A stretch of 64,000 nucleotides of DNA from Aeromonas popoffii. GTDB lineage: Bacteria > Pseudomonadota > Gammaproteobacteria > Enterobacterales > Aeromonadaceae. Numbering within the stretch: the stretch's first letter is position 1; every line of letters begins with the position of its first letter. The notes under the pieces were generated by a model. It searched no databases. It was not told the origin of the DNA and saw nothing but the letters and a program-made list of their open reading frames with translations. The position numbers and the translations under genes are program-made. Below, piece by piece: positions 1 to 64,000 of this stretch. Where the stretch lies: positions 1 to 64,000 of the forward strand of contig NZ_CDBI01000103.1 in NCBI RefSeq assembly GCF_000820025.1. Direction: 5' to 3'.

Positions 1-16
1 GGACACTGCCAGGCAC
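1..16 (+). rRNA. rrf: 3' end of 5S rRNA (partial)
   Basis: The first 15-16 bases (GGACACTGCCAGGCA) match the 3' terminal stem strand of gammaproteobacterial 5S rRNA; E. coli ends GGGAACTGCCAGGCAT. A tRNA-Asp follows about 100 bp later, as at the distal end of several enteric rrn operons. The rest of the operon lies left of the window. The exact 3' end is uncertain by a base or two. Confidence 0.75.
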
Positions 17-112
17 CCAATTAAACAGTGATGTGAAGAATCACGTCATTGGCCGAGAGGATGACACCTCTGATAATCGGCAACAGATTTAGCGAAAAGC
101 TAGCCAAATAGC

Positions 113-189
113 GGAGCGGTAGTTCAGTTGGTTAGAATACCGGCCTGTCACGCCGGGGGTCGCGGGTTCGAGTCCCGTCCGCTCCGCCA
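113..189 (+). tRNA. tRNA-Asp (GTC anticodon)
   Basis: This 77-nt gene has a perfect acceptor stem (GGAGCGG with CCGCTCC), a D-arm, a GTC anticodon at 147-149 inside CCTGTCACG, a T-arm with GGTTCGAGTCC, and an encoded CCA end. It is nearly identical to E. coli tRNA-Asp. Its position downstream of the 5S end suggests co-transcription with the rRNA operon. Confidence 0.97.
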
Positions 190-197
190 ATAAATTG

Positions 198-231
198 AAA
201 GGCCTTCCCAATCGGGAAGGCCTTTTTGCTT
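198..231 (+). terminator. Rho-independent terminator of the rrn/tRNA-Asp transcript
   Basis: A 9-bp GC-rich stem (GGCCTTCCC/GGGAAGGCC, 201-209 with 214-222) has a 4-nt loop and is followed by TTTTTGCTTTT. It sits 10 bp after the tRNA and is the expected end of the operon. Confidence 0.92.
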
Positions 232-339
232 TTCCAATGCCTCAAGTTCATCTGCTTTAACCGCCTCCACTTTTCTTTTTGGTATCAACTCAAAATCATT
301 CAAGGTCTAAAGCCTACCCTTCCCGTCCCCTTATCCACC

Positions 340-672
340 TCAGTAGAACACGCAGAGCCAGACTGTGGTCATGTCTGGGTGAGTCCACTCCACCCTATGT
401 TTCTGGCGGGCGGGAATATTGATGTGATCGCCCGGGCCCAGTTGTACCGATTGTTGTTCCTGGGTCTGCGGATCGATGAACAGCAGGCTGGCCTCTCCTT
501 GCACGACCAGGATCCACTCATGTTCATCCTGATCGTACCACTCTCCCGGCGCCGTCTGATGGCCGTGGGAGAGAATGCGCTCGATTCGCAGGTGGTTGGT
601 ACTGACAAGACTCTGAAAGAGTTCGGTGGGCAGTGGCGAGGGAATATCGTTCAGCAGATTGCGCGTGTGCAT
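340..672 (-). CDS. small single-domain cupin protein
   Basis: The 110-residue product looks like one cupin beta-barrel. The central part has Asp-Glu-His-Glu (about residues 49-52) and Pro-Gly-Asp-His (about 79-82), which fit the two cupin metal-binding motifs, then a conserved-looking HRVEWTHPD segment. There is no signal peptide, so it is probably cytosolic. The ATG at 670-672 follows a GGAG-type ribosome site on the minus strand. The substrate is unknown. It is monocistronic, divergent from the permease gene and convergent with the tRNA operon. Confidence 0.75.
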   Translation of the reverse strand: MHTRNLLNDIPSPLPTELFQSLVSTNHLRIERILSHGHQTAPGEWYDQDEHEWILVVQGEASLLFIDPQTQEQQSVQLGPGDHINIPARQKHRVEWTHPDMTTVWLCVFY

Positions 673-863
673 GGGTCATCTCCCGTCTTGCAGTGCGAAT
701 AGTTCTCTGCAGTATAGAGGCGTTCCTCGTGGATGAAGGTGAGGGCTGTAGCAAGCGGGTATGCAAATTTGTGTCCGAACGAGAACAATTTCTGCCATTT
801 TGATGAAAAAGTCAGGGAATTCGCTGCAATTTCGACAAATTCTTGCTATTTTGCGCGCCACAA

Positions 864-879
864 AAGCAAACGATTTCCT
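864..879 (+). promoter_or_regulatory. PurR-type operator upstream of ghxP
   Basis: The bases AAGCAAACGATTTCCT fit the enterobacterial PurR consensus ANGCAANCGNTTNCNT at every fixed position. The site ends 20 bp before the ghxP start codon, where a bound repressor could block transcription or early elongation. Control of purine permeases by PurR with hypoxanthine or guanine as corepressor is known in enterics; binding here is inferred. Confidence 0.75.
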
Positions 880-899
880 TCACACTTTCAGGATAAGTT

Positions 900-2258
900 A
901 TGGCAAAGCAAGATATGGCCGCCAACGGAGCAAAAGGCGGCTTTTTGGACTCTTATTTTTCCATTTCTGCGCGCGGCAGTAGCGTGCGCCAGGAGTTGCT
1001 GGCCGGTTTGACCACCTTCCTGGCCATGGTCTATAGCATCATAGTGGTGCCGAACATGCTGGGCGCTGCCGGCTTTGAGCAGGGGCCTGTCTTCGTGGCG
1101 ACCTGTTTGATCGCCGCCTTCGGCTCCCTGCTGATGGGGCTTTGGGCCAAGCTGCCGATGGCTATCGGTTGCGCCATCTCCCTCACCGCCTTTACCGCGT
1201 TCAGTCTGGTACTGGGTCAGGGACTGAGCATTCCGGTTGCCCTTGGCGCCATCTTCCTGATGGGGGTGGTGTTTACCCTCATTAGTATCACAGGCGTGCG
1301 CCAGTGGATCCTGGACAACCTTCCCTCCGGCATTGCCCACGGCACCGGCATCGGCATCGGTCTGTTCCTGCTGCTGATCGCCACCAACGGTGTCGGTATG
1401 GTGATCAAGAACGAAGGGGCCGGTCTGCCGGTTCAACTGGGTGAGGTGACCTCCTTTCCTGTCGTCATGACGGTGCTGGGTCTGGCCGCCATCTTCGGTC
1501 TGGAGCGTCGCAAGGTACCGGGCGGTATCCTGATGGTGATCATCGCCATATCCATCCTCGGCCTCATCTTCGACCCTAACGTAACCTGGCAGGGCTTCTT
1601 CGCCATGCCGAGCCTGACCGGTGAAAAAGGTTCGCTGGTTGGCAGCATGGATCTGCTAGGCGCCCTCAATCCGGTGGTCATCCCCACAGTGCTGGCACTG
1701 GTGATGACGGCCGTGTTCGACGCTACCGGTACCATACGAGCCGTGGCCGGTCAGGCGGGGCTCATCAATGAGCGTGGCCACATCATCAGCGGCGGTAAGG
1801 CCCTGACTGCCGACTCTGTCAGCAGCATGGTGGCTGGCGTGGTGGGTGGGGCTCCGGCCGCCGTCTACATCGAATCTGCCGCAGGCACAGCAGCCGGTGG
1901 CAAGACCGGTCTGACCGCTGCGCTGGTCGGTGTGCTGTTCCTGCTGATGATCTTCCTCTCCCCGCTCAGCTATCTGGTGCCGGCTTATGCCACCGCACCG
2001 GCGCTGATGTACGTCGGCCTGCTGATGCTGGGCAACGTCACCAAGCTGGACTTCAACGACTCGGTCGATGCCCTCGCTGGCATGCTGTGCGCCGTTTTCA
2101 TCGTGCTCACCTGCAACATAGTGACCGGCATCATGCTGGGCTTTGTGGCGCTGGTCGTGGGTCGTCTGTTTGCCGCCGAGTGGAAGAAACTCAACGTTGG
2201 TACCGTCATCATCGCCGTGGCTTTGGTGGTCTTCTATGCCGGGGGTTGGGCCATCTAA
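900..2258 (+). CDS. ghxP: guanine/hypoxanthine permease, NCS2 (AzgA-like) family
   Basis: This 452-residue polytopic membrane protein aligns over its whole length, by memory, with E. coli GhxP (YjcD). Shared stretches include [18 protein letters not shown] near the N-terminus, a central [20 protein letters not shown] and the C-terminal [15 protein letters not shown]. It should import guanine and hypoxanthine by proton symport across the inner membrane. The ATG at 900 has only a weak GGA ribosome site just upstream. A PurR-type box lies 20 bp before the start and a strong terminator follows the stop, so it is a single-gene unit. Confidence 0.93.
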
Positions 2259-2274
2259 CCCATCCGGTTATAGC

Positions 2275-2299
2275 GAAGGGCCCTGCGGGGCCCTTTTTC
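2275..2299 (+). terminator. terminator of ghxP
   Basis: The hairpin AGGGCCC-TGC-GGGGCCCT followed by TTTTT lies about 20 bp after the ghxP stop codon. Confidence 0.88.
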
Positions 2300-2345
2300 A
2301 TTGGCTGTGAGGCGGCTAACAGTTTCCCGCCCGTGTGTTCCGCGC

Positions 2346-2396
2346 CGTTTCAGATTGAAACGCCAACATCCCCTCTGCTGTTTCAAATCCGAACCG
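2346..2396 (+). promoter_or_regulatory. palindromic operator candidates upstream of dhaK
   Basis: A perfect 17-bp palindrome, CGTTTCA-GAT-TGAAACG, lies at 2346-2362. A degraded copy, GTTTCA-AAT-CCGAAC, lies 34 bp downstream at 2380-2394. They sit 95-145 bp upstream of the dhaK start, a sensible place for an activator of the dha operon. DhaR, encoded at the other end of the cluster, is the obvious candidate; the assignment is inference. Confidence 0.5.
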
Positions 2397-2488
2397 AACC
2401 GGCCATCATTTTGCTCCCGATTTATCCCGTTAGACTGGCTCCATCAACCATTTGCCCACCCGAGCGGTGGCAAGCCAAGGAGTGAGCC

Positions 2489-3559
2489 ATGAAGAAACTG
2501 ATCAATGCCGTCGATGCCGTGGTCCGTGAACAACTGATGGGGATGGCTGCCGCCCACCCCGAGCTCAAGGTCCGTATCGAACCCCACTACATCACCCGCG
2601 CCGACTCCCCCGTGATGGGCAAGGTGGCGCTGGTCTCCGGCGGTGGCAGCGGCCACGAGCCGATGCACGGCGGTCTGGTGGGCAAGGGGATGCTGGATGG
2701 CGCCTGCCCCGGCGAGATTTTTACCTCCCCGACGCCGGATCAGATGTACGAGTGCGGTCAGGCGGTCGATGGCGGCGCGGGCGTGCTGTTTCTGGTGAAG
2801 AACTACACCGGCGACGTGCTCAACTTCGAGACCGCGGTCGAGCTGCTGCACGGTGACGGGGTCAAGGTCGGCTTCTCGCTGATCGATGATGATGTGGCGG
2901 TCAAAGACAGCCTCTACACCGCCGGTCGCCGTGGTGTCGCCACCACAGTGCTGTGCGAAAAACTGGTGGGGGCCGCTGCCGAAGCAGGCTATGACCTGAC
3001 CCGCTGCGAAGCGCTGGCCCGTCGCATCAACAACCAGAGCCGCACCATTGGCGTTGCCATGCATGCCTGCACTGTGCCTGCCGCTGGCAAGCCCTCCTTC
3101 ACCCTGGCAGACAACGAGATGGAGTTTGGCGTGGGTATCCACGGTGAACCCGGCATCGAGCGCCGCCCCTTCACCGACCTCAATACCCTGGTGGACGACA
3201 TGTTCAGCGAGCTGGCTGACAACACCCCCTATGGCCGCACTCTGCGCCACTGGGACAGAGCCTCCGGCAGCTGGCAGGAAGAGCACACCTTTATCGAACC
3301 GCTGAATGCGGGCGATCGGGTCATCGCGCTGGTCAACAGCCTCGGCGGCACCCCGATTTCAGAGCTGTATGGCGTCTATGGCCGCCTCGCCACCCTGTGC
3401 GAAGAGGCGGGCATTCATCTGGTACGTAACCTGATCGGCCCCTACTGTACCGCCCTCGACATGACCGGCATCTCCATCACCCTGCTCAAGGTGGATGATG
3501 AGCTGATGACCCTGTGGGATGCCCCCGTTCACACCCCCGCCCTGCGTCGCGGTTGCTAA
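2489..3559 (+). CDS. dhaK: dihydroxyacetone kinase, substrate-binding subunit DhaK
   Basis: This 356-residue DhaK is the usual length for the PEP-dependent enzyme. It binds dihydroxyacetone covalently as a hemiaminal. The motif GVGIHGEPG places the substrate-binding histidine at residue 218, the same number as in E. coli, and GGGSGHEP (about residues 51-58) forms part of the active site. DhaL-ADP phosphorylates the bound substrate in the cytosol. The ATG follows AAGGAGTGAGCC, a strong ribosome site. dhaL starts 9 bp after the stop, so the genes form one operon. Confidence 0.96.
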   Translation: MKKLINAVDAVVREQLMGMAAAHPELKVRIEPHYITRADSPVMGKVALVSGGGSGHEPMHGGLVGKGMLDGACPGEIFTSPTPDQMYECGQAVDGGAGVLFLVKNYTGDVLNFETAVELLHGDGVKVGFSLIDDDVAVKDSLYTAGRRGVATTVLCEKLVGAAAEAGYDLTRCEALARRINNQSRTIGVAMHACTVPAAGKPSFTLADNEMEFGVGIHGEPGIERRPFTDLNTLVDDMFSELADNTPYGRTLRHWDRASGSWQEEHTFIEPLNAGDRVIALVNSLGGTPISELYGVYGRLATLCEEAGIHLVRNLIGPYCTALDMTGISITLLKVDDELMTLWDAPVHTPALRRGC

Positions 3560-3568
3560 GGAGAACCC

Positions 3569-4198
3569 ATGTTAAGCAAGCATCACATCGTCAACTGGCT
3601 GCTCGACTGCGAACACATCTTTACCGAGCAGCGTGACTACCTCACCGCGCTGGATACCGATATCGGCGATGGCGACCACGGCCTCAACATGCAGCGCGGC
3701 TTTACCAAGGTGGCTGAGAAGCTGCCAGCGGTAGCAGACAAAGACATCGGCCAGGTGCTGAAAACCACCGGCATGACGTTGCTCTCCTCGGTCGGCGGCG
3801 CCAGTGGCCCGCTCTACGGCACCTTTTTTATCCGGGCGGCGGCCAGCACGGATGCCTGCCAGAGCCTGAGCCTGAGTCAGTTGTGCAAAATGCTGAGTGA
3901 CGGAGTCGAGGGGATCGTCTCCCGCGGCCGCGCCGAGCCGGGTGACAAGACCATGTGCGATGCCTGGTGGCCAGCACTGGCCGCCCTGCAACAGGCACAG
4001 CAGCAAGATCTGCCCCTCAACGATGCGCTGGACAAGGCGTTGGCGGCCGCGGCAGCCGGCACCGAGGCCACCATCCAGATGCAGGCCCGCAAGGGGCGCG
4101 CCAGCTATCTCGGCGAGCGCAGCATAGGCCATCAGGATGCCGGGGCCACCTCGACCCTGCTGCTGCTGACCGCCCTGCGTGACAGAGCGAGGTTGTGA
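3569..4198 (+). CDS. dhaL: dihydroxyacetone kinase, ADP-binding subunit DhaL
   Basis: The 209-residue product has the DhaL signature DIGDGDHGLNMQRGF (residues 31-45), whose aspartates hold the two Mg ions of the tightly bound ADP coenzyme. TLLSSVGGASGPLYGTFF continues the nucleotide pocket. It transfers phosphate from DhaM-regenerated ATP to DhaK-bound dihydroxyacetone. AAGGAGAACCC precedes the ATG. In E. coli, DhaL-ADP is also the coactivator of DhaR, so this subunit probably couples substrate flux to transcription. Confidence 0.96.
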   Translation: MLSKHHIVNWLLDCEHIFTEQRDYLTALDTDIGDGDHGLNMQRGFTKVAEKLPAVADKDIGQVLKTTGMTLLSSVGGASGPLYGTFFIRAAASTDACQSLSLSQLCKMLSDGVEGIVSRGRAEPGDKTMCDAWWPALAALQQAQQQDLPLNDALDKALAAAAAGTEATIQMQARKGRASYLGERSIGHQDAGATSTLLLLTALRDRARL

Positions 4199-4199
4199 C

Positions 4200-4916
4200 A
4201 TGATCGGAATCGTAGTTGTCTCTCACAGCGCCATACTGGCGGCCGGCTTGAAAGCACTGGCCGACCAGCTGGGCAGCCCGGCCAAACTGCTGCTGGCGGC
4301 CGGGGTCGATGACCCCGACCACCCCATAGGCACAGATGCCATCGCGGTGATGAGTGCGATTGAAGAGGCAGATGACGGCAGCGGTGTGCTGGTACTGATG
4401 GACTTGGGCAGCGCTCTGCTCAGCGCCGAGACCGCCCTCGAACTGCTGCCCCCCGAGTTAAGCGCCCGGGTGCGGCTCTGTCCCGCCCCGCTGGTCGAGG
4501 GCACCCTGGCCGCCGTGGTGGCGGCCGGTTCTGGCATGACGCTGGATGAGGTAGCCGCCGAGGCACTCGGCGCGCTGGGCCCGAAACAGGCGATGCTGCC
4601 TGCCACCACTTCGCATGCCTGCACTGACACAGCTCCCGTTAGCGACGATGGCTGGCTGCGCTGCGAAGTGGTGGTGGATAACCCCCACGGCCTGCATGTG
4701 CGCCCCGCCGCCCGACTGGTGGCCGCCCTCAAGCCCTTTGCCGCTGAACTCAAGCTGCAAAAGGGGGACAAAGAGGCCAACCCCCGCAGCCTGACCCGGC
4801 TCACCATGCTCAACGTGCGTCAGGGCGACCGGCTCACCCTGCTGGCGCGCGGAGAGGATGCCACCGCCGCCTTGGCCTGCTTCCAACAGCTGGCCGCCGA
4901 GCGTTTCGGCGACTGA
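4200..4916 (+). CDS. dhaM: PTS phosphocarrier DhaM, EIIA-HPr two-domain form
   Basis: The ATG at 4200, one base after the dhaL stop, gives 238 residues; a start at 4179 inside dhaL is less likely. Residues 1-130 are a mannose-type EIIA domain with the phospho-His in VVSHS (His9). Residues 153-238 are an HPr domain with NPHGLHVRPAA (active His166). E. coli DhaM (about 470 residues) adds a truncated Enzyme I domain that is absent here, so the general Enzyme I or HPr must supply the phosphate. It rephosphorylates the ADP held by DhaL. Confidence 0.93.
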   Translation: MIGIVVVSHSAILAAGLKALADQLGSPAKLLLAAGVDDPDHPIGTDAIAVMSAIEEADDGSGVLVLMDLGSALLSAETALELLPPELSARVRLCPAPLVEGTLAAVVAAGSGMTLDEVAAEALGALGPKQAMLPATTSHACTDTAPVSDDGWLRCEVVVDNPHGLHVRPAARLVAALKPFAAELKLQKGDKEANPRSLTRLTMLNVRQGDRLTLLARGEDATAALACFQQLAAERFGD

Positions 4917-5075
4917 CGCTGCACGCCAACCCGTTTCCAAGCGCGGCACCGACCGAATGGGCCAGCTGCCGCGCAACTGTCGTGCAAGTAAAGACGAAGG
5001 AGTCCCCGGCACTGCCGCCCCTTCGCCCCTGTTAGTTTCAAAAGAAGTCTTATGAACTAGAGAGAGGGATAAAAA

Positions 5076-6158
5076 ATGGATCGCATCATCATCAGCCCCA
5101 GCAAATACGTGCAAGGCAACGGGGCACTCGCCAATATCGGCAACTACGTCAAGGCGCTCGGCACCAAACCGCTCATTCTGGCCGATGCCTTGGTCACCAA
5201 GCTGGTTGGCGACACGGTTGCTACCAGCTTCCACAGTGTGGGCATCAAACCGGAGTTCGACTGCTTCAACGGCGAGTGCTCCCGCCCGGAGATCGACCGC
5301 CTGCTGGTCCGCTGCAACCAGACCCCGTTTGACGTCATCATCGGCATCGGCGGCGGCAAGACGCTGGATACCGCCAAGTCGGTCGCCTTCTACCAGAAGG
5401 TGCCGGTGGTCATAGTGCCCACCATCGCCTCCACTGATGCGCCCACCAGCGCACTGGCGGTCATCTACACCCCGGAGGGGCAGTTCAGCGAATACCTGAT
5501 GATCCCGACCAACCCCAACATGGTCATCATGGATACCGGCGTGGTCTCCCGCGCCCCGGTGCGACTGCTGGTCTCCGGCATGGGGGATGCGCTCTCCACC
5601 TATTTCGAGGCGCGCGCCAACAAGGTCTCCGGTTGCCAAACCATGGCCGGTGGCGCCTCTACGCTGGCGGCGCAGGCCATCGCCGAGCTCTGCTACAAGA
5701 CCCTGCTGGCCGACGGCTACAAGGCCAAGCTGGCAGTGGAACAGGGGCTCTGCACCAAGGCGGTGGAGAACATCATCGAGGCCAACACCTACCTGAGCGG
5801 TATCGGCTTCGAGAGCAGCGGTCTGGCCGCCGCCCACGCAATCCACAACGGCCTGACCCAGCTCGCCGAGTGTCACCACCTCTATCACGGTGAGAAGGTG
5901 GCGTTCGGTACTCTGGTGCAGCTGGTGCTGGAGAACGCCCCGATGGCGGAGATCGAGACAGTGCTGGGTTTCTGCCGCTCGATCGGCCTGCCGACCAACC
6001 TGCATATGATGGGGGTCAAGGAGCTGGATATGGCGCGCCTGATGGCGGTGGCCAAAGCCTCCACCGCCGAAGGGGAGACCATCCACAACATGCCGTTCAA
6101 GGTCACTGCCGAGGATGTGCTGGCGGCCATCGTCACCGCCCACCAGCTGGGGCTGTAA
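5076..6158 (+). CDS. gldA: glycerol dehydrogenase, NAD-dependent (GldA/DhaD)
   Basis: This 360-residue iron-type alcohol dehydrogenase oxidises glycerol to dihydroxyacetone, the substrate of the kinase encoded just upstream. NAD-binding GIGGGKTLDTAK lies near residues 93-104. Zinc ligands are expected in GMGDALSTYFEA, AAAHAIHNG and YHGEKVAFG, all intact. AGAGAGGG precedes the ATG. The 159-bp gap from dhaM holds no gene and may carry its own promoter. It resembles Klebsiella/Citrobacter DhaD at least as much as E. coli GldA. Confidence 0.95.
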   Translation: MDRIIISPSKYVQGNGALANIGNYVKALGTKPLILADALVTKLVGDTVATSFHSVGIKPEFDCFNGECSRPEIDRLLVRCNQTPFDVIIGIGGGKTLDTAKSVAFYQKVPVVIVPTIASTDAPTSALAVIYTPEGQFSEYLMIPTNPNMVIMDTGVVSRAPVRLLVSGMGDALSTYFEARANKVSGCQTMAGGASTLAAQAIAELCYKTLLADGYKAKLAVEQGLCTKAVENIIEANTYLSGIGFESSGLAAAHAIHNGLTQLAECHHLYHGEKVAFGTLVQLVLENAPMAEIETVLGFCRSIGLPTNLHMMGVKELDMARLMAVAKASTAEGETIHNMPFKVTAEDVLAAIVTAHQLGL

Positions 6159-6186
6159 CTGCGCCACTACTGACCTTGCCATATAA

Positions 6187-6216
6187 CACGGCCCCGCAAC
6201 TGCGGGGCCGTTTCAT
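6187..6216 (+). terminator. terminator of the dha/gldA operon
   Basis: The hairpin ACGGCCCCGC-AACT-GCGGGGCCGT followed by TTCATTTT lies 30 bp after the gldA stop, between convergent gldA and dhaR. Confidence 0.85.
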
Positions 6217-6252
6217 TTTCTGCGGGCCGGTTGGCGACGGCTCGGGTCAGCG

Positions 6253-8154
6253 TTAGCCGTGATAGTCGGCAGGATCGATTTCGAGCAGCTTCAGTCGTCG
6301 CCACAGGGTGGTGCGACTAATGCCAAGATGCTGGGCCATCTGGCTCACCTGTCCCTTGCAGGCGTGGGCGCAGCGCAAAATGGCTTGGCGCTCCAGCTCT
6401 GCCAAGGTGAGCAGCGGTTGCCCCACCACCTCGTCCGCCACCAACTGATAGCCGTGGCGAATGGCAGCGGGCAGCGCCTCCGGCGGGATCAGCCCCTGAC
6501 CGGCATGAAGCAGGGCATGCTCGACCGCGCTGCGCAGCTCCCCCAGATTGCCGGGCCAGGGATAGGCGAGCAGACAATCGAGGGCCGCCGGACTGAACTG
6601 GCGCACCGGCTCGCGCCCCTGCGCCGCCAACTGCTGGCTGATCAGGCCCGGCAGATCCGCCGCGCGCTCGCGCAGCCCCGGCAGCCACAGCTCGCACGCC
6701 TGCAGCGCATAGAGCAGCTGGCGGCCAAACAGCCCCTCCTGCACCAGTTGCTCTAGCGGGGCGCTACTGGTAGCGACGATCCGCACCTTGAGCGGCAAGA
6801 TGCGGGCCGAATCGAAGCGCTGGATGCGGCCGGTCTTGAGCAGTTGCAGCAGCGCCGCCTGCATGGGGGCAGAGAGGCACTCCACCTGCTCCAGCACCAG
6901 CGTGCCGCCGTGGGCCAGCTCGAACTTGCCCGCCCGCTCCTGCCCCGCCTCGTCGGAGCCCATCAGCTCCAGCGCCATCCGCTCACTCGGCAGCGCCTTG
7001 CAGTTGAGGGTAATGAGCGGCCCGGCAGCCCGTTCGCTGCCAAAGTGAATGGCCTCCGCCAGCTGGGCCTTGCCCACCTCCTCTTCGCCGCGCAGCAGGA
7101 TCGGCCCCTGACTCTGGGCCGCCTGCCGGGCATAGCGCAGCAGCTTGCGCATGGCGCTCGATTCCCCCACCAGCGCCGACAGCTCGGGCACCGTCTGGCG
7201 CAGCTGGTGAATGGCCCGCAGCCGATCGACCGGGTGCAGCAGGGCGATAAAGCTGACCCCCTCCGGCCCCGGCAGCGGCTTGAGGCTTACCAGCGCATTG
7301 ATGAACTCTCCCTCCTGAGCGCCGAGCCGCTCCAGCGTCACCTCCACATGGCTCAGTGGTGTCTGCCCCTTGATGGCCAGCTGCAACCGCTGCGGCAACA
7401 GCAGATGCTGCTCCAGCGGCTGGCCGAGACAGAGCGCCGGATCGAGCCGCAGCCGGTGGGCCGCCAACGCGTTGAGATAGCGCAGTCGGCCCTGCGGATC
7501 CCAGGCCAGTACGCCGTCATCCATGCCGTCCAGCAGAGCGTAGAGCTCGCTCAGGTGGTGCTGGGACTCCTGCATCAGGGTCTCCATCTGCAGCAGATGG
7601 GCCAGCTCGCGCCCGGCGCTGACGGTGAGCGCCAGATCGCCAGCGCTCGCCTCCTCCACCTTGCAGAGCAAAGCGATGATGGCGACCTGACGGCCATTGC
7701 TGTTGTAGACCGGGCTGGCGCAGCTGTGCCACGGGTGGAGGGTCTGATTGAAGTGCTGGGGGCCGCTGACGCAGAGCGGCACCCCCTCCAGCGCCGCCAG
7801 ATTGATGGCATTGGTGCCGATGCGCCCCTCGCTAAAAAAAGCGCCGGGGCCAAACCCCAGCGCCGCCAGCTCGCGCAGCGTATCGGGGTGGCCGGTCTGG
7901 GCCAGCAGGCAGCCGCTCTCGTCGGTGAGCAGCAGGGCGCAGGGGCGCCCCTCCATAAATTCGTAGAGATCTTCGAGGGCCATCTCGCCGGTGGTGAGCA
8001 GGTCCCGCTTGCGCTGGCGCAGGCTCTGCAAGGTCTGCCCCTTGGCGCTGTGGGGCGGATGCCAGAGGGTGGCACTGGTCTGGTGGGCGCAGCGCAGCCA
8101 GGATGCCTGCAGATAATCGGGCCAAGGCTGAAGGTGCTGAAGGTCAGATGGCAT
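6253..8154 (-). CDS. dhaR: dha operon transcriptional activator DhaR
   Basis: This regulator of about 633 residues has an N-terminal GAF-like sensor (residues 50-190), a PAS-like segment (200-310), an AAA+ domain (about 330-560) and a C-terminal Fis-type HTH (VSQMAQHLGISRTTLWRRLK). The AAA+ motifs are decayed: Walker A reads GEEEVGKAQ, Walker B reads LVLEQVE, and the GAFTGA sigma-54 contact loop is missing. This matches E. coli DhaR, which works without sigma-54 and is switched by DhaK and DhaL. The ATG at 8152-8154 is preferred; a GTG two codons upstream is possible. Confidence 0.9.
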   Translation of the reverse strand: MPSDLQHLQPWPDYLQASWLRCAHQTSATLWHPPHSAKGQTLQSLRQRKRDLLTTGEMALEDLYEFMEGRPCALLLTDESGCLLAQTGHPDTLRELAALGFGPGAFFSEGRIGTNAINLAALEGVPLCVSGPQHFNQTLHPWHSCASPVYNSNGRQVAIIALLCKVEEASAGDLALTVSAGRELAHLLQMETLMQESQHHLSELYALLDGMDDGVLAWDPQGRLRYLNALAAHRLRLDPALCLGQPLEQHLLLPQRLQLAIKGQTPLSHVEVTLERLGAQEGEFINALVSLKPLPGPEGVSFIALLHPVDRLRAIHQLRQTVPELSALVGESSAMRKLLRYARQAAQSQGPILLRGEEEVGKAQLAEAIHFGSERAAGPLITLNCKALPSERMALELMGSDEAGQERAGKFELAHGGTLVLEQVECLSAPMQAALLQLLKTGRIQRFDSARILPLKVRIVATSSAPLEQLVQEGLFGRQLLYALQACELWLPGLRERAADLPGLISQQLAAQGREPVRQFSPAALDCLLAYPWPGNLGELRSAVEHALLHAGQGLIPPEALPAAIRHGYQLVADEVVGQPLLTLAELERQAILRCAHACKGQVSQMAQHLGISRTTLWRRLKLLEIDPADYHG

Positions 8155-8256
8155 GGTCACGGCAGTATCCAGTAAGCACGCAGCCAGAAGGCATCCCCAT
8201 AGTCAGGAGCGGCTGAAGGTCAGATGGCATGGTCACAGCAATATCCGGCAAGATGT
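8136..8256. repeat. 25-bp direct repeat covering the dhaR start
   Basis: Bases 8136-8160 recur exactly at 8212-8236, 76 bp apart. A further 20 bp or so continue with a few mismatches. The first copy contains the dhaR start codon and first codons, so the second places a decoy copy of the start region in the leader. It looks like a local duplication. Confidence 0.85.
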
Positions 8257-8303
8257 GAGCCGACCATTTAACCATGCCAGCGCGCCCGATTCAGTGACCT
8301 GCC

Positions 8304-8423
8304 TCAGAGGGTGGCAACCCCGCCCTCATCCAGGTCGGGTTCGCTCCCGGCACATTGCTGGCCGAGCCAGTGGTAGAAGGCGCGGGACTCCGGCATTCCC
8401 TCGAACCAGATATGCTGCCCCGC
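8304..8423 (-). pseudogene. possible 3' remnant of a lost gene
   Basis: On the minus strand a 39-codon stretch bounded by TGA on both sides reads GQHIWFEGMPESRAFYHWLG and onward to a TGA at 8304-8306. It has protein-like composition and backbone-like codon use but no credible start. It may be the tail of a deleted gene in the 540-bp gap between dhaR and the cold-shock gene. The rest of the gap (8240-8690) shows nothing else I can name. Confidence 0.3.
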
Positions 8424-8697
8424 TCACACTAATGGCGTGTTCACGAAAAGGAGGCAGGGTGGCGCTTTCCATTGCCGCCCCTTACGTGTATTTTGCTCAG
8501 CATCAAAAAACAGAGCCAAAAGAGGATGGCTGGCGAATGCGTTCAGCACCGTAGGCTGGTCGGTAATGTTGTGATGTAAAATGTATTTTTCGTGGCGGCA
8601 ATCAGGGCGAACCGGAGTTATATGGAAGGCTCTATTAACGGATTGGAACCACCTTCCATCTAATCACTGTTATGTGCAATAAGAAAAAGGAGATGTC

Positions 8698-9279
8698 GTG
8701 CAAGGCACTGTAAAATGGTTCAGTTCAGAGAAGGGTTACGGCTTCATTACGTCTGAAGCCGGTGAAGATCATTACTTCAATGTTCAGAGCATCAATGGCG
8801 CATCGCTGCCATCAAGTGGCGATTCGGTTCAGTTTGAGTCAAAGTCCGGTAATAAAGGCCCGAGAGCAATCAATATCACAATTACTGCGAAAGCATCCTC
8901 GCAAAACACTCGGCCTGCTGATGACAGAATCAACTGCCCAAGTTGTGATAAAAAAATTGTTCCTAGACTCATTACTTATGGAGGCAGCCCAAAAAAGTCG
9001 GTTTGCCCCTATTGTGCGGCAACAGTAAAAACTTTCAGTAAGTGCTTCATTGCTACTGCTGTTTATGGCGATCCTTCGTGTTACCAAGTAAGAGAGTTGT
9101 GCAAATATAGAGATGAAACGTTACTAAGAAGTGTCTTGGGTAGAGCCTTTGTGAGGACCTATTACAAAGTATCTCCAGCAATAGCCGACTGGTTAATAAC
9201 TAAACCTGCTTTATCAGGCCAAGTACGGGCTATCCTAAATTTTGTAGTAAAGCACATAACAAATACCACTAGCCCGTAG
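8698..9279 (+). CDS. cold-shock domain / CFI-box protein
   Basis: The 193-residue product begins with a cold-shock domain (residues 1-65, RNP1 KGYGFI intact, RNP2 position reads HYFNV). A zinc-ribbon pair follows (CPSCDKK near 80 and CPYCAA near 107), then the CFI box CFIATAVYGDPSCYQV (about 118-133) and a C-terminal tail. CFI-box proteins are known only as a domain family. The GTG start at 8698 follows AAAAAGGAGATGTC. Base composition is much more AT-rich than neighbours, suggesting acquisition. The TAG stop falls inside a repeat element that begins at 9276. Confidence 0.85.
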   Translation: MQGTVKWFSSEKGYGFITSEAGEDHYFNVQSINGASLPSSGDSVQFESKSGNKGPRAINITITAKASSQNTRPADDRINCPSCDKKIVPRLITYGGSPKKSVCPYCAATVKTFSKCFIATAVYGDPSCYQVRELCKYRDETLLRSVLGRAFVRTYYKVSPAIADWLITKPALSGQVRAILNFVVKHITNTTSP

Positions 9280-9438
9280 GTTCGATTAGCCGTAAGGCGT
9301 AATCGGACGTTCGCGTAAATCAATTCTCCCGCGATAACGGCCACCCGTATTTCCCCTCTGGCAGGCACCGCTAATTCACGGAAACTCAGGGACAGCGGCA
9401 TCTCGATCGTCCGATTACGTTTCGCTAATCGAACCTAC
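9276..9438. mobile_element. MITE-like element with terminal inverted repeats
   Basis: The left end GTAGGTTCGATTAGC (9276-9290) continues to AATCGGACG. The right end is its inverse, CGTCCGATTACG... to GCTAATCGAACCTAC (9409-9438). The 163-bp unit has no transposase. A copy of one end recurs at 42801-42837, so the sequence is dispersed in this genome. The upstream gene's stop codon lies within its first bases. Nothing else is visible between it and the terminator at 9521. Confidence 0.8.
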
Positions 9439-9515
9439 ATGAGACGGTAATATGTGGTGAATGCAGGTTGGTGCGGATCAGCCAATCTGACGCCATCGCC
9501 ATAAATCACGATCGT

Positions 9516-9552
9516 TAAAAACCAAAGAGCCGCCCGATGGGCGGCTCTTGGT
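9516..9552 (-). terminator. terminator of ydiK (minus strand)
   Basis: A long GC-rich hairpin, ACCAAAGAGCCGCCC with its near-exact inverse around GATG, is followed on the minus strand by TTTTTA. It lies about 40 bp past the ydiK stop codon. Confidence 0.85.
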
Positions 9553-9591
9553 ATCAGCGATGGATGGCTGACTCGTCTTATTACTGAATCG

Positions 9592-10680
9592 TCACTCAAC
9601 CTTGGGCGGTTCAACAACAGCGGTGGCCGCCGGTTGGTCATTTTCCTTGATCCAGGCATCCAGCAGGGTGTAGCCCACAGCCAGCACCACGGGGCCGATA
9701 AACAGACCTATGATCCCCATCGCCAGCAGGCCGCCGATAACCCCCACCAGGATCAGGATCAGCGGCAAATTGGCGCCACGCTTGATCAGGAAGGGGCGCA
9801 GGAAGTTGTCCATGGTGCCCGCAATCAGTGACCACACCAGCAGGAAGGTGCCCCAGGTGGTGTCGCCGCTCCAGTAGAGATAACCGACACAGGAGATCAG
9901 CACCGGGAAGGGGCCAATCTGGGCGACGATCAGCAGGAACATCACCACCACCAGCACCATGGCATAGGGGATGCCAGCAATCAGCAGGCCGATCCCGGCT
10001 ACCGAAGATTGCACCAGAGCGGTGACCACCACCCCCATGGCCACGGCGCGGATCGCCTGGGAAGCGAGCACTGTGGCATTGTCACCGCGCTCCCCCGCCA
10101 GCCGGTGGGCGAAGCGACGGATACCGTCGGCTGCCTTCTCACCCGAGTGGTAGAGCACACCGCAGATACCGACCGTCAGCAGGAAATGGACGAACAGCAG
10201 GCCCAGATTGCCGGCCTGAGAGGCGAACCAGCGGGCGGTCTGGCCAAAATAGGGGGCTAGCTTGGCAAACAGCACCTGACCACCACTCGCCAGAATTTGC
10301 TGCCAGAACTCATAGAGCTTGTCGCCCACCAGCGGGATCTGTTGCAGCCAGAGCAGCTCCGGCGGCGGTGAGTGACTGATACTGGTGCCCAGCTCGATCA
10401 GCATGGGTGCCTTCTCTGTCACATTGGCCAGCGTCATAAAGAGCGGAATAACGAACATCAGCAATAACACCAGCGTCATGAACATGGCCGCCAGCGTCCG
10501 TTTGCCCCACAGCAGCCGCTGCATCATCAACATCAACGGCCAGGTGGCGATGGTGATCATGGTGGCCCACACCAGTGCGGGCAGGAAGGGGCGCAGCACC
10601 AAGAAGCACGAGATGATGAGGATGCTGAGAAACAGCACCCCCAGGGTTATCTTGGCCAAATCCACTTTTTTCATATTCAT
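9592..10680 (-). CDS. ydiK: AI-2E/PerM-family inner-membrane protein YdiK
   Basis: The 362-residue polytopic membrane protein has 7-8 hydrophobic segments and the PerM/AI-2E transporter family layout: an N-terminal pair of helices, a periplasmic region near 90-150, then a C-terminal bundle with ILVGVIGGLLAMGIIGLFIGPVV. E. coli YdiK has about the same length. The transported substrate is not established. The ATG at 10678-10680 overlaps the stop of the upstream Nudix-PAP2 gene (ATGA), implying translational coupling. A longer open frame extends upstream but overlaps that gene and is not credible. Confidence 0.88.
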   Translation of the reverse strand: MNMKKVDLAKITLGVLFLSILIISCFLVLRPFLPALVWATMITIATWPLMLMMQRLLWGKRTLAAMFMTLVLLLMFVIPLFMTLANVTEKAPMLIELGTSISHSPPPELLWLQQIPLVGDKLYEFWQQILASGGQVLFAKLAPYFGQTARWFASQAGNLGLLFVHFLLTVGICGVLYHSGEKAADGIRRFAHRLAGERGDNATVLASQAIRAVAMGVVVTALVQSSVAGIGLLIAGIPYAMVLVVVMFLLIVAQIGPFPVLISCVGYLYWSGDTTWGTFLLVWSLIAGTMDNFLRPFLIKRGANLPLILILVGVIGGLLAMGIIGLFIGPVVLAVGYTLLDAWIKENDQPAATAVVEPPKVE

Positions 10681-12056
10681 AGCAATCCCTTGTCGGGGCC
10701 TGAGCCCTTGGGTAGCGGGTCGGAGTTCATGAGTGAGAGTATCCACCAGAGGCCGGCGCTCAACCAGAGCCCCAGGCAACAATAGAGTAGCCACTGGCCT
10801 AGCAGGATGAGCCAGGAGCTGGTCAGCCAGCATGGCAGTGCCCACAGCAAGGCCCCAAGGGGCAGGCTGCCGAGCAGGGTGATCGCCAGGGTGCGCCAGG
10901 TTTTTCGCCGCTCTCGCGGCAAGGGTAGTCGCATGCCGAGGGTCAGACCCAGGCTGAACATGGCCAGGCCTGCCAGTGCCGAGGATTGGCTCCACCAGGT
11001 GGCCAGTGCGCAGATGAGGGTGAGCCCGCCCCAGATCCATGGCCGGGTAGCCATGCCGGACAAACCGGGACTGATCGTCAGCATCAGGGCGCCCAGCACC
11101 AATCCCGCCGCCACATCCGACAGGAAGTGGACGCCGAGCCAGACCCGGGCCAACCCGGTCAGGGTTGCCAGCAGCAGGGCCAGCACGGCGCCGCGCCAGG
11201 GGTTGGCGGGCCAGCACCACCTGAGCAGCAGGCCCCAGAACAGCAGCGCCGAGGCGGCGTGACCGCTCGGCATGCCAAAGCCCTGGGCGCTCCCTTGTGT
11301 CAGTGCGGGATCGAGATGGGAGGGTCTGGGCCAGCCGAGGCCCTCTTTGGCGACCTGGATCAGCAGGGTAAGGGTCAGCATGGCCAGCAACAGCTGACGC
11401 AGACGGGACCAGCCCAGCCACGGCAGCAGCAAAGGTAGCAGGGCAAGCTGAAAGGCGGCTGAACCAAACAGATTGCTGGCATCAAGCCAGGGCGCCCTTG
11501 CCCCGATCCACTCCTGCAAGCGTTGTATCAGCGGGAGTTCCGCCCGGTGCAGTGCATTGCCTTCGCCACTGAAATCTGGCAGCCACAGAACAGGGCTGTC
11601 GGGGATGTCAGCCAGTTGGGGAGTTAGCCAGTCGAGCTGCGTCGGAAAGCGGCGCTGCCCATCAGGCAGCCGGGATGGCTCTATCAGCCTGGCGTTGAGG
11701 ATTTCGCCACCCAGGTTGGGGGCTTGCAGCAGGGAGACGAAGCCAGAGCCTGTCTGCGCCCGGATGGGTTCCAGCGTCTGGCAGGCAAACAGGACGGCGC
11801 GCTGCCATGGTCCCAGCTCGGCGATGATCTGGCCTCGCAGACCTGTCTCTTCAAACAATTCGCGCAGCGCCGCCTGCCGGGGCGTCTCCCCTGCATCTAT
11901 GTAACCGCCGGTCAGGCTGTAGCGGGAAGAGATCCTGTCCTGCACCAGCAGCAGCTGTTGCTGATATTTGATCACGCAGACGGCAGCCGTGGGAGTGGCC
12001 GAGACAGGCAGTGTCAGCAGCAGGGCGCAGAGCAGTAAAAAACAGGAGCGGAGCAT
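10677..12056 (-). CDS. Nudix hydrolase - PAP2 phosphatase fusion
   Basis: The 459-residue product joins two phosphohydrolases. A signal peptide or anchor (1-20) precedes a Nudix domain with an intact Nudix box at 51-73 (Gly51, Glu57, Arg65-Glu66, Glu69-Glu70, Gly72). A membrane-embedded PAP2 domain follows with all three motifs: K237xxxxxxR244P, PSGH 263-266 and R304xxxxxH310xxxD314. The PAP2 part may dephosphorylate undecaprenyl diphosphate or phosphatidylglycerophosphate; the Nudix substrate is unknown and that domain is predicted outside the cytoplasm. The ATG at 12054-12056 starts the hydrophobic leader. It forms an operon with ydiK. Confidence 0.88.
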   Translation of the reverse strand: MLRSCFLLLCALLLTLPVSATPTAAVCVIKYQQQLLLVQDRISSRYSLTGGYIDAGETPRQAALRELFEETGLRGQIIAELGPWQRAVLFACQTLEPIRAQTGSGFVSLLQAPNLGGEILNARLIEPSRLPDGQRRFPTQLDWLTPQLADIPDSPVLWLPDFSGEGNALHRAELPLIQRLQEWIGARAPWLDASNLFGSAAFQLALLPLLLPWLGWSRLRQLLLAMLTLTLLIQVAKEGLGWPRPSHLDPALTQGSAQGFGMPSGHAASALLFWGLLLRWCWPANPWRGAVLALLLATLTGLARVWLGVHFLSDVAAGLVLGALMLTISPGLSGMATRPWIWGGLTLICALATWWSQSSALAGLAMFSLGLTLGMRLPLPRERRKTWRTLAITLLGSLPLGALLWALPCWLTSSWLILLGQWLLYCCLGLWLSAGLWWILSLMNSDPLPKGSGPDKGLL

Positions 12057-12250
12057 GGTGCCTGAGCGTTGGGGGACTATGAGCGCAAGGGTCACAGAAA
12101 TCAGATAGTGGGGCAATGGTTTCCTGCGTGGGTCCACCGGCTGGCGGGTTGGGCACTGGCCTTGCCTGCGCACAAGGATTGCCCTGTGGTGAGGCAGTCC
12201 CTAGTATTGGCAGCTATGTTATTTTCATGCAGCAAACCTTGGGACCTTCC

Positions 12251-12631
12251 ATGAAACAGTTTGGTTTTTTTCTGGGCATCGCCATCGGCGTCATTCTGAT
12301 ACTGTTCGGCAGCATCGTCATCTTCCAGGCCCTGCCCGCAGCCCTGGACGTGCTGGAGATGCCGAGCCGCATCCCGTTCGTGCGCGAGGTCTACACCTGG
12401 CTGATGACCAGCGCGAGCGGCCTCACCAGCCAGCTGGAGCAGAATTTCCTGGAGGCGTTCCAGACGGTACTCAAGCTGATACTGCTGATTACCTTCATGT
12501 GGGTCTGCGTCAAGCTGGTCAACATGGGTGTGCTGATCATCCGCGCCGGGGTGGATCTCATCCGCACCGCCATAGAGCACAGCGAAGGCGCCCAGACCAA
12601 GAAGTCCGATCACGACAGCGACTTCCAGTAA
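12251..12631 (+). CDS. small two-helix membrane protein, function unknown
   Basis: From the ATG at 12251 the product is 126 residues. A hydrophobic N-terminal helix (FGFFLGIAIGVILILFGSIV) and a second at about 75-100 (LKLILLITFMWVCVKLVNMG) flank an amphipathic stretch, and the tail is charged (QTKKSDHDSDFQ). An in-frame ATG at 12230 is possible but would add hydrophilic residues before the leader. I recognise no family. It is divergent from the Nudix-PAP2 gene and followed by a hairpin. Confidence 0.65.
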   Translation: MKQFGFFLGIAIGVILILFGSIVIFQALPAALDVLEMPSRIPFVREVYTWLMTSASGLTSQLEQNFLEAFQTVLKLILLITFMWVCVKLVNMGVLIIRAGVDLIRTAIEHSEGAQTKKSDHDSDFQ

Positions 12632-12648
12632 GCAGGCGATGTGATGAA

Positions 12649-12680
12649 GCAGGCCACCCCGGGGTGGCCTGCTTGCATTG
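12649..12680. terminator. bidirectional terminator hairpin
   Basis: The perfect palindrome GCAGGCCACCCC/GGGGTGGCCTGC lies between the stops of two convergent genes. T-runs are weak on both sides, so efficiency is uncertain. Confidence 0.6.
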
Positions 12681-12685
12681 TGCCT

Positions 12686-13459
12686 TTACTCGATCCGCGG
12701 CAGGTTATCTGCTGGCAGGGGCTGCACCACATCCTGATAGCGGGCGAGCAGCTGTTTGAACGCCTCCCCTTTTCTGACCTTGTCGAGCGCCTCTTGCAGG
12801 CGGGCGACCTGTTGTTTGTCGGCCGCCGGGTTGAAGGCAAAGCAGTTGTCCTGCTCCGCCAGAATCGCGACGGTGACAAAATTTTCGCTGGGAAAACCCA
12901 TTTCTTTTGCCTGATGGCGCAACATCACCTCGTTGCCCGCCACCAGATCGGTACGGGCCATGATGAGCTGGCGTACCACCTGATCCATCCGCTCCACCGC
13001 CATCAGGTTGGCGGGGCTGATACCCCGGTTGAGCAGCAGTTGCTCTCCTACATCTGCTTGCATGACGCCGATCTGCAACTTGGCGAGATCGGCTTTGCTG
13101 CTGACGCTGGGTGCATCCGTCTTGCGGCCAACCAGCGCTACCCGCGAGTGGCTGATGGGGCAGACCCAGAGGAAGTGGGGGGCCCGCTCTTTGGTGTGGG
13201 CCGTGGTAAACAGCACGGCCTCTTTCTGCTGGGTCAGCAGATACCAGCCACGGGCCCAGGGCAGAAAGTGGATCGGTTGCTCCGGCTCACCCATTTCCAG
13301 CCACATCAGGCGCAGCAGCTCGACTGCCAGGCCAGTGGGCTGGCCATTTTTATCCTGACCATTGATCGGCATATTTTGCTCGGAATAGTAGATAAGTGCC
13401 GGAGCCGGGAGTGCGATAAACAGAACGAGAGAGGCGAGGACAGAGAGCAGATGGTGCAT
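12686..13459 (-). CDS. periplasmic solute-binding family 3 protein (orphan)
   Basis: The 257-residue product has a signal peptide (residues 1-22 ending near PAPA-L). It has the family 3 extracellular solute-binding fold: YYSEQNMPINGQDKNGQPTG near the N-terminus and a central LQIGVMQADVGEQLL. The C-terminus (KVRKGEAFKQLLARYQD) is also typical. AAGGAGTGCATC precedes the ATG. No ABC permease or ATPase gene is adjacent, so it may act as a sensor or scavenger rather than a transporter component. Two other genes in this window use the same fold, one fused to a GGDEF domain and one broken. Confidence 0.82.
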   Translation of the reverse strand: MHHLLSVLASLVLFIALPAPALIYYSEQNMPINGQDKNGQPTGLAVELLRLMWLEMGEPEQPIHFLPWARGWYLLTQQKEAVLFTTAHTKERAPHFLWVCPISHSRVALVGRKTDAPSVSSKADLAKLQIGVMQADVGEQLLLNRGISPANLMAVERMDQVVRQLIMARTDLVAGNEVMLRHQAKEMGFPSENFVTVAILAEQDNCFAFNPAADKQQVARLQEALDKVRKGEAFKQLLARYQDVVQPLPADNLPRIE

Positions 13460-13535
13460 GATGCACTCCTTGTGCAGGTTGGTTACCTAACAGTCTATGT
13501 GGCCTTTGTCACAAGTTCATGGCCCGGTGGCGGGA

Positions 13536-13566
13536 TAAAACAACAGGCCACCTTGCGGTGGCCTGT
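13536..13566 (-). terminator. terminator of the repeat lipoprotein gene
   Basis: The hairpin ACAGGCCACC-TTGC-GGTGGCCTGT is followed on the minus strand by GTTTTATC. It begins 5 bp after the stop codon of the lipoprotein gene. Confidence 0.8.
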
Positions 13567-13570
13567 CGGT

Positions 13571-14533
13571 TTATTTAAGCAGGGCTTCCATCTCGTCTTC
13601 TGCCTTGGCCCGGGCTTTGGCTTCCGCCGCTCTGGCCGCATCGGCGATACTTTCGCCTGCCGTATGGGATGCCGCGCTGGTGCTGCTGCCCGCCTGTTTG
13701 GCAGGAGCGGCCTTGGTGACGTCTTGCGTCGCCGTTGTGACAGCGCTGCTGACGGTCTGCTTGGCGGGAGCGGCAACGGCCTTGGTGGCCTCATGAGTCG
13801 CCGTTGTGGCGGCGCTGCTGACGGTCTGCTTGGCGGGGGTGGCAACGGCCTTGGCCGCTTCTTGCGTCACGGTCGCGGTAGTGCTGCTGACAGTCTGCTT
13901 GGCAGGCGTGGTAACGGCGGCTGTGGCACTCTTGGCTGCGTTGTTGACGCCATTGGTCGCGGCCTGAGTGGCCTCCTCGGCAAGCTTGCTGGTGGTGCCA
14001 CTGATCACTGTGCTCAGGGCGTTGCCGAGGGAGAAGGGGGCGGCGCCGGTCAGGGCATTGGCCGTCGGGATGACCTGACTGTCCGGGTTCTGCCAGCCCT
14101 GCATGGCCGTTGGCCAAAGCGGGGCTGTGCCCGCCAGGTTTTCGCCAAAGGCCTGGGTGGTGCCATCCCCTTTTTGCAGCAACACAGACAGCTGGTTAGT
14201 TTGCGAGTTCCACACCATGCCCGCCTGCTTGGCAACGTCAGGTATGGGGGCGTAGCGGGAGACCACGTAGAACAGCGGGCCCTCCTGCTGCAGCTCGTTG
14301 GCTGTCTTGAGCAACTGCATGGTGCTGTCGTAATTGGGGCCCAGAATGTCGGTCATCCGCTCCTTGATCAGGGGCTGTTCGAACAGATTGACCTCGTTCG
14401 GGTCAAAGCCGACCAGCGGTTTGAGCAGGGCCCACATCAGTTGACTGGTAGGGCTCATCATCAAGAGGGGGGCGACGCAGGCGGACAGCGTCAGGCTCAG
14501 GCAGGCAGCCTGAAGCAATGGCATGATACGCAT
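13571..14533 (-). CDS. lipoprotein with Ala/Lys/Thr-rich tandem repeats
   Basis: From the ATG at 14531-14533 the product is 320 residues. A lipobox, LTLSAC, ends the leader near residue 18, so the Cys should be lipidated. Residues about 20-190 look globular and have no family I recognise. The C-terminal 130 residues carry three to four imperfect repeats of about 23 residues beginning (T/A)PAKQTVSS and containing TATxxxTKAVA, then a charged Ala/Glu/Lys tail. Such low-complexity tails usually span periplasm or peptidoglycan. A TTG start five codons upstream would also be open. Confidence 0.75.
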   Translation of the reverse strand: MRIMPLLQAACLSLTLSACVAPLLMMSPTSQLMWALLKPLVGFDPNEVNLFEQPLIKERMTDILGPNYDSTMQLLKTANELQQEGPLFYVVSRYAPIPDVAKQAGMVWNSQTNQLSVLLQKGDGTTQAFGENLAGTAPLWPTAMQGWQNPDSQVIPTANALTGAAPFSLGNALSTVISGTTSKLAEEATQAATNGVNNAAKSATAAVTTPAKQTVSSTTATVTQEAAKAVATPAKQTVSSAATTATHEATKAVAAPAKQTVSSAVTTATQDVTKAAPAKQAGSSTSAASHTAGESIADAARAAEAKARAKAEDEMEALLK

Positions 14534-14755
14534 TGGGATAATATCCAAATAACGATTTGATAGATAAGGTTATATGTTGTCTGGAAACGACAAATTCACC
14601 GGAAGTTTGCGCGTGGCAGCGAGAGCCTGCCCGTAGGCGCTGGCAGGCTACCATATTGGCTCCACAATGCCAGCAGGCAGTATGATGGCCAGTCAAGTAA
14701 ACCCCGGGAGTGGTCGATCCATCGAGAGTGCCCCACAACAAAACAGGATCTACCC

Positions 14756-15073
14756 ATGAGAAAAATATTGCTCTGCCTGCTGGCCTCCTGCTGGTGGGTG
14801 CCGGCTTTGGCCGCCACCCACACCACTATCGCAGGGGAGCGCGCGAGCCCCAAGCTGGTGCTGCCGCTGGGGTCGTTGCCGGAGCGGGTCTGTTGGTATC
14901 AGGATCAGAAATATTCCCTGGGTGCCCGGATTAAACAGGGCGATAGCTGGCGAGAGTGCAGCCCGCAGAACGCGCAGGAGAGCAACGGGCCGCTGGCCTG
15001 GCGGGAACCTGAAAGGGCGTCGAATGTTGCCGATAACGCGGCCAGGAGCAGCACCATTACCGTGGGCCAGTGA
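14756..15073 (+). CDS. periplasmic DUF1496 (YnjH-like) protein
   Basis: The 105-residue product has a cleavable signal peptide (MRKILLCLLASCWWVPALAA). Its core VCWYQDQKYSLGARIKQGD, with a second Cys at SWRECSP and LAWREP, parallels E. coli YnjH (CIYQDQNYSEGAVIK). The two cysteines may form a disulphide. The function of the family is not known. It stands alone, with no clear terminator before the small gene at 15159. Confidence 0.78.
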   Translation: MRKILLCLLASCWWVPALAATHTTIAGERASPKLVLPLGSLPERVCWYQDQKYSLGARIKQGDSWRECSPQNAQESNGPLAWREPERASNVADNAARSSTITVGQ

Positions 15074-15158
15074 GGCTTTTCTTGATCCAGCTAAAGACAT
15101 GGACATGACCTCTATCGCATAATGCGGCTCTTTTCCTCTCTTGGCTGGAACCTAAGAA

Positions 15159-15266
15159 ATGGCTCGTCGCTCTTCCAATGCACAACGTCGTCGCAGTAGC
15201 TGGTGGTACAAACGCTTGTTGGCAAGGGAGCGGGAAGAGCGCGAAGCGCGTTCCGTCCGGGATTGA
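15159..15266 (+). CDS. 35-residue Arg-rich small protein
   Basis: ATG at 15159 opens a 35-codon frame ending TGA at 15264-15266. The product starts MARRSSNAQRRRSSWWYKR and continues with a strongly charged helix (LLAREREEREARSVRD). It is very basic at the N-terminus, with two Trp and one Tyr, and looks like a nucleic-acid or ribosome-binding peptide; I recognise no family. GGAA lies 8 bp before the ATG, and a strong terminator starts about 15 bp after the stop. Two downstream partial copies retain the C-terminal 19 codons almost unchanged, which supports the coding frame. Confidence 0.6.
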   Translation: MARRSSNAQRRRSSWWYKRLLAREREEREARSVRD

Positions 15267-15640
15267 TACTGCATTGAAAAACGGAGCCTCGGGCTCCGTT
15301 TTGTATTTATCACCGCAGATGGAACTCGGCGGTGCTCTTCCAATGCACAGCTTGGTTGCCGTAACGGGTGGTACAAACGCTTGTTGGCAAGGGAGCGGGA
15401 AGAGCGCGAAGCACGTTCCGTCCGGGATTGATACTGCATTGAAAAACGGAGCCTCGGGCTCCGTTTTGTATTTATCACCGCAGATGGAACTCGGCGGTGC
15501 TCTTCCAATGCACAGCTTGGTTGCCGTAACGGGTGGTACAAACGCTTGTTGGCAAGGGAGCGGGAAGAGCGCGAAGCGCGTTCCGTCCGGGATTGATAAC
15601 GTATTGAAAAATGGAGCCTCGTGCTCCGTTTTTGCGTTTA
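15169..15640 (+). repeat. 165-bp tandem repeat, about 2.85 copies
   Basis: Units begin at 15169, 15334 and 15499 (GCTCTTCCAATGCACA), giving an exact 165-bp period. Each contains the 3' half of the 35-codon gene, its stop codon and its terminator. In copies 2 and 3 the upstream half is replaced and lacks a start codon. Because 165 is divisible by three, long open frames run through the array on both strands, but they cross terminators and are not genes. Confidence 0.93.
15277..15305 (+). terminator. terminator of the 35-codon gene (copy 1)
   Basis: The hairpin ACGGAGCC-TCG-GGCTCCGT is preceded by AAAA and followed by TTTTGTATTT. Equivalent hairpins recur at about 15442-15470 and 15607-15634 in the repeat copies, the last with a longer T-run. 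Confidence 0.9.
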
Positions 15641-15660
15641 TTACCCTTAGCTGCATCACA

Positions 15661-15690
15661 ACGGGGGCCGAAAGGCCCCCGTTTTGCTTT
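15661..15690. terminator. bidirectional terminator between repeat array and catalase
   Basis: The hairpin ACGGGGGCC-GAAA-GGCCCCCGT is followed by TTTTGCTTTT on the plus strand. It lies 24 bp beyond the catalase stop on the minus strand. Confidence 0.8.
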
Positions 15691-15713
15691 TGCAGATGTT
15701 GCCTGCTTGCGAC

Positions 15714-17162
15714 TTAGCGTTGCAGGGCGGCCAGTGCCAGTTCGACCCGCTTGGCGTACTCGGGGTCGGCCTGCTCGAAGTGCTTGAGCTGGGCCGCGAT
15801 GATGGCGTCATCCTCCACATTGATGAGGGAGCGCGCCAGGTTGGCGGCGAGCCGTGAACGCTGCCCTTCGTCCATGATGCGGAACAGCTTGCCCGGCTGG
15901 CTGTAATAGTCGCTGTCGTAGTCACGGAAGTCGTAGTGCAGGGCGGCCCCTTCCAGACTCAGCGCCGGTTCGTGCTGCTCGCTCGGCTGCTGGGTACCGA
16001 AGCGGTTCGGCTGATAGTTGGGGCTGGCGCCGCCATTACTGTCCGCCCGCATGGCGCCATCACGATGGGCGCCGTGATGGAACGGGCAGCGCGGGGCGTT
16101 GACCGGCAGCAGGCCGTGGTTGACGCCGAGGCGATAGCGCTGGGTGTCACCGTAAGAGAACAGCCGCCCTTGCAGCATGCGATCCGGCGAGAAGCCGATG
16201 CCGGGCACCACGTTGGCCGGGGTGAACGCCGCCTGCTCCACATGGGCGAAGTAGTTGTCCGGGTTCTGGTTAAGCTCCAGCATGCCGACCGGGATCAGCG
16301 GGTAGTCGCTGTGCGGCCACACCTTGGTGAGGTCGAACGGGTGGATCTGGTAAGTCTGGGCGTCGGCCTCCGGCATCACCTGCACATAGACCTTCCAGCG
16401 CGGGAAGTCACCCCGCTCGATGGCATTGAACAGATCGGCCTGGCTGGTCTCCCGATCCTGGCCGACGACATTGGCCGCCTCTTCATCGGTGTAGAAGCTG
16501 TGGCCCTGCTCGGTCTTGAAGTGGAACTTGACCCAGAAGCGTTCGTTCGCGTTGTTGATAAAGCTGAAGGTGTGGCTGCCGTAGCCGTTCATCTCCCGCA
16601 GGCTCTTGGGAATCCCGCGATCACTGAAGAGGATGGTGACCTGATGCAGGGATTCCGGATGGCGGGACCAGAAGTCCCAGGCGGCGGTGGCGCTGCGCAG
16701 GTTGGTGCGTGGATCCCGTTTCTGGGTGTGGATGAAGTCGGGGAATTTCAGCGGATCGCGGATGAAAAAGACCGGGGTGTTGTTGCCCACCAGATCCCAG
16801 TTGCCCTGCTCGGTGTAGAACTTGAGGGCGAAGCCGCGCACGTCGCGTTCGGCATCGGCGGCACCCTTCTCACCAGCTACGGTAGAGAAGCGCAGGAAGA
16901 CCGGGGTCTGCTTGCCGATGGTGTTGAACAGGTCGGCCTTGCTGAATTGGCTGATATCATTGGTCACGGTAAAGGTGCCATAAGCGCCCGAGCCCTTGGC
17001 GTGAACCACCCGCTCCGGGATCCGTTCCCGATCGAAATGAGCCAACTTTTCCATCAACCAGATATCTTGCATCAGCACGGGGCCGCGCGGGCCGGCGGTG
17101 AGGCTGTTGTTGTTGTCGACGACGGGGGCGCCGTTGGCGCTGTGCAGGGTCTTGTCAGTCAT
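15714..17162 (-). CDS. katA: monofunctional haem catalase (small-subunit type)
   Basis: The 482-residue product is a typical small-subunit catalase that converts hydrogen peroxide to water and oxygen. [12 protein letters not shown] carries the catalytic His54. The distal Asn is in [22 protein letters not shown] near residue 335 supplies the proximal haem Tyr. AAGGAGAGAAGCC precedes the ATG at 17160-17162. No signal peptide is seen, so it is cytosolic. The gene is monocistronic; OxyR control is likely by analogy, but I did not identify a site. Confidence 0.95.
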
Positions 17163-17320
17163 GGCTTCTCTCCTTGTTGATATGGGGCCAGCCTACGGAT
17201 CTGCGCAGTGATGGGCCAATGGGCGTTTCCTAGCCCTTTGATAGGCAAGACAAATGGGTGCGGGGGGATGTGTAACCGCGCCGGATATTGCATGATGGGG
17301 GTTTCGAGAAGGAGCCTCAT

Positions 17321-17806
17321 ATGCAGATTACTATCCGTCATGCCGAACCCACCGATGCCCCCGCCTTGCGGGATCTTTACGCCATGCCCAATGCTCAGGC
17401 GGGCACCTTGCAACTGCCCTATCCGACACTGGGGCTGTGGCAACAGCGGTTGGAGAGCAGTGATGTGGTCGCCTTGGTGGCGGAGGTAGAGGGGCAGCTG
17501 GTGGGCCAGATAGCATTGCATGTGGAGCCCAATCCCAGACGCAAGCATGTGGCAGGTATTGGCATGGGGGTACGGGATGACTGGGCTGGCAAGGGGGTGG
17601 GCTCTGCCCTGATGGCCGCGGCGCTGGACCTGGCCGATAACTGGCTCAACCTGCACCGGATTGAGCTGACCGTCTATCCCGATAATGAAGCCGCGCAGGC
17701 GCTCTATCGCAAGTTCGGCTTTGTGGAAGAGGGGCGGGCCCGCGACTTCGCTTTCCGGCAGGGGCGCTATGTGGATGCGATCTACATGGCGAGGATCCGC
17801 CCGTGA
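17321..17806 (+). CDS. yhhY: GNAT acetyltransferase, YhhY-like
   Basis: From the ATG at 17321 (AAGGAG 7 bp upstream) the product is 161 residues. It matches E. coli YhhY in order: ITIRHAEPTDAPALRDLYA at the start, PRRKHVAGIGMGVRDDWAGKGVGSALM (acetyl-CoA loop), NWLNLHRIELTVYPDN and a C-terminal GRYVDAIYMARI. YhhY is reported to acetylate amino acids and analogues. The stop overlaps the GTG of the next gene, so the two are co-translated. Confidence 0.88.
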   Translation: MQITIRHAEPTDAPALRDLYAMPNAQAGTLQLPYPTLGLWQQRLESSDVVALVAEVEGQLVGQIALHVEPNPRRKHVAGIGMGVRDDWAGKGVGSALMAAALDLADNWLNLHRIELTVYPDNEAAQALYRKFGFVEEGRARDFAFRQGRYVDAIYMARIRP

Positions 17807-18660
17807 TCGACTACCGCCGCCGTCTCATCCCTGTGCTGCGGGCGCTGGAGCGGGATCCGGATCTCTCCATCGAGGCGCTGGCGAGCCGCGCCTGCCTCTC
17901 CCTCTACCATTTTCACCGGGTGTTCACGGCCGTGGCAGGCGAGACGCCCGGGGAGATGTGTCGGCGGCTGCGCATGCAGCGAGCGGCCTGGCAGCTTTGC
18001 TACACAGACGCCAGCGTCACGGCCATTGCGTTGGGGGCGGGCTTTGCCAGCTCACAGGCATTTGCCAAGGCGTTTCGCCGCCATTACGGTTGCCCCCCTG
18101 GCGAGTTTCGTCGCGACAAGCGCAAGAATGGACACCTGGAGAGCAAGGATGGACACGCATGGGAGGGCTCGTCCCCTTATGCTGAAAGTCATTCATCAGC
18201 AAGGAGCAATACCATGAAAACTGTCGAGATGGACGCCCGCACCCTGGCTTATATTCGTGTCACCGGCCCCTATGGCGAGGGATATGAACCGGTCTGCGGT
18301 CAACTGCATCAGTGGGCCAGTGCCCGAGGACTGGAAGGGGGCGAGTGGATTTTCATCTATCACGATAACCCCGAGGTGACCCCGCCAGCCCAGTGTCGCA
18401 CTGACATAGGTGTGACGGTGCCAGCGGGGACGGTGGGGATGGGGGCGGTCGAGATCCAGCTTATTCCCGCCGGTCGTTACGCCCAGTCCCGTTATCTAAT
18501 TACCGACCGCAGTCAGTATGGCCCGCGTTGGCAGGAGCATATCGGCGACATCGTTGCTGCCGGGTTGGAGTTTGGCAATGGCCCCTGTTTCGAGCTTTAT
18601 CACAGCATGAGTGATGATCCCGTGCAGGACGATGTCAGTTTCTGTTCCTGCGTGCGTTAG
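17803..18660 (+). CDS. AraC-family regulator with C-terminal GyrI-like domain
   Basis: The 285-residue product begins with a double HTH of AraC type (residues 5-105; LACLSLYHFHRVFTAVAGETP and GFASSQAFAKAFRRHYGCPPGEFR), then a linker and a GyrI-like effector domain (about 140-285; MDARTLAYIRVTGPYGEGYE, DIGVTVPAG, YAQSRYLIT). This is the layout of Rob-like small-molecule-responsive activators. The GTG at 17803 overlaps the preceding stop codon. It probably responds to a hydrophobic compound and may control its own operon. Confidence 0.88.
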   Translation: MIDYRRRLIPVLRALERDPDLSIEALASRACLSLYHFHRVFTAVAGETPGEMCRRLRMQRAAWQLCYTDASVTAIALGAGFASSQAFAKAFRRHYGCPPGEFRRDKRKNGHLESKDGHAWEGSSPYAESHSSARSNTMKTVEMDARTLAYIRVTGPYGEGYEPVCGQLHQWASARGLEGGEWIFIYHDNPEVTPPAQCRTDIGVTVPAGTVGMGAVEIQLIPAGRYAQSRYLITDRSQYGPRWQEHIGDIVAAGLEFGNGPCFELYHSMSDDPVQDDVSFCSCVR

Positions 18661-18682
18661 CCATGTGGCAACCAGTGGCAAT

Positions 18683-18713
18683 AAAACGAGGCGCCTGTAG
18701 GCGCCTCGTTTTA
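18683..18713. terminator. bidirectional terminator
   Basis: The hairpin AAACGAGGCGCC-TGTA-GGCGCCTCGTTTT lies between the AraC-family gene and the convergent DMT transporter gene. Confidence 0.88.
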
Positions 18714-18775
18714 TGTCGGATGGGTCACGTTGTCTCGGCAAAGCCGCTCCCGGGAGAGCAAGATGTCTGCTCGCA

Positions 18776-19675
18776 TCAAGGCTGGTTGGGCACCTTGTCT
18801 CGCCGCGATTTCCACCACCAGCGCAGTCGGATCTGGGAGATCAACATGCCTGCCAGCATCAGGGCGCAGCCCACTATGGCGCGTTCATCCAGGATTTCGC
18901 CGAGCAGCAGCACACCGCCGATGGCGGCGAACACTGTCTCCAGGCTGAGGATGATGGCAGCGTGGGCCGGATGGGCACCGCGCTGCCCCACCACCTGCAG
19001 CGTGTAGCCGATACCGACCGAAACCAGACCGGCATAGAGCAGCGCCTGCCAGCCCGCCACGGCGCCGCTCATGGTTGGCGTCTCCATGGTGAAGGCAACC
19101 CCCAGGCTGAGCAGGCCGCACACCAGGAACTGCACGCCAGCCAGGCGGATCGGCGCGACCCGGCTCGAGTAGTGATCCAGTACCAGCAGATGAATGGCCC
19201 AGAACAGGGCGCCGATCACCTGCAACAGGTCGCCGTAGCCTATGGTGAACTCCTCGGTCACGCTCAGGTAGTAGAGCCCCGCCATGGCGATGAGGGCGCC
19301 GACCCAGGTGTTGGCCCCGGTTTTGTGGCGCAGGGCCAGGCCGATGACGGGCACCAGTATGATGTAGAGGCCTGTGATGAAGCCCGCCTTGGCGGCCGTG
19401 GTATAGAGCAGTCCCACCTGCTGCAGGGAGGCGGCGCTGAACAGCACGAGACCGGCGAGCAGGCCCCCGGTCAGCAGCAGGCGGCGATCACCGGGCTGAC
19501 CCACAGGCTGGCGTGACTTGAGCCACCACAGCAACGGCAGCAGGGAGGCGGCACCGAGCAGAAAGCGCAGACCGTTGAAGGTGTAAGGCCCCATGTGATC
19601 CATCCCCAGCCGCTGGGCGACGAAGCCCAGCCCCCAGATGGCAGCGGCCATCAGTAACATCATGTTCGAACGCAT
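18776..19675 (-). CDS. DMT-superfamily (EamA) transporter
   Basis: The 299-residue protein has about ten transmembrane helices in two EamA repeats. The first begins MMLLMAAAIWGLGFVAQRLGMDHMGP, and the second ends with GGVLLLGEILDERAIVGCALMLAGM, the classical EamA signature. The C-terminus is basic (SQIRLRWWWKSRRD), as expected inside the cytoplasm. It is an exporter or importer of small metabolites; the substrate cannot be read from sequence. It is monocistronic. Confidence 0.88.
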   Translation of the reverse strand: MRSNMMLLMAAAIWGLGFVAQRLGMDHMGPYTFNGLRFLLGAASLLPLLWWLKSRQPVGQPGDRRLLLTGGLLAGLVLFSAASLQQVGLLYTTAAKAGFITGLYIILVPVIGLALRHKTGANTWVGALIAMAGLYYLSVTEEFTIGYGDLLQVIGALFWAIHLLVLDHYSSRVAPIRLAGVQFLVCGLLSLGVAFTMETPTMSGAVAGWQALLYAGLVSVGIGYTLQVVGQRGAHPAHAAIILSLETVFAAIGGVLLLGEILDERAIVGCALMLAGMLISQIRLRWWWKSRRDKVPNQP

Positions 19676-19842
19676 ACGAATTCATCCCTGAAAAGGTGGC
19701 GGGCAGGCGCCCGTCCGTAAAGCTCAAGCCACCAAGATAACCGTGTGTGGGGGGATTTGTCTTTAGCGCTCGCGAGTTTGGTCAGCAGCAGCAGGTCGTG
19801 CAGAGGGGATTAATCCTTATCGCGGCTGAATAAACGTCGCCT

Positions 19843-20283
19843 TCAACTGCTGGCGAGTGTGGCCAGCAAGGGGATGAGGGCGAGCAGCAAGAGGTTGCCG
19901 CGCAGGATCCAGATCACCCAGAACTGCTGCTGGATGGAAACCATGGGGGCCCGACCCTGACGCAGGGAGCGGCGCCAGCGATAGAAGAGGTGGCTGGGAT
20001 AGCCAAAGCTGATGACCATCAGGCAAAACAGCAGCAGCTTGGTGCGATAACCGGGGTTGGCGAACAGTACGGCGGGCTGTTCGGAGTGGGCGAGCACCAG
20101 CAACACGCCCGTGATGAAGATGAGCAGCAGGGCCAGCGCCGCCAGGCCGTCGGCCAGCAGCAGCTTGCGGACCTGTTCAATGGACATGCCGCGCCGGAAC
20201 AGAAAATACTCGGAGGTGATGGCCCCGGTCAGGATAATCACGGCGCAATAGTGCAGCGCCATCAGCAGGTCCGGGTTCAACAT
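19843..20283 (-). CDS. DUF2214-family membrane protein
   Basis: The 146-residue protein has four predicted membrane helices. An N-terminal HYCAVIILTGAITSEYFLFRRGMS and a later NPGYRTKLLLFCLMVISFGYPSHLFYRW are typical of DUF2214. The histidine and tyrosine in membrane segments are conserved-looking but no function is known. The ATG at 20281-20283 has no strong ribosome site. Confidence 0.72.
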   Translation of the reverse strand: MLNPDLLMALHYCAVIILTGAITSEYFLFRRGMSIEQVRKLLLADGLAALALLLIFITGVLLVLAHSEQPAVLFANPGYRTKLLLFCLMVISFGYPSHLFYRWRRSLRQGRAPMVSIQQQFWVIWILRGNLLLLALIPLLATLASS

Positions 20284-20392
20284 CTGTGTCGATTACCTCT
20301 TGTTGAGCACATAACCCGCTTCCTTTTGGACGCCATCCCGTGGTGCTGATATTCTGACACTACCTCGTGTCTGACGGTAGCAGGAGTCAGGG

Positions 20393-21958
20393 TTGGATAA
20401 GCGTGTTGTCCCCAAGAAAGCCTGGTCTCTGGTTGCCCGGATGCGGCTGGGGTTGTTGCTGTTGTTCATTCCCGTACTGATGCTGGGCGGCATCTACTAT
20501 CTGCACATGGAACGCAGCCTGCAAAACGAGTTGCAGCAGCGTCTGCTCGCCACCAATCACCAGTTGCGTCACGTCTTCATCGAGCCCTATCTCCAGGAGA
20601 TGGAACGGCAGTTTACGCTTATCTACGACCAGGTGAAGGTGGAAGATATCAGCGGCCCACACCTGCACAATACCGAGAGTTATCTGAAGACATGGCAGCT
20701 CTACAAAGGGATGATGGCCGACCTGCTCTATATCTATGTCGGCACGGCCGAGCGCCAGATGCTGATCTATCCCAAGTGGGAGGCGGATGCCAATTTTGAT
20801 CCCAGGGCGCGCCCCTGGTATCAGCTGGCCAGCCAGCATTTGGGCAAGATGGTCTGGACCGAGCCCTACTATGACTACATCAATGGCAATCTGGTGATCG
20901 CCCTGGCGCGAGCGCTGACCGATGCCAACGGCAAGGTGCAGGGGGTGTTTGCGGTCGATGCCATCCTGGCACCATTCTCGGCCCAGCTGAACCGCCAGGC
21001 GGACAGCGGTTACCAGATGATCGTCAATCAGTCCGGCAAGGTGCTGGTGCACCCGGATCCCGCTCAGTTGCTCAAGCCCATGGACCATCCCCAGTGGCTC
21101 TCCCGCTTCAATCAGGGGGAGGGCATCTTCCTGGACAAGGCTTCCCAGCTGTTTGTGGCCTACAGCAAATTGCCTGATCACGACTGGGTGCTGATCAGCG
21201 TGCAACCGGCGGCCAGCGTCCAGGCCGCGATCAACCGGGTCTCCCTTAACGTGCAACTGATGGTGGTGCTGGCCTGTGTGCTCTATCTCGTGCTGGCGCT
21301 GGTGTGGTCCCGCTACTTCCGGCGCATGCTCGACGAGATCGCTTCCATGATCCGGGCCAGCCGGACTCAACCCGATGATGTGCCCCAGGGCGGGATGCGG
21401 GAGCTCAAGCACGTTTACGCCGAGCTTGCCGAGGCGAGCAAGGATTATCACGAGGCCCGCCAGCAGGCCAATCTGGACAAGCTCACTGCGCTCTACAACC
21501 GCCGTTTCTTTGACGAACGCCTGACCCGGTTGTTGCTTGAACAGCAGCCCTTCTGCCTGGCCATGGTCGATCTCGATGACTTCAAGCGGGTCAATGACAA
21601 CTATGGTCACCAGACCGGGGACGTGGTGCTCAAGCGGGTGGCTCAGCTGGCCAGGCTGCTGTTGGGGGATTATGGCTGGGTCTGCCGTTACGGCGGGGAG
21701 GAGCTGGTGGTGCTGATGGTCAACCCGGACCCCCACTTCTGCCTGATGCTGCTGGAGCAGTTCCGCAAGGGGGTGGAGTCACTGGACTGGCGCGAGCCTG
21801 GCCTCAAAATCACCTTGAGTGGCGGGCTTGTGGCCAGCCATGGGGTGACGCTCGGCAAGACGCTGCTGGAGGTGGCGGATGCCGAGGTCTATCGCGCCAA
21901 GCGTGATGGCAAGAACCGCATCTATCTGGGCACCCCGCAGGAACTTGTGGCCGGATAG
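20393..21958 (+). CDS. membrane diguanylate cyclase with Cache sensor
   Basis: From a TTG at 20393 (CAGGAG 7 bp upstream) the product is 521 residues. A first membrane helix (about 15-40) and a second (about 285-305) bracket a periplasmic double-Cache domain (DPRARPWYQLA, GVFAVDAILAPFS). A C-terminal GGDEF domain carries the active loop RYGGEEL, with DLDDFKRVNDNYGHQTGD before it. The GGEEF variant is usually active. The RxxD inhibitory site is absent. It should make cyclic di-GMP in response to a periplasmic ligand. Confidence 0.9.
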   Translation: MDKRVVPKKAWSLVARMRLGLLLLFIPVLMLGGIYYLHMERSLQNELQQRLLATNHQLRHVFIEPYLQEMERQFTLIYDQVKVEDISGPHLHNTESYLKTWQLYKGMMADLLYIYVGTAERQMLIYPKWEADANFDPRARPWYQLASQHLGKMVWTEPYYDYINGNLVIALARALTDANGKVQGVFAVDAILAPFSAQLNRQADSGYQMIVNQSGKVLVHPDPAQLLKPMDHPQWLSRFNQGEGIFLDKASQLFVAYSKLPDHDWVLISVQPAASVQAAINRVSLNVQLMVVLACVLYLVLALVWSRYFRRMLDEIASMIRASRTQPDDVPQGGMRELKHVYAELAEASKDYHEARQQANLDKLTALYNRRFFDERLTRLLLEQQPFCLAMVDLDDFKRVNDNYGHQTGDVVLKRVAQLARLLLGDYGWVCRYGGEELVVLMVNPDPHFCLMLLEQFRKGVESLDWREPGLKITLSGGLVASHGVTLGKTLLEVADAEVYRAKRDGKNRIYLGTPQELVAG

Positions 21959-21988
21959 GGGATCTTGCCAACAGGCTGGCGGTTGAGT

Positions 21989-22017
21989 AAAGAAGAGGCC
22001 CGAGGGCCTCTTCTTCA
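21989..22017. terminator. bidirectional terminator
   Basis: The hairpin AAAGAAGAGGCCC-GA-GGGCCTCTTCTT lies between the diguanylate cyclase gene and the convergent HAD gene. Confidence 0.8.
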
Positions 22018-22018
22018 T

Positions 22019-22678
22019 TTAGCCGTTCAGTTGCCAGTCCAGGGTGGGCCAGTCGTGTTCGGCGGCGATCTGACGCAGGCTGGGAGCCGGGTTGACCGCA
22101 TGAGGATGGCTCACCGCCCGCAGCAGTGGCAGGTCGTTGTGGGAGTCGCTGTAACCAAAGCTCCCCTGCCAGAGGTTGTCGTCTCCGGCGAAGAGCTGGT
22201 CGATGCGGGCCACCTTGCCCTCCCGAAAACTCAGGGTGCCGCGAGTCTGGCCGGTCAGCATCCCCTCCTCCTCATCGAGCAGGATGGAAACGCAGTGATC
22301 CATCCCCAGCATCTGCGCCATGGGCGCCACCAGATGTTCGCCGGAGGCCGAGATCAGCACCAGCTCGTCCCCTTGCTTGCGGTGCCACTCGATGCGCGCC
22401 AACCCCTCGGGGTAGATCCGCGCCCGCAGCACCTGCTCGGCGAAGCGGTGGCACTGTTGGCTGAGCCACTGACGTGACTTGCCTGCCAGCGGCTGCAGGG
22501 TGAAGGCCATGTACTGGTGCATGTCCATCTTGCCCTGATGGTAGAGGGACATCATGGCCTGCTCTTCGGCAATCATGTCCGCCGGGGCCAGCTCCTGGGC
22601 CACCATGTACTCCAGCCAGAGGCTGGCGGAATCCCCGGCAATCAGGGTCTCATCCAGATCAAACAGTGCGAGTGCCAT
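22019..22678 (-). CDS. HAD-IB family phosphatase
   Basis: The 219-residue product has all HAD-IB motifs: the nucleophile loop ALFDLDETLI (Asp7 and Asp9), the serine of motif II in LVLISASG, Lys in EGKVARI and the acidic motif YSDSHNDLPLL. The cap region has the Met-rich helices of the phosphoserine phosphatase-like or phosphatidylglycerophosphatase PgpC-like branch. The substrate is not clear. It lies 65 bp downstream of the phosphonate-type ABC operon and could be its last gene. Confidence 0.85.
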   Translation of the reverse strand: MALALFDLDETLIAGDSASLWLEYMVAQELAPADMIAEEQAMMSLYHQGKMDMHQYMAFTLQPLAGKSRQWLSQQCHRFAEQVLRARIYPEGLARIEWHRKQGDELVLISASGEHLVAPMAQMLGMDHCVSILLDEEEGMLTGQTRGTLSFREGKVARIDQLFAGDDNLWQGSFGYSDSHNDLPLLRAVSHPHAVNPAPSLRQIAAEHDWPTLDWQLNG

Positions 22679-22743
22679 GACGGCTCCTTGGGTTGGTGAC
22701 CGGCATCATGATGCCGGTCGAAAACAGAATGGGATACATGGCT

Positions 22744-23751
22744 TTATGCTACCTCACACAGCTGATCCCGGGCCACCACCAGGGTCACGGCGCTGCCGGT
22801 TGCCAGCAGATCGCCGGCAGAGCGGTTGAGGCAATCCACCGTCAACAGCCCCGCCTCGCACGCCACCTGATAGCGGATGACGTTGCCGAGCAGCTGTTGC
22901 TGACGCACTATGCCGGGCAGGCAAGGCTCGCTGCTGGTCGCCCCTGCGGGCAGCAGGGTGATGGATTCTGGGCGCAGCGCCAGCTTGCCCTGAAAATGGG
23001 GGCCGAACAGCGACTTGCCCTGCTCTGCGCCGAGCAGGTTGTAGTTGCCGATAAAGCTCGCCACAAACTCGCTGGCAGGGCGGGTGTAGATCTGCTCCGG
23101 CGTGCCGCTCTGCACGATGGATCCCTTGTTCATCAGGAAGATCCGATCCGACAGGGTGAGCGCCTCCTCCTGATCGTGGGTCACGAAGATGGTGGTGAGC
23201 TCAAGGCGCTGCTGGATCTCGCGGATCTGCTGGCGCAGGCTGCGGCGGATGCGGGCATCCAGCGCGGAGAGCGGCTCGTCCAGCAAGAGGATCCTTGGCC
23301 GCACCACCAAAGCACGTGCCAGCGCCACCCGCTGGCGCTGACCGCCGGAGAGCTCACCCGGATAGCGGCGCTCGAAGCCGGTCAGCTCCACCAGCTCCAG
23401 TGCTTCCTGCACGCTGGCCGCCAGCTCCCGCCCCGGCTGGGGCTTCATCTTGAGGCCGAAGGCGACGTTGTCCCACACCGTCATGTTGGGGAACAGCGCA
23501 TAGCTCTGGAACACCATGCCGATGCCCCGCTTCTGGGGCGCCTGCCAGGTAATGTCTTCACCGGCCACCCGCACCTGACCGCCATCCACATGAGTGAGCC
23601 CGGCCAATGCCCGCAGCAGGGTGGACTTGCCGCAGCCGGAGGGGCCGAGCAGGGTCACCAGCTCCCCCTTGCGAATGCCAAATTCGATCCCCTCGAACAC
23701 CGGGGTATCGCCGTAGGATTTGTGCAGTTGATTGACTTCTAAATGAAACAT
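22744..23751 (-). CDS. ABC transporter ATPase, phosphonate (PhnT)-type
   Basis: The 335-residue ATPase has Walker A GPSGCGKST (residues 36-44), Q-loop QSYALFPNM, signature ELSGGQRQRVALARAL, Walker B ILLLDEP and the His switch VTHDQEEA. A C-terminal TOBE-like domain (about 240-335) resembles those of polyamine, iron and aminoethylphosphonate importers. It powers import by the two permeases encoded just upstream (6 bp gap to the nearest). The assignment to phosphonates rests on operon content, not on motifs. Confidence 0.85.
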   Translation of the reverse strand: MFHLEVNQLHKSYGDTPVFEGIEFGIRKGELVTLLGPSGCGKSTLLRALAGLTHVDGGQVRVAGEDITWQAPQKRGIGMVFQSYALFPNMTVWDNVAFGLKMKPQPGRELAASVQEALELVELTGFERRYPGELSGGQRQRVALARALVVRPRILLLDEPLSALDARIRRSLRQQIREIQQRLELTTIFVTHDQEEALTLSDRIFLMNKGSIVQSGTPEQIYTRPASEFVASFIGNYNLLGAEQGKSLFGPHFQGKLALRPESITLLPAGATSSEPCLPGIVRQQQLLGNVIRYQVACEAGLLTVDCLNRSAGDLLATGSAVTLVVARDQLCEVA

Positions 23752-23757
23752 CTTGGA

Positions 23758-24534
23758 TCACCGATGAAATCTGTTGGCCGCCCAGGTGAGCAGCAGGGTC
23801 AGCAGGAAGTAGCTCATCACCAGCGCACTGGTGAAGTGGCCCGAGGTGGCGCGCATGTTGTAGAGGTAGACCTGCAGGGTCTCGTAACGGGTGCCTACCA
23901 GCATGTTGGCAAACACGAACTCGCCGAGCAGGAAGGAGAGCGAGAGAAACAGCGCCGCCAGCAATCCCTTGCGCAGGCAAGGGATCACCACCAACAGGAA
24001 GGCGCGGCGACTGCTCGCTCCCAGCAGGTGGGCAGCATCCATCAGGTCCTTGAGCGGCACCCCTTGCAGGCTGTTGGCCAGCGCCCGGTACATAAAAGGG
24101 AGCACCACAGTGAACCAGGTGCCGATCAGGATCCACGGCGTGCCGACGATGGGCAGGGGGCCGTCGGCGTAGATCTGCAGCAGTCCCACCGAGGAGACCA
24201 CGGGCGGCACCGCAAAGGGGAGCAGGATCAGCAGGTTCATCCAGGGATCCAGCTTGGGGAAGTAGTAGGCCACCACCAACACGGTGGGCACCAGCACCAG
24301 GGTCCCCAGCAGCAGAGTGGCGAAGCAGACCAGCAGGCTGCGGCCAAACGCCGCGAGAAAGCGCGGATCGCCCAACAGCTTCAGATACCAGTCGAGGGTG
24401 AAGCCATCCGGCAGCATGGTCGCCCCCCAGCGGGTGGAGATGGAATAGAGGAAGGTGGCCAGCAGCGGCAGCAGCAGGGTGGCGACCAGCGCCCCCAGCA
24501 CCCACTTTGGCCAGCGCGGTGTCAAATCATGCAT
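23758..24534 (-). CDS. ABC transporter permease (PhnV-like)
   Basis: From the ATG at 24532-24534 the product is 258 residues with six membrane helices. The EAA-type loop for ATPase contact is LMDAAHLLGASSRRAFLLVVIPCLRKG. An upstream in-frame start would add 12 residues that do not look like part of a leader. It pairs with the larger permease 68 bp upstream to form the channel. Confidence 0.85.
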   Translation of the reverse strand: MHDLTPRWPKWVLGALVATLLLPLLATFLYSISTRWGATMLPDGFTLDWYLKLLGDPRFLAAFGRSLLVCFATLLLGTLVLVPTVLVVAYYFPKLDPWMNLLILLPFAVPPVVSSVGLLQIYADGPLPIVGTPWILIGTWFTVVLPFMYRALANSLQGVPLKDLMDAAHLLGASSRRAFLLVVIPCLRKGLLAALFLSLSFLLGEFVFANMLVGTRYETLQVYLYNMRATSGHFTSALVMSYFLLTLLLTWAANRFHR

Positions 24535-24602
24535 CTTGTCGTCTCCCGCCAGGATGCAGGTCAGCTGCACCCGGCTTGTTCGATCCAGTACAGGGTGTCA
24601 GG

Positions 24603-25502
24603 TCATGCATGGGACTGCCCCTTGTTCACATAGCTCTTTTTCAGCAACCACTGGTTGGCAGCCGTCACCACCCCCAGCAGTACCATCAGGATCACCGCCA
24701 GCGCCGCCGCCATATTGGGCTCGAGGAAGATGTCGCCGGAGACCAGACTGGCCACCCTGATAGTCACCAGATTGAAGTTGCCGGTGGTGAGGGCGTAGGC
24801 GGAGGCATAGGCACCCACTGCGTTGGCAAACAGGATGATCAGGGTGCCGAGCAGGGCGGGTGTGAGCACCGGCAGCGCCACGTGCCACACATACTGACGC
24901 TTGCTCGCCCCCAGCAGTGCCGCAGCCTGCGGCCACTCATCCTGCAAGGCATCGAACGCCGGATAGAGCAGCAGCAAGGCGAGCGGGATCTGGAAGTAGG
25001 TGTAGATGAGGATGAGGCCCGACCCCGAGTAGAGGTTGAAGCCGTCGATGAGGCCCCAGGATTTCAGCAGCAGGGTCACAGCACCATTGATGCCGAGAAT
25101 GATGATGAAGGCGAACGCCAGCGGCACCCCGCTGAAGTTGCCTGTCATGGTGACAAAGGCCAGCAGCAGCCGTTTGACCCGCTCGCCGCTGTGGCGTAGC
25201 GCCGCCGCACCCAGGGTGCCGATGGCAAGCCCCGCCAGACTGGCGATACCGGCGATCCGCAACGAGTTGGCGAAGGATTGCAGATAGAAGGGGGAGCTCA
25301 GGATCTCCCGGTAGTAGTCGAGGCCCCAGCCATCCGGGGTCTGAAAGCTGCCCACCAGCACCCACACCATGGGGGCAAGCTGGAACAGGATCATCAGCAG
25401 GATAAACGGCAGCAATACCAGCGCGGGCAGCCAGTGACGGCGCACCCGGTGCCGGGTTACCACGGGTTGATCCAGCAGGATCTCGGTGGTGGCGGGCATC
25501 AT
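24603..25502 (-). CDS. ABC transporter permease (PhnU-like)
   Basis: The 299-residue permease has six helices with a cytosolic N-terminus of about 30 residues. The EAA loop is QAAALLGASKRQYVWHVALPVLTPA. Its start codon shares one base with the stop of the phosphodiesterase-like gene (TGATG), which implies coupled translation. Together with the second permease, the ATPase and the binding protein it makes a complete importer. Confidence 0.87.
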   Translation of the reverse strand: MMPATTEILLDQPVVTRHRVRRHWLPALVLLPFILLMILFQLAPMVWVLVGSFQTPDGWGLDYYREILSSPFYLQSFANSLRIAGIASLAGLAIGTLGAAALRHSGERVKRLLLAFVTMTGNFSGVPLAFAFIIILGINGAVTLLLKSWGLIDGFNLYSGSGLILIYTYFQIPLALLLLYPAFDALQDEWPQAAALLGASKRQYVWHVALPVLTPALLGTLIILFANAVGAYASAYALTTGNFNLVTIRVASLVSGDIFLEPNMAAALAVILMVLLGVVTAANQWLLKKSYVNKGQSHA

Positions 25503-26335
25503 CAGTGCACCTCACGCATAAAGGCCGCCTTGAGCAGCGGGGGAGCAACCGGTTTATCGTGGGGAACGCCCAGCAAGTCGGCCATCAGGGCGCAAAGTTG
25601 GGTCTGGGCGATCACCACGCCATCCGGCCAGTGTTCGATAAAGGCATCGCCAAACAGCCAGAGCGGCACGGTGCGCTCCTCGGGCAGGGTGCCGCCGTGG
25701 CTTAAGTCGTTGTTCATACCGTGATCCGAGGTGATCACCACCTGATACCCCTCTACCAGCCACTGGGGCAGCAGATCGGCCAGCAGGCTGTCCATCCGGC
25801 GCGCCTGATTGCGGTACTGGCGCGAATCGAGGCCACACTGGTGGCCAGCGTCATCCACCCCCATCGGGTGGATCAGCAGAAAGTCGGGATCATGTTGGGT
25901 TCTGAGCCACTCGCCATCCATCAGCAGATGGCTGTCGGGGTAGGCGTCATCCCAGTAGAAGCAGCCGTGCTGGATGGGTAACTGCTCGTCATGGGTGTAA
26001 CGATCTCGCAGCGCCAGCCAGGGGCTGCGGTTGTAGAGTTCGCTCACCCAGTAATAGGCCGCCGCTGCGGTGCGTTTACCCGCGGCGCGGGCCAGATGGA
26101 AGATGGCGTCGTGCTGGCTCAGGCGACTCACCCCGTTGTGGGTGATGCCGCTTGCCACCGGCGGCACGCCGGTCAGGATGCACTCGTAGAGCGGTCGGGA
26201 GAGGGAGGGCAGGGCACAGCTCAGGGTCGTATACAAGCCGCGCTTCGCCTCCACCATGCCACCGAGGTAGCCCATGGTGTGGGCTACCTCGGCTGCCAGA
26301 CCATCCACAAGTACCACTATCACCTTGTGTTGCAC
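25502..26335 (-). CDS. alkaline-phosphatase superfamily phosphodiesterase-like enzyme
   Basis: The 277-residue protein is compact for the nucleotide pyrophosphatase/phosphodiesterase group. Metal-binding motifs are visible: VVLVDGL (Asp11), a Ser-rich nucleophile region LPSLSRPLYE, VDDAGHQCG and TSDHGMNND. There is no signal peptide, so it acts in the cytosol on an imported substrate. It lies between the binding protein and permease genes, overlapping the latter by one base. It may cleave a phosphodiester or phosphonate brought in by this transporter; phosphonoacetate hydrolase is a related family. The exact substrate is unknown. Confidence 0.8.
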   Translation of the reverse strand: MQHKVIVVLVDGLAAEVAHTMGYLGGMVEAKRGLYTTLSCALPSLSRPLYECILTGVPPVASGITHNGVSRLSQHDAIFHLARAAGKRTAAAAYYWVSELYNRSPWLALRDRYTHDEQLPIQHGCFYWDDAYPDSHLLMDGEWLRTQHDPDFLLIHPMGVDDAGHQCGLDSRQYRNQARRMDSLLADLLPQWLVEGYQVVITSDHGMNNDLSHGGTLPEERTVPLWLFGDAFIEHWPDGVVIAQTQLCALMADLLGVPHDKPVAPPLLKAAFMREVH

Positions 26336-26344
26336 TGGATTCCC

Positions 26345-27391
26345 TTACTGCATGTTGATCATGACGGTTTCTTGCCACTGGCGCGGCAGGGCCTTGGAGC
26401 TCTGCTCCCAGGCGGCATGGTCGCTGACCGGCTTGGCATTGGCATACTGCTCGGCGGGCAGCAACTTGGCCTTCACGTCATCCGGCAGGGTCACGTTGCT
26501 GCGGATGGGGCGGGCATAGCCACGGGCCAGGTTGATTTGACCGGCATCGGAGAGGATGTATTCCCGCGCCAGCTTGGCGGCGTTGGGGTTCTTGGCCCAC
26601 TTGTTGATGATGGTGGTGTAACCGGCGATGACGGAGCCGTCGCTCGGGATCACTACCTCAAACTTCTTGGGGTCAATCTGGTCGCGGTAGTTGAGGGCGT
26701 TGAAGTCCCACAGCACACCCACTTCCACTTCGCCCTTCTCGATATTGGCGATGGTCGGGTCATTCAGCGACAGACGACCCTGCTTGGCCAGCTGGCCGAA
26801 CAGCTCCAGCGCGGGCTTGAGGTTCTTCTCGCTGCCGCCGGTGGCATAGGCCGCCGCCAGCACGCCGTTGTTGGCCTGGGAGGCGACACCCACATCACCC
26901 AGGGTCACCTTGTAGTCACCACCCAGCAGGGATTGCCAGCTGGTGGGGGCTGCCTTGACCAGATCCTTGTTGATCAGGAAGGCGATGGTACCGGTATAGG
27001 CCAGCATCCAGTGACCGTCCGCATCCTTGGCCCAGTTGGGAATGTCTGCCCAGGTGGAGGGCTTGTAGGGCTGAGTGACCCCCTGCTTGACCGCCACCGG
27101 ACCGAAGGCGCCGCCCACGTCACCGATATCGGCGGTGGCATTGGCCTTCTCGGCGGCAAACTTGGCGATCTCCTGCGCCGAGCTCATGTCGGTATCCTGA
27201 TGCTTGATGCCGTAGATGCTGCCCAGCTGTTGCCAGGTATCCTTCCAGTTGGCCCAGCTGTCGGGCATGCCGATACTGCTGAGCTGGCCTTCGCCACGGG
27301 CGGCCTTTTCGAGATCCGCGATATTTTCGGCGGCAAACAGTGGTTGGCTGATGGCCACCAGGGCCAGTGCACTTGCGATCACGCTTTTCAT
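26345..27391 (-). CDS. periplasmic binding protein of the phosphonate-type ABC importer
   Basis: The 348-residue product has a signal peptide (MKSVIASALALVAISQPLFAA). Its fold matches extracellular solute-binding family 1: GIGMP-like start, ADIGDVGGAFGP, SLLGGDYKVTLGDVG, VGVLWDFNALNYRDQ. Similar proteins bind iron(III), polyamines or aminoethylphosphonate. It is the first gene of the operon, 9 bp before the enzyme gene, and is divergent from the GntR-family regulator with a 171-bp shared promoter region. Confidence 0.87.
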   Translation of the reverse strand: MKSVIASALALVAISQPLFAAENIADLEKAARGEGQLSSIGMPDSWANWKDTWQQLGSIYGIKHQDTDMSSAQEIAKFAAEKANATADIGDVGGAFGPVAVKQGVTQPYKPSTWADIPNWAKDADGHWMLAYTGTIAFLINKDLVKAAPTSWQSLLGGDYKVTLGDVGVASQANNGVLAAAYATGGSEKNLKPALELFGQLAKQGRLSLNDPTIANIEKGEVEVGVLWDFNALNYRDQIDPKKFEVVIPSDGSVIAGYTTIINKWAKNPNAAKLAREYILSDAGQINLARGYARPIRSNVTLPDDVKAKLLPAEQYANAKPVSDHAAWEQSSKALPRQWQETVMINMQ

Positions 27392-27562
27392 TATCCCATC
27401 CTTCTGGACTAGGTCAGTTAAGGTTCGAGAGGGATGCTAGAGGGGAAATATGACGGTGGCGGGGCGCTTTGATGGCAGTTTGATGACAATCGCCCTGTCA
27501 CGCCGCTGTCATCCGGAACGGTTACAACTCAGGGTCGACAGCCGCTGGTCTACTCCAGGCGG

Positions 27563-28405
27563 GTGCAAACCGGAATGACCAACAGGGATATGAGTGTGAC
27601 CGAGCCGAGATTGAGCGAGCAGATATTGAACGAACAGAGAATGGCCGATGGCCGCTCCTCCTCCAAGTGCGAACAGATTTGCCAGACCCTGCGCCGCTAT
27701 ATCGGCAGCGGCCAGCTGGTGGCGGGGCAGCAGCTGCCCGCCGAACGGGCGCTGAGCGAGCGCTTCGCCACCACCCGCATCACCATCAAGGAGGCGCTCT
27801 CCAGCCTCGAAGCAGACGGCCTCATCTACCGGGCCGAGCGGCGCGGCTGGTTCGTGGCGCCGCCAAGACTCACCTACGATCCTGCCATCCACACCCACTT
27901 TCACCAATGGATCGGCGAGCAGCAACGCACCGCCGAAACCCGGGTGCTGGCCCACGGCAGCGAGCTTGCCAGCAGCGAACTGTGCCGCTGGATGGGGCTG
28001 GATCCCTTCACCCCGCTCTATGAGATCCGCCGCCTGCGGCTGATCGATGGGCGACCTGTGCTCCATGTCAGCCACCACCTGCTGGCCAGCCGCTTTCCCG
28101 ATATCGCCAGCGCGCCGCTGGCCAGCTCCCTCACCGAGCTCTATCAGCAGCGTTATGGCATAGGCCAGGGCGGGGCGAGTATGGAGATCACCCCCTCGGC
28201 AGCACGGGGCGCCATCGCCCGCGCCCTCAATCTGGCGGAGGGGAGTGCCGTGCTGCGGCTGGTGCGGGTCAACTATGACGAGCGAGGGGGGCTGGTGGAT
28301 TGTGATATCGAACACTGGCGGCCAGATGCCATCCGCATCTGTCTGGATACGCGAGCGTTGCAGCCGCTCGCAGGCAAACTGCAACAAACCCGGCGCGCCG
28401 ATTAG
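27563..28405 (+). CDS. GntR-family regulator with UTRA domain (PhnR-like)
   Basis: The longest frame (GTG at 27563) gives 280 residues; ATGs at 27575 and 27590 are alternatives. A winged HTH (about 35-100; GQQLPAERALSERFATTRITIKEALSSLEADGLIY) is followed by a UTRA ligand domain (LYEIRRLRLIDGRPVLHVSHHLL, TPSAARGAIARALNL). It is divergently placed from the transporter operon, which it likely represses or activates with the imported compound as effector. Salmonella PhnR has a comparable role. The 3' end is duplicated downstream. Confidence 0.86.
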   Translation: MQTGMTNRDMSVTEPRLSEQILNEQRMADGRSSSKCEQICQTLRRYIGSGQLVAGQQLPAERALSERFATTRITIKEALSSLEADGLIYRAERRGWFVAPPRLTYDPAIHTHFHQWIGEQQRTAETRVLAHGSELASSELCRWMGLDPFTPLYEIRRLRLIDGRPVLHVSHHLLASRFPDIASAPLASSLTELYQQRYGIGQGGASMEITPSAARGAIARALNLAEGSAVLRLVRVNYDERGGLVDCDIEHWRPDAIRICLDTRALQPLAGKLQQTRRAD

Positions 28406-28516
28406 GGAATATCCAGAGCACTGTCGAACACAGTGGCCATCCGCATCTGTCTCGATACCCAAGCGCTGCAACCGGCCGCAGGCAGATTGCTGCAAGTACC
28501 TCAACTCACCGAGTAG
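28312..28516 (+). repeat. duplication of the GntR gene 3' end
   Basis: The last 75-80 bp of the gene (about 28328-28405) recur with roughly 75-80 percent identity at 28437-28516, including a second in-frame-like ending AIRICLDTQALQPAAGRLLQ... and TAG. The second copy has no start and encodes a diverged version of the same C-terminus. It looks like the leftover tail of an older or homologous copy. Confidence 0.8.
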
Positions 28517-28527
28517 AGCCCAACCAA

Positions 28528-28555
28528 CACGGCGGATCCCGCAGGATCCGCCGTG
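28528..28555. terminator. bidirectional terminator hairpin
   Basis: The perfect hairpin CACGGCGGATCC-CGCA-GGATCCGCCGTG lies between convergent genes and abuts the XRE stop codon. T-runs are short. Confidence 0.65.
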
Positions 28556-28556
28556 A

Positions 28557-29321
28557 TCAGTTGTCGATATTGGGGATCATGTCGTCGAAGCTGTGATAGC
28601 CACAATCCGCCAGTTGCAGCGACATGGTGTAGGTCTTGGCGTGCTCCTGCTGACCGATGGCGGGGCGGTTGAGCTTGAGCTCCTGATGCCAGTACTCCTT
28701 CATCCGATCGATCAGCGCCATCGCCTCGCTCTCGTTGAGGTGCAGCTGGCAGAGCGCCATGTAATTGTTCGGCTTGTGCATGTTCTCCACCAGATACTCC
28801 CCCAGCACCGACATTGCCTGCCGTGCCTGCTGGCGGGCGAAGCGGCTGTGCTGCTCGAAGCTGATGCGCTCGCTGATGAGGAAGTGGTAACTGTTGTCGA
28901 TGCCGAGCTGCAAAATGTCGAGCTTCTCCAGCTTGCGCAGGTAGAGGTAGCAGGAGGCATCGGTCAGGCTGTACTCCCGCTTGAGATCGATCAACGTCTT
29001 GTCGCGCCAGAAGATATTGGCGAGAAAGGCGTAGAGCCCCGGCTCGTTGTGAAACGCCTCATCTTGCTCCTGAGTGAAGACGGCGCGGCGGCTCTGGGCG
29101 TCCTGAGTGCGATCCAGCAGCTCCTCGAATGACAGCCCCACCAAGTGACAGATCTCCAGCAGAGTATCGAACGGCAGGGAGGGCTTGTTCATCATCCGTT
29201 TCACGGTGGCGATGGAGACGCCCATCGCCTCTGCCAGGGTCTGATAGCGGATCCCCTTGTCGGTCAGGGTCTTCTTCAGAGTGTTGAGAATATTGTTGGC
29301 CAGGGTCTGGCTGTAGGTCAT
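28557..29321 (-). CDS. XRE-family transcriptional regulator
   Basis: The 254-residue product has an N-terminal Cro/CI-type HTH (about residues 20-75; YQTLAEAMGVSIATVKRMMNKPSLPFDTLLEICHLVGLSFEELL). The following 180 residues contain a winged-helix-like segment (IDLKREYSLTDASCYLYLRKLEKLDILQL) and a helical C-terminus. It may bind a ligand or dimerise there. No target is evident from neighbours. It is monocistronic. Confidence 0.82.
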   Translation of the reverse strand: MTYSQTLANNILNTLKKTLTDKGIRYQTLAEAMGVSIATVKRMMNKPSLPFDTLLEICHLVGLSFEELLDRTQDAQSRRAVFTQEQDEAFHNEPGLYAFLANIFWRDKTLIDLKREYSLTDASCYLYLRKLEKLDILQLGIDNSYHFLISERISFEQHSRFARQQARQAMSVLGEYLVENMHKPNNYMALCQLHLNESEAMALIDRMKEYWHQELKLNRPAIGQQEHAKTYTMSLQLADCGYHSFDDMIPNIDN

Positions 29322-29652
29322 GCAACTATTCCTTTATCTGCATCTTTATGTTGTGTCAGAAATTGAGTGATTTTGTCGTTGTGGTCTCAGATATTGACAC
29401 TTAAAAAAACCAGAGGAAATAAACCCGTCGTAATCGATTGAAATGGCCAGACCAGTCAAGGGGGAAGGTTGCAGATAGTGATACTCTGCGGTGCATATCT
29501 TTCAACCATTCAACATTTTTCTGGTGGTGCATAAAACATCGCGCATAATTCAAAACGAATCGGATTCAAGACCTTCCTGGTTGAGAAATCGATTGTTTGC
29601 TTCCAATTTAAGGGTTTTTTAAACCGAAAGGTTTTTATTCTTTCCTGGCATT

Positions 29653-29690
29653 GAGCGGAACTCGCAAGAGGTCCGCTTTTTTCTTTTCCC
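29653..29690 (+). terminator. terminator-like hairpin in a 440-bp gap
   Basis: GAGCGGAACT-CGCA-AGAGGTCCGC is followed by TTTTTTCTTTTC. No plus-strand gene precedes it within 1 kb, so it may end an unannotated small RNA or be a relic. The rest of 29322-29759 is AT-rich promoter DNA in which I see no gene. Confidence 0.6.
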
Positions 29691-29759
29691 CGAATGTGCA
29701 CCTACCGTCAAGCGGAGGCGGGCCCCGCCTCCATCTGTCATACCAAAGGCTCCCCGGCC

Positions 29760-30674
29760 TCACTCCCCCTTGCCGGGAAACAGCTTGGGGATCTCCCGTA
29801 CCAGCCAGCTCTTGGCCTTGCCCATGGTATCGCGCCGCCAGGCCAGCACGACCTGGATCTGGTGACGATATTCGGGGCTGATCACCTTGAGGCGGCCCGC
29901 CTTGATGTCCTCTTCTATCCAGCTCAGCGGCATGGTGCCGACGCCTATCCCCGCCAGCAGGGCATCGCGCTTCTCCGTCATGGTACTGACGGTGAGGCGT
30001 GGCTGCTTGTCGAGCAGGCGATAGGTGAGCACCGGCTTGCGCAGCGCAGAGTCCGCCACTGCGATGGCGCGGTAGCGGCGCAGGGTTTCGTCCGCCAGGG
30101 GCTCGGGCTCCTGGTGCAGCGGGTGATCCGGGTGGGCGACGTAGAGCATCACCTCTTCCTGCAGCACCTGATGCTTGACGCCTGTCAGCATGATATCGGG
30201 GTTGAGGGAGGAGATGAGCAGGTCGGCGCGGCCATCTTCCAGACACTCCCAGCTGCCTGCCAGCACCTCGGCGCGAAACCTCAACCGGGTATCCGTCAGC
30301 TCGGCCAACCTTTCGACCAGGGGATAGAGCGTCTGCAGCGGCATCAGGGCATCGACGGCGATGGTGATGTCTGTCTCCCAGCCACGGGCCAGCGCCCGGG
30401 TTTCACCCACCAGATGCTCGGCGGCCGCCAGCAGTACCCGGCCTTGCTCCAGCAGCATGCGGCCGGCCGGGGTGAACTTGGTTCTGTGACCGCTGCGATC
30501 AAACAGCATGGCGTCCAGCTCGTCTTCCAGCTTCTGTACCGTGTAGCTCAGCGCCGAGGGGACCTTGCCCAGCTCGTCGGCGGCCGCCGCGAAGCTGCCA
30601 CGGCGATCGATAGCATCCAGTACCCGGATGGCTTCCAGGGTCAGCGCCCGTTCCTTGTTCGATTCCTTGGCCAT
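29760..30674 (-). CDS. yhaJ: LysR-family regulator YhaJ
   Basis: The 304-residue protein matches E. coli YhaJ closely. The N-terminal HTH region reads RALTLEAIRVLDAIDRRGSFAAAADELGKVPSALSYTVQKLEDELD. Other shared stretches are FDRSGHRTKFTPAGRMLLE, EVLAGSWECLEDGRAD, KQPRLTVSTM and the C-terminal AWRRDTMGKAKSWLVREIPKLFPGK. YhaJ in E. coli activates yqjF and other genes in response to quinones and nitroaromatic breakdown products. Here yhaK and yqjF homologues lie just beyond, preserving the link. Confidence 0.93.
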   Translation of the reverse strand: MAKESNKERALTLEAIRVLDAIDRRGSFAAAADELGKVPSALSYTVQKLEDELDAMLFDRSGHRTKFTPAGRMLLEQGRVLLAAAEHLVGETRALARGWETDITIAVDALMPLQTLYPLVERLAELTDTRLRFRAEVLAGSWECLEDGRADLLISSLNPDIMLTGVKHQVLQEEVMLYVAHPDHPLHQEPEPLADETLRRYRAIAVADSALRKPVLTYRLLDKQPRLTVSTMTEKRDALLAGIGVGTMPLSWIEEDIKAGRLKVISPEYRHQIQVVLAWRRDTMGKAKSWLVREIPKLFPGKGE

Positions 30675-30937
30675 TTCATACCTTCAATTTTTTTGAACAT
30701 GTTTACCAGTTTATCTCGCTAACAACTTAGGCCAAGTGTCTTTAATATTCAATCAACGCTTAGGCAGGAAGGCCTGGCGGCCAAATAAACGGTAGTTCCG
30801 GGCTGTGATATCATAAAGAGTGATATCTGATGTCGGTGAAAGAACAACATACTATTTGAATAACCTCTTGCATGGATGCATTGATTCTGGCCGAGTCGGC
30901 CTTGGCAATGACATAAAAACCAAGAGAGTGAACGAAC

Positions 30938-31264
30938 ATGAAAAATGTAATCAAGATGCTGGCCGTTGCAGGCCTGATGACCGCTGGTTTTGCACAGGCT
31001 TCCGTTCCCGCAGATCTCAACGCCGCCCCGGGTGTGCTGTTTGTGAACTGGCATGCGACCGCCACTGTGGATGGCAAGGCCAACCCCATGCTGGAAGTGC
31101 GTGACGAGTCTGGCGATGTGCTGGCATCAGTCCACGCCAACCTGACTGGGACCCAGCAGGTGCAGCTTCCGAGCCGCACTCAGGGTACGCTGACTGTCAG
31201 CCTCGGGGATCAGAGCAGTGACTACCGCATCCCGTTTGGCATCGGCAGCGGCAAACAGCGTTAA
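30938..31264 (+). CDS. small periplasmic protein, function unknown
   Basis: The 108-residue product has a signal peptide (MKNVIKMLAVAGLMTAGFAQA). The mature part of about 87 residues is predicted mostly beta (FVNWHATATVDGKANPMLEVRD, TQGTLTVSLGDQ) with no cysteines. I recognise no family. It lies 30 bp upstream of yhaK in the same orientation and may be part of the YhaJ-controlled stress group. Confidence 0.72.
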   Translation: MKNVIKMLAVAGLMTAGFAQASVPADLNAAPGVLFVNWHATATVDGKANPMLEVRDESGDVLASVHANLTGTQQVQLPSRTQGTLTVSLGDQSSDYRIPFGIGSGKQR

Positions 31265-31294
31265 TCAACCGTTTCGGAACGTGAGGAGCACACC

Positions 31295-31981
31295 ATGATG
31301 ACATTGAGAGCCTCAGAAGCGCGTGGCAAGGCCAATTTCGGCTGGCTGGATGCGCGCCACAGTTTCTCCTTCGGGCACTACTATGACCCTGACTGGATGG
31401 GACACTCGGTGCTGCGGGTCATCAATCAGGATCTGGTTGCACCGGGTGGCGGATTCGCCACTCACCCTCACGCCAACATGGAGATCCTGACCTGCGTGCT
31501 GCAAGGCACCATAGAGCACAAGGACAGCCTCGGCCACGCCGAGCAGATCCCGGCAGGGGATTTCCAGCTGATGAGCGCAGGGTCCGGCATCCGGCACAGC
31601 GAGTACAACCCCTCGCAGACCGAGCCGCTCTCCCTGTTGCAAATCTGGATAGAGCCGAATGAACACGGCACGACACCCGGATATCAGCAGAAGAAGATTG
31701 AAGCCAGACCCGGTCTGACGCTGGTGGCGTCCCCGGATGGCGAAGCGGGATCCTTCAGGATCCGCCAGCAGGCCCGCATATGGCGGCTGCAGCTTGAACC
31801 CGGTGAGAGTCTTACCTGGGCGCTGGCCGGCCGATACGGTTATCTGCAGATGATTTCAGGGGAGTTGACCGCCAATGGTCTGACTGCCCGACCCGGCGAC
31901 GGGGTACTCAGTCGTGATGAACCCAACTGGGATCTGGTGGCAATGAGTGCCAGCCAAGCCCTGTTATTTGACCTACCCTGA
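31295..31981 (+). CDS. yhaK: pirin-family bicupin YhaK
   Basis: The 228-residue product is a pirin-like bicupin. Motifs GHYYDPDWMGHSVLRVINQD, THPHANMEILTCVLQG (metal histidines and Glu) and SAGSGIRHSEYNPS match E. coli YhaK, which is of similar length. YhaK is reported as redox-sensitive, and related YhhW has quercetinase activity. GAGGAG precedes the ATG. It sits between the small periplasmic gene and yqjF, as in the enteric yhaJ neighbourhood. Confidence 0.9.
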   Translation: MMTLRASEARGKANFGWLDARHSFSFGHYYDPDWMGHSVLRVINQDLVAPGGGFATHPHANMEILTCVLQGTIEHKDSLGHAEQIPAGDFQLMSAGSGIRHSEYNPSQTEPLSLLQIWIEPNEHGTTPGYQQKKIEARPGLTLVASPDGEAGSFRIRQQARIWRLQLEPGESLTWALAGRYGYLQMISGELTANGLTARPGDGVLSRDEPNWDLVAMSASQALLFDLP

Positions 31982-32021
31982 AGCAGTCAGCGGTGATTTG
32001 ACATAAAACGAGGAGTTTGAA

Positions 32022-32414
32022 ATGGACAAGATGAAAGATTTGGCACTGCTGGTGGGTCGTGTACTGCTGGCACTGATGTTCGTAAAGGCTGGCTGGGCCA
32101 AGATCGGCGGTTATGCCGGTACCCAGGGTTACATGGAAGCCATGGGTGTGCCCGGATTCATTCTGCCGCTGGTGATCCTGCTGGAGCTGGGTGGTGGCCT
32201 TGCCATCATGCTGGGTCTGTTCAGCCGCAGCATCTCGGTGCTGATGGCCGGTTTCACCCTGATGGCCTCCTTTATTTTCCACTATCAGCCTGCGGATCAG
32301 ATGCAGATGCTGATGTTTATGAAGAACGTCTCCGTGGCCGGTGGTTTCCTGGCCCTGGCGGCGGCCGGTGCAGGGGCCTTCAGTCTGGATGCCCGCCTCG
32401 GCAAGAACTGGTAA
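32022..32414 (+). CDS. yqjF: DoxX-family membrane protein YqjF
   Basis: The 130-residue protein has four membrane helices and the DoxX signature (LLVGRVLLALMFVKAGWAKIGGY, LELGGGLAIMLGLFSRSISVLMAGFTL). In E. coli yqjF is a YhaJ target induced by 2,4-dinitrotoluene metabolites. Gene order here supports the same circuit. ACGAGGAGTTTGAA precedes the ATG and a strong terminator follows. Confidence 0.88.
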   Translation: MDKMKDLALLVGRVLLALMFVKAGWAKIGGYAGTQGYMEAMGVPGFILPLVILLELGGGLAIMLGLFSRSISVLMAGFTLMASFIFHYQPADQMQMLMFMKNVSVAGGFLALAAAGAGAFSLDARLGKNW

Positions 32415-32446
32415 TACCCGGATAGCGGGAGTTTTCCAACGCTTTT

Positions 32447-32476
32447 TGGCCGGTGCAGCAGCACCGGCTTTTTTAT
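32447..32476 (+). terminator. terminator of the yhaK-yqjF group
   Basis: The hairpin GCCGGTGC-AGCA-GCACCGGC is followed by TTTTTTA, about 35 bp after the yqjF stop. Confidence 0.93.
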
Positions 32477-32645
32477 CTCCGCCATTGACCCTCTCCCGCC
32501 CCGCATGATGGCGACGTGATCTGCGGCAACAAGCGCCTTTTGCATCTTCCCCCCCGATCCCCGACAATCCCATTTCGTGTGAAGTGACGGGAATAACTCA
32601 CCTTTTCTCGCACTCACCCCTCTTTTGAATTGGCGGGAGTCGTCC

Positions 32646-35600
32646 ATGTTTACCCTCTACCACTCCAATCAGCTGGATCTGCTCAAGGAGCTGTTGGTGA
32701 GCCGCATCCGGCAGGCTCCTCTCTCTCATCCTTTCGATCGGGAGCAGATCCTGGTGCAGAGTCCGGGCATGGCCCAGTGGCTCAAGCTGGAGCTGGCCAA
32801 AGCCTTCGGCATCGCCGCCAATATCGACTTTCCGCTGCCCGCCAGCTTCATCTGGGATATGTTCACCCGGGTGTTGGCGGATGTGCCTCGCATAAGCCCC
32901 TACAACAAGGGATCCATGAGCTGGCAGCTGATGACCATTCTGCCCGCCTTGCTGGACAGGCCCGCCTTTGCCCCGCTGGCCGCCTATCTGGGCGGGGGGG
33001 ATGACGCGGATCCCGCCAAGGATCCCGAGCAGGTGCGGCTGTGGCAGCTCTGCCAGAAGGTGGCGGATCTGTTTGACCAGTATCTGGTCTACCGGTCGGA
33101 CTGGATCGCCCGCTGGGAAGAGGGCGAAGGATTGGGGTTGGAACTGGCCGACGTGAGCGGTCAGGATTGGCAGCCCGAGCTGTGGCGCGAGCTGGTGGCC
33201 CGCACCCTGGCGCTCTCCCCGAGCGGCTACCACCGCGCCAACCTCTACGAGGAGTTTATCCACGAGCTGCAACGCACCTTGGATCTGCCAGGCAAGCTGC
33301 CGCAGCGGGTCTTTGTGTTCGGCATCTCGGCGCTCCCGCCGCGCTATGTGGAGGCATTGCTGGCCCTCGGCAGTCGGCCTGAGGTGGAAGTGCATCTGTT
33401 CGTCACCAACCCCTGCCGCTACTACTGGGGGGATCTGCTCGATCGCAAAACCCTGGCGCGGCTCGAAAACAAGCTCAAGCCCGGCACCGATATCGAGACG
33501 TTGCAGGGCCCCGCCAACCCGCTGCTCGCCTCCATGGGCAAGCTGGGGCGCGACTATCTGCATCAGCTGATGGAGCTGGAGGTGCCGCAAATCGAGGCCT
33601 TCGTCGATATCGACGAGGTAGACGCCAAGGGCAATGTCAGCCTGTTGCGCGCCATCCAGAAGGATGTGCTGGAGCTAGGTTCACGGGGCGAGGGCCAATT
33701 TGATCTCGATAGCAGCCATCACAAGAGCCCGATCGATCCGGCGGATGGATCCTTGCAGATCCACGCCTGTCACGGCCCGATGCGGGAACTTGAAGTGCTG
33801 CACGACCGGCTGCTGGCGCTGTTCGAGCAGGACCCGTCCCTCACCCCGAAAGATGTGGTGGTGATGATGCCGGACGTGAACAGCTACGGCCCCTACATTC
33901 AGGCCGTGTTTGGTAAAGAAAAGAGTGGGGCGCGGGGCCAGATCCCGTTTGCGGTCTCGGATCGGGCCGCGAGTCAGGAGAGCCCGCTGCTGCAGAGCTT
34001 CCTCGCCCTGCTCAAGTTGCCCAACGCCCGCTTCGGGGCAGGCGAGCTGCTCGCCATTCTCGAGGTGCCCGCCGTGCTGCGCCGCTTCGAGCTGGATGAC
34101 GACGAGTTCAACCAGCTGCGGGTCTGGGTGCAGGAGACCGGCATTCGCTGGGGGCTGGATGACGGCTACCCCGTCCGTTTCGATCTGCCACCCATGTCCG
34201 GCAACAGCTGGCTGTTCGGCCTGCGCCGTATGCTGCTCGGCTTTGCCATGGGTGACGGTGAACCGGTGGCGGGCATCTTGCCCTACGCCGATATCGAGGG
34301 TCAGCAGGGGCTGGCACTCGGCAAGCTCGCCTGGTTTGTCGATTCGCTGGCCGAATTCCTGCCCCGCCTGCAACAGGCGCAGCCGCTGGCCGAGTGGAAC
34401 GCCTGCCTGCTGGCGCTGCTGGAGCGCTTCTATCTGGCCGACGAGGATGAAGAGCGTCAGCTCCAGCTGATTCGCAGCCAGCTGGCCGAGTGGCAGACCC
34501 GGCTTGGCGAGGCCCGCTTCGAGCAGCCCATCACCGCCGACTTGTTGCAGGATTACCTCGGCAGCGTGCTGGGGGAGTCCCGCTCCAGCCAGCGCTTCCT
34601 CGCCGGTCAGGTCAACTTCTGCACCCTGATGCCGATGCGCTCCATCCCCTTCAAGCAGGTCTGTCTGCTCGGTATGAACGATGGCGTCTACCCGCGCACC
34701 CTGGCCCCCATGGGATTCGATCTGATGGCGGTGGCGTCGCGGCGCGGGGATCGCTCCCGTCGTGATGACGACCGCTACCTCTTCCTTGAGGCGCTCTTGA
34801 GTGCCCAGCAGGGGCTCTATATCAGTTATCAGGGCTTCAGCGCGCAGGACAACAGCGACAAGGTGCCCTCCGTGCTGCTGGCGGAACTGATCGATTATGT
34901 GCGGCAGGGTTTCGTGCTGGCGGGGGATGAAGAGCTCGATGACGAAACCTCCGGCAAACGGCTGCTCAACCACCTGATGGTGGCGCATCCGCTCACCCCC
35001 TACAGCCGCAACTACTTCTATCCGGAGGCGGGATCGCGGCTCTTTACCTATGCCGCCGACTGGCTGCCCGCCCTTAACCCAGAGCGCGGCGCGGCCAACT
35101 TCCAGAGCGGCGAGCTGCCGCTGCCCCCCGAATGGGGCAAGGAGCAGGGGTTGGAGCTGGCGGAGCTGCTGCGCTTCTATCGGCAGCCCACCAAATATTT
35201 CCTCAACCGTCGCCTCAAGGTTTGGTTTGAGTTGAATGAGGCCAACATCGAGGACAGCGAGCCGTTCGAGCTGGATGGGCTGCAACATTATCAGCTGAAA
35301 GATCTGCTGCTCGATGCCCATCTGGCAGAGGGGGATAGTCCAGAGCGGAGCGACAGCGTGAGCAAACGCCGCGAGCGGTTGCAGCTTACCGGCCTGCTGC
35401 CGCAAGGGTGGTTCGGCAGCCTGCTGCTGGACGATCTGGATGCAGAGATGGGCAAGCTGGCCGATCGGTTACGGCCCTGGGTTGCGGCCAATGAGTCAGA
35501 AAAACAGGCGGTGGAGATCGATATCTCCCTCACTCAGGGCCAGCTGCAAGGGTGGATCGACACCCAGAAGGGGCGTTTGCTGGTGGTCAAACCCGGCAGC

Positions 35601-36035
35601 TTCAACGGCAAGGATCTGCTGCTGGGCTGGATCCAGCACCTCTGCCTCTCATTGAGCTGCGCCCCCGGCGACACCCTGCTGTTCGATGCCAAACAGAGTC
35701 TGCGCCTGCCTGCACTCGCTGCCGACGAGGCGCGGCCCAAGCTGGCGGCGCTGGTGGCGTGCTGGGCGCAGGGGATGAAGCGGCCGCTGCCCTTCTTCCC
35801 CAATACTGCCTGGGATTGGCTCAAGGCGATCGAGAAGGATCCGGACAAGCCGGAGGCAGCCGACAAGGCGGCCCTCACCCGTTTTAACGGCGGCTGGATG
35901 ATCAAGGGGGAAGGGCAAGACCCTTATGTTGCTCGCTGCTTCCCCGAACTCGATGACGAGGTGCTGGGGCAGTTGCAGGCGCTGGCCCGTGAACACCTGA
36001 CCCCGCTGCTCAAGACCCTGGAGGAGCTGAAATAA
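32646..36035 (+). CDS. recC: exodeoxyribonuclease V gamma subunit RecC
   Basis: From the ATG at 32646 the product is 1129 residues, close to E. coli RecC. The start FTLYHSNQLDLLKELL and ILVQSPGMAQWLKLELAKAFGIAANIDFPLPASFIWDMF are diagnostic. RecC is the scaffold that splits the duplex and reads Chi in the RecBCD repair and phage-degrading nuclease. An upstream in-frame ATG at 32625 lacks conservation. The stop overlaps the recB start by one base (TAATG). The peptidase gene ptrA, found between recC and recB in E. coli, is absent. Confidence 0.97.
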   Translation: MFTLYHSNQLDLLKELLVSRIRQAPLSHPFDREQILVQSPGMAQWLKLELAKAFGIAANIDFPLPASFIWDMFTRVLADVPRISPYNKGSMSWQLMTILPALLDRPAFAPLAAYLGGGDDADPAKDPEQVRLWQLCQKVADLFDQYLVYRSDWIARWEEGEGLGLELADVSGQDWQPELWRELVARTLALSPSGYHRANLYEEFIHELQRTLDLPGKLPQRVFVFGISALPPRYVEALLALGSRPEVEVHLFVTNPCRYYWGDLLDRKTLARLENKLKPGTDIETLQGPANPLLASMGKLGRDYLHQLMELEVPQIEAFVDIDEVDAKGNVSLLRAIQKDVLELGSRGEGQFDLDSSHHKSPIDPADGSLQIHACHGPMRELEVLHDRLLALFEQDPSLTPKDVVVMMPDVNSYGPYIQAVFGKEKSGARGQIPFAVSDRAASQESPLLQSFLALLKLPNARFGAGELLAILEVPAVLRRFELDDDEFNQLRVWVQETGIRWGLDDGYPVRFDLPPMSGNSWLFGLRRMLLGFAMGDGEPVAGILPYADIEGQQGLALGKLAWFVDSLAEFLPRLQQAQPLAEWNACLLALLERFYLADEDEERQLQLIRSQLAEWQTRLGEARFEQPITADLLQDYLGSVLGESRSSQRFLAGQVNFCTLMPMRSIPFKQVCLLGMNDGVYPRTLAPMGFDLMAVASRRGDRSRRDDDRYLFLEALLSAQQGLYISYQGFSAQDNSDKVPSVLLAELIDYVRQGFVLAGDEELDDETSGKRLLNHLMVAHPLTPYSRNYFYPEAGSRLFTYAADWLPALNPERGAANFQSGELPLPPEWGKEQGLELAELLRFYRQPTKYFLNRRLKVWFELNEANIEDSEPFELDGLQHYQLKDLLLDAHLAEGDSPERSDSVSKRRERLQLTGLLPQGWFGSLLLDDLDAEMGKLADRLRPWVAANESEKQAVEIDISLTQGQLQGWIDTQKGRLLVVKPGSFNGKDLLLGWIQHLCLSLSCAPGDTLLFDAKQSLRLPALAADEARPKLAALVACWAQGMKRPLPFFPNTAWDWLKAIEKDPDKPEAADKAALTRFNGGWMIKGEGQDPYVARCFPELDDEVLGQLQALAREHLTPLLKTLEELK

Positions 36036-39000
36036 TGGCTAACCCGCTCAATACCCTGCGTTTTCCCCTCCATGGTGAACGACTGATTGAAGCCTCTGCC
36101 GGTACCGGCAAGACCTACACAATCGCGGGTCTCTACCTGCGCCTGCTGCTGGGCCACGGCCCGCTCATTGAGGAGGGCGCCGATGCCGGTCAGCCGAGTG
36201 CTCACGAGCGGCCGCTGTCTGTGACCGAAATTCTGGTGGTGACCTTTACCGAAGCGGCCACCGCCGAGCTGCGCGGACGGATCCGCGGTCGCATTCACGA
36301 GGCGCGGCTCGCCTTTATGCGCGGTGAGAGCAAGGATGCGTTGCTGGCCCAGTTGCTGGTCGAGGTGGAAGATCATGAACTGGCGGCCCGTCGCCTGCTG
36401 GCCGCCGAGCGGCAGATGGACGAGGCGGCGGTCTTTACCATCCACGGCTTCTGCCAGCGGATGCTCAAGCAGAACGCCTTCGAGTCGGGTGCCCTCTTTG
36501 AAACCGAATTTCTCACCGACGACAGCCAGCTTAGGCTGCAGGCGGTGAGCGACTACTGGCGCGCCGAGTTCTATCCGGTGGATAAAACCCTCGCCAGTGC
36601 GGTGCGTGCGCTCTGGCCGAGCCCCGCCGCCCTGTTGCGTGAGATGGGCAGCTGGCTCGACAACAGCGAGCTGGAGATCCACCCCGCGTTGGGGGACGAG
36701 ACCCTCGCAGCCCGCCATCAGGCGGCCATGGCCCGCATCGAGGCGGTGAAAAATGGCTGGCTGGCGCAGACGGACGAGATCCGCCGCCAGACGGATGGGC
36801 AAGTAAGCCGCTACACCGGCAAGAACTACGAAGGGTGGCTCGCCAAGATAGCCGACTGGGCACAGGACGAGAGCAGTGGCTACGCCATCCCGAAGGAGCT
36901 GGAACGCTTCGGCCAGACGGTGTTGGAAGAGAACCTCAAGAAGGGGGGCGCAGTGCCGACCCTGCCGCTGTTTAGCCAGATCGACCAGCTGCTGGCGAGT
37001 CGCCCCGGTATTACGGATCTTATCCTGCAACGGGCGGCCAAGGTGGTGTGCAGCCGGATGCAGGCGAGCAAGCGGCAGGCCCATCAGCTCTCGTTCGATG
37101 ACCTGCTGAAAGATCTCGACGGGGCGCTCGGTTCCAGCCTTGGCGAGCGGCTCTGCGAGCGCATTCGTGCCACCTATCGGGTGGCGATGATCGATGAGTT
37201 TCAGGATACCGACCCCCAGCAGTACCGCATCTTCCATCGGCTCTATGGTTTGCAAGAGAGTGGCGGCCACACAGATACGGCGCTCTTGATGATCGGTGAC
37301 CCCAAGCAGGCCATCTACGGCTTTCGCGGCGCCGACATCTTTACCTACATTCAGGCGCGGCGAAATGTGAGCGCCCACTACACCCTGGGGCGCAACTGGC
37401 GCTCCAGCAGTGCGCTGGTGGGTGCGGTCAACGGCCTGTTCGAGCGGGCGAAAGATCCCTTTATCTACGAAGCGGATATCCCCTTCCTGCCGGTCGAGGC
37501 GCAGGGCAAGAGCAAGGCGCTGCTGCTGGGTGGCGCCACCGCGCCCGTGCTCCACTGCTGGCAGCTGACCGGCCAGCCCACCTTCAACCGGGGGGATTAC
37601 CAGAGCAAGATGGCGCGCGCCACCGCCGCCGAGATCCACCGCCTGCTGACCCTGGCCCGCGAGGGCAAGGCGCTGATCGGCGACAAGGCGGTCAAGGCCG
37701 GGGATATCGCCGTGCTGGTGCGTACCGGCGCCGAGGGCAAGCTGGTGCAGCAGGAACTGGCGCGGCTTGCCATCGCCTCCGTCTATCTGTCGAACCGCGA
37801 GAGTGTGCTGGAGCAGGTGGAGGCGCGGGAGATACTGCTGATTTTGCACGCCTGCCAGAACCCGAGCGAAGAGCGCAGCCTACGGGCGGCGCTCGCCACC
37901 GGCCTGTTTGATCTCGACGCCAAGGCGCTCGATGGGCTGGCCAGCGACGAGCGGGCGTGGGAGAGCGCGGTGCAGGAGTTTATGGAGTACCGATCGATCT
38001 GGCATCGCCGCGGTGTGCTGGCGATGCTGCGGGCCCTGCTGCACCGGCGCAATCTCGCCTCTTCGCTTTTGGCGAGCCCCTATGGCGAGCGGCGGCTGAC
38101 CAACTTCCTCCATCTCGGCGAGCTGCTGCAACAGGTGAGCAGCGAGCTGGACGGGGAATATGCCCTGCTGCGCTGGCTGGGGGAGGCGGTGAGCCGTCCC
38201 AATGGGCAGGATGCTGAGCAGGTACTTCGCCTCGAATCCGAACGCAAGCTGGTGCAGATCGTCACCATCCACAAATCCAAGGGGCTGGAGTATCCGCTGG
38301 TATTCCTGCCCTTTATCTGCAGCCACAGAACCGCCGAGACCCCGCTCTATCACGAGGCGGACGAGGCGGGCAATCGCACCATTCTCGATCTGACCGGCGC
38401 CGAGGGCTCCCTGGCGGAGGCCGACCGCGAGCGCCTTGCCGAAGATCTGCGGCTGCTCTATGTGGCACTGACCCGGGGCGTCTACGCCACCTGGCTGGGG
38501 CTGGCGCCGGTGCGGGCGGGTGCGGGCAAGTCGGAGAAGACCGACCTGCACCACACCGCCATTGGCTACCTGCTGCAAAAGGGCGAAGAGGGGGATGCTG
38601 CCACGCTGGCCACCGCCCTGACCGAGCTGTCGCAGGCGCTGCCCGGGGTGGCCGTCGGTGAGCCCTCGCTCACTCGTCCGGCCCCGTTGCCGCCAGAGGA
38701 GGAGCAGCTGGGCGAGCCGCAGGTGCGCCACTTTACCGGGCGGCTGGAGCGGGACTGGTGGATCAGCTCCTACTCCGGGCTGGCGGCGCAGGGTCACGGT
38801 CACAGCAAGGGGGTCTTGGCCAACCCCGGCTTCGATGATGAGGTAGTGACCGAGGCGGCTGCATTGGCTTCCGAGCAACCGGACGAGGCGCCCCAGCCCT
38901 CCATCTTCACCTTCCCGAAAGGGGCGCGCCCCGGCACCCTGCTGCACAGCCTGTTCGAGACCATCGACTTTCAAAGCGCCGCTGGCGAGTCGCTGGCGCA

Positions 39001-39670
39001 CCATATCGCTGGCCTGCTGGCGCAAGATGGCTTTGACGAGAGCTGGGCCGAGGTGCTGCAACAGCAGGTGGAGGCGGTACTCGATACCCCGCTGGAGACC
39101 GCTTTACTTGCAGAGAGCGGCGAGCCAGTGCGACTGAGGGATCTGGCCCCCGAGCGCAAGCAGGTGGAGCTGGAGTTCTTCCTGCCCATGGGGCGGGTGA
39201 CGGCACCGGCGCTGACCGCGCTCTGCCAGCAGCACGACCCGCTGTCGCGGGGCAACAAGCCGCTCAGCTTTGCCACCGTGCAGGGGATGCTCAAGGGCTT
39301 TATCGATCTGGTATTCGAGTGGCAGGGGCGTTGGTATCTGCTCGACTACAAATCAAACCATCTCGGCATGAGCCCCGCCGATTACAGCCGTCCGGCGCTG
39401 GAGCGGGCCATGGCCGAGCATCGCTACGACCTGCAATACCAGCTCTACTCGCTGGCGCTGCACCGGCTGCTCACCCTGCGCCTGCCGGGCTACGACTTCG
39501 AGCAGCATTTTGGCGGGGTTTTCTATCTGTTCCTGCGTGGCATGCCGCAGGGGGGCATTTTCCATACCCGCCCGAGCCGTGAACTGGTGTTGGGGCTCGA
39601 CACCTTGTTTAGCGCAGGCAGCGAGTCGCCAGCAGCAGGATCCCACCCATTGAATGAGGTAGAGGCATGA
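36035..39670 (+). CDS. recB: exodeoxyribonuclease V beta subunit RecB
   Basis: The 1211-residue product has the 3'-5' SF1 helicase (Walker A EASAGTGKTYTIAG near residue 20, Walker B MIDEFQDTDP near 387, motif VTIHKSKGLEYPLVFLPF near 745). The C-terminal nuclease carries the catalytic GRWYLLDYKSNHLG near 1097-1110. All key residues look intact, so the enzyme should be active. Start and stop codons overlap recC and recD, giving a tightly coupled operon. Confidence 0.98.
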   Translation: MANPLNTLRFPLHGERLIEASAGTGKTYTIAGLYLRLLLGHGPLIEEGADAGQPSAHERPLSVTEILVVTFTEAATAELRGRIRGRIHEARLAFMRGESKDALLAQLLVEVEDHELAARRLLAAERQMDEAAVFTIHGFCQRMLKQNAFESGALFETEFLTDDSQLRLQAVSDYWRAEFYPVDKTLASAVRALWPSPAALLREMGSWLDNSELEIHPALGDETLAARHQAAMARIEAVKNGWLAQTDEIRRQTDGQVSRYTGKNYEGWLAKIADWAQDESSGYAIPKELERFGQTVLEENLKKGGAVPTLPLFSQIDQLLASRPGITDLILQRAAKVVCSRMQASKRQAHQLSFDDLLKDLDGALGSSLGERLCERIRATYRVAMIDEFQDTDPQQYRIFHRLYGLQESGGHTDTALLMIGDPKQAIYGFRGADIFTYIQARRNVSAHYTLGRNWRSSSALVGAVNGLFERAKDPFIYEADIPFLPVEAQGKSKALLLGGATAPVLHCWQLTGQPTFNRGDYQSKMARATAAEIHRLLTLAREGKALIGDKAVKAGDIAVLVRTGAEGKLVQQELARLAIASVYLSNRESVLEQVEAREILLILHACQNPSEERSLRAALATGLFDLDAKALDGLASDERAWESAVQEFMEYRSIWHRRGVLAMLRALLHRRNLASSLLASPYGERRLTNFLHLGELLQQVSSELDGEYALLRWLGEAVSRPNGQDAEQVLRLESERKLVQIVTIHKSKGLEYPLVFLPFICSHRTAETPLYHEADEAGNRTILDLTGAEGSLAEADRERLAEDLRLLYVALTRGVYATWLGLAPVRAGAGKSEKTDLHHTAIGYLLQKGEEGDAATLATALTELSQALPGVAVGEPSLTRPAPLPPEEEQLGEPQVRHFTGRLERDWWISSYSGLAAQGHGHSKGVLANPGFDDEVVTEAAALASEQPDEAPQPSIFTFPKGARPGTLLHSLFETIDFQSAAGESLAHHIAGLLAQDGFDESWAEVLQQQVEAVLDTPLETALLAESGEPVRLRDLAPERKQVELEFFLPMGRVTAPALTALCQQHDPLSRGNKPLSFATVQGMLKGFIDLVFEWQGRWYLLDYKSNHLGMSPADYSRPALERAMAEHRYDLQYQLYSLALHRLLTLRLPGYDFEQHFGGVFYLFLRGMPQGGIFHTRPSRELVLGLDTLFSAGSESPAAGSHPLNEVEA

Positions 39671-41730
39671 GCGACACCATGATCAGCACGGCGACCAGCG
39701 TAATGATGGTTGAACGGTTGAAAACACTGGCGCTGGCTGGCCGCATCCGCCAGCTGGATCTGCAATTTTCCAAGCTGGTGGCCGATCTGGGCGGCAGCCC
39801 CGAGCTGGTGCTGGGGGCGGCGCTCACCTGCTTCGAGCTGGGGCGCGGCCATGTCTGCCTGCCGCTGGAGATGCTAGCTTCCGGCTCACTGCGGCCGTTC
39901 GGGCTGGATCCCCAGCAGAGCCGGGATCTGTTGGCTGATCTGGCGGATCCTGCCCGCTGGCCCGCCCTGTTTGCGGCCAGCCCGCTCGTTGGTACGGAAC
40001 AGGATGAGGGGCTCGCCCCGCGTTGGCCGCTGCGGCTGTGGCACGGGCGGCTCTACCTCACCCGCTACCACGATCATGAGCAGGGGGTGGCCCGCCATCT
40101 GCGTGCCTTGAGTGAAAGAGCCGAATGGCCCGAAATAGCCCCCGCCCTGTCGCGGCTGTTTGCCCGCGACTACGGGCTGGTGTTCGCGGCGCTGCTCAAG
40201 GCCCGCCTCGCCCCCGACTTCTCGGTTCGCCACTTTATCGAGAAGTATCTCGATCTGGTGTTCCCGAACGAGGTGGATTGGCCCGCCATCGAAGGGCTGC
40301 TGGCCAGTGCGCAGGCGGCGAGCGACTTGAGCAAGCTGGATGCGCTGGTGCCCGAGGCGCTCTGCTGCAACGGCCAGAAGCTGGCGGCGGCCACTGCGGC
40401 GGCGCGCCCCTTTGCGGTGATCTCGGGCGGCCCCGGCACCGGCAAGACCACCACGGTCGCCAAACTGCTCGCCATTCTGGTGGAGACCGGCCTGCAAGCA
40501 GGCAAGGCCCCGGCGATCCGGCTGGTGGCCCCCACCGGCAAGGCGGCGGCGCGCCTCACCGAGAGTATCGGCTCTGCCCTGCAAGCTCTCGATCTGCCCC
40601 CCGAGTGGGTCGAGGCGATCCCCACCGAAGCGGGCACCTTGCACCGGCTGCTCGGGGTGATCCCGGGGCGCAGCCAGTTCCGCCACCACGCGGGCAACCC
40701 GCTGCACCTCGACTTGCTGGTGGTGGATGAGGCATCCATGGTCGATCTGCCGATGATGGCACGCCTGCTTGATGCGCTGCCGAGCCACGCCCGCCTGATC
40801 CTGCTCGGCGACAAGGATCAGCTCGCCTCGGTGGAGGCGGGGGCCGTGCTCGGCGATATCTGCAGCTTTATCGAGCAGGGCATCAGCCCCGCGCAGGCGG
40901 ATTGGCTCTCCCGCCAGACCGGCTACCGCTTGCAGGGCACGCCAGCGGGGGCACCGGTGCGCGACAGCCTCTGTTTGCTGGCCAAGAGCTGGCGCTTTGA
41001 TCAGCATTCCGGCATCGGCCAGTTGGCGCGTGCCTGCAACAGCGGCGATGCCACGGCGGTGGAATCGGTCTGGGGCATGGGCTTTAGCGATATCAGCCTG
41101 CACCCCTGGGCGGGGGAGGCTTACGACGCCCTGATTGCCCAGGGGGTGGCCGGTTACGGCAGTTATCTGAAGGCGGCCCGCGCGGGGGAAGATCCCGCCG
41201 CCGTGTTCAAGGCATTCAACAGCTTCCAGATCCTCTGCGCCCTGCGGGGCGGCCCGTTCGGGGTTGAGGGGCTTAACGGGCGGCTCGAACTGGCCCTGTC
41301 ACGGGCCGGGCTGATTGCCCGCGATGGCGACTGGTATGCCGGTCGCCCTGTGATGGTGGTGCGCAACGACCACGGGGTCGGCCTCTATAACGGTGATATG
41401 GGGCTCTGCCTGCCCGATGAAAGTGGCCGTTTGAAGGTATGGTTTGAGCAGCCGGACGGCACCCTGCGTGCCCTGTTGCCCAGCCGGCTGCCACCTCACG
41501 AGACGGTCTACGCCATGACCATCCACAAATCCCAGGGTTCGGAGTTTGCCCATACCGTGCTGGTGCTGCCCGACAGCCCCAGCCCGCTGCTGACCCGCGA
41601 GCTGGTCTATACCGGCATCACCCGCGCCAAGGCGCGGCTCGATCTCTACGGCGATCGGGCCCTGCTGGCCCAAGCGGTACGGAAAAAGACCGAGCGTTAT
41701 TCCGGATTGGCGGAGAGGTTGGGGGAGTAA
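39667..41730 (+). CDS. recD: exodeoxyribonuclease V alpha subunit RecD
   Basis: The 687-residue 5'-3' helicase has Walker A VISGGPGTGKTTTVAKLLA, Walker B LLVVDEASMVDLPMMARLL, and C-terminal motifs YAMTIHKSQGSEF and YTGITRAKARLDLYG. It is about 80 residues longer than E. coli RecD, mostly through inserts. The ATG overlaps the recB stop (ATGA). It is the last gene of the operon; a hairpin without a U-tract follows at 41744. Confidence 0.97.
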   Translation: MSDTMISTATSVMMVERLKTLALAGRIRQLDLQFSKLVADLGGSPELVLGAALTCFELGRGHVCLPLEMLASGSLRPFGLDPQQSRDLLADLADPARWPALFAASPLVGTEQDEGLAPRWPLRLWHGRLYLTRYHDHEQGVARHLRALSERAEWPEIAPALSRLFARDYGLVFAALLKARLAPDFSVRHFIEKYLDLVFPNEVDWPAIEGLLASAQAASDLSKLDALVPEALCCNGQKLAAATAAARPFAVISGGPGTGKTTTVAKLLAILVETGLQAGKAPAIRLVAPTGKAAARLTESIGSALQALDLPPEWVEAIPTEAGTLHRLLGVIPGRSQFRHHAGNPLHLDLLVVDEASMVDLPMMARLLDALPSHARLILLGDKDQLASVEAGAVLGDICSFIEQGISPAQADWLSRQTGYRLQGTPAGAPVRDSLCLLAKSWRFDQHSGIGQLARACNSGDATAVESVWGMGFSDISLHPWAGEAYDALIAQGVAGYGSYLKAARAGEDPAAVFKAFNSFQILCALRGGPFGVEGLNGRLELALSRAGLIARDGDWYAGRPVMVVRNDHGVGLYNGDMGLCLPDESGRLKVWFEQPDGTLRALLPSRLPPHETVYAMTIHKSQGSEFAHTVLVLPDSPSPLLTRELVYTGITRAKARLDLYGDRALLAQAVRKKTERYSGLAERLGE

Positions 41731-41743
41731 GCGATTGGATGGC

Positions 41744-41765
41744 GGCGGTAAAGGGATTTACCGCC
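41744..41765 (+). terminator. stem-loop after recD
   Basis: The perfect hairpin GGCGGTAAA-GGGA-TTTACCGCC lies 13 bp after the recD stop but has no T-run. It may stabilise the mRNA 3' end rather than terminate, leaving read-through into the next gene possible. Confidence 0.5.
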
Positions 41766-41822
41766 ATGGGAAAAGAAGTTTGCTACTTATTATCATGAAT
41801 CGATTCTGATTAGAGGTTATTG

Positions 41823-42575
41823 ATGAAGGATTTACTTAAGTCATTGAAAGATAATGCAACATCTAGACTAAACAATCCTATTATCGGCGCTTTCGTCTTG
41901 TCTTGGATGTTTTTGAATATAAATGGAGTGGCTAGGTTTATATTGGAAAGTAACCAAGGGAAACTTGACATTATAAAGAGCAAAAGTTGGGGGGTTACAG
42001 ATGATCTGTTAATCCCATTTTTAGTATCTGTCGGATATTTAGTAGTACTTCCAGTGTTAAATACGGCCTACAGCTTTATACATGATAATTGCATTGATAA
42101 AATTAGAGATGAAAATAGCAATAAAGCGCAGAAAGATGCCTTTATTAGAAGGAAGGAGACCGTGTGTGCAAAAATTGAGTCAACTGATGAATATGTTGTT
42201 AAGTTAAAAGACAAGGAATTAGAGTTATGGGCAGATCAAAAATTAGAGCTCATTCGTGAAATAATAAATCTTAAGAGTAAGTATTCGAAATTGCTTTCTG
42301 ACTTCGAACTTAAATCGAAAGAATTCCGCGCTGAGAGTAATAAGTTAAGTCTTTCTGTTGCACAATTGGAACATTCTAATAAACGCTTGTCAGCACAAGA
42401 TTCAGAACAAAGAGATTATATTGGGAGAGTTGTTACAAATCTAGGCAAGGCATTGAATTCACTTGAGAATAAAATCGTAAGTGATACAAGATTTGATGAG
42501 ATAGAAAAAATTAGAAATGAACTATCCGATGTTAGAAATAAATTTTATGTATGGGATGATGATATACCATTCTGA
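41823..42575 (+). CDS. AT-rich membrane/coiled-coil protein downstream of recD
   Basis: From the ATG at 41823 (AGAGG 6 bp upstream) the product is 250 residues. Two hydrophobic segments (about 20-40, NPIIGAFVLSWMFLNINGVA, and 60-85) are followed by a long, charged, probably coiled-coil region (about 95-215) and a short acidic tail. GC content is far below that of recBCD, and codon use is AT-rich, so the gene was acquired. I recognise no named family; small membrane proteins starting with a similar NPxxGxFxxSW segment occur in accessory regions. Its position directly behind recD is notable. Confidence 0.75.
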   Translation: MKDLLKSLKDNATSRLNNPIIGAFVLSWMFLNINGVARFILESNQGKLDIIKSKSWGVTDDLLIPFLVSVGYLVVLPVLNTAYSFIHDNCIDKIRDENSNKAQKDAFIRRKETVCAKIESTDEYVVKLKDKELELWADQKLELIREIINLKSKYSKLLSDFELKSKEFRAESNKLSLSVAQLEHSNKRLSAQDSEQRDYIGRVVTNLGKALNSLENKIVSDTRFDEIEKIRNELSDVRNKFYVWDDDIPF

Positions 42576-42602
42576 TTTTTCATGGCTTGTAGTTTATCTC
42601 GT

Positions 42603-42676
42603 ATGTTGGGCTTCGCAGGCTCAGCGCCAACCTACCGATTGTGTAGGTTGTGGCTGAGCGTAGCGAAGCCCAACAT
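42603..42676. repeat. REP-like long inverted repeat
   Basis: ATGTTGGGCTTCGC at 42603-42616 pairs with GCGAAGCCCAACAT at 42663-42676. Inner arms CTCAGC/GCTGAG and CAACCTAC/GTAGGTTG also pair, so almost the whole 74 bp folds into one hairpin. Confidence 0.85.
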
Positions 42677-42800
42677 TTACCGCGAAATCTCTTTTTCCCT
42701 TCCCCTCATCCCCAGCCCTTCGCCTCCTTTTTTAATAAACGGGAGAAGGGAGATTGAGCTCCCTTTGGTCTGGTTCGCACCACGGGATTATCTGGCATTT

Positions 42801-42837
42801 GTAGGTTCGATTAGCGAAGCATAATCGGACGATCGCG
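42801..42837. repeat. single end of the 9.3-kb MITE-like element
   Basis: GTAGGTTCGATTAGCGAAGC and the following ATAATCGGACGATCGCG match the terminal inverted repeat of the element at 9276-9438. Only one end is present here. Confidence 0.85.
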
Positions 42838-42960
42838 TAATTGGTCAATCGGGTAATCGAAAATCAGACAATCCAACATCGCATCATAGAAATATCGTTA
42901 AACCCGCTACTCTCGAAGTTCCCCCGATTGCCAACGCCATATCCCCGATGCTGCATCATC

Positions 42961-42981
42961 CCCTCTCCCTTTGGGAGAGGG
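42961..42981. repeat. CCCTCTCCC dispersed hairpin
   Basis: The perfect hairpin CCCTCTCCC-TTT-GGGAGAGGG is followed by GCAGGGTGAGGG. This resembles a short palindromic repeat common in many proteobacterial intergenic regions. Confidence 0.75.
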
Positions 42982-43034
42982 CAGGGTGAGGGAGCTGGCT
43001 TCCACAATGTCCACTTCGCTCGTTTCGTAAAATC

Positions 43035-43121
43035 GGGTAGGGTGCAATGAACGAAGTGAATTGCACCGCTGCTATTTATCTGCCAAAAGGTGTAATGCGC
43101 TTCGCTTATTACACCCTACCC
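43035..43121. repeat. inverted-repeat element with GGGTAGGGTG ends
   Basis: GGGTAGGGTGCAATGAACG and the inverse ending ATTACACCCTACCC bound an 87-bp unit with no gene. It is the fourth repeat type within 520 bp. The rest of 42576-43143 contains no gene I can support. Confidence 0.8.
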
Positions 43122-43143
43122 ACACACGACAGGATGTCATTGC

Positions 43144-43623
43144 TTGAGACTTGAATTTAACACCATCGATCTGGATCGGGATTACGAGCTCTGCGTGCAG
43201 GCGCGCAGGGATGCCTATTTTTGCAGCTTTCATACCCATGATGGCTTTGCCGACTTTATCGACGGTTATCGGGAGCGGATCCGCGAAAGGCTGGGGCAGG
43301 CGCAATGGCACTACCTCCATGTCTGGGCGGGTGAACAACGTGTGGGCCAGCTGGAGTTTCGCAGTTTTTCCGATGAGCCCGAGACCGGCTATGTGCAGCT
43401 GATTTATCTGTTTCCCGAATATCGTGGCACCGGTTTGGCTGCCGGGTTGCAGGCCTATATCCGCCAGCAGTTGCTGGGGGCGGGCTGCAAATGGGCGCTG
43501 CTCTCTGTCAGTCGCACCAATGTGCGGGCGTTGACCCATTACCGGCGATCTGGCTGGGTATTCCTGCGCCCCAATCCGAAACATCAGGAGACGGATTTTT
43601 ATCGGCTGGCATTGGCAGATTGA
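43144..43623 (+). CDS. GNAT-family N-acetyltransferase
   Basis: The 159-residue product is a GNAT enzyme. The acetyl-CoA motif A reads VQLIYLFPEYRGTGLAAGLQAYI (Arg/Gly-x-Gly loop), preceded by VGQLEFRSF and followed by LLSVSRTNVRALTHYRRSGW. The TTG at 43144 lies only 23 bp beyond a repeat element, so the promoter may lie in that element. The substrate is unknown. Confidence 0.82.
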   Translation: MRLEFNTIDLDRDYELCVQARRDAYFCSFHTHDGFADFIDGYRERIRERLGQAQWHYLHVWAGEQRVGQLEFRSFSDEPETGYVQLIYLFPEYRGTGLAAGLQAYIRQQLLGAGCKWALLSVSRTNVRALTHYRRSGWVFLRPNPKHQETDFYRLALAD

Positions 43624-43885
43624 GCTCGGCTGTTGAGCCCCGCATCCCGCCCGATGATCCTATCCCCACCTTGCTCAATCGTGAGTGACATCCGGCCAAT
43701 GAGGCAGACTTGAGCCATACGGGCGGGCACACTGCGTAGGCCGCTGGCGGCCGATATCCAAAGAAAAAGCAGTGGTGTTGTGGGGTTATGGCTGACAGAT
43801 TTTGGGCAATATGCCAAGGTAGCGTTTCACGACAGAACAGCGATTCCCCGTGGTGGCTCGGGGCAGAAGAACAAGGATAACCGCT

Positions 43886-44887
43886 ATGCTGCAGGACAGT
43901 GACACGATCAGGATCTCGGATGTCAGCGAAGCCGTGGTGCACGGCATTCTGGAGGTGATCAGCGATGGCATCTGGGATTGGCATGCCAATACAGGTTTCG
44001 TCTATCGCAACACCGGCTGGTACCGGATGCTGGGCTACGAGCCCCATACCCTCGACAATACCGTCTTCACCTGGGAGAGCCTGATCCACCCCGACGATCT
44101 GGCGGCTGTGATGGCGAAGTTCGATCTCTGCCTGAGCGACAGCGTTCACGAATATCGCGCCGAGTATCGGTGCCGCACCTGCGATGGCAGTTACCTCTGG
44201 ATTGAGGATTGCGGCCGAATCATTGAACGTAATCCCGATGGTTCTGTGGCGCGGATGATCGGCGCCCATCGCGATATCCACGCCAGCAAGCTGTTGCTGG
44301 CACAGCTGGAGCGGCGCAATCATTCGCTGGAGCAGCAGGTGGCAGAGCGCACCGCCGAGCTGGTGCGGCTCAACGAGGCGCTGCAACAGAAGGCAGAAGA
44401 GAATCGCCAGTTGGCAGAGACCGATGCCCTGACCGGCGCCGCCAGCCGCTATCGGCTGGAGCGGGTCATCAAGCTGGAGTGCGAGCGGTCCCGGCGCTTT
44501 AAGTACGCTTTCTCCGTCATCGCCATGGATGTGGATGACTTCAAGCAGATCAATGACAACCACGGCCACAGCGCCGGGGATCAGACGCTGGTCAAGATAG
44601 TGGCGCTGGTGCGGACGCACATTCGCGAGATTGACCTCATCGCGCGCTGGGGTGGTGACGAGTTTATGGTGGTGCTGCCCAATACCGGTCTGGCCGATGG
44701 CAGACTGGTTGCCGACAAGCTGCGAGAGCTGATCGTGCGGTCGCGGGTCTGCGAACAGCTCGATATCACCCTGAGTTTCGGGCTGGCCGAATACCAGCCT
44801 GACGAGCCCATGAGCCAGCTGATGGTGCGGGTGGATCGGGCGCTCTATCAGGCCAAGCTGGCGGGCAAGAACCAGATCTGCGAATAG
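43886..44887 (+). CDS. cytosolic PAS-GGDEF diguanylate cyclase
   Basis: From the ATG at 43886 (AAGGATAA upstream) the product is 333 residues. A PAS domain with PAC-like tail (about 10-135; ISDGIWDWHANTGFVYRNTGWYRMLGYEP, GSVARMIGAHRDIHASK) leads through a coiled coil to a GGDEF domain. RWGGDEF is intact, and REID five residues earlier is an intact RxxD inhibitory site, so the enzyme should make cyclic di-GMP with product feedback. No membrane segment is present. Confidence 0.9.
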   Translation: MLQDSDTIRISDVSEAVVHGILEVISDGIWDWHANTGFVYRNTGWYRMLGYEPHTLDNTVFTWESLIHPDDLAAVMAKFDLCLSDSVHEYRAEYRCRTCDGSYLWIEDCGRIIERNPDGSVARMIGAHRDIHASKLLLAQLERRNHSLEQQVAERTAELVRLNEALQQKAEENRQLAETDALTGAASRYRLERVIKLECERSRRFKYAFSVIAMDVDDFKQINDNHGHSAGDQTLVKIVALVRTHIREIDLIARWGGDEFMVVLPNTGLADGRLVADKLRELIVRSRVCEQLDITLSFGLAEYQPDEPMSQLMVRVDRALYQAKLAGKNQICE

Positions 44888-45041
44888 CTGTCACCACGGG
44901 GCCAGCGGGTTGGCCCTGGCGTGCCAGCGGTCGGATTTTTCTCTTTCCCCCCCGAATGCGTATTGACCGTTCGATAGCCTTGACTCCGCCTGAGAGCACT
45001 GGTCTGATGCGCGCTCTTTAATCCCCACGAGATATTAATCA

Positions 45042-45461
45042 ATGAAAAAGAGCATCCTGATTGCCCTGACTGCACTGCCCCTGTTTGCCCACGCTGGCCT
45101 GATGGATTCCCTGACCGAGACAGTGACCAGCAGCGTCACCAGCAGTGTCAAAGAGATGGCCGGTAGCGCCATGGACAGCGCCTCAAACGAAGCGATCAAG
45201 AAGGCACTGGATATCAAAGAAGGCGGCTCCAGCAAGCAGGCCATCAAAGACAAGCTGGGCGCCCCGGCCAGCACCAAGACCGAAGCCGGTCTGGAAGTGT
45301 GGACCTATGACCTGAGCGCCCTGAACAAGGTATCTCCCATACTGGCAGAGACCACCAACACCCTGTTCAAGGATGCCGAAGCCGCTCAGAAGAGCGTCGT
45401 CATCAAGTTTGAAGGCGACACCGTCAAGACCCTGAACCTGGTCGACAAAGCCAAGGCCTGA
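45042..45461 (+). CDS. small periplasmic protein with BamE-like segment
   Basis: The 139-residue product has a signal peptide (MKKSILIALTALPLFAHA). A Ser/Thr-rich helical segment follows, then SKQAIKDKLGAPASTKTEAGLEVWTYDLS, which resembles the helix-turn and strand of the SmpA/BamE fold. The last 40 residues are beta-rich. There is no lipobox, so it is probably soluble in the periplasm. The function is unknown. Confidence 0.72.
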   Translation: MKKSILIALTALPLFAHAGLMDSLTETVTSSVTSSVKEMAGSAMDSASNEAIKKALDIKEGGSSKQAIKDKLGAPASTKTEAGLEVWTYDLSALNKVSPILAETTNTLFKDAEAAQKSVVIKFEGDTVKTLNLVDKAKA

Positions 45462-45480
45462 GTCTGAAATAGGTGTATGA

Positions 45481-45504
45481 GAAGGGGCCCTTGGCCCCTT
45501 TTTG
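45481..45504 (+). terminator. terminator of the BamE-like gene
   Basis: The hairpin AAGGGGCC-CTT-GGCCCCTT is followed by TTTGCT, about 20 bp after the stop codon. Confidence 0.85.
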
Positions 45505-45580
45505 CTGGCTGGCGTTCCTCATCACGCCTCAGCGCCATGTATCCCGCGAAGAGGGCGGCTGGCCAAGGGGCGGGATAAAC

Positions 45581-45606
45581 GAAAAAGGGTGGCCGAGGCC
45601 ACCCTG
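45581..45606 (-). terminator. terminator of the Spy-like gene
   Basis: The hairpin AGGGTGGCC-GA-GGCCACCCT is followed on the minus strand by TTTTTCG, 19 bp past the stop codon. Confidence 0.88.
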
Positions 45607-45624
45607 TTGCAGGTCGAGACGCGT

Positions 45625-45966
45625 TTACTGGTGTGCTTCGGCGAACAGCTTCATCGCCTCGGCGTGCTTGGTCATGCCCTCGGCACGCAGTGTCAGGTTC
45701 TTCACAAACTCGGCCTTTTTGATCGGGTCTTCGATCTTGTCGAAGCGTTGCTGCAGGTTGGCCTGGATCTGCTCCGGAGTCATGTTCTGCATACGGGCCA
45801 TCTTGTCATGGCGGCTACCGTGGTGCTTGCCGCCCATCATGCCGCCGGGGCAGTCGGTCATTGCGCCAGCCTGGGTGGTGGCAACGGTTTCGCTGGCGGC
45901 ATAGGCGCCGAGCGGCAGGCCAAGGATCAGGGTGGCGGTCAGCAGGGTTTTGGTCAGGGTTTTCAT
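45625..45966 (-). CDS. Spy/CpxP-like periplasmic protein
   Basis: The 113-residue product has a signal peptide (MKTLTKTLLTATLILGLPLGAYA). The mature part has a Gly/Met/His-rich stretch (CPGGMMGGKHHGSRHDKM) that could bind metal. A helical tail contains NMTPEQIQANLQQRFDKIE, similar to the LTxxQ motif of Spy and CpxP chaperones. TAGGAGATAGACC precedes the ATG on the minus strand. It lies divergent to a two-component system 615 bp away. Confidence 0.72.
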   Translation of the reverse strand: MKTLTKTLLTATLILGLPLGAYAASETVATTQAGAMTDCPGGMMGGKHHGSRHDKMARMQNMTPEQIQANLQQRFDKIEDPIKKAEFVKNLTLRAEGMTKHAEAMKLFAEAHQ

Positions 45967-46017
45967 GGTCTATCTCCTCGCGGATTGAGTTCGGGTTCGG
46001 CTTGCTCGCCTTGACCC

Positions 46018-46496
46018 TCAGTAAACACCCGACTGGTGTCTGAACTTTGCCAGTTGAAGCCTATTTTGTAGCAGAGTGTGACACTGTGCGGCGGTGTGAC
46101 AGGTTGGCTTGTGCCATGCCGATCTGGGCCAATCCGGCCAGTGCGATCAGGGTCAGGTTGTTTTCATCATCATAGTTTCCTGGGTATGGATCGCCGAAGG
46201 ATGCCGCCATTGTGTGTTATGGTGCCATGTGTGGCCCTAACCGGGCATGGCATCATGGGGAAGCTAAGGGTGTCTCGCCGGTCGGTTAGAGGCCGGCTTC
46301 ATCGTCATCCGGGGGAAGCTTGCGTCAGGCTGGCGGTCTGTGCGGTGTGGCCGCTGGCAGCGGCATCAGTGTGGTGAGGGTGAGCATGGCCTGTCTCCTG
46401 CAATGAACGAGTATGGACGAGTCCGGTATGTCCCCAGTAAATCCTCGTCTTGTGTCTCAATTTTACCGAGTGGCCGCATTTTTGTAGCAGAGTGTG
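46018..46496. repeat. duplicated 62-bp leader/promoter segment
   Basis: Bases 46018-46080 recur at 46434-46496 in the same orientation with about 17 mismatches. The last 17 bases, TTTTGTAGCAGAGTGTG (46064-46080 and 46480-46496), are identical. The first copy is 52 bp upstream of the Spy-like gene start. The second is 47 bp upstream of a decayed minus-strand start (46387) and is also about 90 bp upstream of the response-regulator gene on the plus strand. Confidence 0.85.
46325..46387 (-). pseudogene. decayed signal-peptide gene next to the Spy-like gene
   Basis: The ATG at 46385-46387 is preceded on the minus strand by a ribosome site like that of the Spy-like gene (AGGAGACAGGCC). It encodes MLTLTTLMPLPAATPHRPPA and then stops. 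The leader upstream matches the Spy-like gene's leader. Farther along the minus strand, 46061-46210 is open for 49 codons (hydrophobic core LTLIALAGLAQIGMAQA), but neither frame forms a convincing complete gene. It is probably a frameshifted duplicate. Confidence 0.45.
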
Positions 46497-46581
46497 GCAT
46501 CTTGCTGATCCGGCACACTTTGACACAAACCGTCCGGCAGATTTTCGTATACTCGTGCCAGCTCTAACAGGAGAGGCCCTC

Positions 46582-47304
46582 ATGAACCAAAACAGCACCC
46601 ACATTCTGGTCGTCGACGATCACAGCGAGATCCGCGATCTGCTGAAACGCTTTCTGGAGCAGCATGGCCTGCGGGTCAGCTGTGCCCGGGATGGCAAGGA
46701 GATGAAGCGGCTGCTGGAGGAGCGGGAGTTCGATCTGCTGGTGCTGGATCTGATGATGCCGGGGGAAGATGGCCTGACCCTGTGCCGCGAGCTGAGGGCC
46801 AAATCCAGCCTGCCCATCATCATGCTCACTGCCATGGGGGAGGAGACCGACCGTATCATAGGGCTGGAGATGGGGGCCGATGACTATCTCGCCAAGCCGT
46901 TCAATCCGCGCGAGCTGCTGGCGCGCATCAAGGCGGTGATGCGCCGCTCCCAGGTCGAGCCGCAACCCGCCGCCGAGACCCTGACCCGGGATCTGCGTTT
47001 CGCTCGCTGGCTGCTCGACATCAATCGCCGCGAACTGGTGGATGAGGATGGTGTGGGGCTGAGTCTCTCCACTGCCGAATTCGACCTGCTGCGGGTGTTT
47101 CTGGAGCGCCCCCAGCGGGTGCTGAGCCGGGATCAACTGCTGGATCTGGCCCGGGGCCGCGAGGCGGTAGCGTTCGATCGCGCCATCGACACCCTGGTGA
47201 GCCGGTTGCGGCGCAAGTTGGAACGGGATCCCAAGAACCCTCAACTTATCAAGACCATCTGGGGCGGCGGTTATCTGTTCGCCGCCGATGTGACCCAGGT
47301 GTAA
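46582..47304 (+). CDS. OmpR-family response regulator
   Basis: From the ATG at 46582 (CAGGAGAGGCCCTC upstream) the product is 240 residues. The receiver domain has the acidic pair in VVDDHSEI, the phospho-Asp in LLVLDLMMPGEDG, Thr in IIMLTAMGEE and Lys in DYLAKPFNPRELL. The winged-helix output domain ends KNPQLIKTIWGGGYLFAADV. The partner kinase gene begins 4 bp after the stop. The Spy-like neighbour suggests a role in envelope stress, as with CpxR. Confidence 0.92.
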   Translation: MNQNSTHILVVDDHSEIRDLLKRFLEQHGLRVSCARDGKEMKRLLEEREFDLLVLDLMMPGEDGLTLCRELRAKSSLPIIMLTAMGEETDRIIGLEMGADDYLAKPFNPRELLARIKAVMRRSQVEPQPAAETLTRDLRFARWLLDINRRELVDEDGVGLSLSTAEFDLLRVFLERPQRVLSRDQLLDLARGREAVAFDRAIDTLVSRLRRKLERDPKNPQLIKTIWGGGYLFAADVTQV

Positions 47305-47308
47305 CGCC

Positions 47309-48700
47309 GTGGTCATGATCAAGCGACTCTGCTCCCGACTGTGGCCCAAGGGGCTGACCGGCCAGATCATCCTGGTGGCGCTGGCGGGGCTGATCCTGAT
47401 CCAGCTGCTCAGTATCCAGATCTACCGCACGGATCGGGAGGAGGCGCTTGGCTTCGTCAACAGCCGCAACGCCATGCAGCGGATTATTGCGGTGGTGCGG
47501 CTGCTCTCCCTCTCTCCACCGTCACTCTATGACGAAATTCTCAAGGCGAGCCGCAGTGAAACCCTGCTGCTGCGCCTCTCCGACGAACCGCTGCAACCGG
47601 ACAATCGCAGCCCCCGCTTCGAGCAGCTGGTACGTTCGCGCCTCAATTATCCTGCTGGCCTCGCCGTCGAGATCAGCGCCGAGCTGAAAGAGGATACCCA
47701 GCGAAGCAAGGCGTGGGAGCACCATGCCCGCATGATGAAGGACCGCAAGGGGCCGCCACCGCCACGGGATATGCGGCTCTATGGTTCCATCGAGCTGCCT
47801 CAGGGGGGCTGGTTACAGTTCAGCTCGCTGGTCGACAAGGAGGTGGGCAGCTGGTCGTGGCAGACCACGCTTAACCTGATGCTGGTCGCCAGCCTGGTGA
47901 TCGGGCTGATGGTGCTGCTGTTTCGCCGCGCCACTCGCCCGCTCAAGCAACTGGCAGGCAATGCCGAGCGACTGGGACGTGGGGAAGACATAGAGCCGCT
48001 GCGAGAGGTGGGGCCGACCGAGATCCGCGAGTCGATTCAGGCTTTCAACCGCATGCATACCCGGCTAGATCGCTTCGTGCAGGACAGAACCCGAATGCTG
48101 GCGGCCATCTCTCACGACCTGCGCACCCCTATCACCAGCCTGCGGCTGCGCACCGAGTTTCTGGCCGATGGCGAGGACAAGGAGCGTATCCAGCAGACTC
48201 TGCAGCAGATGGAGCAGATGCTGGCCGCCACCCTCAGCTTTGCCCGGGAGGAAGGTCAGCAGGAGGCGACCCGCGAGCTGGATCTGGTCAGCCTGCTGGT
48301 CAGCCTGTGCGATGACTATGCCGACACCGGCCAGCCGGTCACCTGTCTGGCGGAGGGCAAAGAGGTTTACGCCTGCCGGACCAATACCCTGCGCCGGGTA
48401 CTGCAGAACCTGATCGGCAACGCCATCAAATATGCCGGCAGTGCCGAGGTATCGCTGGAGCGTACCAAAGAAGAGCTGTTGATCCGGGTTTGTGACAACG
48501 GACCGGGGATAGATCCGGCGCGGCTGGAGGATGTCTTCAAACCCTTCGTACGGCTCGATGAGGCCCGCAATACCGAATCCGGCAGCGTGGGGCTGGGGCT
48601 CTCCATCGCCCGCACCCTGGTGCACCAGCACGGTGGCGAGCTGACCCTGCACAACCGCGCGCAGGGTGGGCTGGAGGCCAGGATCAGCCTGCCGCTGTGA
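47309..48700 (+). CDS. EnvZ-like sensor histidine kinase
   Basis: The GTG at 47309 gives 463 residues; an ATG two codons later (47315) is equally plausible. Two membrane helices (about 20-40 and 190-210) flank a periplasmic domain of about 150 residues. HAMP follows (RRATRPLKQLAGNAERLGRGEDIEPL). The H-box is MLAAISHDLRTPITSLRLRTEFL. The N, G1 and G2 boxes of the ATPase are intact (NLIGNAIKYA, DNGPGIDP, GSVGLGLSIAR). It phosphorylates the regulator encoded just upstream. Confidence 0.92.
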   Translation: MVMIKRLCSRLWPKGLTGQIILVALAGLILIQLLSIQIYRTDREEALGFVNSRNAMQRIIAVVRLLSLSPPSLYDEILKASRSETLLLRLSDEPLQPDNRSPRFEQLVRSRLNYPAGLAVEISAELKEDTQRSKAWEHHARMMKDRKGPPPPRDMRLYGSIELPQGGWLQFSSLVDKEVGSWSWQTTLNLMLVASLVIGLMVLLFRRATRPLKQLAGNAERLGRGEDIEPLREVGPTEIRESIQAFNRMHTRLDRFVQDRTRMLAAISHDLRTPITSLRLRTEFLADGEDKERIQQTLQQMEQMLAATLSFAREEGQQEATRELDLVSLLVSLCDDYADTGQPVTCLAEGKEVYACRTNTLRRVLQNLIGNAIKYAGSAEVSLERTKEELLIRVCDNGPGIDPARLEDVFKPFVRLDEARNTESGSVGLGLSIARTLVHQHGGELTLHNRAQGGLEARISLPL

Positions 48701-48874
48701 GCCTGATGAGATCTGTGTGGGGAGGACGCCGACGAGGCGCCCTTCTCATGTTTATTTTGCCGTTATCTGACTGACATCACGCCAATTTCATACTCGGTCA
48801 TGCTTGTTCTTCCAGCTTGAAGATGGCGATAATAAATGGCCGTGTAGACGGCTAATGGGAAGGTTGGTACAGGA

Positions 48875-50275
48875 ATGGTGGTCTCTTCTGGTTTTGGATG
48901 GCGGGTGTGCAGTGGATGCTTCCTCCTGCTCTGTTTGCTGTGGTTGCCCGCCAGGGCTTCGCCAGCCCCCAAACCTTTGATCGTGACCAACTCCAAGGCC
49001 TGGCAGCCCTTCTCCTACCTCAATGAGGAGGGGCAGCCGGATGGCCTGCTGATCGATCTCTGGCGCGAGTATGGCCGTGTCACCGGTCGCCCGGTCGAGT
49101 TCAAACTGGTGGACTGGCAGACCTCGCTGGACCTGATGCGTACCGGCAAGGCCGATGTCCACGGCGGCCTGCTCTGGTCGCCGGAGCGCAATCTGCTCTA
49201 TGACTATGGTCAGGGGCTCTCCCGTCTCGATGCCCAGCTGTTCTTTGCCAACGCCCTGCGCGGCTCGGATGTGAACGACTACCTGCTGCACGAGAGTGTG
49301 GGGGTGGTGGCAGGGGGGTATGAGGAGTACTACGCCCGCAAGCACTTCCCCACCACGCACCTGCAAACCTTCACGGACAACGATGCCATGATGCGTGCCG
49401 CCTTCAGTGGCAAGTTGGGTGCCTTCATCGCCGATCTGCAAGTGGCGAACTTCTATATCTACACCTCGGCGGATCCCAGCCGCTTTATCCCGATGCGTCA
49501 CCTCTACAGCGACGAGATCCGCTTTGCGGTCGCCAAGGGCAATCAGGCTCTGTTGCAGGAGCTGGAGAAGGGGTTTTCCCGCCTGGGTGCGGCGGATAGG
49601 GAGCGGATCATCCACAAGTGGATGCATATCGAGACCGTCTATCCACGTCACCTCTGGCCCTGGTTACTGGCGCTGGGGGGCATGGTGCTGCTGGTCTACA
49701 TAGTGCAGCTGCGACGGGCGGTGGCGAGCCGCACCGCCGAGTTGATCCAGGCGAATGCGCGGCTTGAGCGCCTTGCCGGCACCGACGCCATGACGGGGAT
49801 CCGGAATCGGCGCGCCTTTCTACCCGAGTTTGAACAGCGGCTGGCCTGTGGGCAGGCTTCGGCCTTGCTGCTGTTCGACATAGATCGCTTCAAGAGGATC
49901 AACGATCACTTCGGTCACGGGGTGGGTGACGAGGTGATCTCGGCTCTGGTCGAACGGGTGCGGCTGGTGTTGCCAGCCGGGGCGCTGTTTGCCCGTATCG
50001 GGGGGGAGGAGTTCTGCATCTGCCTGCCAATGGCGGATATGGCGGCGCTGCAGGAGTGGGCCAGCCGGATCGGCCGGGCAGTGAGTCTGCGCAAGTTGCA
50101 GACCAGTGCCGGGGAGCTGGGGTTTTCTATCAGTACTGGGGCCGTTTGGGTGCCGGATGGCATCAGAGCCGATGGCAGACAACTGTTGTTGCAGGCAGAC
50201 AGGTTGATGTATGGCGCCAAGTCGCTGGGGCGCAATACCTGGCAGGTGGCGTGTTATGCCGAGGAAGAGGATTAG
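48875..50275 (+). CDS. diguanylate cyclase with periplasmic SBP family 3 sensor
   Basis: The 466-residue product has a signal anchor, then a family 3 solute-binding domain (about 35-265; VTNSKAWQPFSYLNEEGQPDGLLIDLWREY, GKADVHGGLLWSPERN, GVVAGGYEEYYARKHFP). A single membrane helix (about 268-288) and a GGDEF domain with RIGGEEF follow. No RxxD inhibitory site is visible. It probably converts binding of an amino-acid-like ligand into cyclic di-GMP. It is divergent in function from, but related in fold to, the orphan binding protein at 12.7 kb. Confidence 0.9.
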   Translation: MVVSSGFGWRVCSGCFLLLCLLWLPARASPAPKPLIVTNSKAWQPFSYLNEEGQPDGLLIDLWREYGRVTGRPVEFKLVDWQTSLDLMRTGKADVHGGLLWSPERNLLYDYGQGLSRLDAQLFFANALRGSDVNDYLLHESVGVVAGGYEEYYARKHFPTTHLQTFTDNDAMMRAAFSGKLGAFIADLQVANFYIYTSADPSRFIPMRHLYSDEIRFAVAKGNQALLQELEKGFSRLGAADRERIIHKWMHIETVYPRHLWPWLLALGGMVLLVYIVQLRRAVASRTAELIQANARLERLAGTDAMTGIRNRRAFLPEFEQRLACGQASALLLFDIDRFKRINDHFGHGVGDEVISALVERVRLVLPAGALFARIGGEEFCICLPMADMAALQEWASRIGRAVSLRKLQTSAGELGFSISTGAVWVPDGIRADGRQLLLQADRLMYGAKSLGRNTWQVACYAEEED

Positions 50276-50288
50276 GCAGCAGAAGCGT

Positions 50289-50316
50289 AGGCCGCCGCCC
50301 CGGGGGGGCGGCGGCT
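50289..50316. terminator. GC-rich hairpin between convergent genes
   Basis: GCCGCCGCCCC-GG-GGGGCGGCGGC lies between the GGDEF gene and the convergent receptor gene. It lacks a clear T-run on either side. Confidence 0.55.
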
Positions 50317-50321
50317 CGTCA

Positions 50322-52274
50322 TCAGAAGTTGTAGGTCATCCCCAGGTTGTAGCGACGACCATCCAGCACTGTGCCGAAGCTGGTGTAATCCACCGTCTTG
50401 TCGAACAGGTTGTAGATGCCGGCTGTCACATTCAGGTGCTTGTTGGCCTTGTAGACCAGACCCGTGTCGAAGAAGGTGTAAGAAGGTGTGCCTTCTGCCA
50501 TCTTGACCCGGCTCAGGTAATCAGAGGTCTTGCTGCGGAAGTTGACCCGTGACCAGAGGCTGACCGCTTCTGTGGTCTGCCAGTCGACCGTGGTGTTGAA
50601 CATGTGGCGCGGCATCTGGTTCAGTGCCTTGCCTGCCAGCGGGCCGCTCTTTTGCTCGGACTGGAGGAAGGTGTAGCTGGAGCCGACCGACCAATCCTCG
50701 CTGATGGTCCAATCCATCATCCCCTCGACCCCGCGCATGTTCGCCTTGTCGATGTTGACGCGGTCACTGATGAAGTCATAGCTGTGACCATTGAGGGTAC
50801 AGGCCGGATCGCTCTTGCTGGTACAACGACGCACTTCGGAGATCTTGTTCTTGAAGTCGGTATTGAACAGGGTAACCCCGGTGTTAAAGCCCTGATGGCC
50901 ATTCCACAGCAGGCCGATCTCTTTACTCACGCTGGTTTCAGGTTTGAGATCCGGGTTGCCGACCAGCATGCCATCCAGGCTGCCACCGCCGGTGGCCTGA
51001 CCCCAGTTGGCCGCAGACATCCGCAAGTCCGGCGACCGATAACCGGTCGAGACGCCCCCTTTCAGGGTCCAGCTCTGGTCCAGATGCCAGACACCGTAGA
51101 GACGTGGACTCCAGTGAGATCCGTAGTTCTGATCCCGATCCATGCGGGCACCACCCGTCAGGGCAAAGCTGTCGGTCAGCGACCACTCATCCTCGACAAA
51201 CATCGCCCAGCTCCAGCGGGTCAACTGCTCAGCAGGATTGGCCACTTTCAGGGTATTGCCCTGATCGTGCAGATCCTCATAGCGATACTGGCCACCGACA
51301 CTCAGATAGTGATCCCCCAGCATAAATTGGGTGTGGGTATCGGCGATGGTGTTGGTGAGCTCCATCTTGCGACCGGGGTTGGTATTGGTCTCCTGCTGCA
51401 GATAGCTGCTGGACGAGCCGAAATCATACTGGCCATCATGGGTCAGCGCGAAGTTGGTCCGCTCATAACGATTGAGATTGTCTTTTGCCTTGGCATCCAG
51501 CGAATTGCCTGCCGTGCGATCCCGATCCTGCAGGCTGCGGCTGGCCTCCAGATCGAAGCGGTTATGGTCGTCGGGCTTGAAGCTGAGCACCGCCGTGCCA
51601 CTGCGGGTCTCCTGCTCGGCAAAGCCCTGGGGAAATTGGTCTTCGCCACGATGAGCCAGTTGGCCATTGACGCGCAGCCCCAACACGCCATCTATCAGCG
51701 AACCTGCGGTATAGGCGTTGGTCTGGAAGCTGTTACCGGCATCCTTGTTCTCCTGGAAGGTCGAATCAGCGTGAACAGCACCCTGCCAGTCCAGACTGGT
51801 GGTCTTGCGGGTAATCACGTTAATCACGCCGCCCATGGCATCCGATCCATAACGGGATGACATGGGGCCGCGTACAACCTCAATCCGTTCGATGGCCTGC
51901 AACGGAGGCAACCAACCCTGCTCGATGCCCGGCCCATCGCTATTGGGACGAGTGCCACGGCTGTCGACCCGCTTGCCATCCACCAGCATCAGTGTGTATT
52001 TGGAGCCCATGCCACGAATGCTGATGTCGCTGCTGCTGCCACCCCCGGTGATCACCACGCCCGGTATGTCTTTCAGGGCATCGGTCACGTCGCGATAGGC
52101 GCGTTTTTCCAATTGCTCGCGAGTCACCACCGAGATGGAGGCTGCGGTATCCTCGATCTTCTGCTGGAAGCCGGAGGCGGTCACGACCATGACCTCCTGT
52201 TCGATGGCATAGGCGTGAGGGGTGAGGGCGGCGAGAACGAACGTGGTCAGCTTGTTGCGGTGCATTTTTATCAT
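50322..52274 (-). CDS. TonB-dependent siderophore receptor, CirA/IrgA type
   Basis: From the ATG at 52272-52274 the product is 650 residues. A signal peptide (to about 23) is followed by a TonB-box-like EVMVVTASGF and a plug domain (ISVVTREQLEKRAYRDVTDALKDIPGV, SIRGMGSKYTLMLVDGKRVDSRG, IERIEVVRGPMSSRYGSDAMGGVINVIT). A 22-strand barrel ends with the aromatic residue in RRYNLGMTYNF. Passages such as MFVEDEWSLTDSFALTGGARMDRDQNYGSHWSPR parallel E. coli CirA. The likely ligand is a catecholate siderophore. A Fur box lies 157 bp upstream of the start. Confidence 0.92.
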   Translation of the reverse strand: MIKMHRNKLTTFVLAALTPHAYAIEQEVMVVTASGFQQKIEDTAASISVVTREQLEKRAYRDVTDALKDIPGVVITGGGSSSDISIRGMGSKYTLMLVDGKRVDSRGTRPNSDGPGIEQGWLPPLQAIERIEVVRGPMSSRYGSDAMGGVINVITRKTTSLDWQGAVHADSTFQENKDAGNSFQTNAYTAGSLIDGVLGLRVNGQLAHRGEDQFPQGFAEQETRSGTAVLSFKPDDHNRFDLEASRSLQDRDRTAGNSLDAKAKDNLNRYERTNFALTHDGQYDFGSSSSYLQQETNTNPGRKMELTNTIADTHTQFMLGDHYLSVGGQYRYEDLHDQGNTLKVANPAEQLTRWSWAMFVEDEWSLTDSFALTGGARMDRDQNYGSHWSPRLYGVWHLDQSWTLKGGVSTGYRSPDLRMSAANWGQATGGGSLDGMLVGNPDLKPETSVSKEIGLLWNGHQGFNTGVTLFNTDFKNKISEVRRCTSKSDPACTLNGHSYDFISDRVNIDKANMRGVEGMMDWTISEDWSVGSSYTFLQSEQKSGPLAGKALNQMPRHMFNTTVDWQTTEAVSLWSRVNFRSKTSDYLSRVKMAEGTPSYTFFDTGLVYKANKHLNVTAGIYNLFDKTVDYTSFGTVLDGRRYNLGMTYNF

Positions 52275-52430
52275 GTTGGCCTGAACTCTTTGAGTAAGAA
52301 GATGCATTCATCCTTTGTGTCAATCTATGGGGTGGTTTCACCGCATCCTGCGTGAAATCGGGCTCGGGCAGGTTCAGTAGGACAATCCTCCCGTTTGCCG
52401 GCAGGCATTGTAATGATCACGAGATTATAT

Positions 52431-52452
52431 GCAAATGATAATCAATATCATT
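52431..52452 (-). promoter_or_regulatory. Fur box upstream of the TonB receptor
   Basis: GCAAATGATAATCAATATC matches the 19-bp Fur consensus GATAATGATAATCATTATC at 16 positions. Shifted by three bases, AATGATAATCAATATCATT forms a near-perfect dyad. The surrounding sequence is AT-rich, promoter-like DNA upstream of the receptor gene. Iron repression through Fur is the expected control. The stretch 52453-52582 shows no gene. Confidence 0.87.
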
Positions 52453-52582
52453 ACAGTTGTGTGGTCATGCTATCGCCAACCAGGAGATACAGAAGGAGAG
52501 AACGGAAGAAAAAGGGGTGAGGCGGAATGGCGAAGGAGAGGTAAAAAGAGTCTGGGGGAGGGGAAATGCTGAATCTCAGGCA

Positions 52583-52612
52583 ACAAAAAACCCGCCTAGG
52601 CGGGTTTTTTTA
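52583..52612. terminator. bidirectional terminator after the cold-shock gene
   Basis: The perfect hairpin AACCCGCC-TAG-GCGGGTT is flanked by an A-run and by TTTTTTTAATT, so it can work on both strands. It follows the cold-shock gene stop (minus strand) by about 60 bp. Confidence 0.9.
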
Positions 52613-52671
52613 ATTCTTGCAGAAGGTCTTCTCAGCAGGCGTTAGCGAGCGTGAAGGCTTTCTTGCTTGAA

Positions 52672-52884
52672 TTACAGACCAACTACGTTGGCAGCAGCCG
52701 GGCCTTTCTGGCCTTGCTCGATGGTGAACTCAACGCGCTGACCTTCGTCCAGGGTTTTGAAGCTGGTGGACTGGATAGCGGAGAAGTGTACGAACACATC
52801 TTTGCTGCCGTCAGCCGGGGAGATGAAGCCAAAACCTTTCTCAGCGTTGAAGAACTTAACGGTACCAGTCATTTTGTTAGACAT
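52672..52884 (-). CDS. cold-shock protein, CspA family
   Basis: From the ATG at 52882-52884 the product is 70 residues, the standard Csp length. RNP1 KGFGFI and RNP2 VFVHFSAI are intact, and the start is the typical [17 protein letters not shown]. It should bind single-stranded RNA and DNA and melt RNA structure. An upstream in-frame ATG would add 11 atypical residues. The 5' leader is long and AT-rich, as for cold-inducible members. Confidence 0.96.
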
Positions 52885-53150
52885 AATAATTTCCTTGAAT
52901 AGTATTTGAAGTGCCAAAATGGCAATCTATGATTTTTCGTCAGCAATACGTATGGGGAGCACTAAAGAAGGAGAATTATTTAATAAGAACTATCCTTAGA
53001 TAACTCTTATGCTAATCACTGCTTTACTAAAATGACTGCCTAACATAATCAGGTCTGAACTACCGAACCATCGAGAGAGATTAAAACACGCTCTCTTTTT
53101 TAAAGCAAACTTTATCTCAATATTAATTTTCGGTTAGCCAAGTGCTACCT
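52885..53150 (-). promoter_or_regulatory. probable long 5' leader of the cold-shock gene
   Basis: About 265 bp upstream of the cold-shock gene is AT-rich, has no open frame of note and contains several potential stem-loops (for example TGCCAAAATGGCA next to the start). cspA-type mRNAs carry 5' leaders of about 150 nt or more that fold differently in the cold. Function here is inferred from position. The stretch 53150-53320 shows no gene. Confidence 0.4.
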
Positions 53151-53323
53151 ACTCATATTGCCATGTGAACCATCGGGTATGTGGGGCGGGGTTGGGCGTA
53201 TCTCCTTGCCGGGACAGGTGTTTGGCCTGTCTCAGTCACGTGTTCTTGGTGAACATGATGAGCGTTTGCCGGTCGGGCTTGTACAGATGGTGCCCTCATC
53301 AAGTAGAGAGAGCCATAACGATC

Positions 53324-53359
53324 AACGCCCGCCCACACAGCGCTGTGTGGGCGGGCGTT
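53324..53359. terminator. strong palindromic terminator
   Basis: A 36-bp perfect palindrome (AACGCCCGCCCACACAGC and its inverse) lies 18 bp beyond the stop of the small basic gene on the minus strand. T-runs are weak. Confidence 0.7.
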
Positions 53360-53377
53360 CATCAAGAGTGAGCGAAC

Positions 53378-53662
53378 TCAGCGCTTGCTGCGGAACTTGT
53401 TGCTGACGGAGTCGATCCAGCTGAAGGTTTCTGGCAGCACCTGATTTCTGGCCCGCTCTTTGGCCTTTTCCCGAGCCAGTTTGGAGGCCACCTTGGCTGC
53501 CTCTGCACGATCTGCCACGATTTTAAGCCGGCCTTCCTCACGGATCCTGTTACGTTCTGCGTTGGTCAGCTGATGGTCAGCATTGGCCTGGGCTTTTTGG
53601 AGCAACAGGGTTATCTCGGCCTTTTCGGCCTCGGTGAGGTCTTTCATTTCCAACTTTTTCAC
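53378..53662 (-). CDS. small charged helical protein, function unknown
   Basis: The 94-residue product is almost wholly helical and highly charged, rich in Lys, Arg, Glu and Ala (for example EAAKVASKLAREKAKERARN). It ends with FSWIDSVSNKFRSKR. There is no signal peptide or membrane segment. I recognise no family. GAGCGCGCCGTGAAA precedes the start, so the ribosome site is weak. Confidence 0.65.
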   Translation of the reverse strand: MKKLEMKDLTEAEKAEITLLLQKAQANADHQLTNAERNRIREEGRLKIVADRAEAAKVASKLAREKAKERARNQVLPETFSWIDSVSNKFRSKR

Positions 53663-53832
53663 GGCGCGCTCCTGGCGGCTGGGGGATGGGATACCCTAAC
53701 ACATTTTCGTCGACTATTTCTTACGCAATGTGCTCCACGGCCATAAAAGTGCGGGTTCCACGCTTTTTTTCGTTATTTATCTGCCTGTTCACTACAGATT
53801 TATCGCATTTTCCGGGTTGCATGGCACGTCTC

Positions 53833-54711
53833 TCAACCGTGGCCGTTCGGTTCGACATGGATCAGCACTATGGCATGGGGCAGGTGGTGCATGATGCCCT
53901 GCTCTATCTGATCACAGATGGCATGGGAGAGCTCTATGCTCATCTCCTTGGGCAGGGTCAGGTGGAAATCGATATGACGACGGCGTCCGGCCTGACGGCT
54001 ACGCAGGGCGTGAAAGCCACCATGCTCGGGGCAGCACTGCTCGATCACCTGAGTGGTGATGGCTAGCTCCTCCTCGCTCATGCTGTGATCCAGCAGGGGC
54101 TGAAAGGCCTGATTGAGCATGGCGATGGCTTCCCGGAGAATGAATATTGCCACGCAGATGGCCACTATGGGGTCGAGCAAATAGAGGTTGTAGCCCAGCC
54201 CGTCGGCGATCCAGATACCGAGCAGGCCGCCTGCGACCCCGAGAGAGGTCAGTACGTCTGCCTTGAGGTGCAAGGCATCGGCGGCCAGCGCGATGGACTC
54301 TTCCTCTTTCGCCACCCGGTAGATATAGGTGGAAACACCGCTGTTGACCAGCGCCGAGATCAGCATGACCAGCACGCCAAAGCCCACACTTTCGACCGGT
54401 GTGGGTGTGATCAACTTGCCGATGGCTTCGAAGATGATCCAGCCCGCAGCCAGCAGGATTAACAGGGCTTCTATGACGCCGGAGACGTTTTCGATCTTGT
54501 CATGACCATAGGGGTGGCGTTGATCGGGTGGAATATCCGACCGACGTACCGCAAACAGCGCGATGAGCGATGCAACCAGGTCCATTGCTGAGTGGATGGC
54601 TTCGGAAATAATACTGACGGAGCCACTCAAGGCCCCGGCAAATATCTTCATGATAATCAAGGTGATATTGGAGAAAACTGAGACCAAGGCCGCTCTGCTT
54701 TTTCTGGTCAT
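53833..54711 (-). CDS. cation diffusion facilitator (CDF) metal exporter
   Basis: The 292-residue protein has six membrane helices. HxxxD-type metal sites appear in SEAIHSAMDLVASL (helix 2) and ADALHLKADVLTSLGV (helix 5), and HPYGHDKIENVSG follows helix 2, all typical of CDF transporters. The C-terminal cytosolic domain (about 210-292) has HIDFHLTLP. It is likely a Zn, Fe or Mn/proton antiporter. The metal cannot be fixed from sequence. Confidence 0.9.
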   Translation of the reverse strand: MTRKSRAALVSVFSNITLIIMKIFAGALSGSVSIISEAIHSAMDLVASLIALFAVRRSDIPPDQRHPYGHDKIENVSGVIEALLILLAAGWIIFEAIGKLITPTPVESVGFGVLVMLISALVNSGVSTYIYRVAKEEESIALAADALHLKADVLTSLGVAGGLLGIWIADGLGYNLYLLDPIVAICVAIFILREAIAMLNQAFQPLLDHSMSEEELAITTQVIEQCCPEHGGFHALRSRQAGRRRHIDFHLTLPKEMSIELSHAICDQIEQGIMHHLPHAIVLIHVEPNGHG

Positions 54712-55163
54712 GGGATATCCTATTTTTATATAATATTTTCACAAATAGGGTTGGATAATATCAGCTTGAAAATTAAACGGCTGCGGCAGGTTGTAACGTT
54801 TTGTTTCTGGCGAGAGTGAGAATGCTTATCTAAATTATCTCTCCTCATTTAATTAATAGTTTTCTTCTGATTTTGGTTTTTTATTTCAGTTGGTGATTAA
54901 ATAAATCGAAAGGGGCCGAATTTTATAAGGAATATCCAGATTTTCCGGCCGTTCATACCCTTGCTCGTCACGCCTTGAGATCGCCCGCTCCTGGCCCAGA
55001 ATGAAGCCTGACGGATGAGGGTGGATTCTTGCACAAGATTGAGGGTATGCTGGAGTGAGTGCGATCAACAGGTCGTCACTGAAAGCGTACTGAAGTCTAC
55101 GATTCGGATGGCATGCTGGAACCTGGGTTCCAACTGTCTGGGTAACATTTTTGGAGTTTGATG
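54712..55163. other. non-coding stretch, no gene seen
   Basis: The first 200 bp are AT-rich and look like promoter DNA for the CDF gene. The remainder returns to higher GC and contains the inverted pair TGGAACCTGGGTTCCA at about 55118-55133, close to the start of the next small gene. I see no supportable gene. Confidence 0.5.
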
Positions 55164-55286
55164 ATGAGTAACAAAGAACATCACAACGGCAAAGATGCCA
55201 AGAAAAAGCCGCAGTTGTCACTGAAAGAGAAACGCGAAGCCAAACGTCAGAAAGCAGATCTGAAAAACGGCAGCGCGATCAAGTAA
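55164..55286 (+). CDS. 40-residue Lys-rich small protein
   Basis: ATG at 55164 (or the ATG at 55161) follows TTTTTGGAG and opens a 40-codon frame ending TAA at 55284. The product starts MSNKEHHNGKDAKKKPQLSL and is very basic, with a KEKREAKRQKAD helix. Codon use is like that of the backbone, and a clean terminator follows about 40 bp later. Similar short basic proteins exist in related genera, by recollection. The function is unknown. Confidence 0.65.
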   Translation: MSNKEHHNGKDAKKKPQLSLKEKREAKRQKADLKNGSAIK

Positions 55287-55323
55287 CGCTCCTCCACGCT
55301 GTCGTTCCTCCGGAGCCAGTATC

Positions 55324-55350
55324 AAGCCAGCCTGTCACAGGCTGGCTTTT
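55324..55350 (+). terminator. terminator of the 40-codon gene
   Basis: The hairpin AGCCAGCCTG-TCA-CAGGCTGGCT is followed by TTT, before the convergent broken gene. Confidence 0.85.
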
Positions 55351-55361
55351 ATGTTTCTGGC

Positions 55362-55616
55362 TTAAGGCGTGGCGCCATAGGTATCGACGATCTTCTGATA
55401 CCGGCCATCAGCCCGCATGGCGTTCAGCTGGCGATCAAACCAGCGCTGGTGTACCGCCAGGCGAAAGGTAAAGTGATACTGGGTAGGGGCAAACCGATCA
55501 TATTGCCTGACCCGGTCGGGGGCATAGATATCGGCGCCATATTTGCTGTCGGCCAATTGCACCAGATAGTGGTAAAACACCCGCTGTTCTCTTTCTCTAT
55601 GGCGAGCCTGTGTCAA
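55362..55616 (-). pseudogene. C-terminal fragment of a solute-binding family 3 gene
   Basis: The 84-codon frame encodes only the C-terminal third of a periplasmic family 3 binding protein (VFYHYLVQLADSKYGADIYAP, YHFTFRLAVHQRWFDRQLNAMRADGRYQKIVDTYG). There is no signal peptide, and the first codons have no upstream homologous region, because sequence before 55616 changes abruptly to AT-rich island DNA. The 5' part was lost, probably when the island inserted or rearranged. Confidence 0.75.
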
Positions 55617-55624
55617 TAACAGGC

Positions 55625-55652
55625 AAAAAAAAGCCCTGAATCAACAGGGCCT
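55625..55652 (-). terminator. minus-strand terminator at the island edge
   Basis: The hairpin GCCCTG-TTGATT-CAGGGC is followed on the minus strand by eight T. It would end a minus-strand transcript coming from the island. No intact gene now uses it. Confidence 0.75.
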
Positions 55653-55766
55653 TCTGGGAATGCGTTGCCGATCAAAAAGGTTGCATATACCAAGCCCATG
55701 TAAATAAAATAAATTTTCTTTGTAAATCAATGGTTTATTGGATTATTTTGCAAGCTTAACATTCCT

Positions 55767-55809
55767 TTGTGTAAACAAACATTCAATTACTGGGGAGTTG
55801 TTTACACAA
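55767..55809. promoter_or_regulatory. inverted 12-bp operator pair upstream of the antitoxin gene
   Basis: TTGTGTAAACAA (55767-55778) and its exact inverse TTGTTTACACAA (55798-55809) are 19 bp apart. A related half-site, TTGTTTACAAA, occurs at 56272-56282 ahead of the second antitoxin gene. This spacing and symmetry suit an autoregulatory antitoxin operator. Nothing else but a short direct repeat (GTACACTA near 55914 and 55925) is visible in 55653-55996. Confidence 0.6.
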
Positions 55810-55996
55810 TTCCTGTCTCTAACAATCAGTGTTGTATACTGACATGCACAGGGACTGCCTAACATCATCTGTCATCCATTTTTTGGCTGCCAAGCGTAGC
55901 GAGGCAGGGCAAGTACACTACGAGTACACTAAAAGGCGCCTGTGAAGGTGCAATTAGCAGTGCTGTAATTGGTACCCAAACCATCAGGCCCCGACT

Positions 55997-56248
55997 ATGA
56001 GCAATCAGATTCTCTCCGCGACTGCGGCCAGCATCACCGAACTGAAACGCAACCCGATGGGCACACTCAAGAAGGGCAATGGTTCTGCCGTTGCCATCCT
56101 CGACCGCAACGAACCAGCCTTCTACTGTGTGCCCCCCGAACTCTTTGCCTGCTATGTCGAGCTGGTCGAAGACGCCGAGCTTAACCGGATAGTTGAGGAA
56201 CGCATGGCCTCACTCGACAGGGTCAACGTCTCGCTGGATGACCTATGA
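55997..56248 (+). CDS. Phd/YefM (StbD-like) antitoxin, orphan
   Basis: The 83-residue product resembles StbD-type antitoxins: ILSATAASITELKRNPMGTLKKGNGSAVAILDRNEPAFYCVPPELF, then an acidic C-terminal tail that would normally wrap a RelE-type toxin (NRIVEERMASLDRVNVSLDDL). The N-terminus binds DNA and autorepresses. The next start codon overlaps its stop (ATGA at 56245), exactly where the toxin should begin, but that frame ends after 18 codons. Confidence 0.87.
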   Translation: MSNQILSATAASITELKRNPMGTLKKGNGSAVAILDRNEPAFYCVPPELFACYVELVEDAELNRIVEERMASLDRVNVSLDDL

Positions 56249-56301
56249 CGACAATTGCACATTTTCACAACTTGTTTACAAATGTCTTAGCTAAAGTGTA
56301 G
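56245..56301 (+). pseudogene. remnant of the RelE/StbE-type toxin gene
   Basis: ATG at 56245 overlaps the antitoxin stop as in intact stbDE pairs. It encodes only MTTIAHFHNLFTNVLAKV before TAG at 56299. The body of the toxin is missing, and the frame runs straight into the promoter of the next antitoxin gene. Confidence 0.6.
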
Positions 56302-56311
56302 AGGGGGTGTA

Positions 56312-56629
56312 ATGAGAGGCAAAGATTTAACATTTAGCCGTTATGACGCAGCGGTTTATCTGCGAAATGAGCAAGACATAAAAGCTTATCTGGAAGCTGT
56401 ATTAGAGGATGGTGATCCTTCGATGATTGGTGTTGCTCTCGGCAATATCGCCCGTTCTCGGAGCGTTAGCCAACTTGCGATGGATGCCAAAATGAGCAGA
56501 GATAGCATCCTTGACGTTTTGTCAGGTCAAGGGAGCCCAAATTTCGCCACAATAGCAAAACTGGCAAATGTAATGGGATTTCGGATAGAGCTAATGCAAA
56601 ACTCAGTTAGTCGGCCTGTGGAACGATAA
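56312..56629 (+). CDS. HigA-type addiction-module antitoxin, orphan
   Basis: The 105-residue product matches the HI1420-type antidote family: FSRYDAAVYLRNEQDIKAYLEAVLEDGDPSMIGVALGNIARSRSVSQLAMDAKMSRDSILDVLSGQGSPNFATIAKLANVMGFRIEL, with an XRE-like HTH at about 55-95. GAGGGGGTGTA precedes the ATG. Its toxin (HigB/RelE-like) normally lies directly upstream, but the space holds only the broken toxin start described above. No toxin follows. Confidence 0.86.
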   Translation: MRGKDLTFSRYDAAVYLRNEQDIKAYLEAVLEDGDPSMIGVALGNIARSRSVSQLAMDAKMSRDSILDVLSGQGSPNFATIAKLANVMGFRIELMQNSVSRPVER

Positions 56630-56700
56630 CTTTTAGCTACTCCAGCACTTTTGTGCCATGTCCTCTATAAGACGGTGTCTAACTGATATGTAGTCAGGAT

Positions 56701-57150
56701 TTATGGCACAATACCATGTTCGATCCGACCAATGAGCTCGACCACCGCCTGAACTCCCATCGGCGTCGCTAAGACATCGGTAGGCTTCTCACCCCCCAGC
56801 CCTTTTGCCGAACAATGTAACCATGACATCGCCATAGCAAGGTCACCATCGTGTAGCGAAATTGCCGCATCAAGGGCTTGTATAACACCGTATACCCTAG
56901 TTCCTTGCACAAGAGTTAGAGGGGTTCCATGCCTCAGCTTGCGGTTTACGGTACTCTGACTAATCCCGGTTAGATGGCAAATCGTTTTCATATCAGACCT
57001 GACTGACTCAATGAGTCTAACGAGAATGCCTGGTGCGATACCTGCCACAATCCACGAGTGAATGCCCAATGGGTCGCTCGGAATTCCTAGGGATAGAGTA
57101 AGGCTATGGGCCGTTGAGCGTGGGTTGTTAGATCGTGCCGAGAAAGTCAT
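56701..57150 (-). CDS. Xre/MbcA/ParS-type (DUF2384) antitoxin, orphan
   Basis: The 149-residue product has an HTH segment (ICHLTGISQSTVNRKLRHGTPLTLVQGTRVYGVIQAL, about 55-93). The C-terminal DUF2384 toxin-binding domain is GEKPTDVLATPMGVQAVVELIGRIEHGIVP. Such proteins neutralise RES-domain NAD-degrading toxins, encoded just downstream. Here the 60 bp downstream are empty and the next gene is convergent, so the toxin is missing. The start at 57148-57150 faces the repeat field, which may hold its operators. Confidence 0.82.
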   Translation of the reverse strand: MTFSARSNNPRSTAHSLTLSLGIPSDPLGIHSWIVAGIAPGILVRLIESVRSDMKTICHLTGISQSTVNRKLRHGTPLTLVQGTRVYGVIQALDAAISLHDGDLAMAMSWLHCSAKGLGGEKPTDVLATPMGVQAVVELIGRIEHGIVP

Positions 57151-57250
57151 GATGGTTGTGCTCCAACTATCCAGAGATAGCTTTAAAAATAACCATAAAA
57201 AGATCTTGCGGGAAGGCTATGGAGGGGCATTAGGGCCGGATGATGCGCAG

Positions 57251-57612
57251 AACTTTAGGTGCTTTCCATACACCTCCATCTACTTCCAAGTAATTTTCTT
57301 TAAAAACAATAGTTTAAACTTTAGGCCTTTCCCATACTGCCTTTCCCACAACTTTAGCTATTTCCCACAGTGGCCTTCCCATAGATCCGTTGTTCTTCTT
57401 GGCTACGCACTACAATAGCCTTTTCCTACGGGCCTTGCCGGAGGCTAAGAACTTTAGGTATTTCCCATACTGCCTTTCCCACAACTTTAGCCATTTCCAA
57501 CAGTGGCCTCCCCATAGATCCATCGTTTTGACCGGAAATCTTGGCTACGCACTACATCAGACGTTCCCTATGGGTTTTGTCGGAGGCTAAGAACTTTAGG
57601 TGTTTCCCATAC
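57251..57612. repeat. iteron-like field: six copies of a 20-bp motif
   Basis: The motif AACTTTAGGNNTTTCCCATAC occurs at 57251, 57317, 57350, 57450, 57483 and 57592, all in one orientation, two with a CAC/CAA ending. Copies 2-3 and 4-5 form matching pairs 33 bp apart within a larger repeat of 133-142 bp (GGCTACGCACTACA and GGAGGCTAAG also recur). Spacing is too irregular for CRISPR. The stretch 57151-57884 carries no supportable gene. Confidence 0.85.
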
Positions 57613-57856
57613 TTGATCTCCCGTATGGTGCACAGAGTGGTGCTTGTGGGTGGAACGTAGCCGTCTTTAGCAAGAAGGCTTATTAAAGCATAATGGAAGG
57701 GATTCAATTGGGGGTGTTGTGCTGTCTGTCTGGGTTTACTAGAGCTCTTCAGCGTGAGCAACTCAAAAGCCCAAGAGCGTGTAGGGAGCCCAAACAAGTC
57801 TGATTTTGTTATAGTCAGGTCTTGTTCTTATGTTATTATTTTTCTAAATTTATTTA

Positions 57857-57862
57857 TATAAT
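57857..57862 (+). promoter_or_regulatory. -10-like element before the giant NTPase gene
   Basis: TATAAT lies 22 bp upstream of the start codon in very AT-rich DNA. No good -35 hexamer is found at the right spacing. AAGG at 57874-57877 is a usable ribosome site. Confidence 0.45.
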
Positions 57863-57884
57863 GCTTTAATAATAAGGCGTAATT

Positions 57885-60800
57885 ATGAAAGCGAACTCTG
57901 ACCTAATTCATTATTCTAGAGCTGGTGATATTTTCCATTATAGATGGGCTGTAAAAAGGTGTTTGCATCTACTCGATTTTAACACTGATTTAGAGTACCT
58001 GACTATCGAGGGCTCTCAAGAGCATAGTCTTTCTGGTGAATGTGTTATTGATTTGGCAGAGTATCGTAAAAATTTAGAAGGCGAGCAGCAGGTTGAATAC
58101 TTCCAGTTAAAACACTCAACAGTACAGGTTGATAACCCTTTTACTCTATCAAAGTTAAAAGAAACTATAGAAGGCTTTTCTAAACGATTTGTAGATCTGA
58201 TTTCTTCCAAAAGAAAAATTTCAGTGGTAAAATTTACTGTAGTTACCAATAGAATTATTTCCTCCACTTTTAAGAATAATATAGTAAAAATATCCTCAGG
58301 TAATATTCCATCAGGGAACTTCATAAAAACACTTGAAAAATATACCAATCTAAAAGGACATGAGCTTATAAGGTTTTGTAAGTGTCTACAGTTCTGTGAT
58401 TCTGAAGGAAATTATAACCAACAAAAATATGATATTCACAAAGAGCTCTATAGGTTATCTGTTTCGAGGAATGTCCTTGATAGAGAGAAATTATTAGTTG
58501 CAAAGATTTGGGGAAAAATTGAACCCGGGAAGGATAATGTTATAACTCGGGAAGATATGCTCGAAGCATTTGATGTAATAAGTTTTGATGACTTTTTTCC
58601 AGCACCACCATTATTTGAACCCGTTTCACACTATATTGCTAGAAATGAACAGACCAACATAGCCACATCAATAAAGAATGCCAAAACACACACAATAATA
58701 ACTGCAAATGGAGGTGTCGGAAAATCAATTCTGAGTAGTAATATCTCTGTCGAGTTCAATGAGCCATCAATAGTAGTTGCATATGACTGCTTTGGTAATG
58801 GCAGCTATCGTAGAACAAGCGCCAAAAGACATGAAGTAAAATATGCCCTTTCTCAGATAATAAATATGCTAGCGAAAGATGGCTTATGTGACCAAATAAT
58901 ACCATCAAGAAATGAACCAGACGAATATTGGATTAAGGCCTTTCTTAATAGAATTAGAGATGCGTGCTCTGTACTATCATCTCAGGATGAAGAGGCTATT
59001 CTAGTATTAATTTTTGATGCAGCTGACAATGCGGAAATGGCGGCAGAAGAACAAGGTGGAACATGTTTTTCTAATCAACTTTTAAAAGAGGTTGTACCAG
59101 GGAATTGCCGGTTGGTATTTACCTGTAGACCTGAAAGACTAGATCTTCTTGACCCACCTTACTCTGTAAATATAATTAAACTATCTCCGTTTTCAAATGA
59201 GGAAACATTAGAGAACTTAAGAGTAAAGTATGCTTATGCAACTATAGAACAAGCTACAGAGTTTAATCGTTTGACCGGTGGAAACCCTCGGGTTCAGTCT
59301 AATGCTATGTCATTACAAATGACATCATTAGACCATCTGTTACTTTCCTTTAATTCGAGACTTTTAACGGTTGAAGATTTAATTGAGAGGCAGTTAGAAG
59401 AGTCAATTATTAGAATAAAGAATGACTTCCCCATTAATTATCGTGAGAGTATTGATAACATTTGTACTGGATTGGCAGTACTACCACCATTTGTACCTAT
59501 AGCTGTTTTAGCAAAAGCTGCTAATGTGTCAGTGGATTCGGTAAAAAGCTTTATAGCAGATCTGGGCCATCCATTATGGCAAATTGATGACACAGTTCAA
59601 TTTAGAGATGAACCAACCGAGAAGTGGTTCCAGGATAATTATATTGCTACGCCAGATAAAATATATAGTTTTGTAAATTTAATAAAACCTTTATCTAAAG
59701 AGTTTTCATATGTTTCAGAGTCACTTCCCTTATTGCTACTGAAATCTGAGCAGCTAGATGAATTGGTGGAGTTGGCATTATCTGATAGTTTCTTACCCTC
59801 AATCAGCGTCTTCGATAATAAGCAAATTAAGGTACAGAGACTGCAATATGCTTTCAAAGCCGCGTTGAAAAACAATAAAATATGTGAAGCTATTAAATTG
59901 GCTCTAATTGCTGGTGAGGAAATTGCGGGAAATGACCGCCAAATAGATATTTTAGCTAACAACATAGATCTTGCCTCTTTATTTTTATCTTCAGATAGGA
60001 AGCAAGAGTTGGCGCACAGGAAAGAAATGAGAGGTAACTGGGATGGATCTGAAACGATCTTCTCAGCTTCACTACTGTCCACCGTAGCCGGTTTTAGTGG
60101 TGAGGCCTATAGTTATTACAGGTCAGCCGTACACTGGCTTAATCGTTACTTTGAAAGACGTGATGAAGCAAAAGAACATGAAGACAGATTCAATGAGAAA
60201 CTTGAAGATATTGAAATAGTAGAATTAGCATTCGTTAAGTATCGTGTTAGAGGGTGGAGAGAGTGTGTTGACTTTCTTCTGTCGTGGAATCCCTCATCAT
60301 GCATATATAACATTACGTCTAAATTTATAGAACGACTGATTGATAATAAGGATTTTGAAAAAATATCAGAAATGGCAAACTACGGTAAAAACGATCCGAG
60401 TTTTATTCTAGCCATTACGTCAGAGCTAAATAAGGTAGGCAAGGCGCCTCCCAGAAACTGTTTAGTTCGTTGCTTGAATCAAATAATAAACCCTTGCTCC
60501 AGATTAGAAAAGCCATCTGATTACTTTCAACATTCTGGCGCAACAGTTGGCTCTTACTTGTCTTTTTTTGAAGCCTGTTTAATTCATCAATTGCCAAAAT
60601 CCAACATTAGAAAAGGGATTGATTATTATTTTGATTTCCCAATGCTCTACCGTATTAGTGATGTACACCAATATGATCGCGCTAGGGAAAGTGTTTTACG
60701 TTATCTTTCTATTCGCGCTGTATTGGAAAATGACTTTGATTTATTTTTCGAAAATTATATACCCAAGAAATGGCTTGATGGAAAAGCTTCTCGTGAAAAT

Positions 60801-63800
60801 AAGAAGGAGCTTGATAGAGCAAAAGAATTTGTAGAGAAATTGCTACCTTGGTACATGGTTAGAGCAAAAATATTATCAGGTACAACTTTGAACTTAAATG
60901 AAGAGCATACATTAGCTACTAAGTTATCTTCAAAAGTAGGACGTGCTCATTATTATGAACATGACCCCATTCCTTATGAGGTCAGCAAGATAAGATTTGA
61001 GAATATTTTATTTTGTAAAGACGGCTACATTGAGGAATTAAATGATTTCACTCAAGCCTATCATAATGATGAAGTGAAAGTATTACTTATAGATAACTTA
61101 TATATTCTTCGAGCTTGCTGTAGAAGTGATAAGCTTTTTGAGCTTAGTGATTTTATAGAGAAAGAGTGTTGTTTTAGCTTGAAAAACTATGACTATGATG
61201 AATCACCAGAATCTCGTGCAGAGCAATTTATAAAATTATCTAGGGCTGTACTTAGTGTTTCTCTAAATGATGCTGCCTTTTATTTCGATGAAGCTCTCAA
61301 TAAAGCATCAGACTTTGGCGATGAGGGAGTTGTTCGTTGGGAGGCATTGAGTGCTATTGCTAAGCGGAGCTCAATATCAGGATCTAGTAATCCTGAACTT
61401 GCACATCGCTATATGCGATGTGCAGAAATGATAGGTGATTCCGTTAATAAAGAAAAACATTGGAATCGTTATGATGCTATATCTACTTGTTTTCAATTAT
61501 CACCAGAGTCGACATTCTCCATTCTTAGTAGATGGAAAGATAGAAGTGTTAGTTGGCATGAAAGGCACATTGTCGCGCTTGCAAATAGTACAATAAACTC
61601 TAATGTTACTTCGCCAGCATCATTATGGTCTTTATCATTCTTCTCTTGGGATCATGGACGTTATGATTTTTTACAAAAATGCCTTGAAAAAGAAACGTCT
61701 AAGATAAATCAACAAAAAATGTTGAACAGTTATGTTAAGGGGCTGAGAGCACAAGGATATCTTGGTGATAAATGGTGTCGCGTAAATGATTTAGCTTCAC
61801 AATATAATTTAGAGTGTTTAAATAAAGAGATAAATAGGCTAATTGAACTGTCATCAAAAGCCAATCCACCTGGATCAGTATTAGTCGGTCACGGGAAAGA
61901 GGCTGGGTTTGAAAATGGACATTGGGAGGAACTATATGGGGGATTCGAATTATTAACCAATATAGGTTTTAGCTCTGCATTTGAATGCTATAAAAACCAG
62001 CCTTATCCGAAAAGACAGAGTATGTTTTGGATAGGGTGTTACAAAAAAGTAACGCCGAGGAATGCTAGCTCCTTTTTAGAAATAATAAGCCAGTGTGAAA
62101 CACTTGATTTTCATGACCTACGTGAGGCATTCGAGCAGATACCTAGTGCATGGAGAGATAAGGTGTCTTTGGGACATAGCTGGAATAATATAATTTATTA
62201 TATTGCCTCTAGATACCCTACAAGATTCACTACCATTTATGAAAGAGGATATTTTATCAATGCCTTTATATTGAATGAAAGCACTCACGAATATATAAAA
62301 AATGGTATTCTTAATGGTTTCTCGAGTTCGGTTGACATCGAGTCAGCATCAGCATTATTTGGTTTTGTTCATTATAGTTCTAACGAATTAGATGAAGGAG
62401 ACGCTCTGATATTAATTGATTTCGGACTATCTAGGCTAGAAGTATATCTTGAAGACGACTATGCTGATGGGTGTTGGGATGAATGCATGAAAGTATCTGA
62501 AAGTATCCCTCACGCCTTAGTTAGCTATATTTATGCTAACCTAGGCTCTCCTAAATCAGAGGAGCGATGGAAAGCTGTACATGCAGTTTTAGAACTATAT
62601 ACATTAAATTGCCAGCAAGAAATAAAATTGCTGATTGATCTCTACAATTCAGGATTGCTTCCATCTTATGTCCCTAAGGGATATGTATTTTATGATCTAC
62701 ACGCGAAACTATATTTGCTCGTTGCTTTAACACGCTGCGCTTCTGAATGCCCTATACTACTAATAGATTACTATTATACTTTTTATGCTACCGCATGTAA
62801 TAAAAAACAAGGTTTTTTGATTCGATTCTATGCAAAACAAATATGCCTTTATTTATATCGAGTCAAGATGGATTTATTTAGTGAGGATGACATTGATCAA
62901 CTTCACAAAGCTTGTTTACCACAATATCACTCTATCGAGGAAAATAAATATCTTCACAGAATAGACTCTCCTTGGCATAAAAGTGGAGAGTTAGGTCTAC
63001 TTCCTGAACTTCGGTTTAGTTATGATTTTGATAGATATTGGTTTGAGCCGTTAGGGCGCGTCTTCGGTATTTCTGAAGTGCAAGTTGAAGATCTTGCTAG
63101 GCATGTTTTATTCAATGATTGGAAGTTAAGTTTTGATTCCTCACATATACCTGATTCAAGATCTGCACTTTGGAAAAGTTATCGGCTTAGTTCAGATACG
63201 TTCTCTTCGCATGGATGTTATCCAAAAATTGATAGTTATGGGTTTTATGTTTCGTATCATCTTATGTTTGAGGTTGCATCAAGATTACTTGCTAGGATGC
63301 CTGTAGTTGAACATAAGGGGTGTGATATTAGTTGTTGGGATGAATGGTTGAAGAGGCATCTCATTCTAAATAAAAACCATATGTTGTTAGCTGAACTTAG
63401 AGACCCTATTCCTATTGTTAGGCCAAGCTGGTTTCAGGAGAAATATAGTGAAGGCTGGCCTTGGCAAATAGTAGAAACCGATTTTATTGATAGCTTGGTT
63501 TTGGTTGATGGTTTAACTACGTGGCTTAATGTAGAGGGGTGCTGGAATGAGTATCGTGATGGTAAGAATGAGCATGTGTCATTCTCAAGCGTGCTAGTGC
63601 CAAAGGGATTAGGTCAATCTCTCTTGCACACTTCACTCAGTGTTGAAGATTGCATTGGTGAGTGTGATTTATATAATTTCTGTGAGTTTGATGATCGTGA
63701 TGAATCTAAGTTCTATTGTAAAGAATGGTTATTTTCTAGTGACAGAGACAATGATATAGAATCAAAGGATCCATACGCCGGAGAGATTTCCGATAGACCT

Positions 63801-64000
63801 TATAAACTGAGAGAGTGCATTACCAATATCATTGATGTATCTTACAGTGATGATGAAAAAAAATGCGTGCTGATTTCAGATAATAGCGTTTTCCTTGAGA
63901 ACTTGTTTTGGAGTGAAAATAGAACTGGCGATAGAGACTCTTATATAAGCTCTGGTGCTTCAGTTAAAGCATCACTAGGTTTTTTGAAGACAGTATGTGA
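57885..64000 (+). CDS. giant nuclease-STAND NTPase, Avs-like defence protein (3' end outside window)
   Basis: ATG at 57885 opens a frame with no stop to the window edge, at least 2038 codons, checked through every line. Residues 1-110 look like a PD-(D/E)XK/DUF4297 nuclease: Glu42, Asp56 in VIDLAEY, and YFQLKHS with Gln74 and Lys76. A P-loop NTPase follows: Walker A ANGGVGKS (274-281), Walker B LVLIFDAAD (373-381), FTCRPER (Arg415) and LTGGNP (463-468), all typical of STAND ATPases. The remaining 1500 or more residues are helix-rich, then mixed. In Avs proteins such a region senses phage terminase or portal. GC is far lower than that of the backbone. Avs3-like is the closest match I can name; a novel branch is possible. 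Confidence 0.82.
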   Translation, partial: MKANSDLIHYSRAGDIFHYRWAVKRCLHLLDFNTDLEYLTIEGSQEHSLSGECVIDLAEYRKNLEGEQQVEYFQLKHSTVQVDNPFTLSKLKETIEGFSKRFVDLISSKRKISVVKFTVVTNRIISSTFKNNIVKISSGNIPSGNFIKTLEKYTNLKGHELIRFCKCLQFCDSEGNYNQQKYDIHKELYRLSVSRNVLDREKLLVAKIWGKIEPGKDNVITREDMLEAFDVISFDDFFPAPPLFEPVSHYIARNEQTNIATSIKNAKTHTIITANGGVGKSILSSNISVEFNEPSIVVAYDCFGNGSYRRTSAKRHEVKYALSQIINMLAKDGLCDQIIPSRNEPDEYWIKAFLNRIRDACSVLSSQDEEAILVLIFDAADNAEMAAEEQGGTCFSNQLLKEVVPGNCRLVFTCRPERLDLLDPPYSVNIIKLSPFSNEETLENLRVKYAYATIEQATEFNRLTGGNPRVQSNAMSLQMTSLDHLLLSFNSRLLTVEDLIERQLEESIIRIKNDFPINYRESIDNICTGLAVLPPFVPIAVLAKAANVSVDSVKSFIADLGHPLWQIDDTVQFRDEPTEKWFQDNYIATPDKIYSFVNLIKPLSKEFSYVSESLPLLLLKSEQLDELVELALSDSFLPSISVFDNKQIKVQRLQYAFKAALKNNKICEAIKLALIAGEEIAGNDRQIDILANNIDLASLFLSSDRKQELAHRKEMRGNWDGSETIFSASLLSTVAGFSGEAYSYYRSAVHWLNRYFERRDEAKEHEDRFNEKLEDIEIVELAFVKYRVRGWRECVDFLLSWNPSSCIYNITSKFIERLIDNKDFEKISEMANYGKNDPSFILAITSELNKVGKAPPRNCLVRCLNQIINPCSRLEKPSDYFQHSGATVGSYLSFFEACLIHQLPKSNIRKGIDYYFDFPMLYRISDVHQYDRARESVLRYLSIRAVLENDFDLFFENYIPKKWLDGKASRENKKELDRAKEFVEKLLPWYMVRAKILSGTTLNLNEEHTLATKLSSKVGRAHYYEHDPIPYEVSKIRFENILFCKDGYIEELNDFTQAYHNDEVKVLLIDNLYILRACCRSDKLFELSDFIEKECCFSLKNYDYDESPESRAEQFIKLSRAVLSVSLNDAAFYFDEALNKASDFGDEGVVRWEALSAIAKRSSISGSSNPELAHRYMRCAEMIGDSVNKEKHWNRYDAISTCFQLSPESTFSILSRWKDRSVSWHERHIVALANSTINSNVTSPASLWSLSFFSWDHGRYDFLQKCLEKETSKINQQKMLNSYVKGLRAQGYLGDKWCRVNDLASQYNLECLNKEINRLIELSSKANPPGSVLVGHGKEAGFENGHWEELYGGFELLTNIGFSSAFECYKNQPYPKRQSMFWIGCYKKVTPRNASSFLEIISQCETLDFHDLREAFEQIPSAWRDKVSLGHSWNNIIYYIASRYPTRFTTIYERGYFINAFILNESTHEYIKNGILNGFSSSVDIESASALFGFVHYSSNELDEGDALILIDFGLSRLEVYLEDDYADGCWDECMKVSESIPHALVSYIYANLGSPKSEERWKAVHAVLELYTLNCQQEIKLLIDLYNSGLLPSYVPKGYVFYDLHAKLYLLVALTRCASECPILLIDYYYTFYATACNKKQGFLIRFYAKQICLYLYRVKMDLFSEDDIDQLHKACLPQYHSIEENKYLHRIDSPWHKSGELGLLPELRFSYDFDRYWFEPLGRVFGISEVQVEDLARHVLFNDWKLSFDSSHIPDSRSALWKSYRLSSDTFSSHGCYPKIDSYGFYVSYHLMFEVASRLLARMPVVEHKGCDISCWDEWLKRHLILNKNHMLLAELRDPIPIVRPSWFQEKYSEGWPWQIVETDFIDSLVLVDGLTTWLNVEGCWNEYRDGKNEHVSFSSVLVPKGLGQSLLHTSLSVEDCIGECDLYNFCEFDDRDESKFYCKEWLFSSDRDNDIESKDPYAGEISDRPYKLRECITNIIDVSYSDDEKKCVLISDNSVFLENLFWSENRTGDRDSYISSGASVKASLGFLKTVC

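Follow-up and report, generated by a model that had tools for sequence, protein, structure and literature searches.

An apparently intact Avs3 (AVAST type 3) gene pair in a GInt mobile island at the ssb gene of Aeromonas popoffii

Introduction

The closest described counterpart of the system considered here is SeAvs3 of Salmonella. It is the sole solved Avs3 returned by our PDB searches (8DGC, entitled 'Avs3 bound to phage PhiV-1 terminase') and falls in one branch of the family. Passages of PMC11291478, and likewise of PMC10286901, give its mechanism as a tetramer with nuclease dimers; in DUF4297-HerA, the mutated residues are D40, Q53 and K55. As known activators of AVAST systems, a passage of PMC12931631 names the large terminase and the portal, with JADA as the activator of type 5.

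GInt islands (Bardaji et al. 2017, PMC5385486) carry three recombinase-type genes and a small gene at one end, have cargo and an AT-rich far end, insert at the end of ssb leaving its product unchanged, and have imperfect direct repeats of 10-17 nt on their flanks. Passages of PMC10121019 already report defence systems on GInts of E. coli; they call the GInt a Tn6571-family transposon, define AVAST in the legend of Fig. 3 (GInt panel included) and contain the 'guns for hire' idea. Here we analyse a 64,000-nucleotide stretch of the A. popoffii contig NZ_CDBI01000103.1 (the window), which holds part of a GInt island with Avs3 as cargo.

The avs3a gene and its partner

The avs3a frame starts at ATG 57885 on the forward strand and runs without a stop for 2038 codons up to the window end (57885..64000). 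Using the contig sequence 57001-77000, whose coordinates continue those of the window, we located the stop codon at 64167-64169, so that the frame ends at 64169, 169 bases past the window, and comprises 2094 codons without an internal stop. The product (2094 aa) matches the PADLOC Avs3a profile PDLC02167 with 1326 bits over residues 3-2085 (the PADLOC threshold is not given) and SeAvs3 with 869 bits (E 6.7e-260) over 4-2091. Homology over its full length to a solved protein puts the frame far beyond chance. By its sequence, avs3a is apparently an intact member of a known family, Avs3 (AVAST type 3).

Directly after avs3a, outside the window, follows avs3b (contig 64009-64770, forward strand; PADLOC PDLC02168, E 1.5e-35). 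Judging from the alignment by which we placed it, the true start is probably ATG 64075, which gives an overlap with the last 95 nt of avs3a. Avs3b is predicted to be a helical accessory protein and is probably coupled to avs3a in translation. The model of a Photobacterium homologue is all helical (mean pLDDT 74.5, pTM 0.58); it returned no Foldseek match at E<=0.001, which is no proof of a new fold, and the top match of Avs3b among PDB profiles has an E-value of 0.17. An avs3b-like frame was found in 80 of the 88 avs3 loci that we compared. As for the other eight, six have at most 209 nt of sequence remaining beyond avs3a and two (L050, L089) have a shortened avs3a.

The initial annotation had claimed an unbroken frame of at least 2038 codons, suggested looking for a partner gene such as avs3b, and left the choice between an Avs3-like and a new antiphage sensor. 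The frame is confirmed and completed by its stop, the partner is the next gene, and the Avs3-like identity is upheld by the full-length profile and 8DGC matches, by the fold of the sensor (below) and by the downstream Avs3b. A new sensor type is not supported, because Avs3 fold and profile matches run through the whole architecture. Phage origin was likewise considered and rejected, the protein having no match among 50,697 phage records.

Nuclease, NTPase and sensor regions

The order of domains, nuclease-STAND-helical sensor, is that of SeAvs3 (2092 aa), and the D...QxK, Walker A, DAAD and GNP motifs are common to both proteins. The N-terminal PD-(D/E)xK nuclease domain of the Cap4/DUF4297 type occupies residues 1-225 (57885..58559, forward strand), with D56, Q74 and K76 paralleling D40, Q53 and K55 of DUF4297-HerA. 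Its profile (A4) aligns with SeAvs3 residues 5-238 at 266 bits. Pfam Cap4_nuclease PF14130, the DUF4297 family, matches 7 of 40 N-termini scanned and misses the A. popoffii N-terminus, which, searched alone, has no match at E<=0.05. The PD-(D/E)XK assignment proposed initially is thus upheld by the SeAvs3 nuclease match and the retained residues, although the Pfam family model does not recover it. In the alignment of 79 full-length rows, D56 and Q74 are each kept in 78 and K76 in all 79. Only a Shewanella plasmid protein (L013), whose entire N-terminus differs, departs at D56 and Q74.

The STAND NTPase core follows at residues about 226-620 (58560..59744, forward strand), with Walker A at 274-281, DAAD at 378-381, CRPER at 414-418 and GNP at 466-468. 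The initial description of this core as complete holds, the named residues standing where it had placed them and being conserved throughout the alignment: G277, G279 and K280 occur in all 79 rows, as do D378, D381, R415, R418, N467 and P468, while position 281 holds S in 69 rows and T in the other 10. As read from the sequence, both nuclease and NTPase motifs are intact. Of the Pfam models, NPHP3_N scores barely above its cut-off on the core and NACHT under it. Such weak, generic NTPase models, and the solitary occurrence of avs3a in the genus (1 of 37 genomes), would suit a decayed gene, or a STAND regulator or non-defence ATPase merely resembling Avs3, but this is hardly credible given the full-length Avs3a and SeAvs3 matches, the intact catalytic residues and the partner gene.

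The C-terminal helical-repeat sensor spans residues about 621-2094 (59745..64000 in the window, forward strand, ending at contig 64166 outside it). Structure prediction for the C-terminal region, which the initial annotation had proposed, agrees with its Avs3-like assignment. The AF2 model, covering residues 1131-2038 (mean pLDDT 81.0, pTM 0.83), superimposes on 8DGC with Z 30.0 and rmsd 4.1 over 843 residues, the runner-up entry reaching Z 10.7; Foldseek gives E 2.5e-36 for the same pair, and the sensor profile aligns with SeAvs3 1139-2028 at 885 bits. As modelled, this region has the Avs3 fold.

Two branches of the Avs3 family

Both products fall short of the curated NCBIfam cut-offs: avs3a scores 1442 bits against the Avs3a equivalog NF041816 (cut-off 2800) and avs3b 127 bits against the Avs3b equivalog NF041817 (cut-off 200). 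They therefore represent a divergent branch, in the Avs3 family but outside the named equivalogs. To place it we compared 88 loci picked by similarity to the A. popoffii protein: the 80 top-ranking among 262 genome hits, together with 7 from plasmids and one genome. The tree, a quick, midpoint-rooted one, has 79 rows, namely this protein and 78 of the 88 loci; ten with frames below 1900 aa were left out (L010, L017, L026, L043, L050, L061, L063, L074, L085, L091). The avs3a product falls in a branch apart from that of SeAvs3, on the opposite side of the midpoint split, with a split support of 100. The NCBI Avs3a cut-off is passed by none of the 34 tested members of its branch, against 9 of the 14 from the SeAvs3 branch; given the way the loci were picked, branch sizes are not abundances. 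Rows of its branch come from Bacteroidota, Bacillota, Pseudomonadota, Chloroflexota, Cyanobacteriota, Verrucomicrobiota and others. Among 274 evenly drawn genomes of the class, NF041816 has three matches: the present genome, one full-length protein (2748 bits) and one short and weak hit (18 bits).

A SeAvs3-like protein of a Klebsiella variicola plasmid (L009; 4396 bits to 8DGC) also has a downstream Avs3b. It shares about 28% identity with the A. popoffii protein; by region, the figure is 35% for the nuclease, 39% for the NTPase and 18-29% across four blocks of the sensor. Divergence is thus greatest in the sensor, so that its binding of terminase is not certain. A receptor of this branch that works in the same manner but is not triggered by the large terminase subunit (e.g. 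by the portal or another conserved virion protein instead) would fit this divergence, the fully supported split and the variation of ligands among related Avs proteins; the modelled sensor nevertheless shares the fold of terminase-bound SeAvs3, and we regard such a ligand as unlikely.

Closer relatives are the Avs3a proteins of Photobacterium angustum ATCC 25915, Vibrio tasmaniensis 1F-187 and Psychromonas sp. Urea-02u-13 (65-67% full-length identity), whose loci likewise include avs3b. The gin proteins described below have no match in the flanks of these three genes (up to 9 kb per side, less at contig ends). In the literature covered (titles and abstract openings, with few subscription papers) we found no paper that treats this branch, the function of Avs3b or the presence of Avs3 in Aeromonas GInts.

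The GInt island at ssb

The gene pair is carried as cargo of a 14.6 kb GInt island at the 3' end of ssb (55681..64000 in the window, continuing to contig 70304). Its boundaries are defined by an empty site in a relative (G004, L097), where the sequence corresponding to contig 55599-55680 is joined to that from 70305 onward; the junctions overlap by 7 nt in this alignment, and similarity between the two is weak. One island end is formed by a single operon of three recombinase-type genes and one small gene, all on the reverse strand: ginA (contig 68881-70170, 429 aa; Phage_integrase, 44.8 bits), ginB (67344-68909, 521 aa; NF041502, 606.6 bits), a ginC-like gene (65294-67378, 694 aa) and a ginD-like gene (64830-65294, 154 aa). 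Pfam Phage_integrase scores above its cut-off for ginA and below it for ginB. We assigned ginC and ginD from gene order, size and resemblance to the complete ssb-linked gin sets of four other genomes of the genus (G020, G021, G028, G032); in a fifth ssb-linked set (G035), ginB is short and neither ginC nor ginD was recognised.

The GC content is 0.426 for the island, 0.361 for avs3a and 0.569 for the contig; it is 0.335 in the first 200 bp of the island. The motif TTGTTTACAC has exactly four copies across the 77,164-bp contig, two near each island end: an inverted pair at 55769 (reverse) and 55798 (forward), within 55769..55807, and a pair at contig 70172 (forward) and 70229 (reverse), lying 88-126 bp from the left and 66-132 bp from the right end. 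Further cargo near the left end comprises a Phd/YefM-like gene (55997-56248, forward; weak, below cut-off), an HI1420-type antidote gene (56312-56629, forward) and a Xre/MbcA/ParS antitoxin gene (56701-57150, reverse). No toxin partner was recognised for these genes in 55997..57150. The gene layout, the AT-rich far end and the insertion at the end of ssb, whose product is left intact here too, agree with described GInts; the cargo, Avs3, differs.

Beside ssb-linked gin genes, two other Aeromonas species have genes of Lamassu or of type I restriction. This, together with the company of ginABCD and three antitoxin-like genes, might suggest that the Avs3 system mainly guards the island rather than the host, as a 'gun for hire' excluding rival phages and elements and keeping the GInt. 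With no addiction toxin recognised in the cargo, we find this improbable as its main role, although it is compatible with host defence rather than opposed to it.

Among the genomes of 50 relatives, three matched the GinB model NF041502 at E<=1e-15, and in Chryseobacterium artocarpi alone is the match on the avs3 contig; there, Avs3 lies 7 kb from a distantly related gin operon at ssb. In Pseudoalteromonas sp. H71 avs3 and the GinB match are on separate contigs, so that linkage is at most possible, and in P. angustum avs3a sits on contig C34, apart from the two matches on C4 and C32. Searching the remaining 30 relatives with the A. popoffii GinB protein gave one match, away from the avs3 contig. 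With one linked case among the relatives, Avs3 in a GInt appears to be the exception, within the reach of these searches. The gin operon matches 37 plasmid records, all in the 60-80% identity band, and none of these 37 covers 80% of it.

Proposed mechanism and implications

We consider it very likely that avs3a and avs3b form an Avs3 anti-phage system, carried as island cargo at ssb and working, by homology, like SeAvs3. From the same analogy we infer its ligand, tetramer, DNA cleavage and phage protection; the island is presumably mobile at present. During infection the C-terminal helical sensor would bind the large terminase subunit of the phage, and four Avs3a copies would assemble through the STAND NTPase. 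The paired N-terminal PD-(D/E)xK nucleases would then be switched on, and their cleavage of DNA would kill or arrest the cell ahead of phage release. GinABCD would move the island as a whole.

It is tempting to speculate further that the branch represents a second widespread Avs3 subtype, its sensor retuned to another terminase lineage or ligand and the GInts at ssb serving as its cross-phylum shuttle. The shuttle is suggested because in Chryseobacterium, as here, Avs3 and a gin operon at ssb occur together, the two operons being distant relatives; we put this forward tentatively, as possible rather than probable. An intact avs3a of the other branch provides a natural test of whether terminase recognition by Avs3 is general. 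Moreover, an ssb slot that holds other defence genes in sister species and an Avs3 island here shows a concrete route by which such systems spread.

Identity of the giant protein and its partner

The contig spans 77,164 bp of a 4.76-Mb bacterial genome, with the window as its bases 1-64000. The initial annotation described a long reading frame from an ATG at 57885, still open at the window end, and this is borne out: the stop lies at contig position 64169, giving a product of 2094 aa. The nuclease and NTPase residues were also placed correctly and are near-invariant in an alignment of 79 full-length rows. D56 and Q74 are kept in 78 rows each and K76 in 79; the Walker A glycines, K280, D378, D381, R415, R418, N467 and P468 are each kept in 79/79, and position S281 is S in 69 rows and T in 10.

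The proposal that this protein is Avs3-like is supported by matches to Avs3a and SeAvs3, the sensor fold and an adjacent Avs3b gene. The PADLOC Avs3a model matches residues 3-2085 (1326 bits), and a phmmer search against PDB finds SeAvs3, the Salmonella Avs3 solved with the PhiV-1 terminase (8DGC), at residues 4-2091 (869 bits). Residues 1-225 align with the SeAvs3 nuclease (phmmer E 2.9e-25; family profile 266 bits). Pfam Cap4_nuclease (PF14130) gives no match to this N-terminus and is reached by 7 of the 40 N-termini scanned; in the NTPase core, NPHP3_N is barely above the Pfam cut-off and NACHT is under it. For the sensor, a structure model of residues 1131-2038, built on a 31-row alignment (mean pLDDT 81.0, pTM 0.83), aligns to chain B of 8DGC over 843 residues (Z 30.0, rmsd 4.1); the second-best entry has Z 10.7. 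Foldseek concurs (E 2.5e-36, TM by query 0.79).

The gene following avs3a matches Avs3b in PADLOC (E 1.5e-35). Judged from an alignment, its start is probably at contig position 64075, 95 nt before the avs3a end, and this overlap suggests translational coupling of the two genes. Across 88 avs3 loci (the best 80 of 262 genome hits, seven plasmid loci and one genome), an avs3b-like frame is present at 80; six of the remaining eight have at most 209 nt left past the avs3a frame, and two (L050, L089) carry a shortened avs3a. A Photobacterium Avs3b homologue is predicted, with middling confidence, to be all-helical, and no confident fold match was found for its model. Avs3a lies in two frames at four loci in other genomes (L010, L026, L061, L091), through either decay or sequencing error.

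At a locus on Shewanella baltica plasmid pSBAL17502 (L013:2656-3600), the NTPase and sensor are of Avs3 type and are joined to a dissimilar N-terminus in which the nuclease motif is absent. Pfam gives only weak helicase-like matches to that N-terminus, confined to the P-loop end, and a search of plasmids turned up no further copy of it; an effector swap is possible.

A separate branch of Avs3

The window protein scores 1442 bits, below the NCBI Avs3a equivalog cut-off of 2800, and its Avs3b scores 127 bits, below the Avs3b cut-off of 200. In a quick tree built from 79 Avs3a rows, the midpoint root separates a 19-row group containing L009, a Klebsiella variicola plasmid copy closely related to SeAvs3 (4396 bits to 8DGC), from a 60-row group that includes the query, both with support 100. 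The Avs3a cut-off is passed by 9 of 14 tested genomes from the SeAvs3 group, all 14 scoring 2326-3320, and by 0/34 tested genomes from the query's group, where the best single match is 1884. The query's nearest relatives come from Photobacterium angustum and Vibrio tasmaniensis, at 67% identity, followed by Psychromonas at 65% and by Enterovibrio and Psychrobacter at 48%.

Within its genus, avs3a was found in 1 of 37 genomes, namely its own. None of 50,697 phage records matched the protein. In the plasmid collection 17 records did; seven of these cover at least 80% of the query, and identity stays below 60% throughout.

A GInt island at ssb

Downstream of the avs3 genes, the minus strand carries a 154-aa gene followed by three recombinase-type genes (694, 521 and 429 aa), in order ginD-like, ginC-like, ginB and ginA, the 521-aa protein scoring above the NF041502 cut-off; beyond them lie ssb and then uvrA on the + strand, both named by reading. 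In an empty site of a relative (L097, from G004), positions 1426-1507 correspond to contig 55599-55680 and 1501 onward to contig 70305 onward, which places the island at about 55681-70304 (14.6 kb). The two aligned stretches share 7 nt and the junctions are only weakly alike; the direct repeats published for GInts measure 10-17 nt. GC content is 0.426 for the island, 0.361 for avs3a and 0.569 for the contig. The 77-kb contig holds four copies of TTGTTTACAC, one inverted pair at most 132 bp from each island end; chance alone would yield about 0.15 copies if all bases were equally frequent, and the pairs are candidate recombinase sites.

Near the left end, window 55997-57150 encodes Phd-like (weak), HI1420-type and Xre/MbcA/ParS antitoxin-like genes, for which no toxin was recognised; plasmid L009 also carries an annotated antitoxin gene. 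Adjoining that end, at window 55589-55599, relatives L097-L099 have ~0.6 kb that is absent from this strain.

Within the genus, GInts have a hotspot at the 3' end of ssb, where neighbour genes vary by species. We compared 30 ssb loci, one per genome, from 30 of the 37 genomes: a GinA-like match adjoins ssb in seven, including its own and one that is short and at a contig end (L108), left-flank DNA does so in 22, and L116 has neither. GinB family matches occur in 6/37 genomes. Reading the DNA beside ssb-linked gin genes in five other genomes (G020, G021, G028, G032, G035) revealed an eighth gin set, in G020. The neighbours, counted as cargo by position, include Lamassu LmuA, LmuB and LmuC in G032, type I restriction-modification genes beside an incomplete gin set in G035, and a RecD-like gene close to ginD in G020 and G021, with a matching 749-aa frame seen by reading in G028. 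The G021 contig bears a second gin set some 40 kb further on, adjoined by MBL-type and E1-E2 genes. Fic-like genes and, by reading only, probable metal-resistance genes are also among the species-variable neighbours (L137-L143).

Defence systems on E. coli GInts are already known (PMC10121019). Chryseobacterium artocarpi UTM-3 is a described GInt example at the beginning of ssb (PMC5385486). There (L144-L145, C23 ~11152-30280), avs3a-avs3b share a contig with ssb and a distantly related ginDCBA operon; some 7 kb separates avs3 from ginD, an interval that holds LexA-like, Y-family polymerase and DnaE-like genes, and the island is known from the gin side only. Pseudoalteromonas sp. H71 has ssb-ginABC at a contig end (L146) and a 60%-identical avs3a on another, 6.2-kb contig (L147), which may together be a single GInt.

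Mechanism and significance

Since domains, fold and residues are shared with SeAvs3, the SeAvs3 mechanism is the best account for this avs3a: the large terminase subunit would be bound by the sensor, four copies would assemble via the STAND NTPase, and paired nucleases would cut DNA and protect against phage. The ligand is the main point in doubt because the sensor is, judged by sequence, the most diverged part: identity to SeAvs3-like L009 is 35% in the nuclease and 39% in the NTPase, whereas four successive sensor blocks show 24, 18, 29 and 26%. The system is a further member of the known Avs3 family; its branch and mobile carrier make it moderately interesting.
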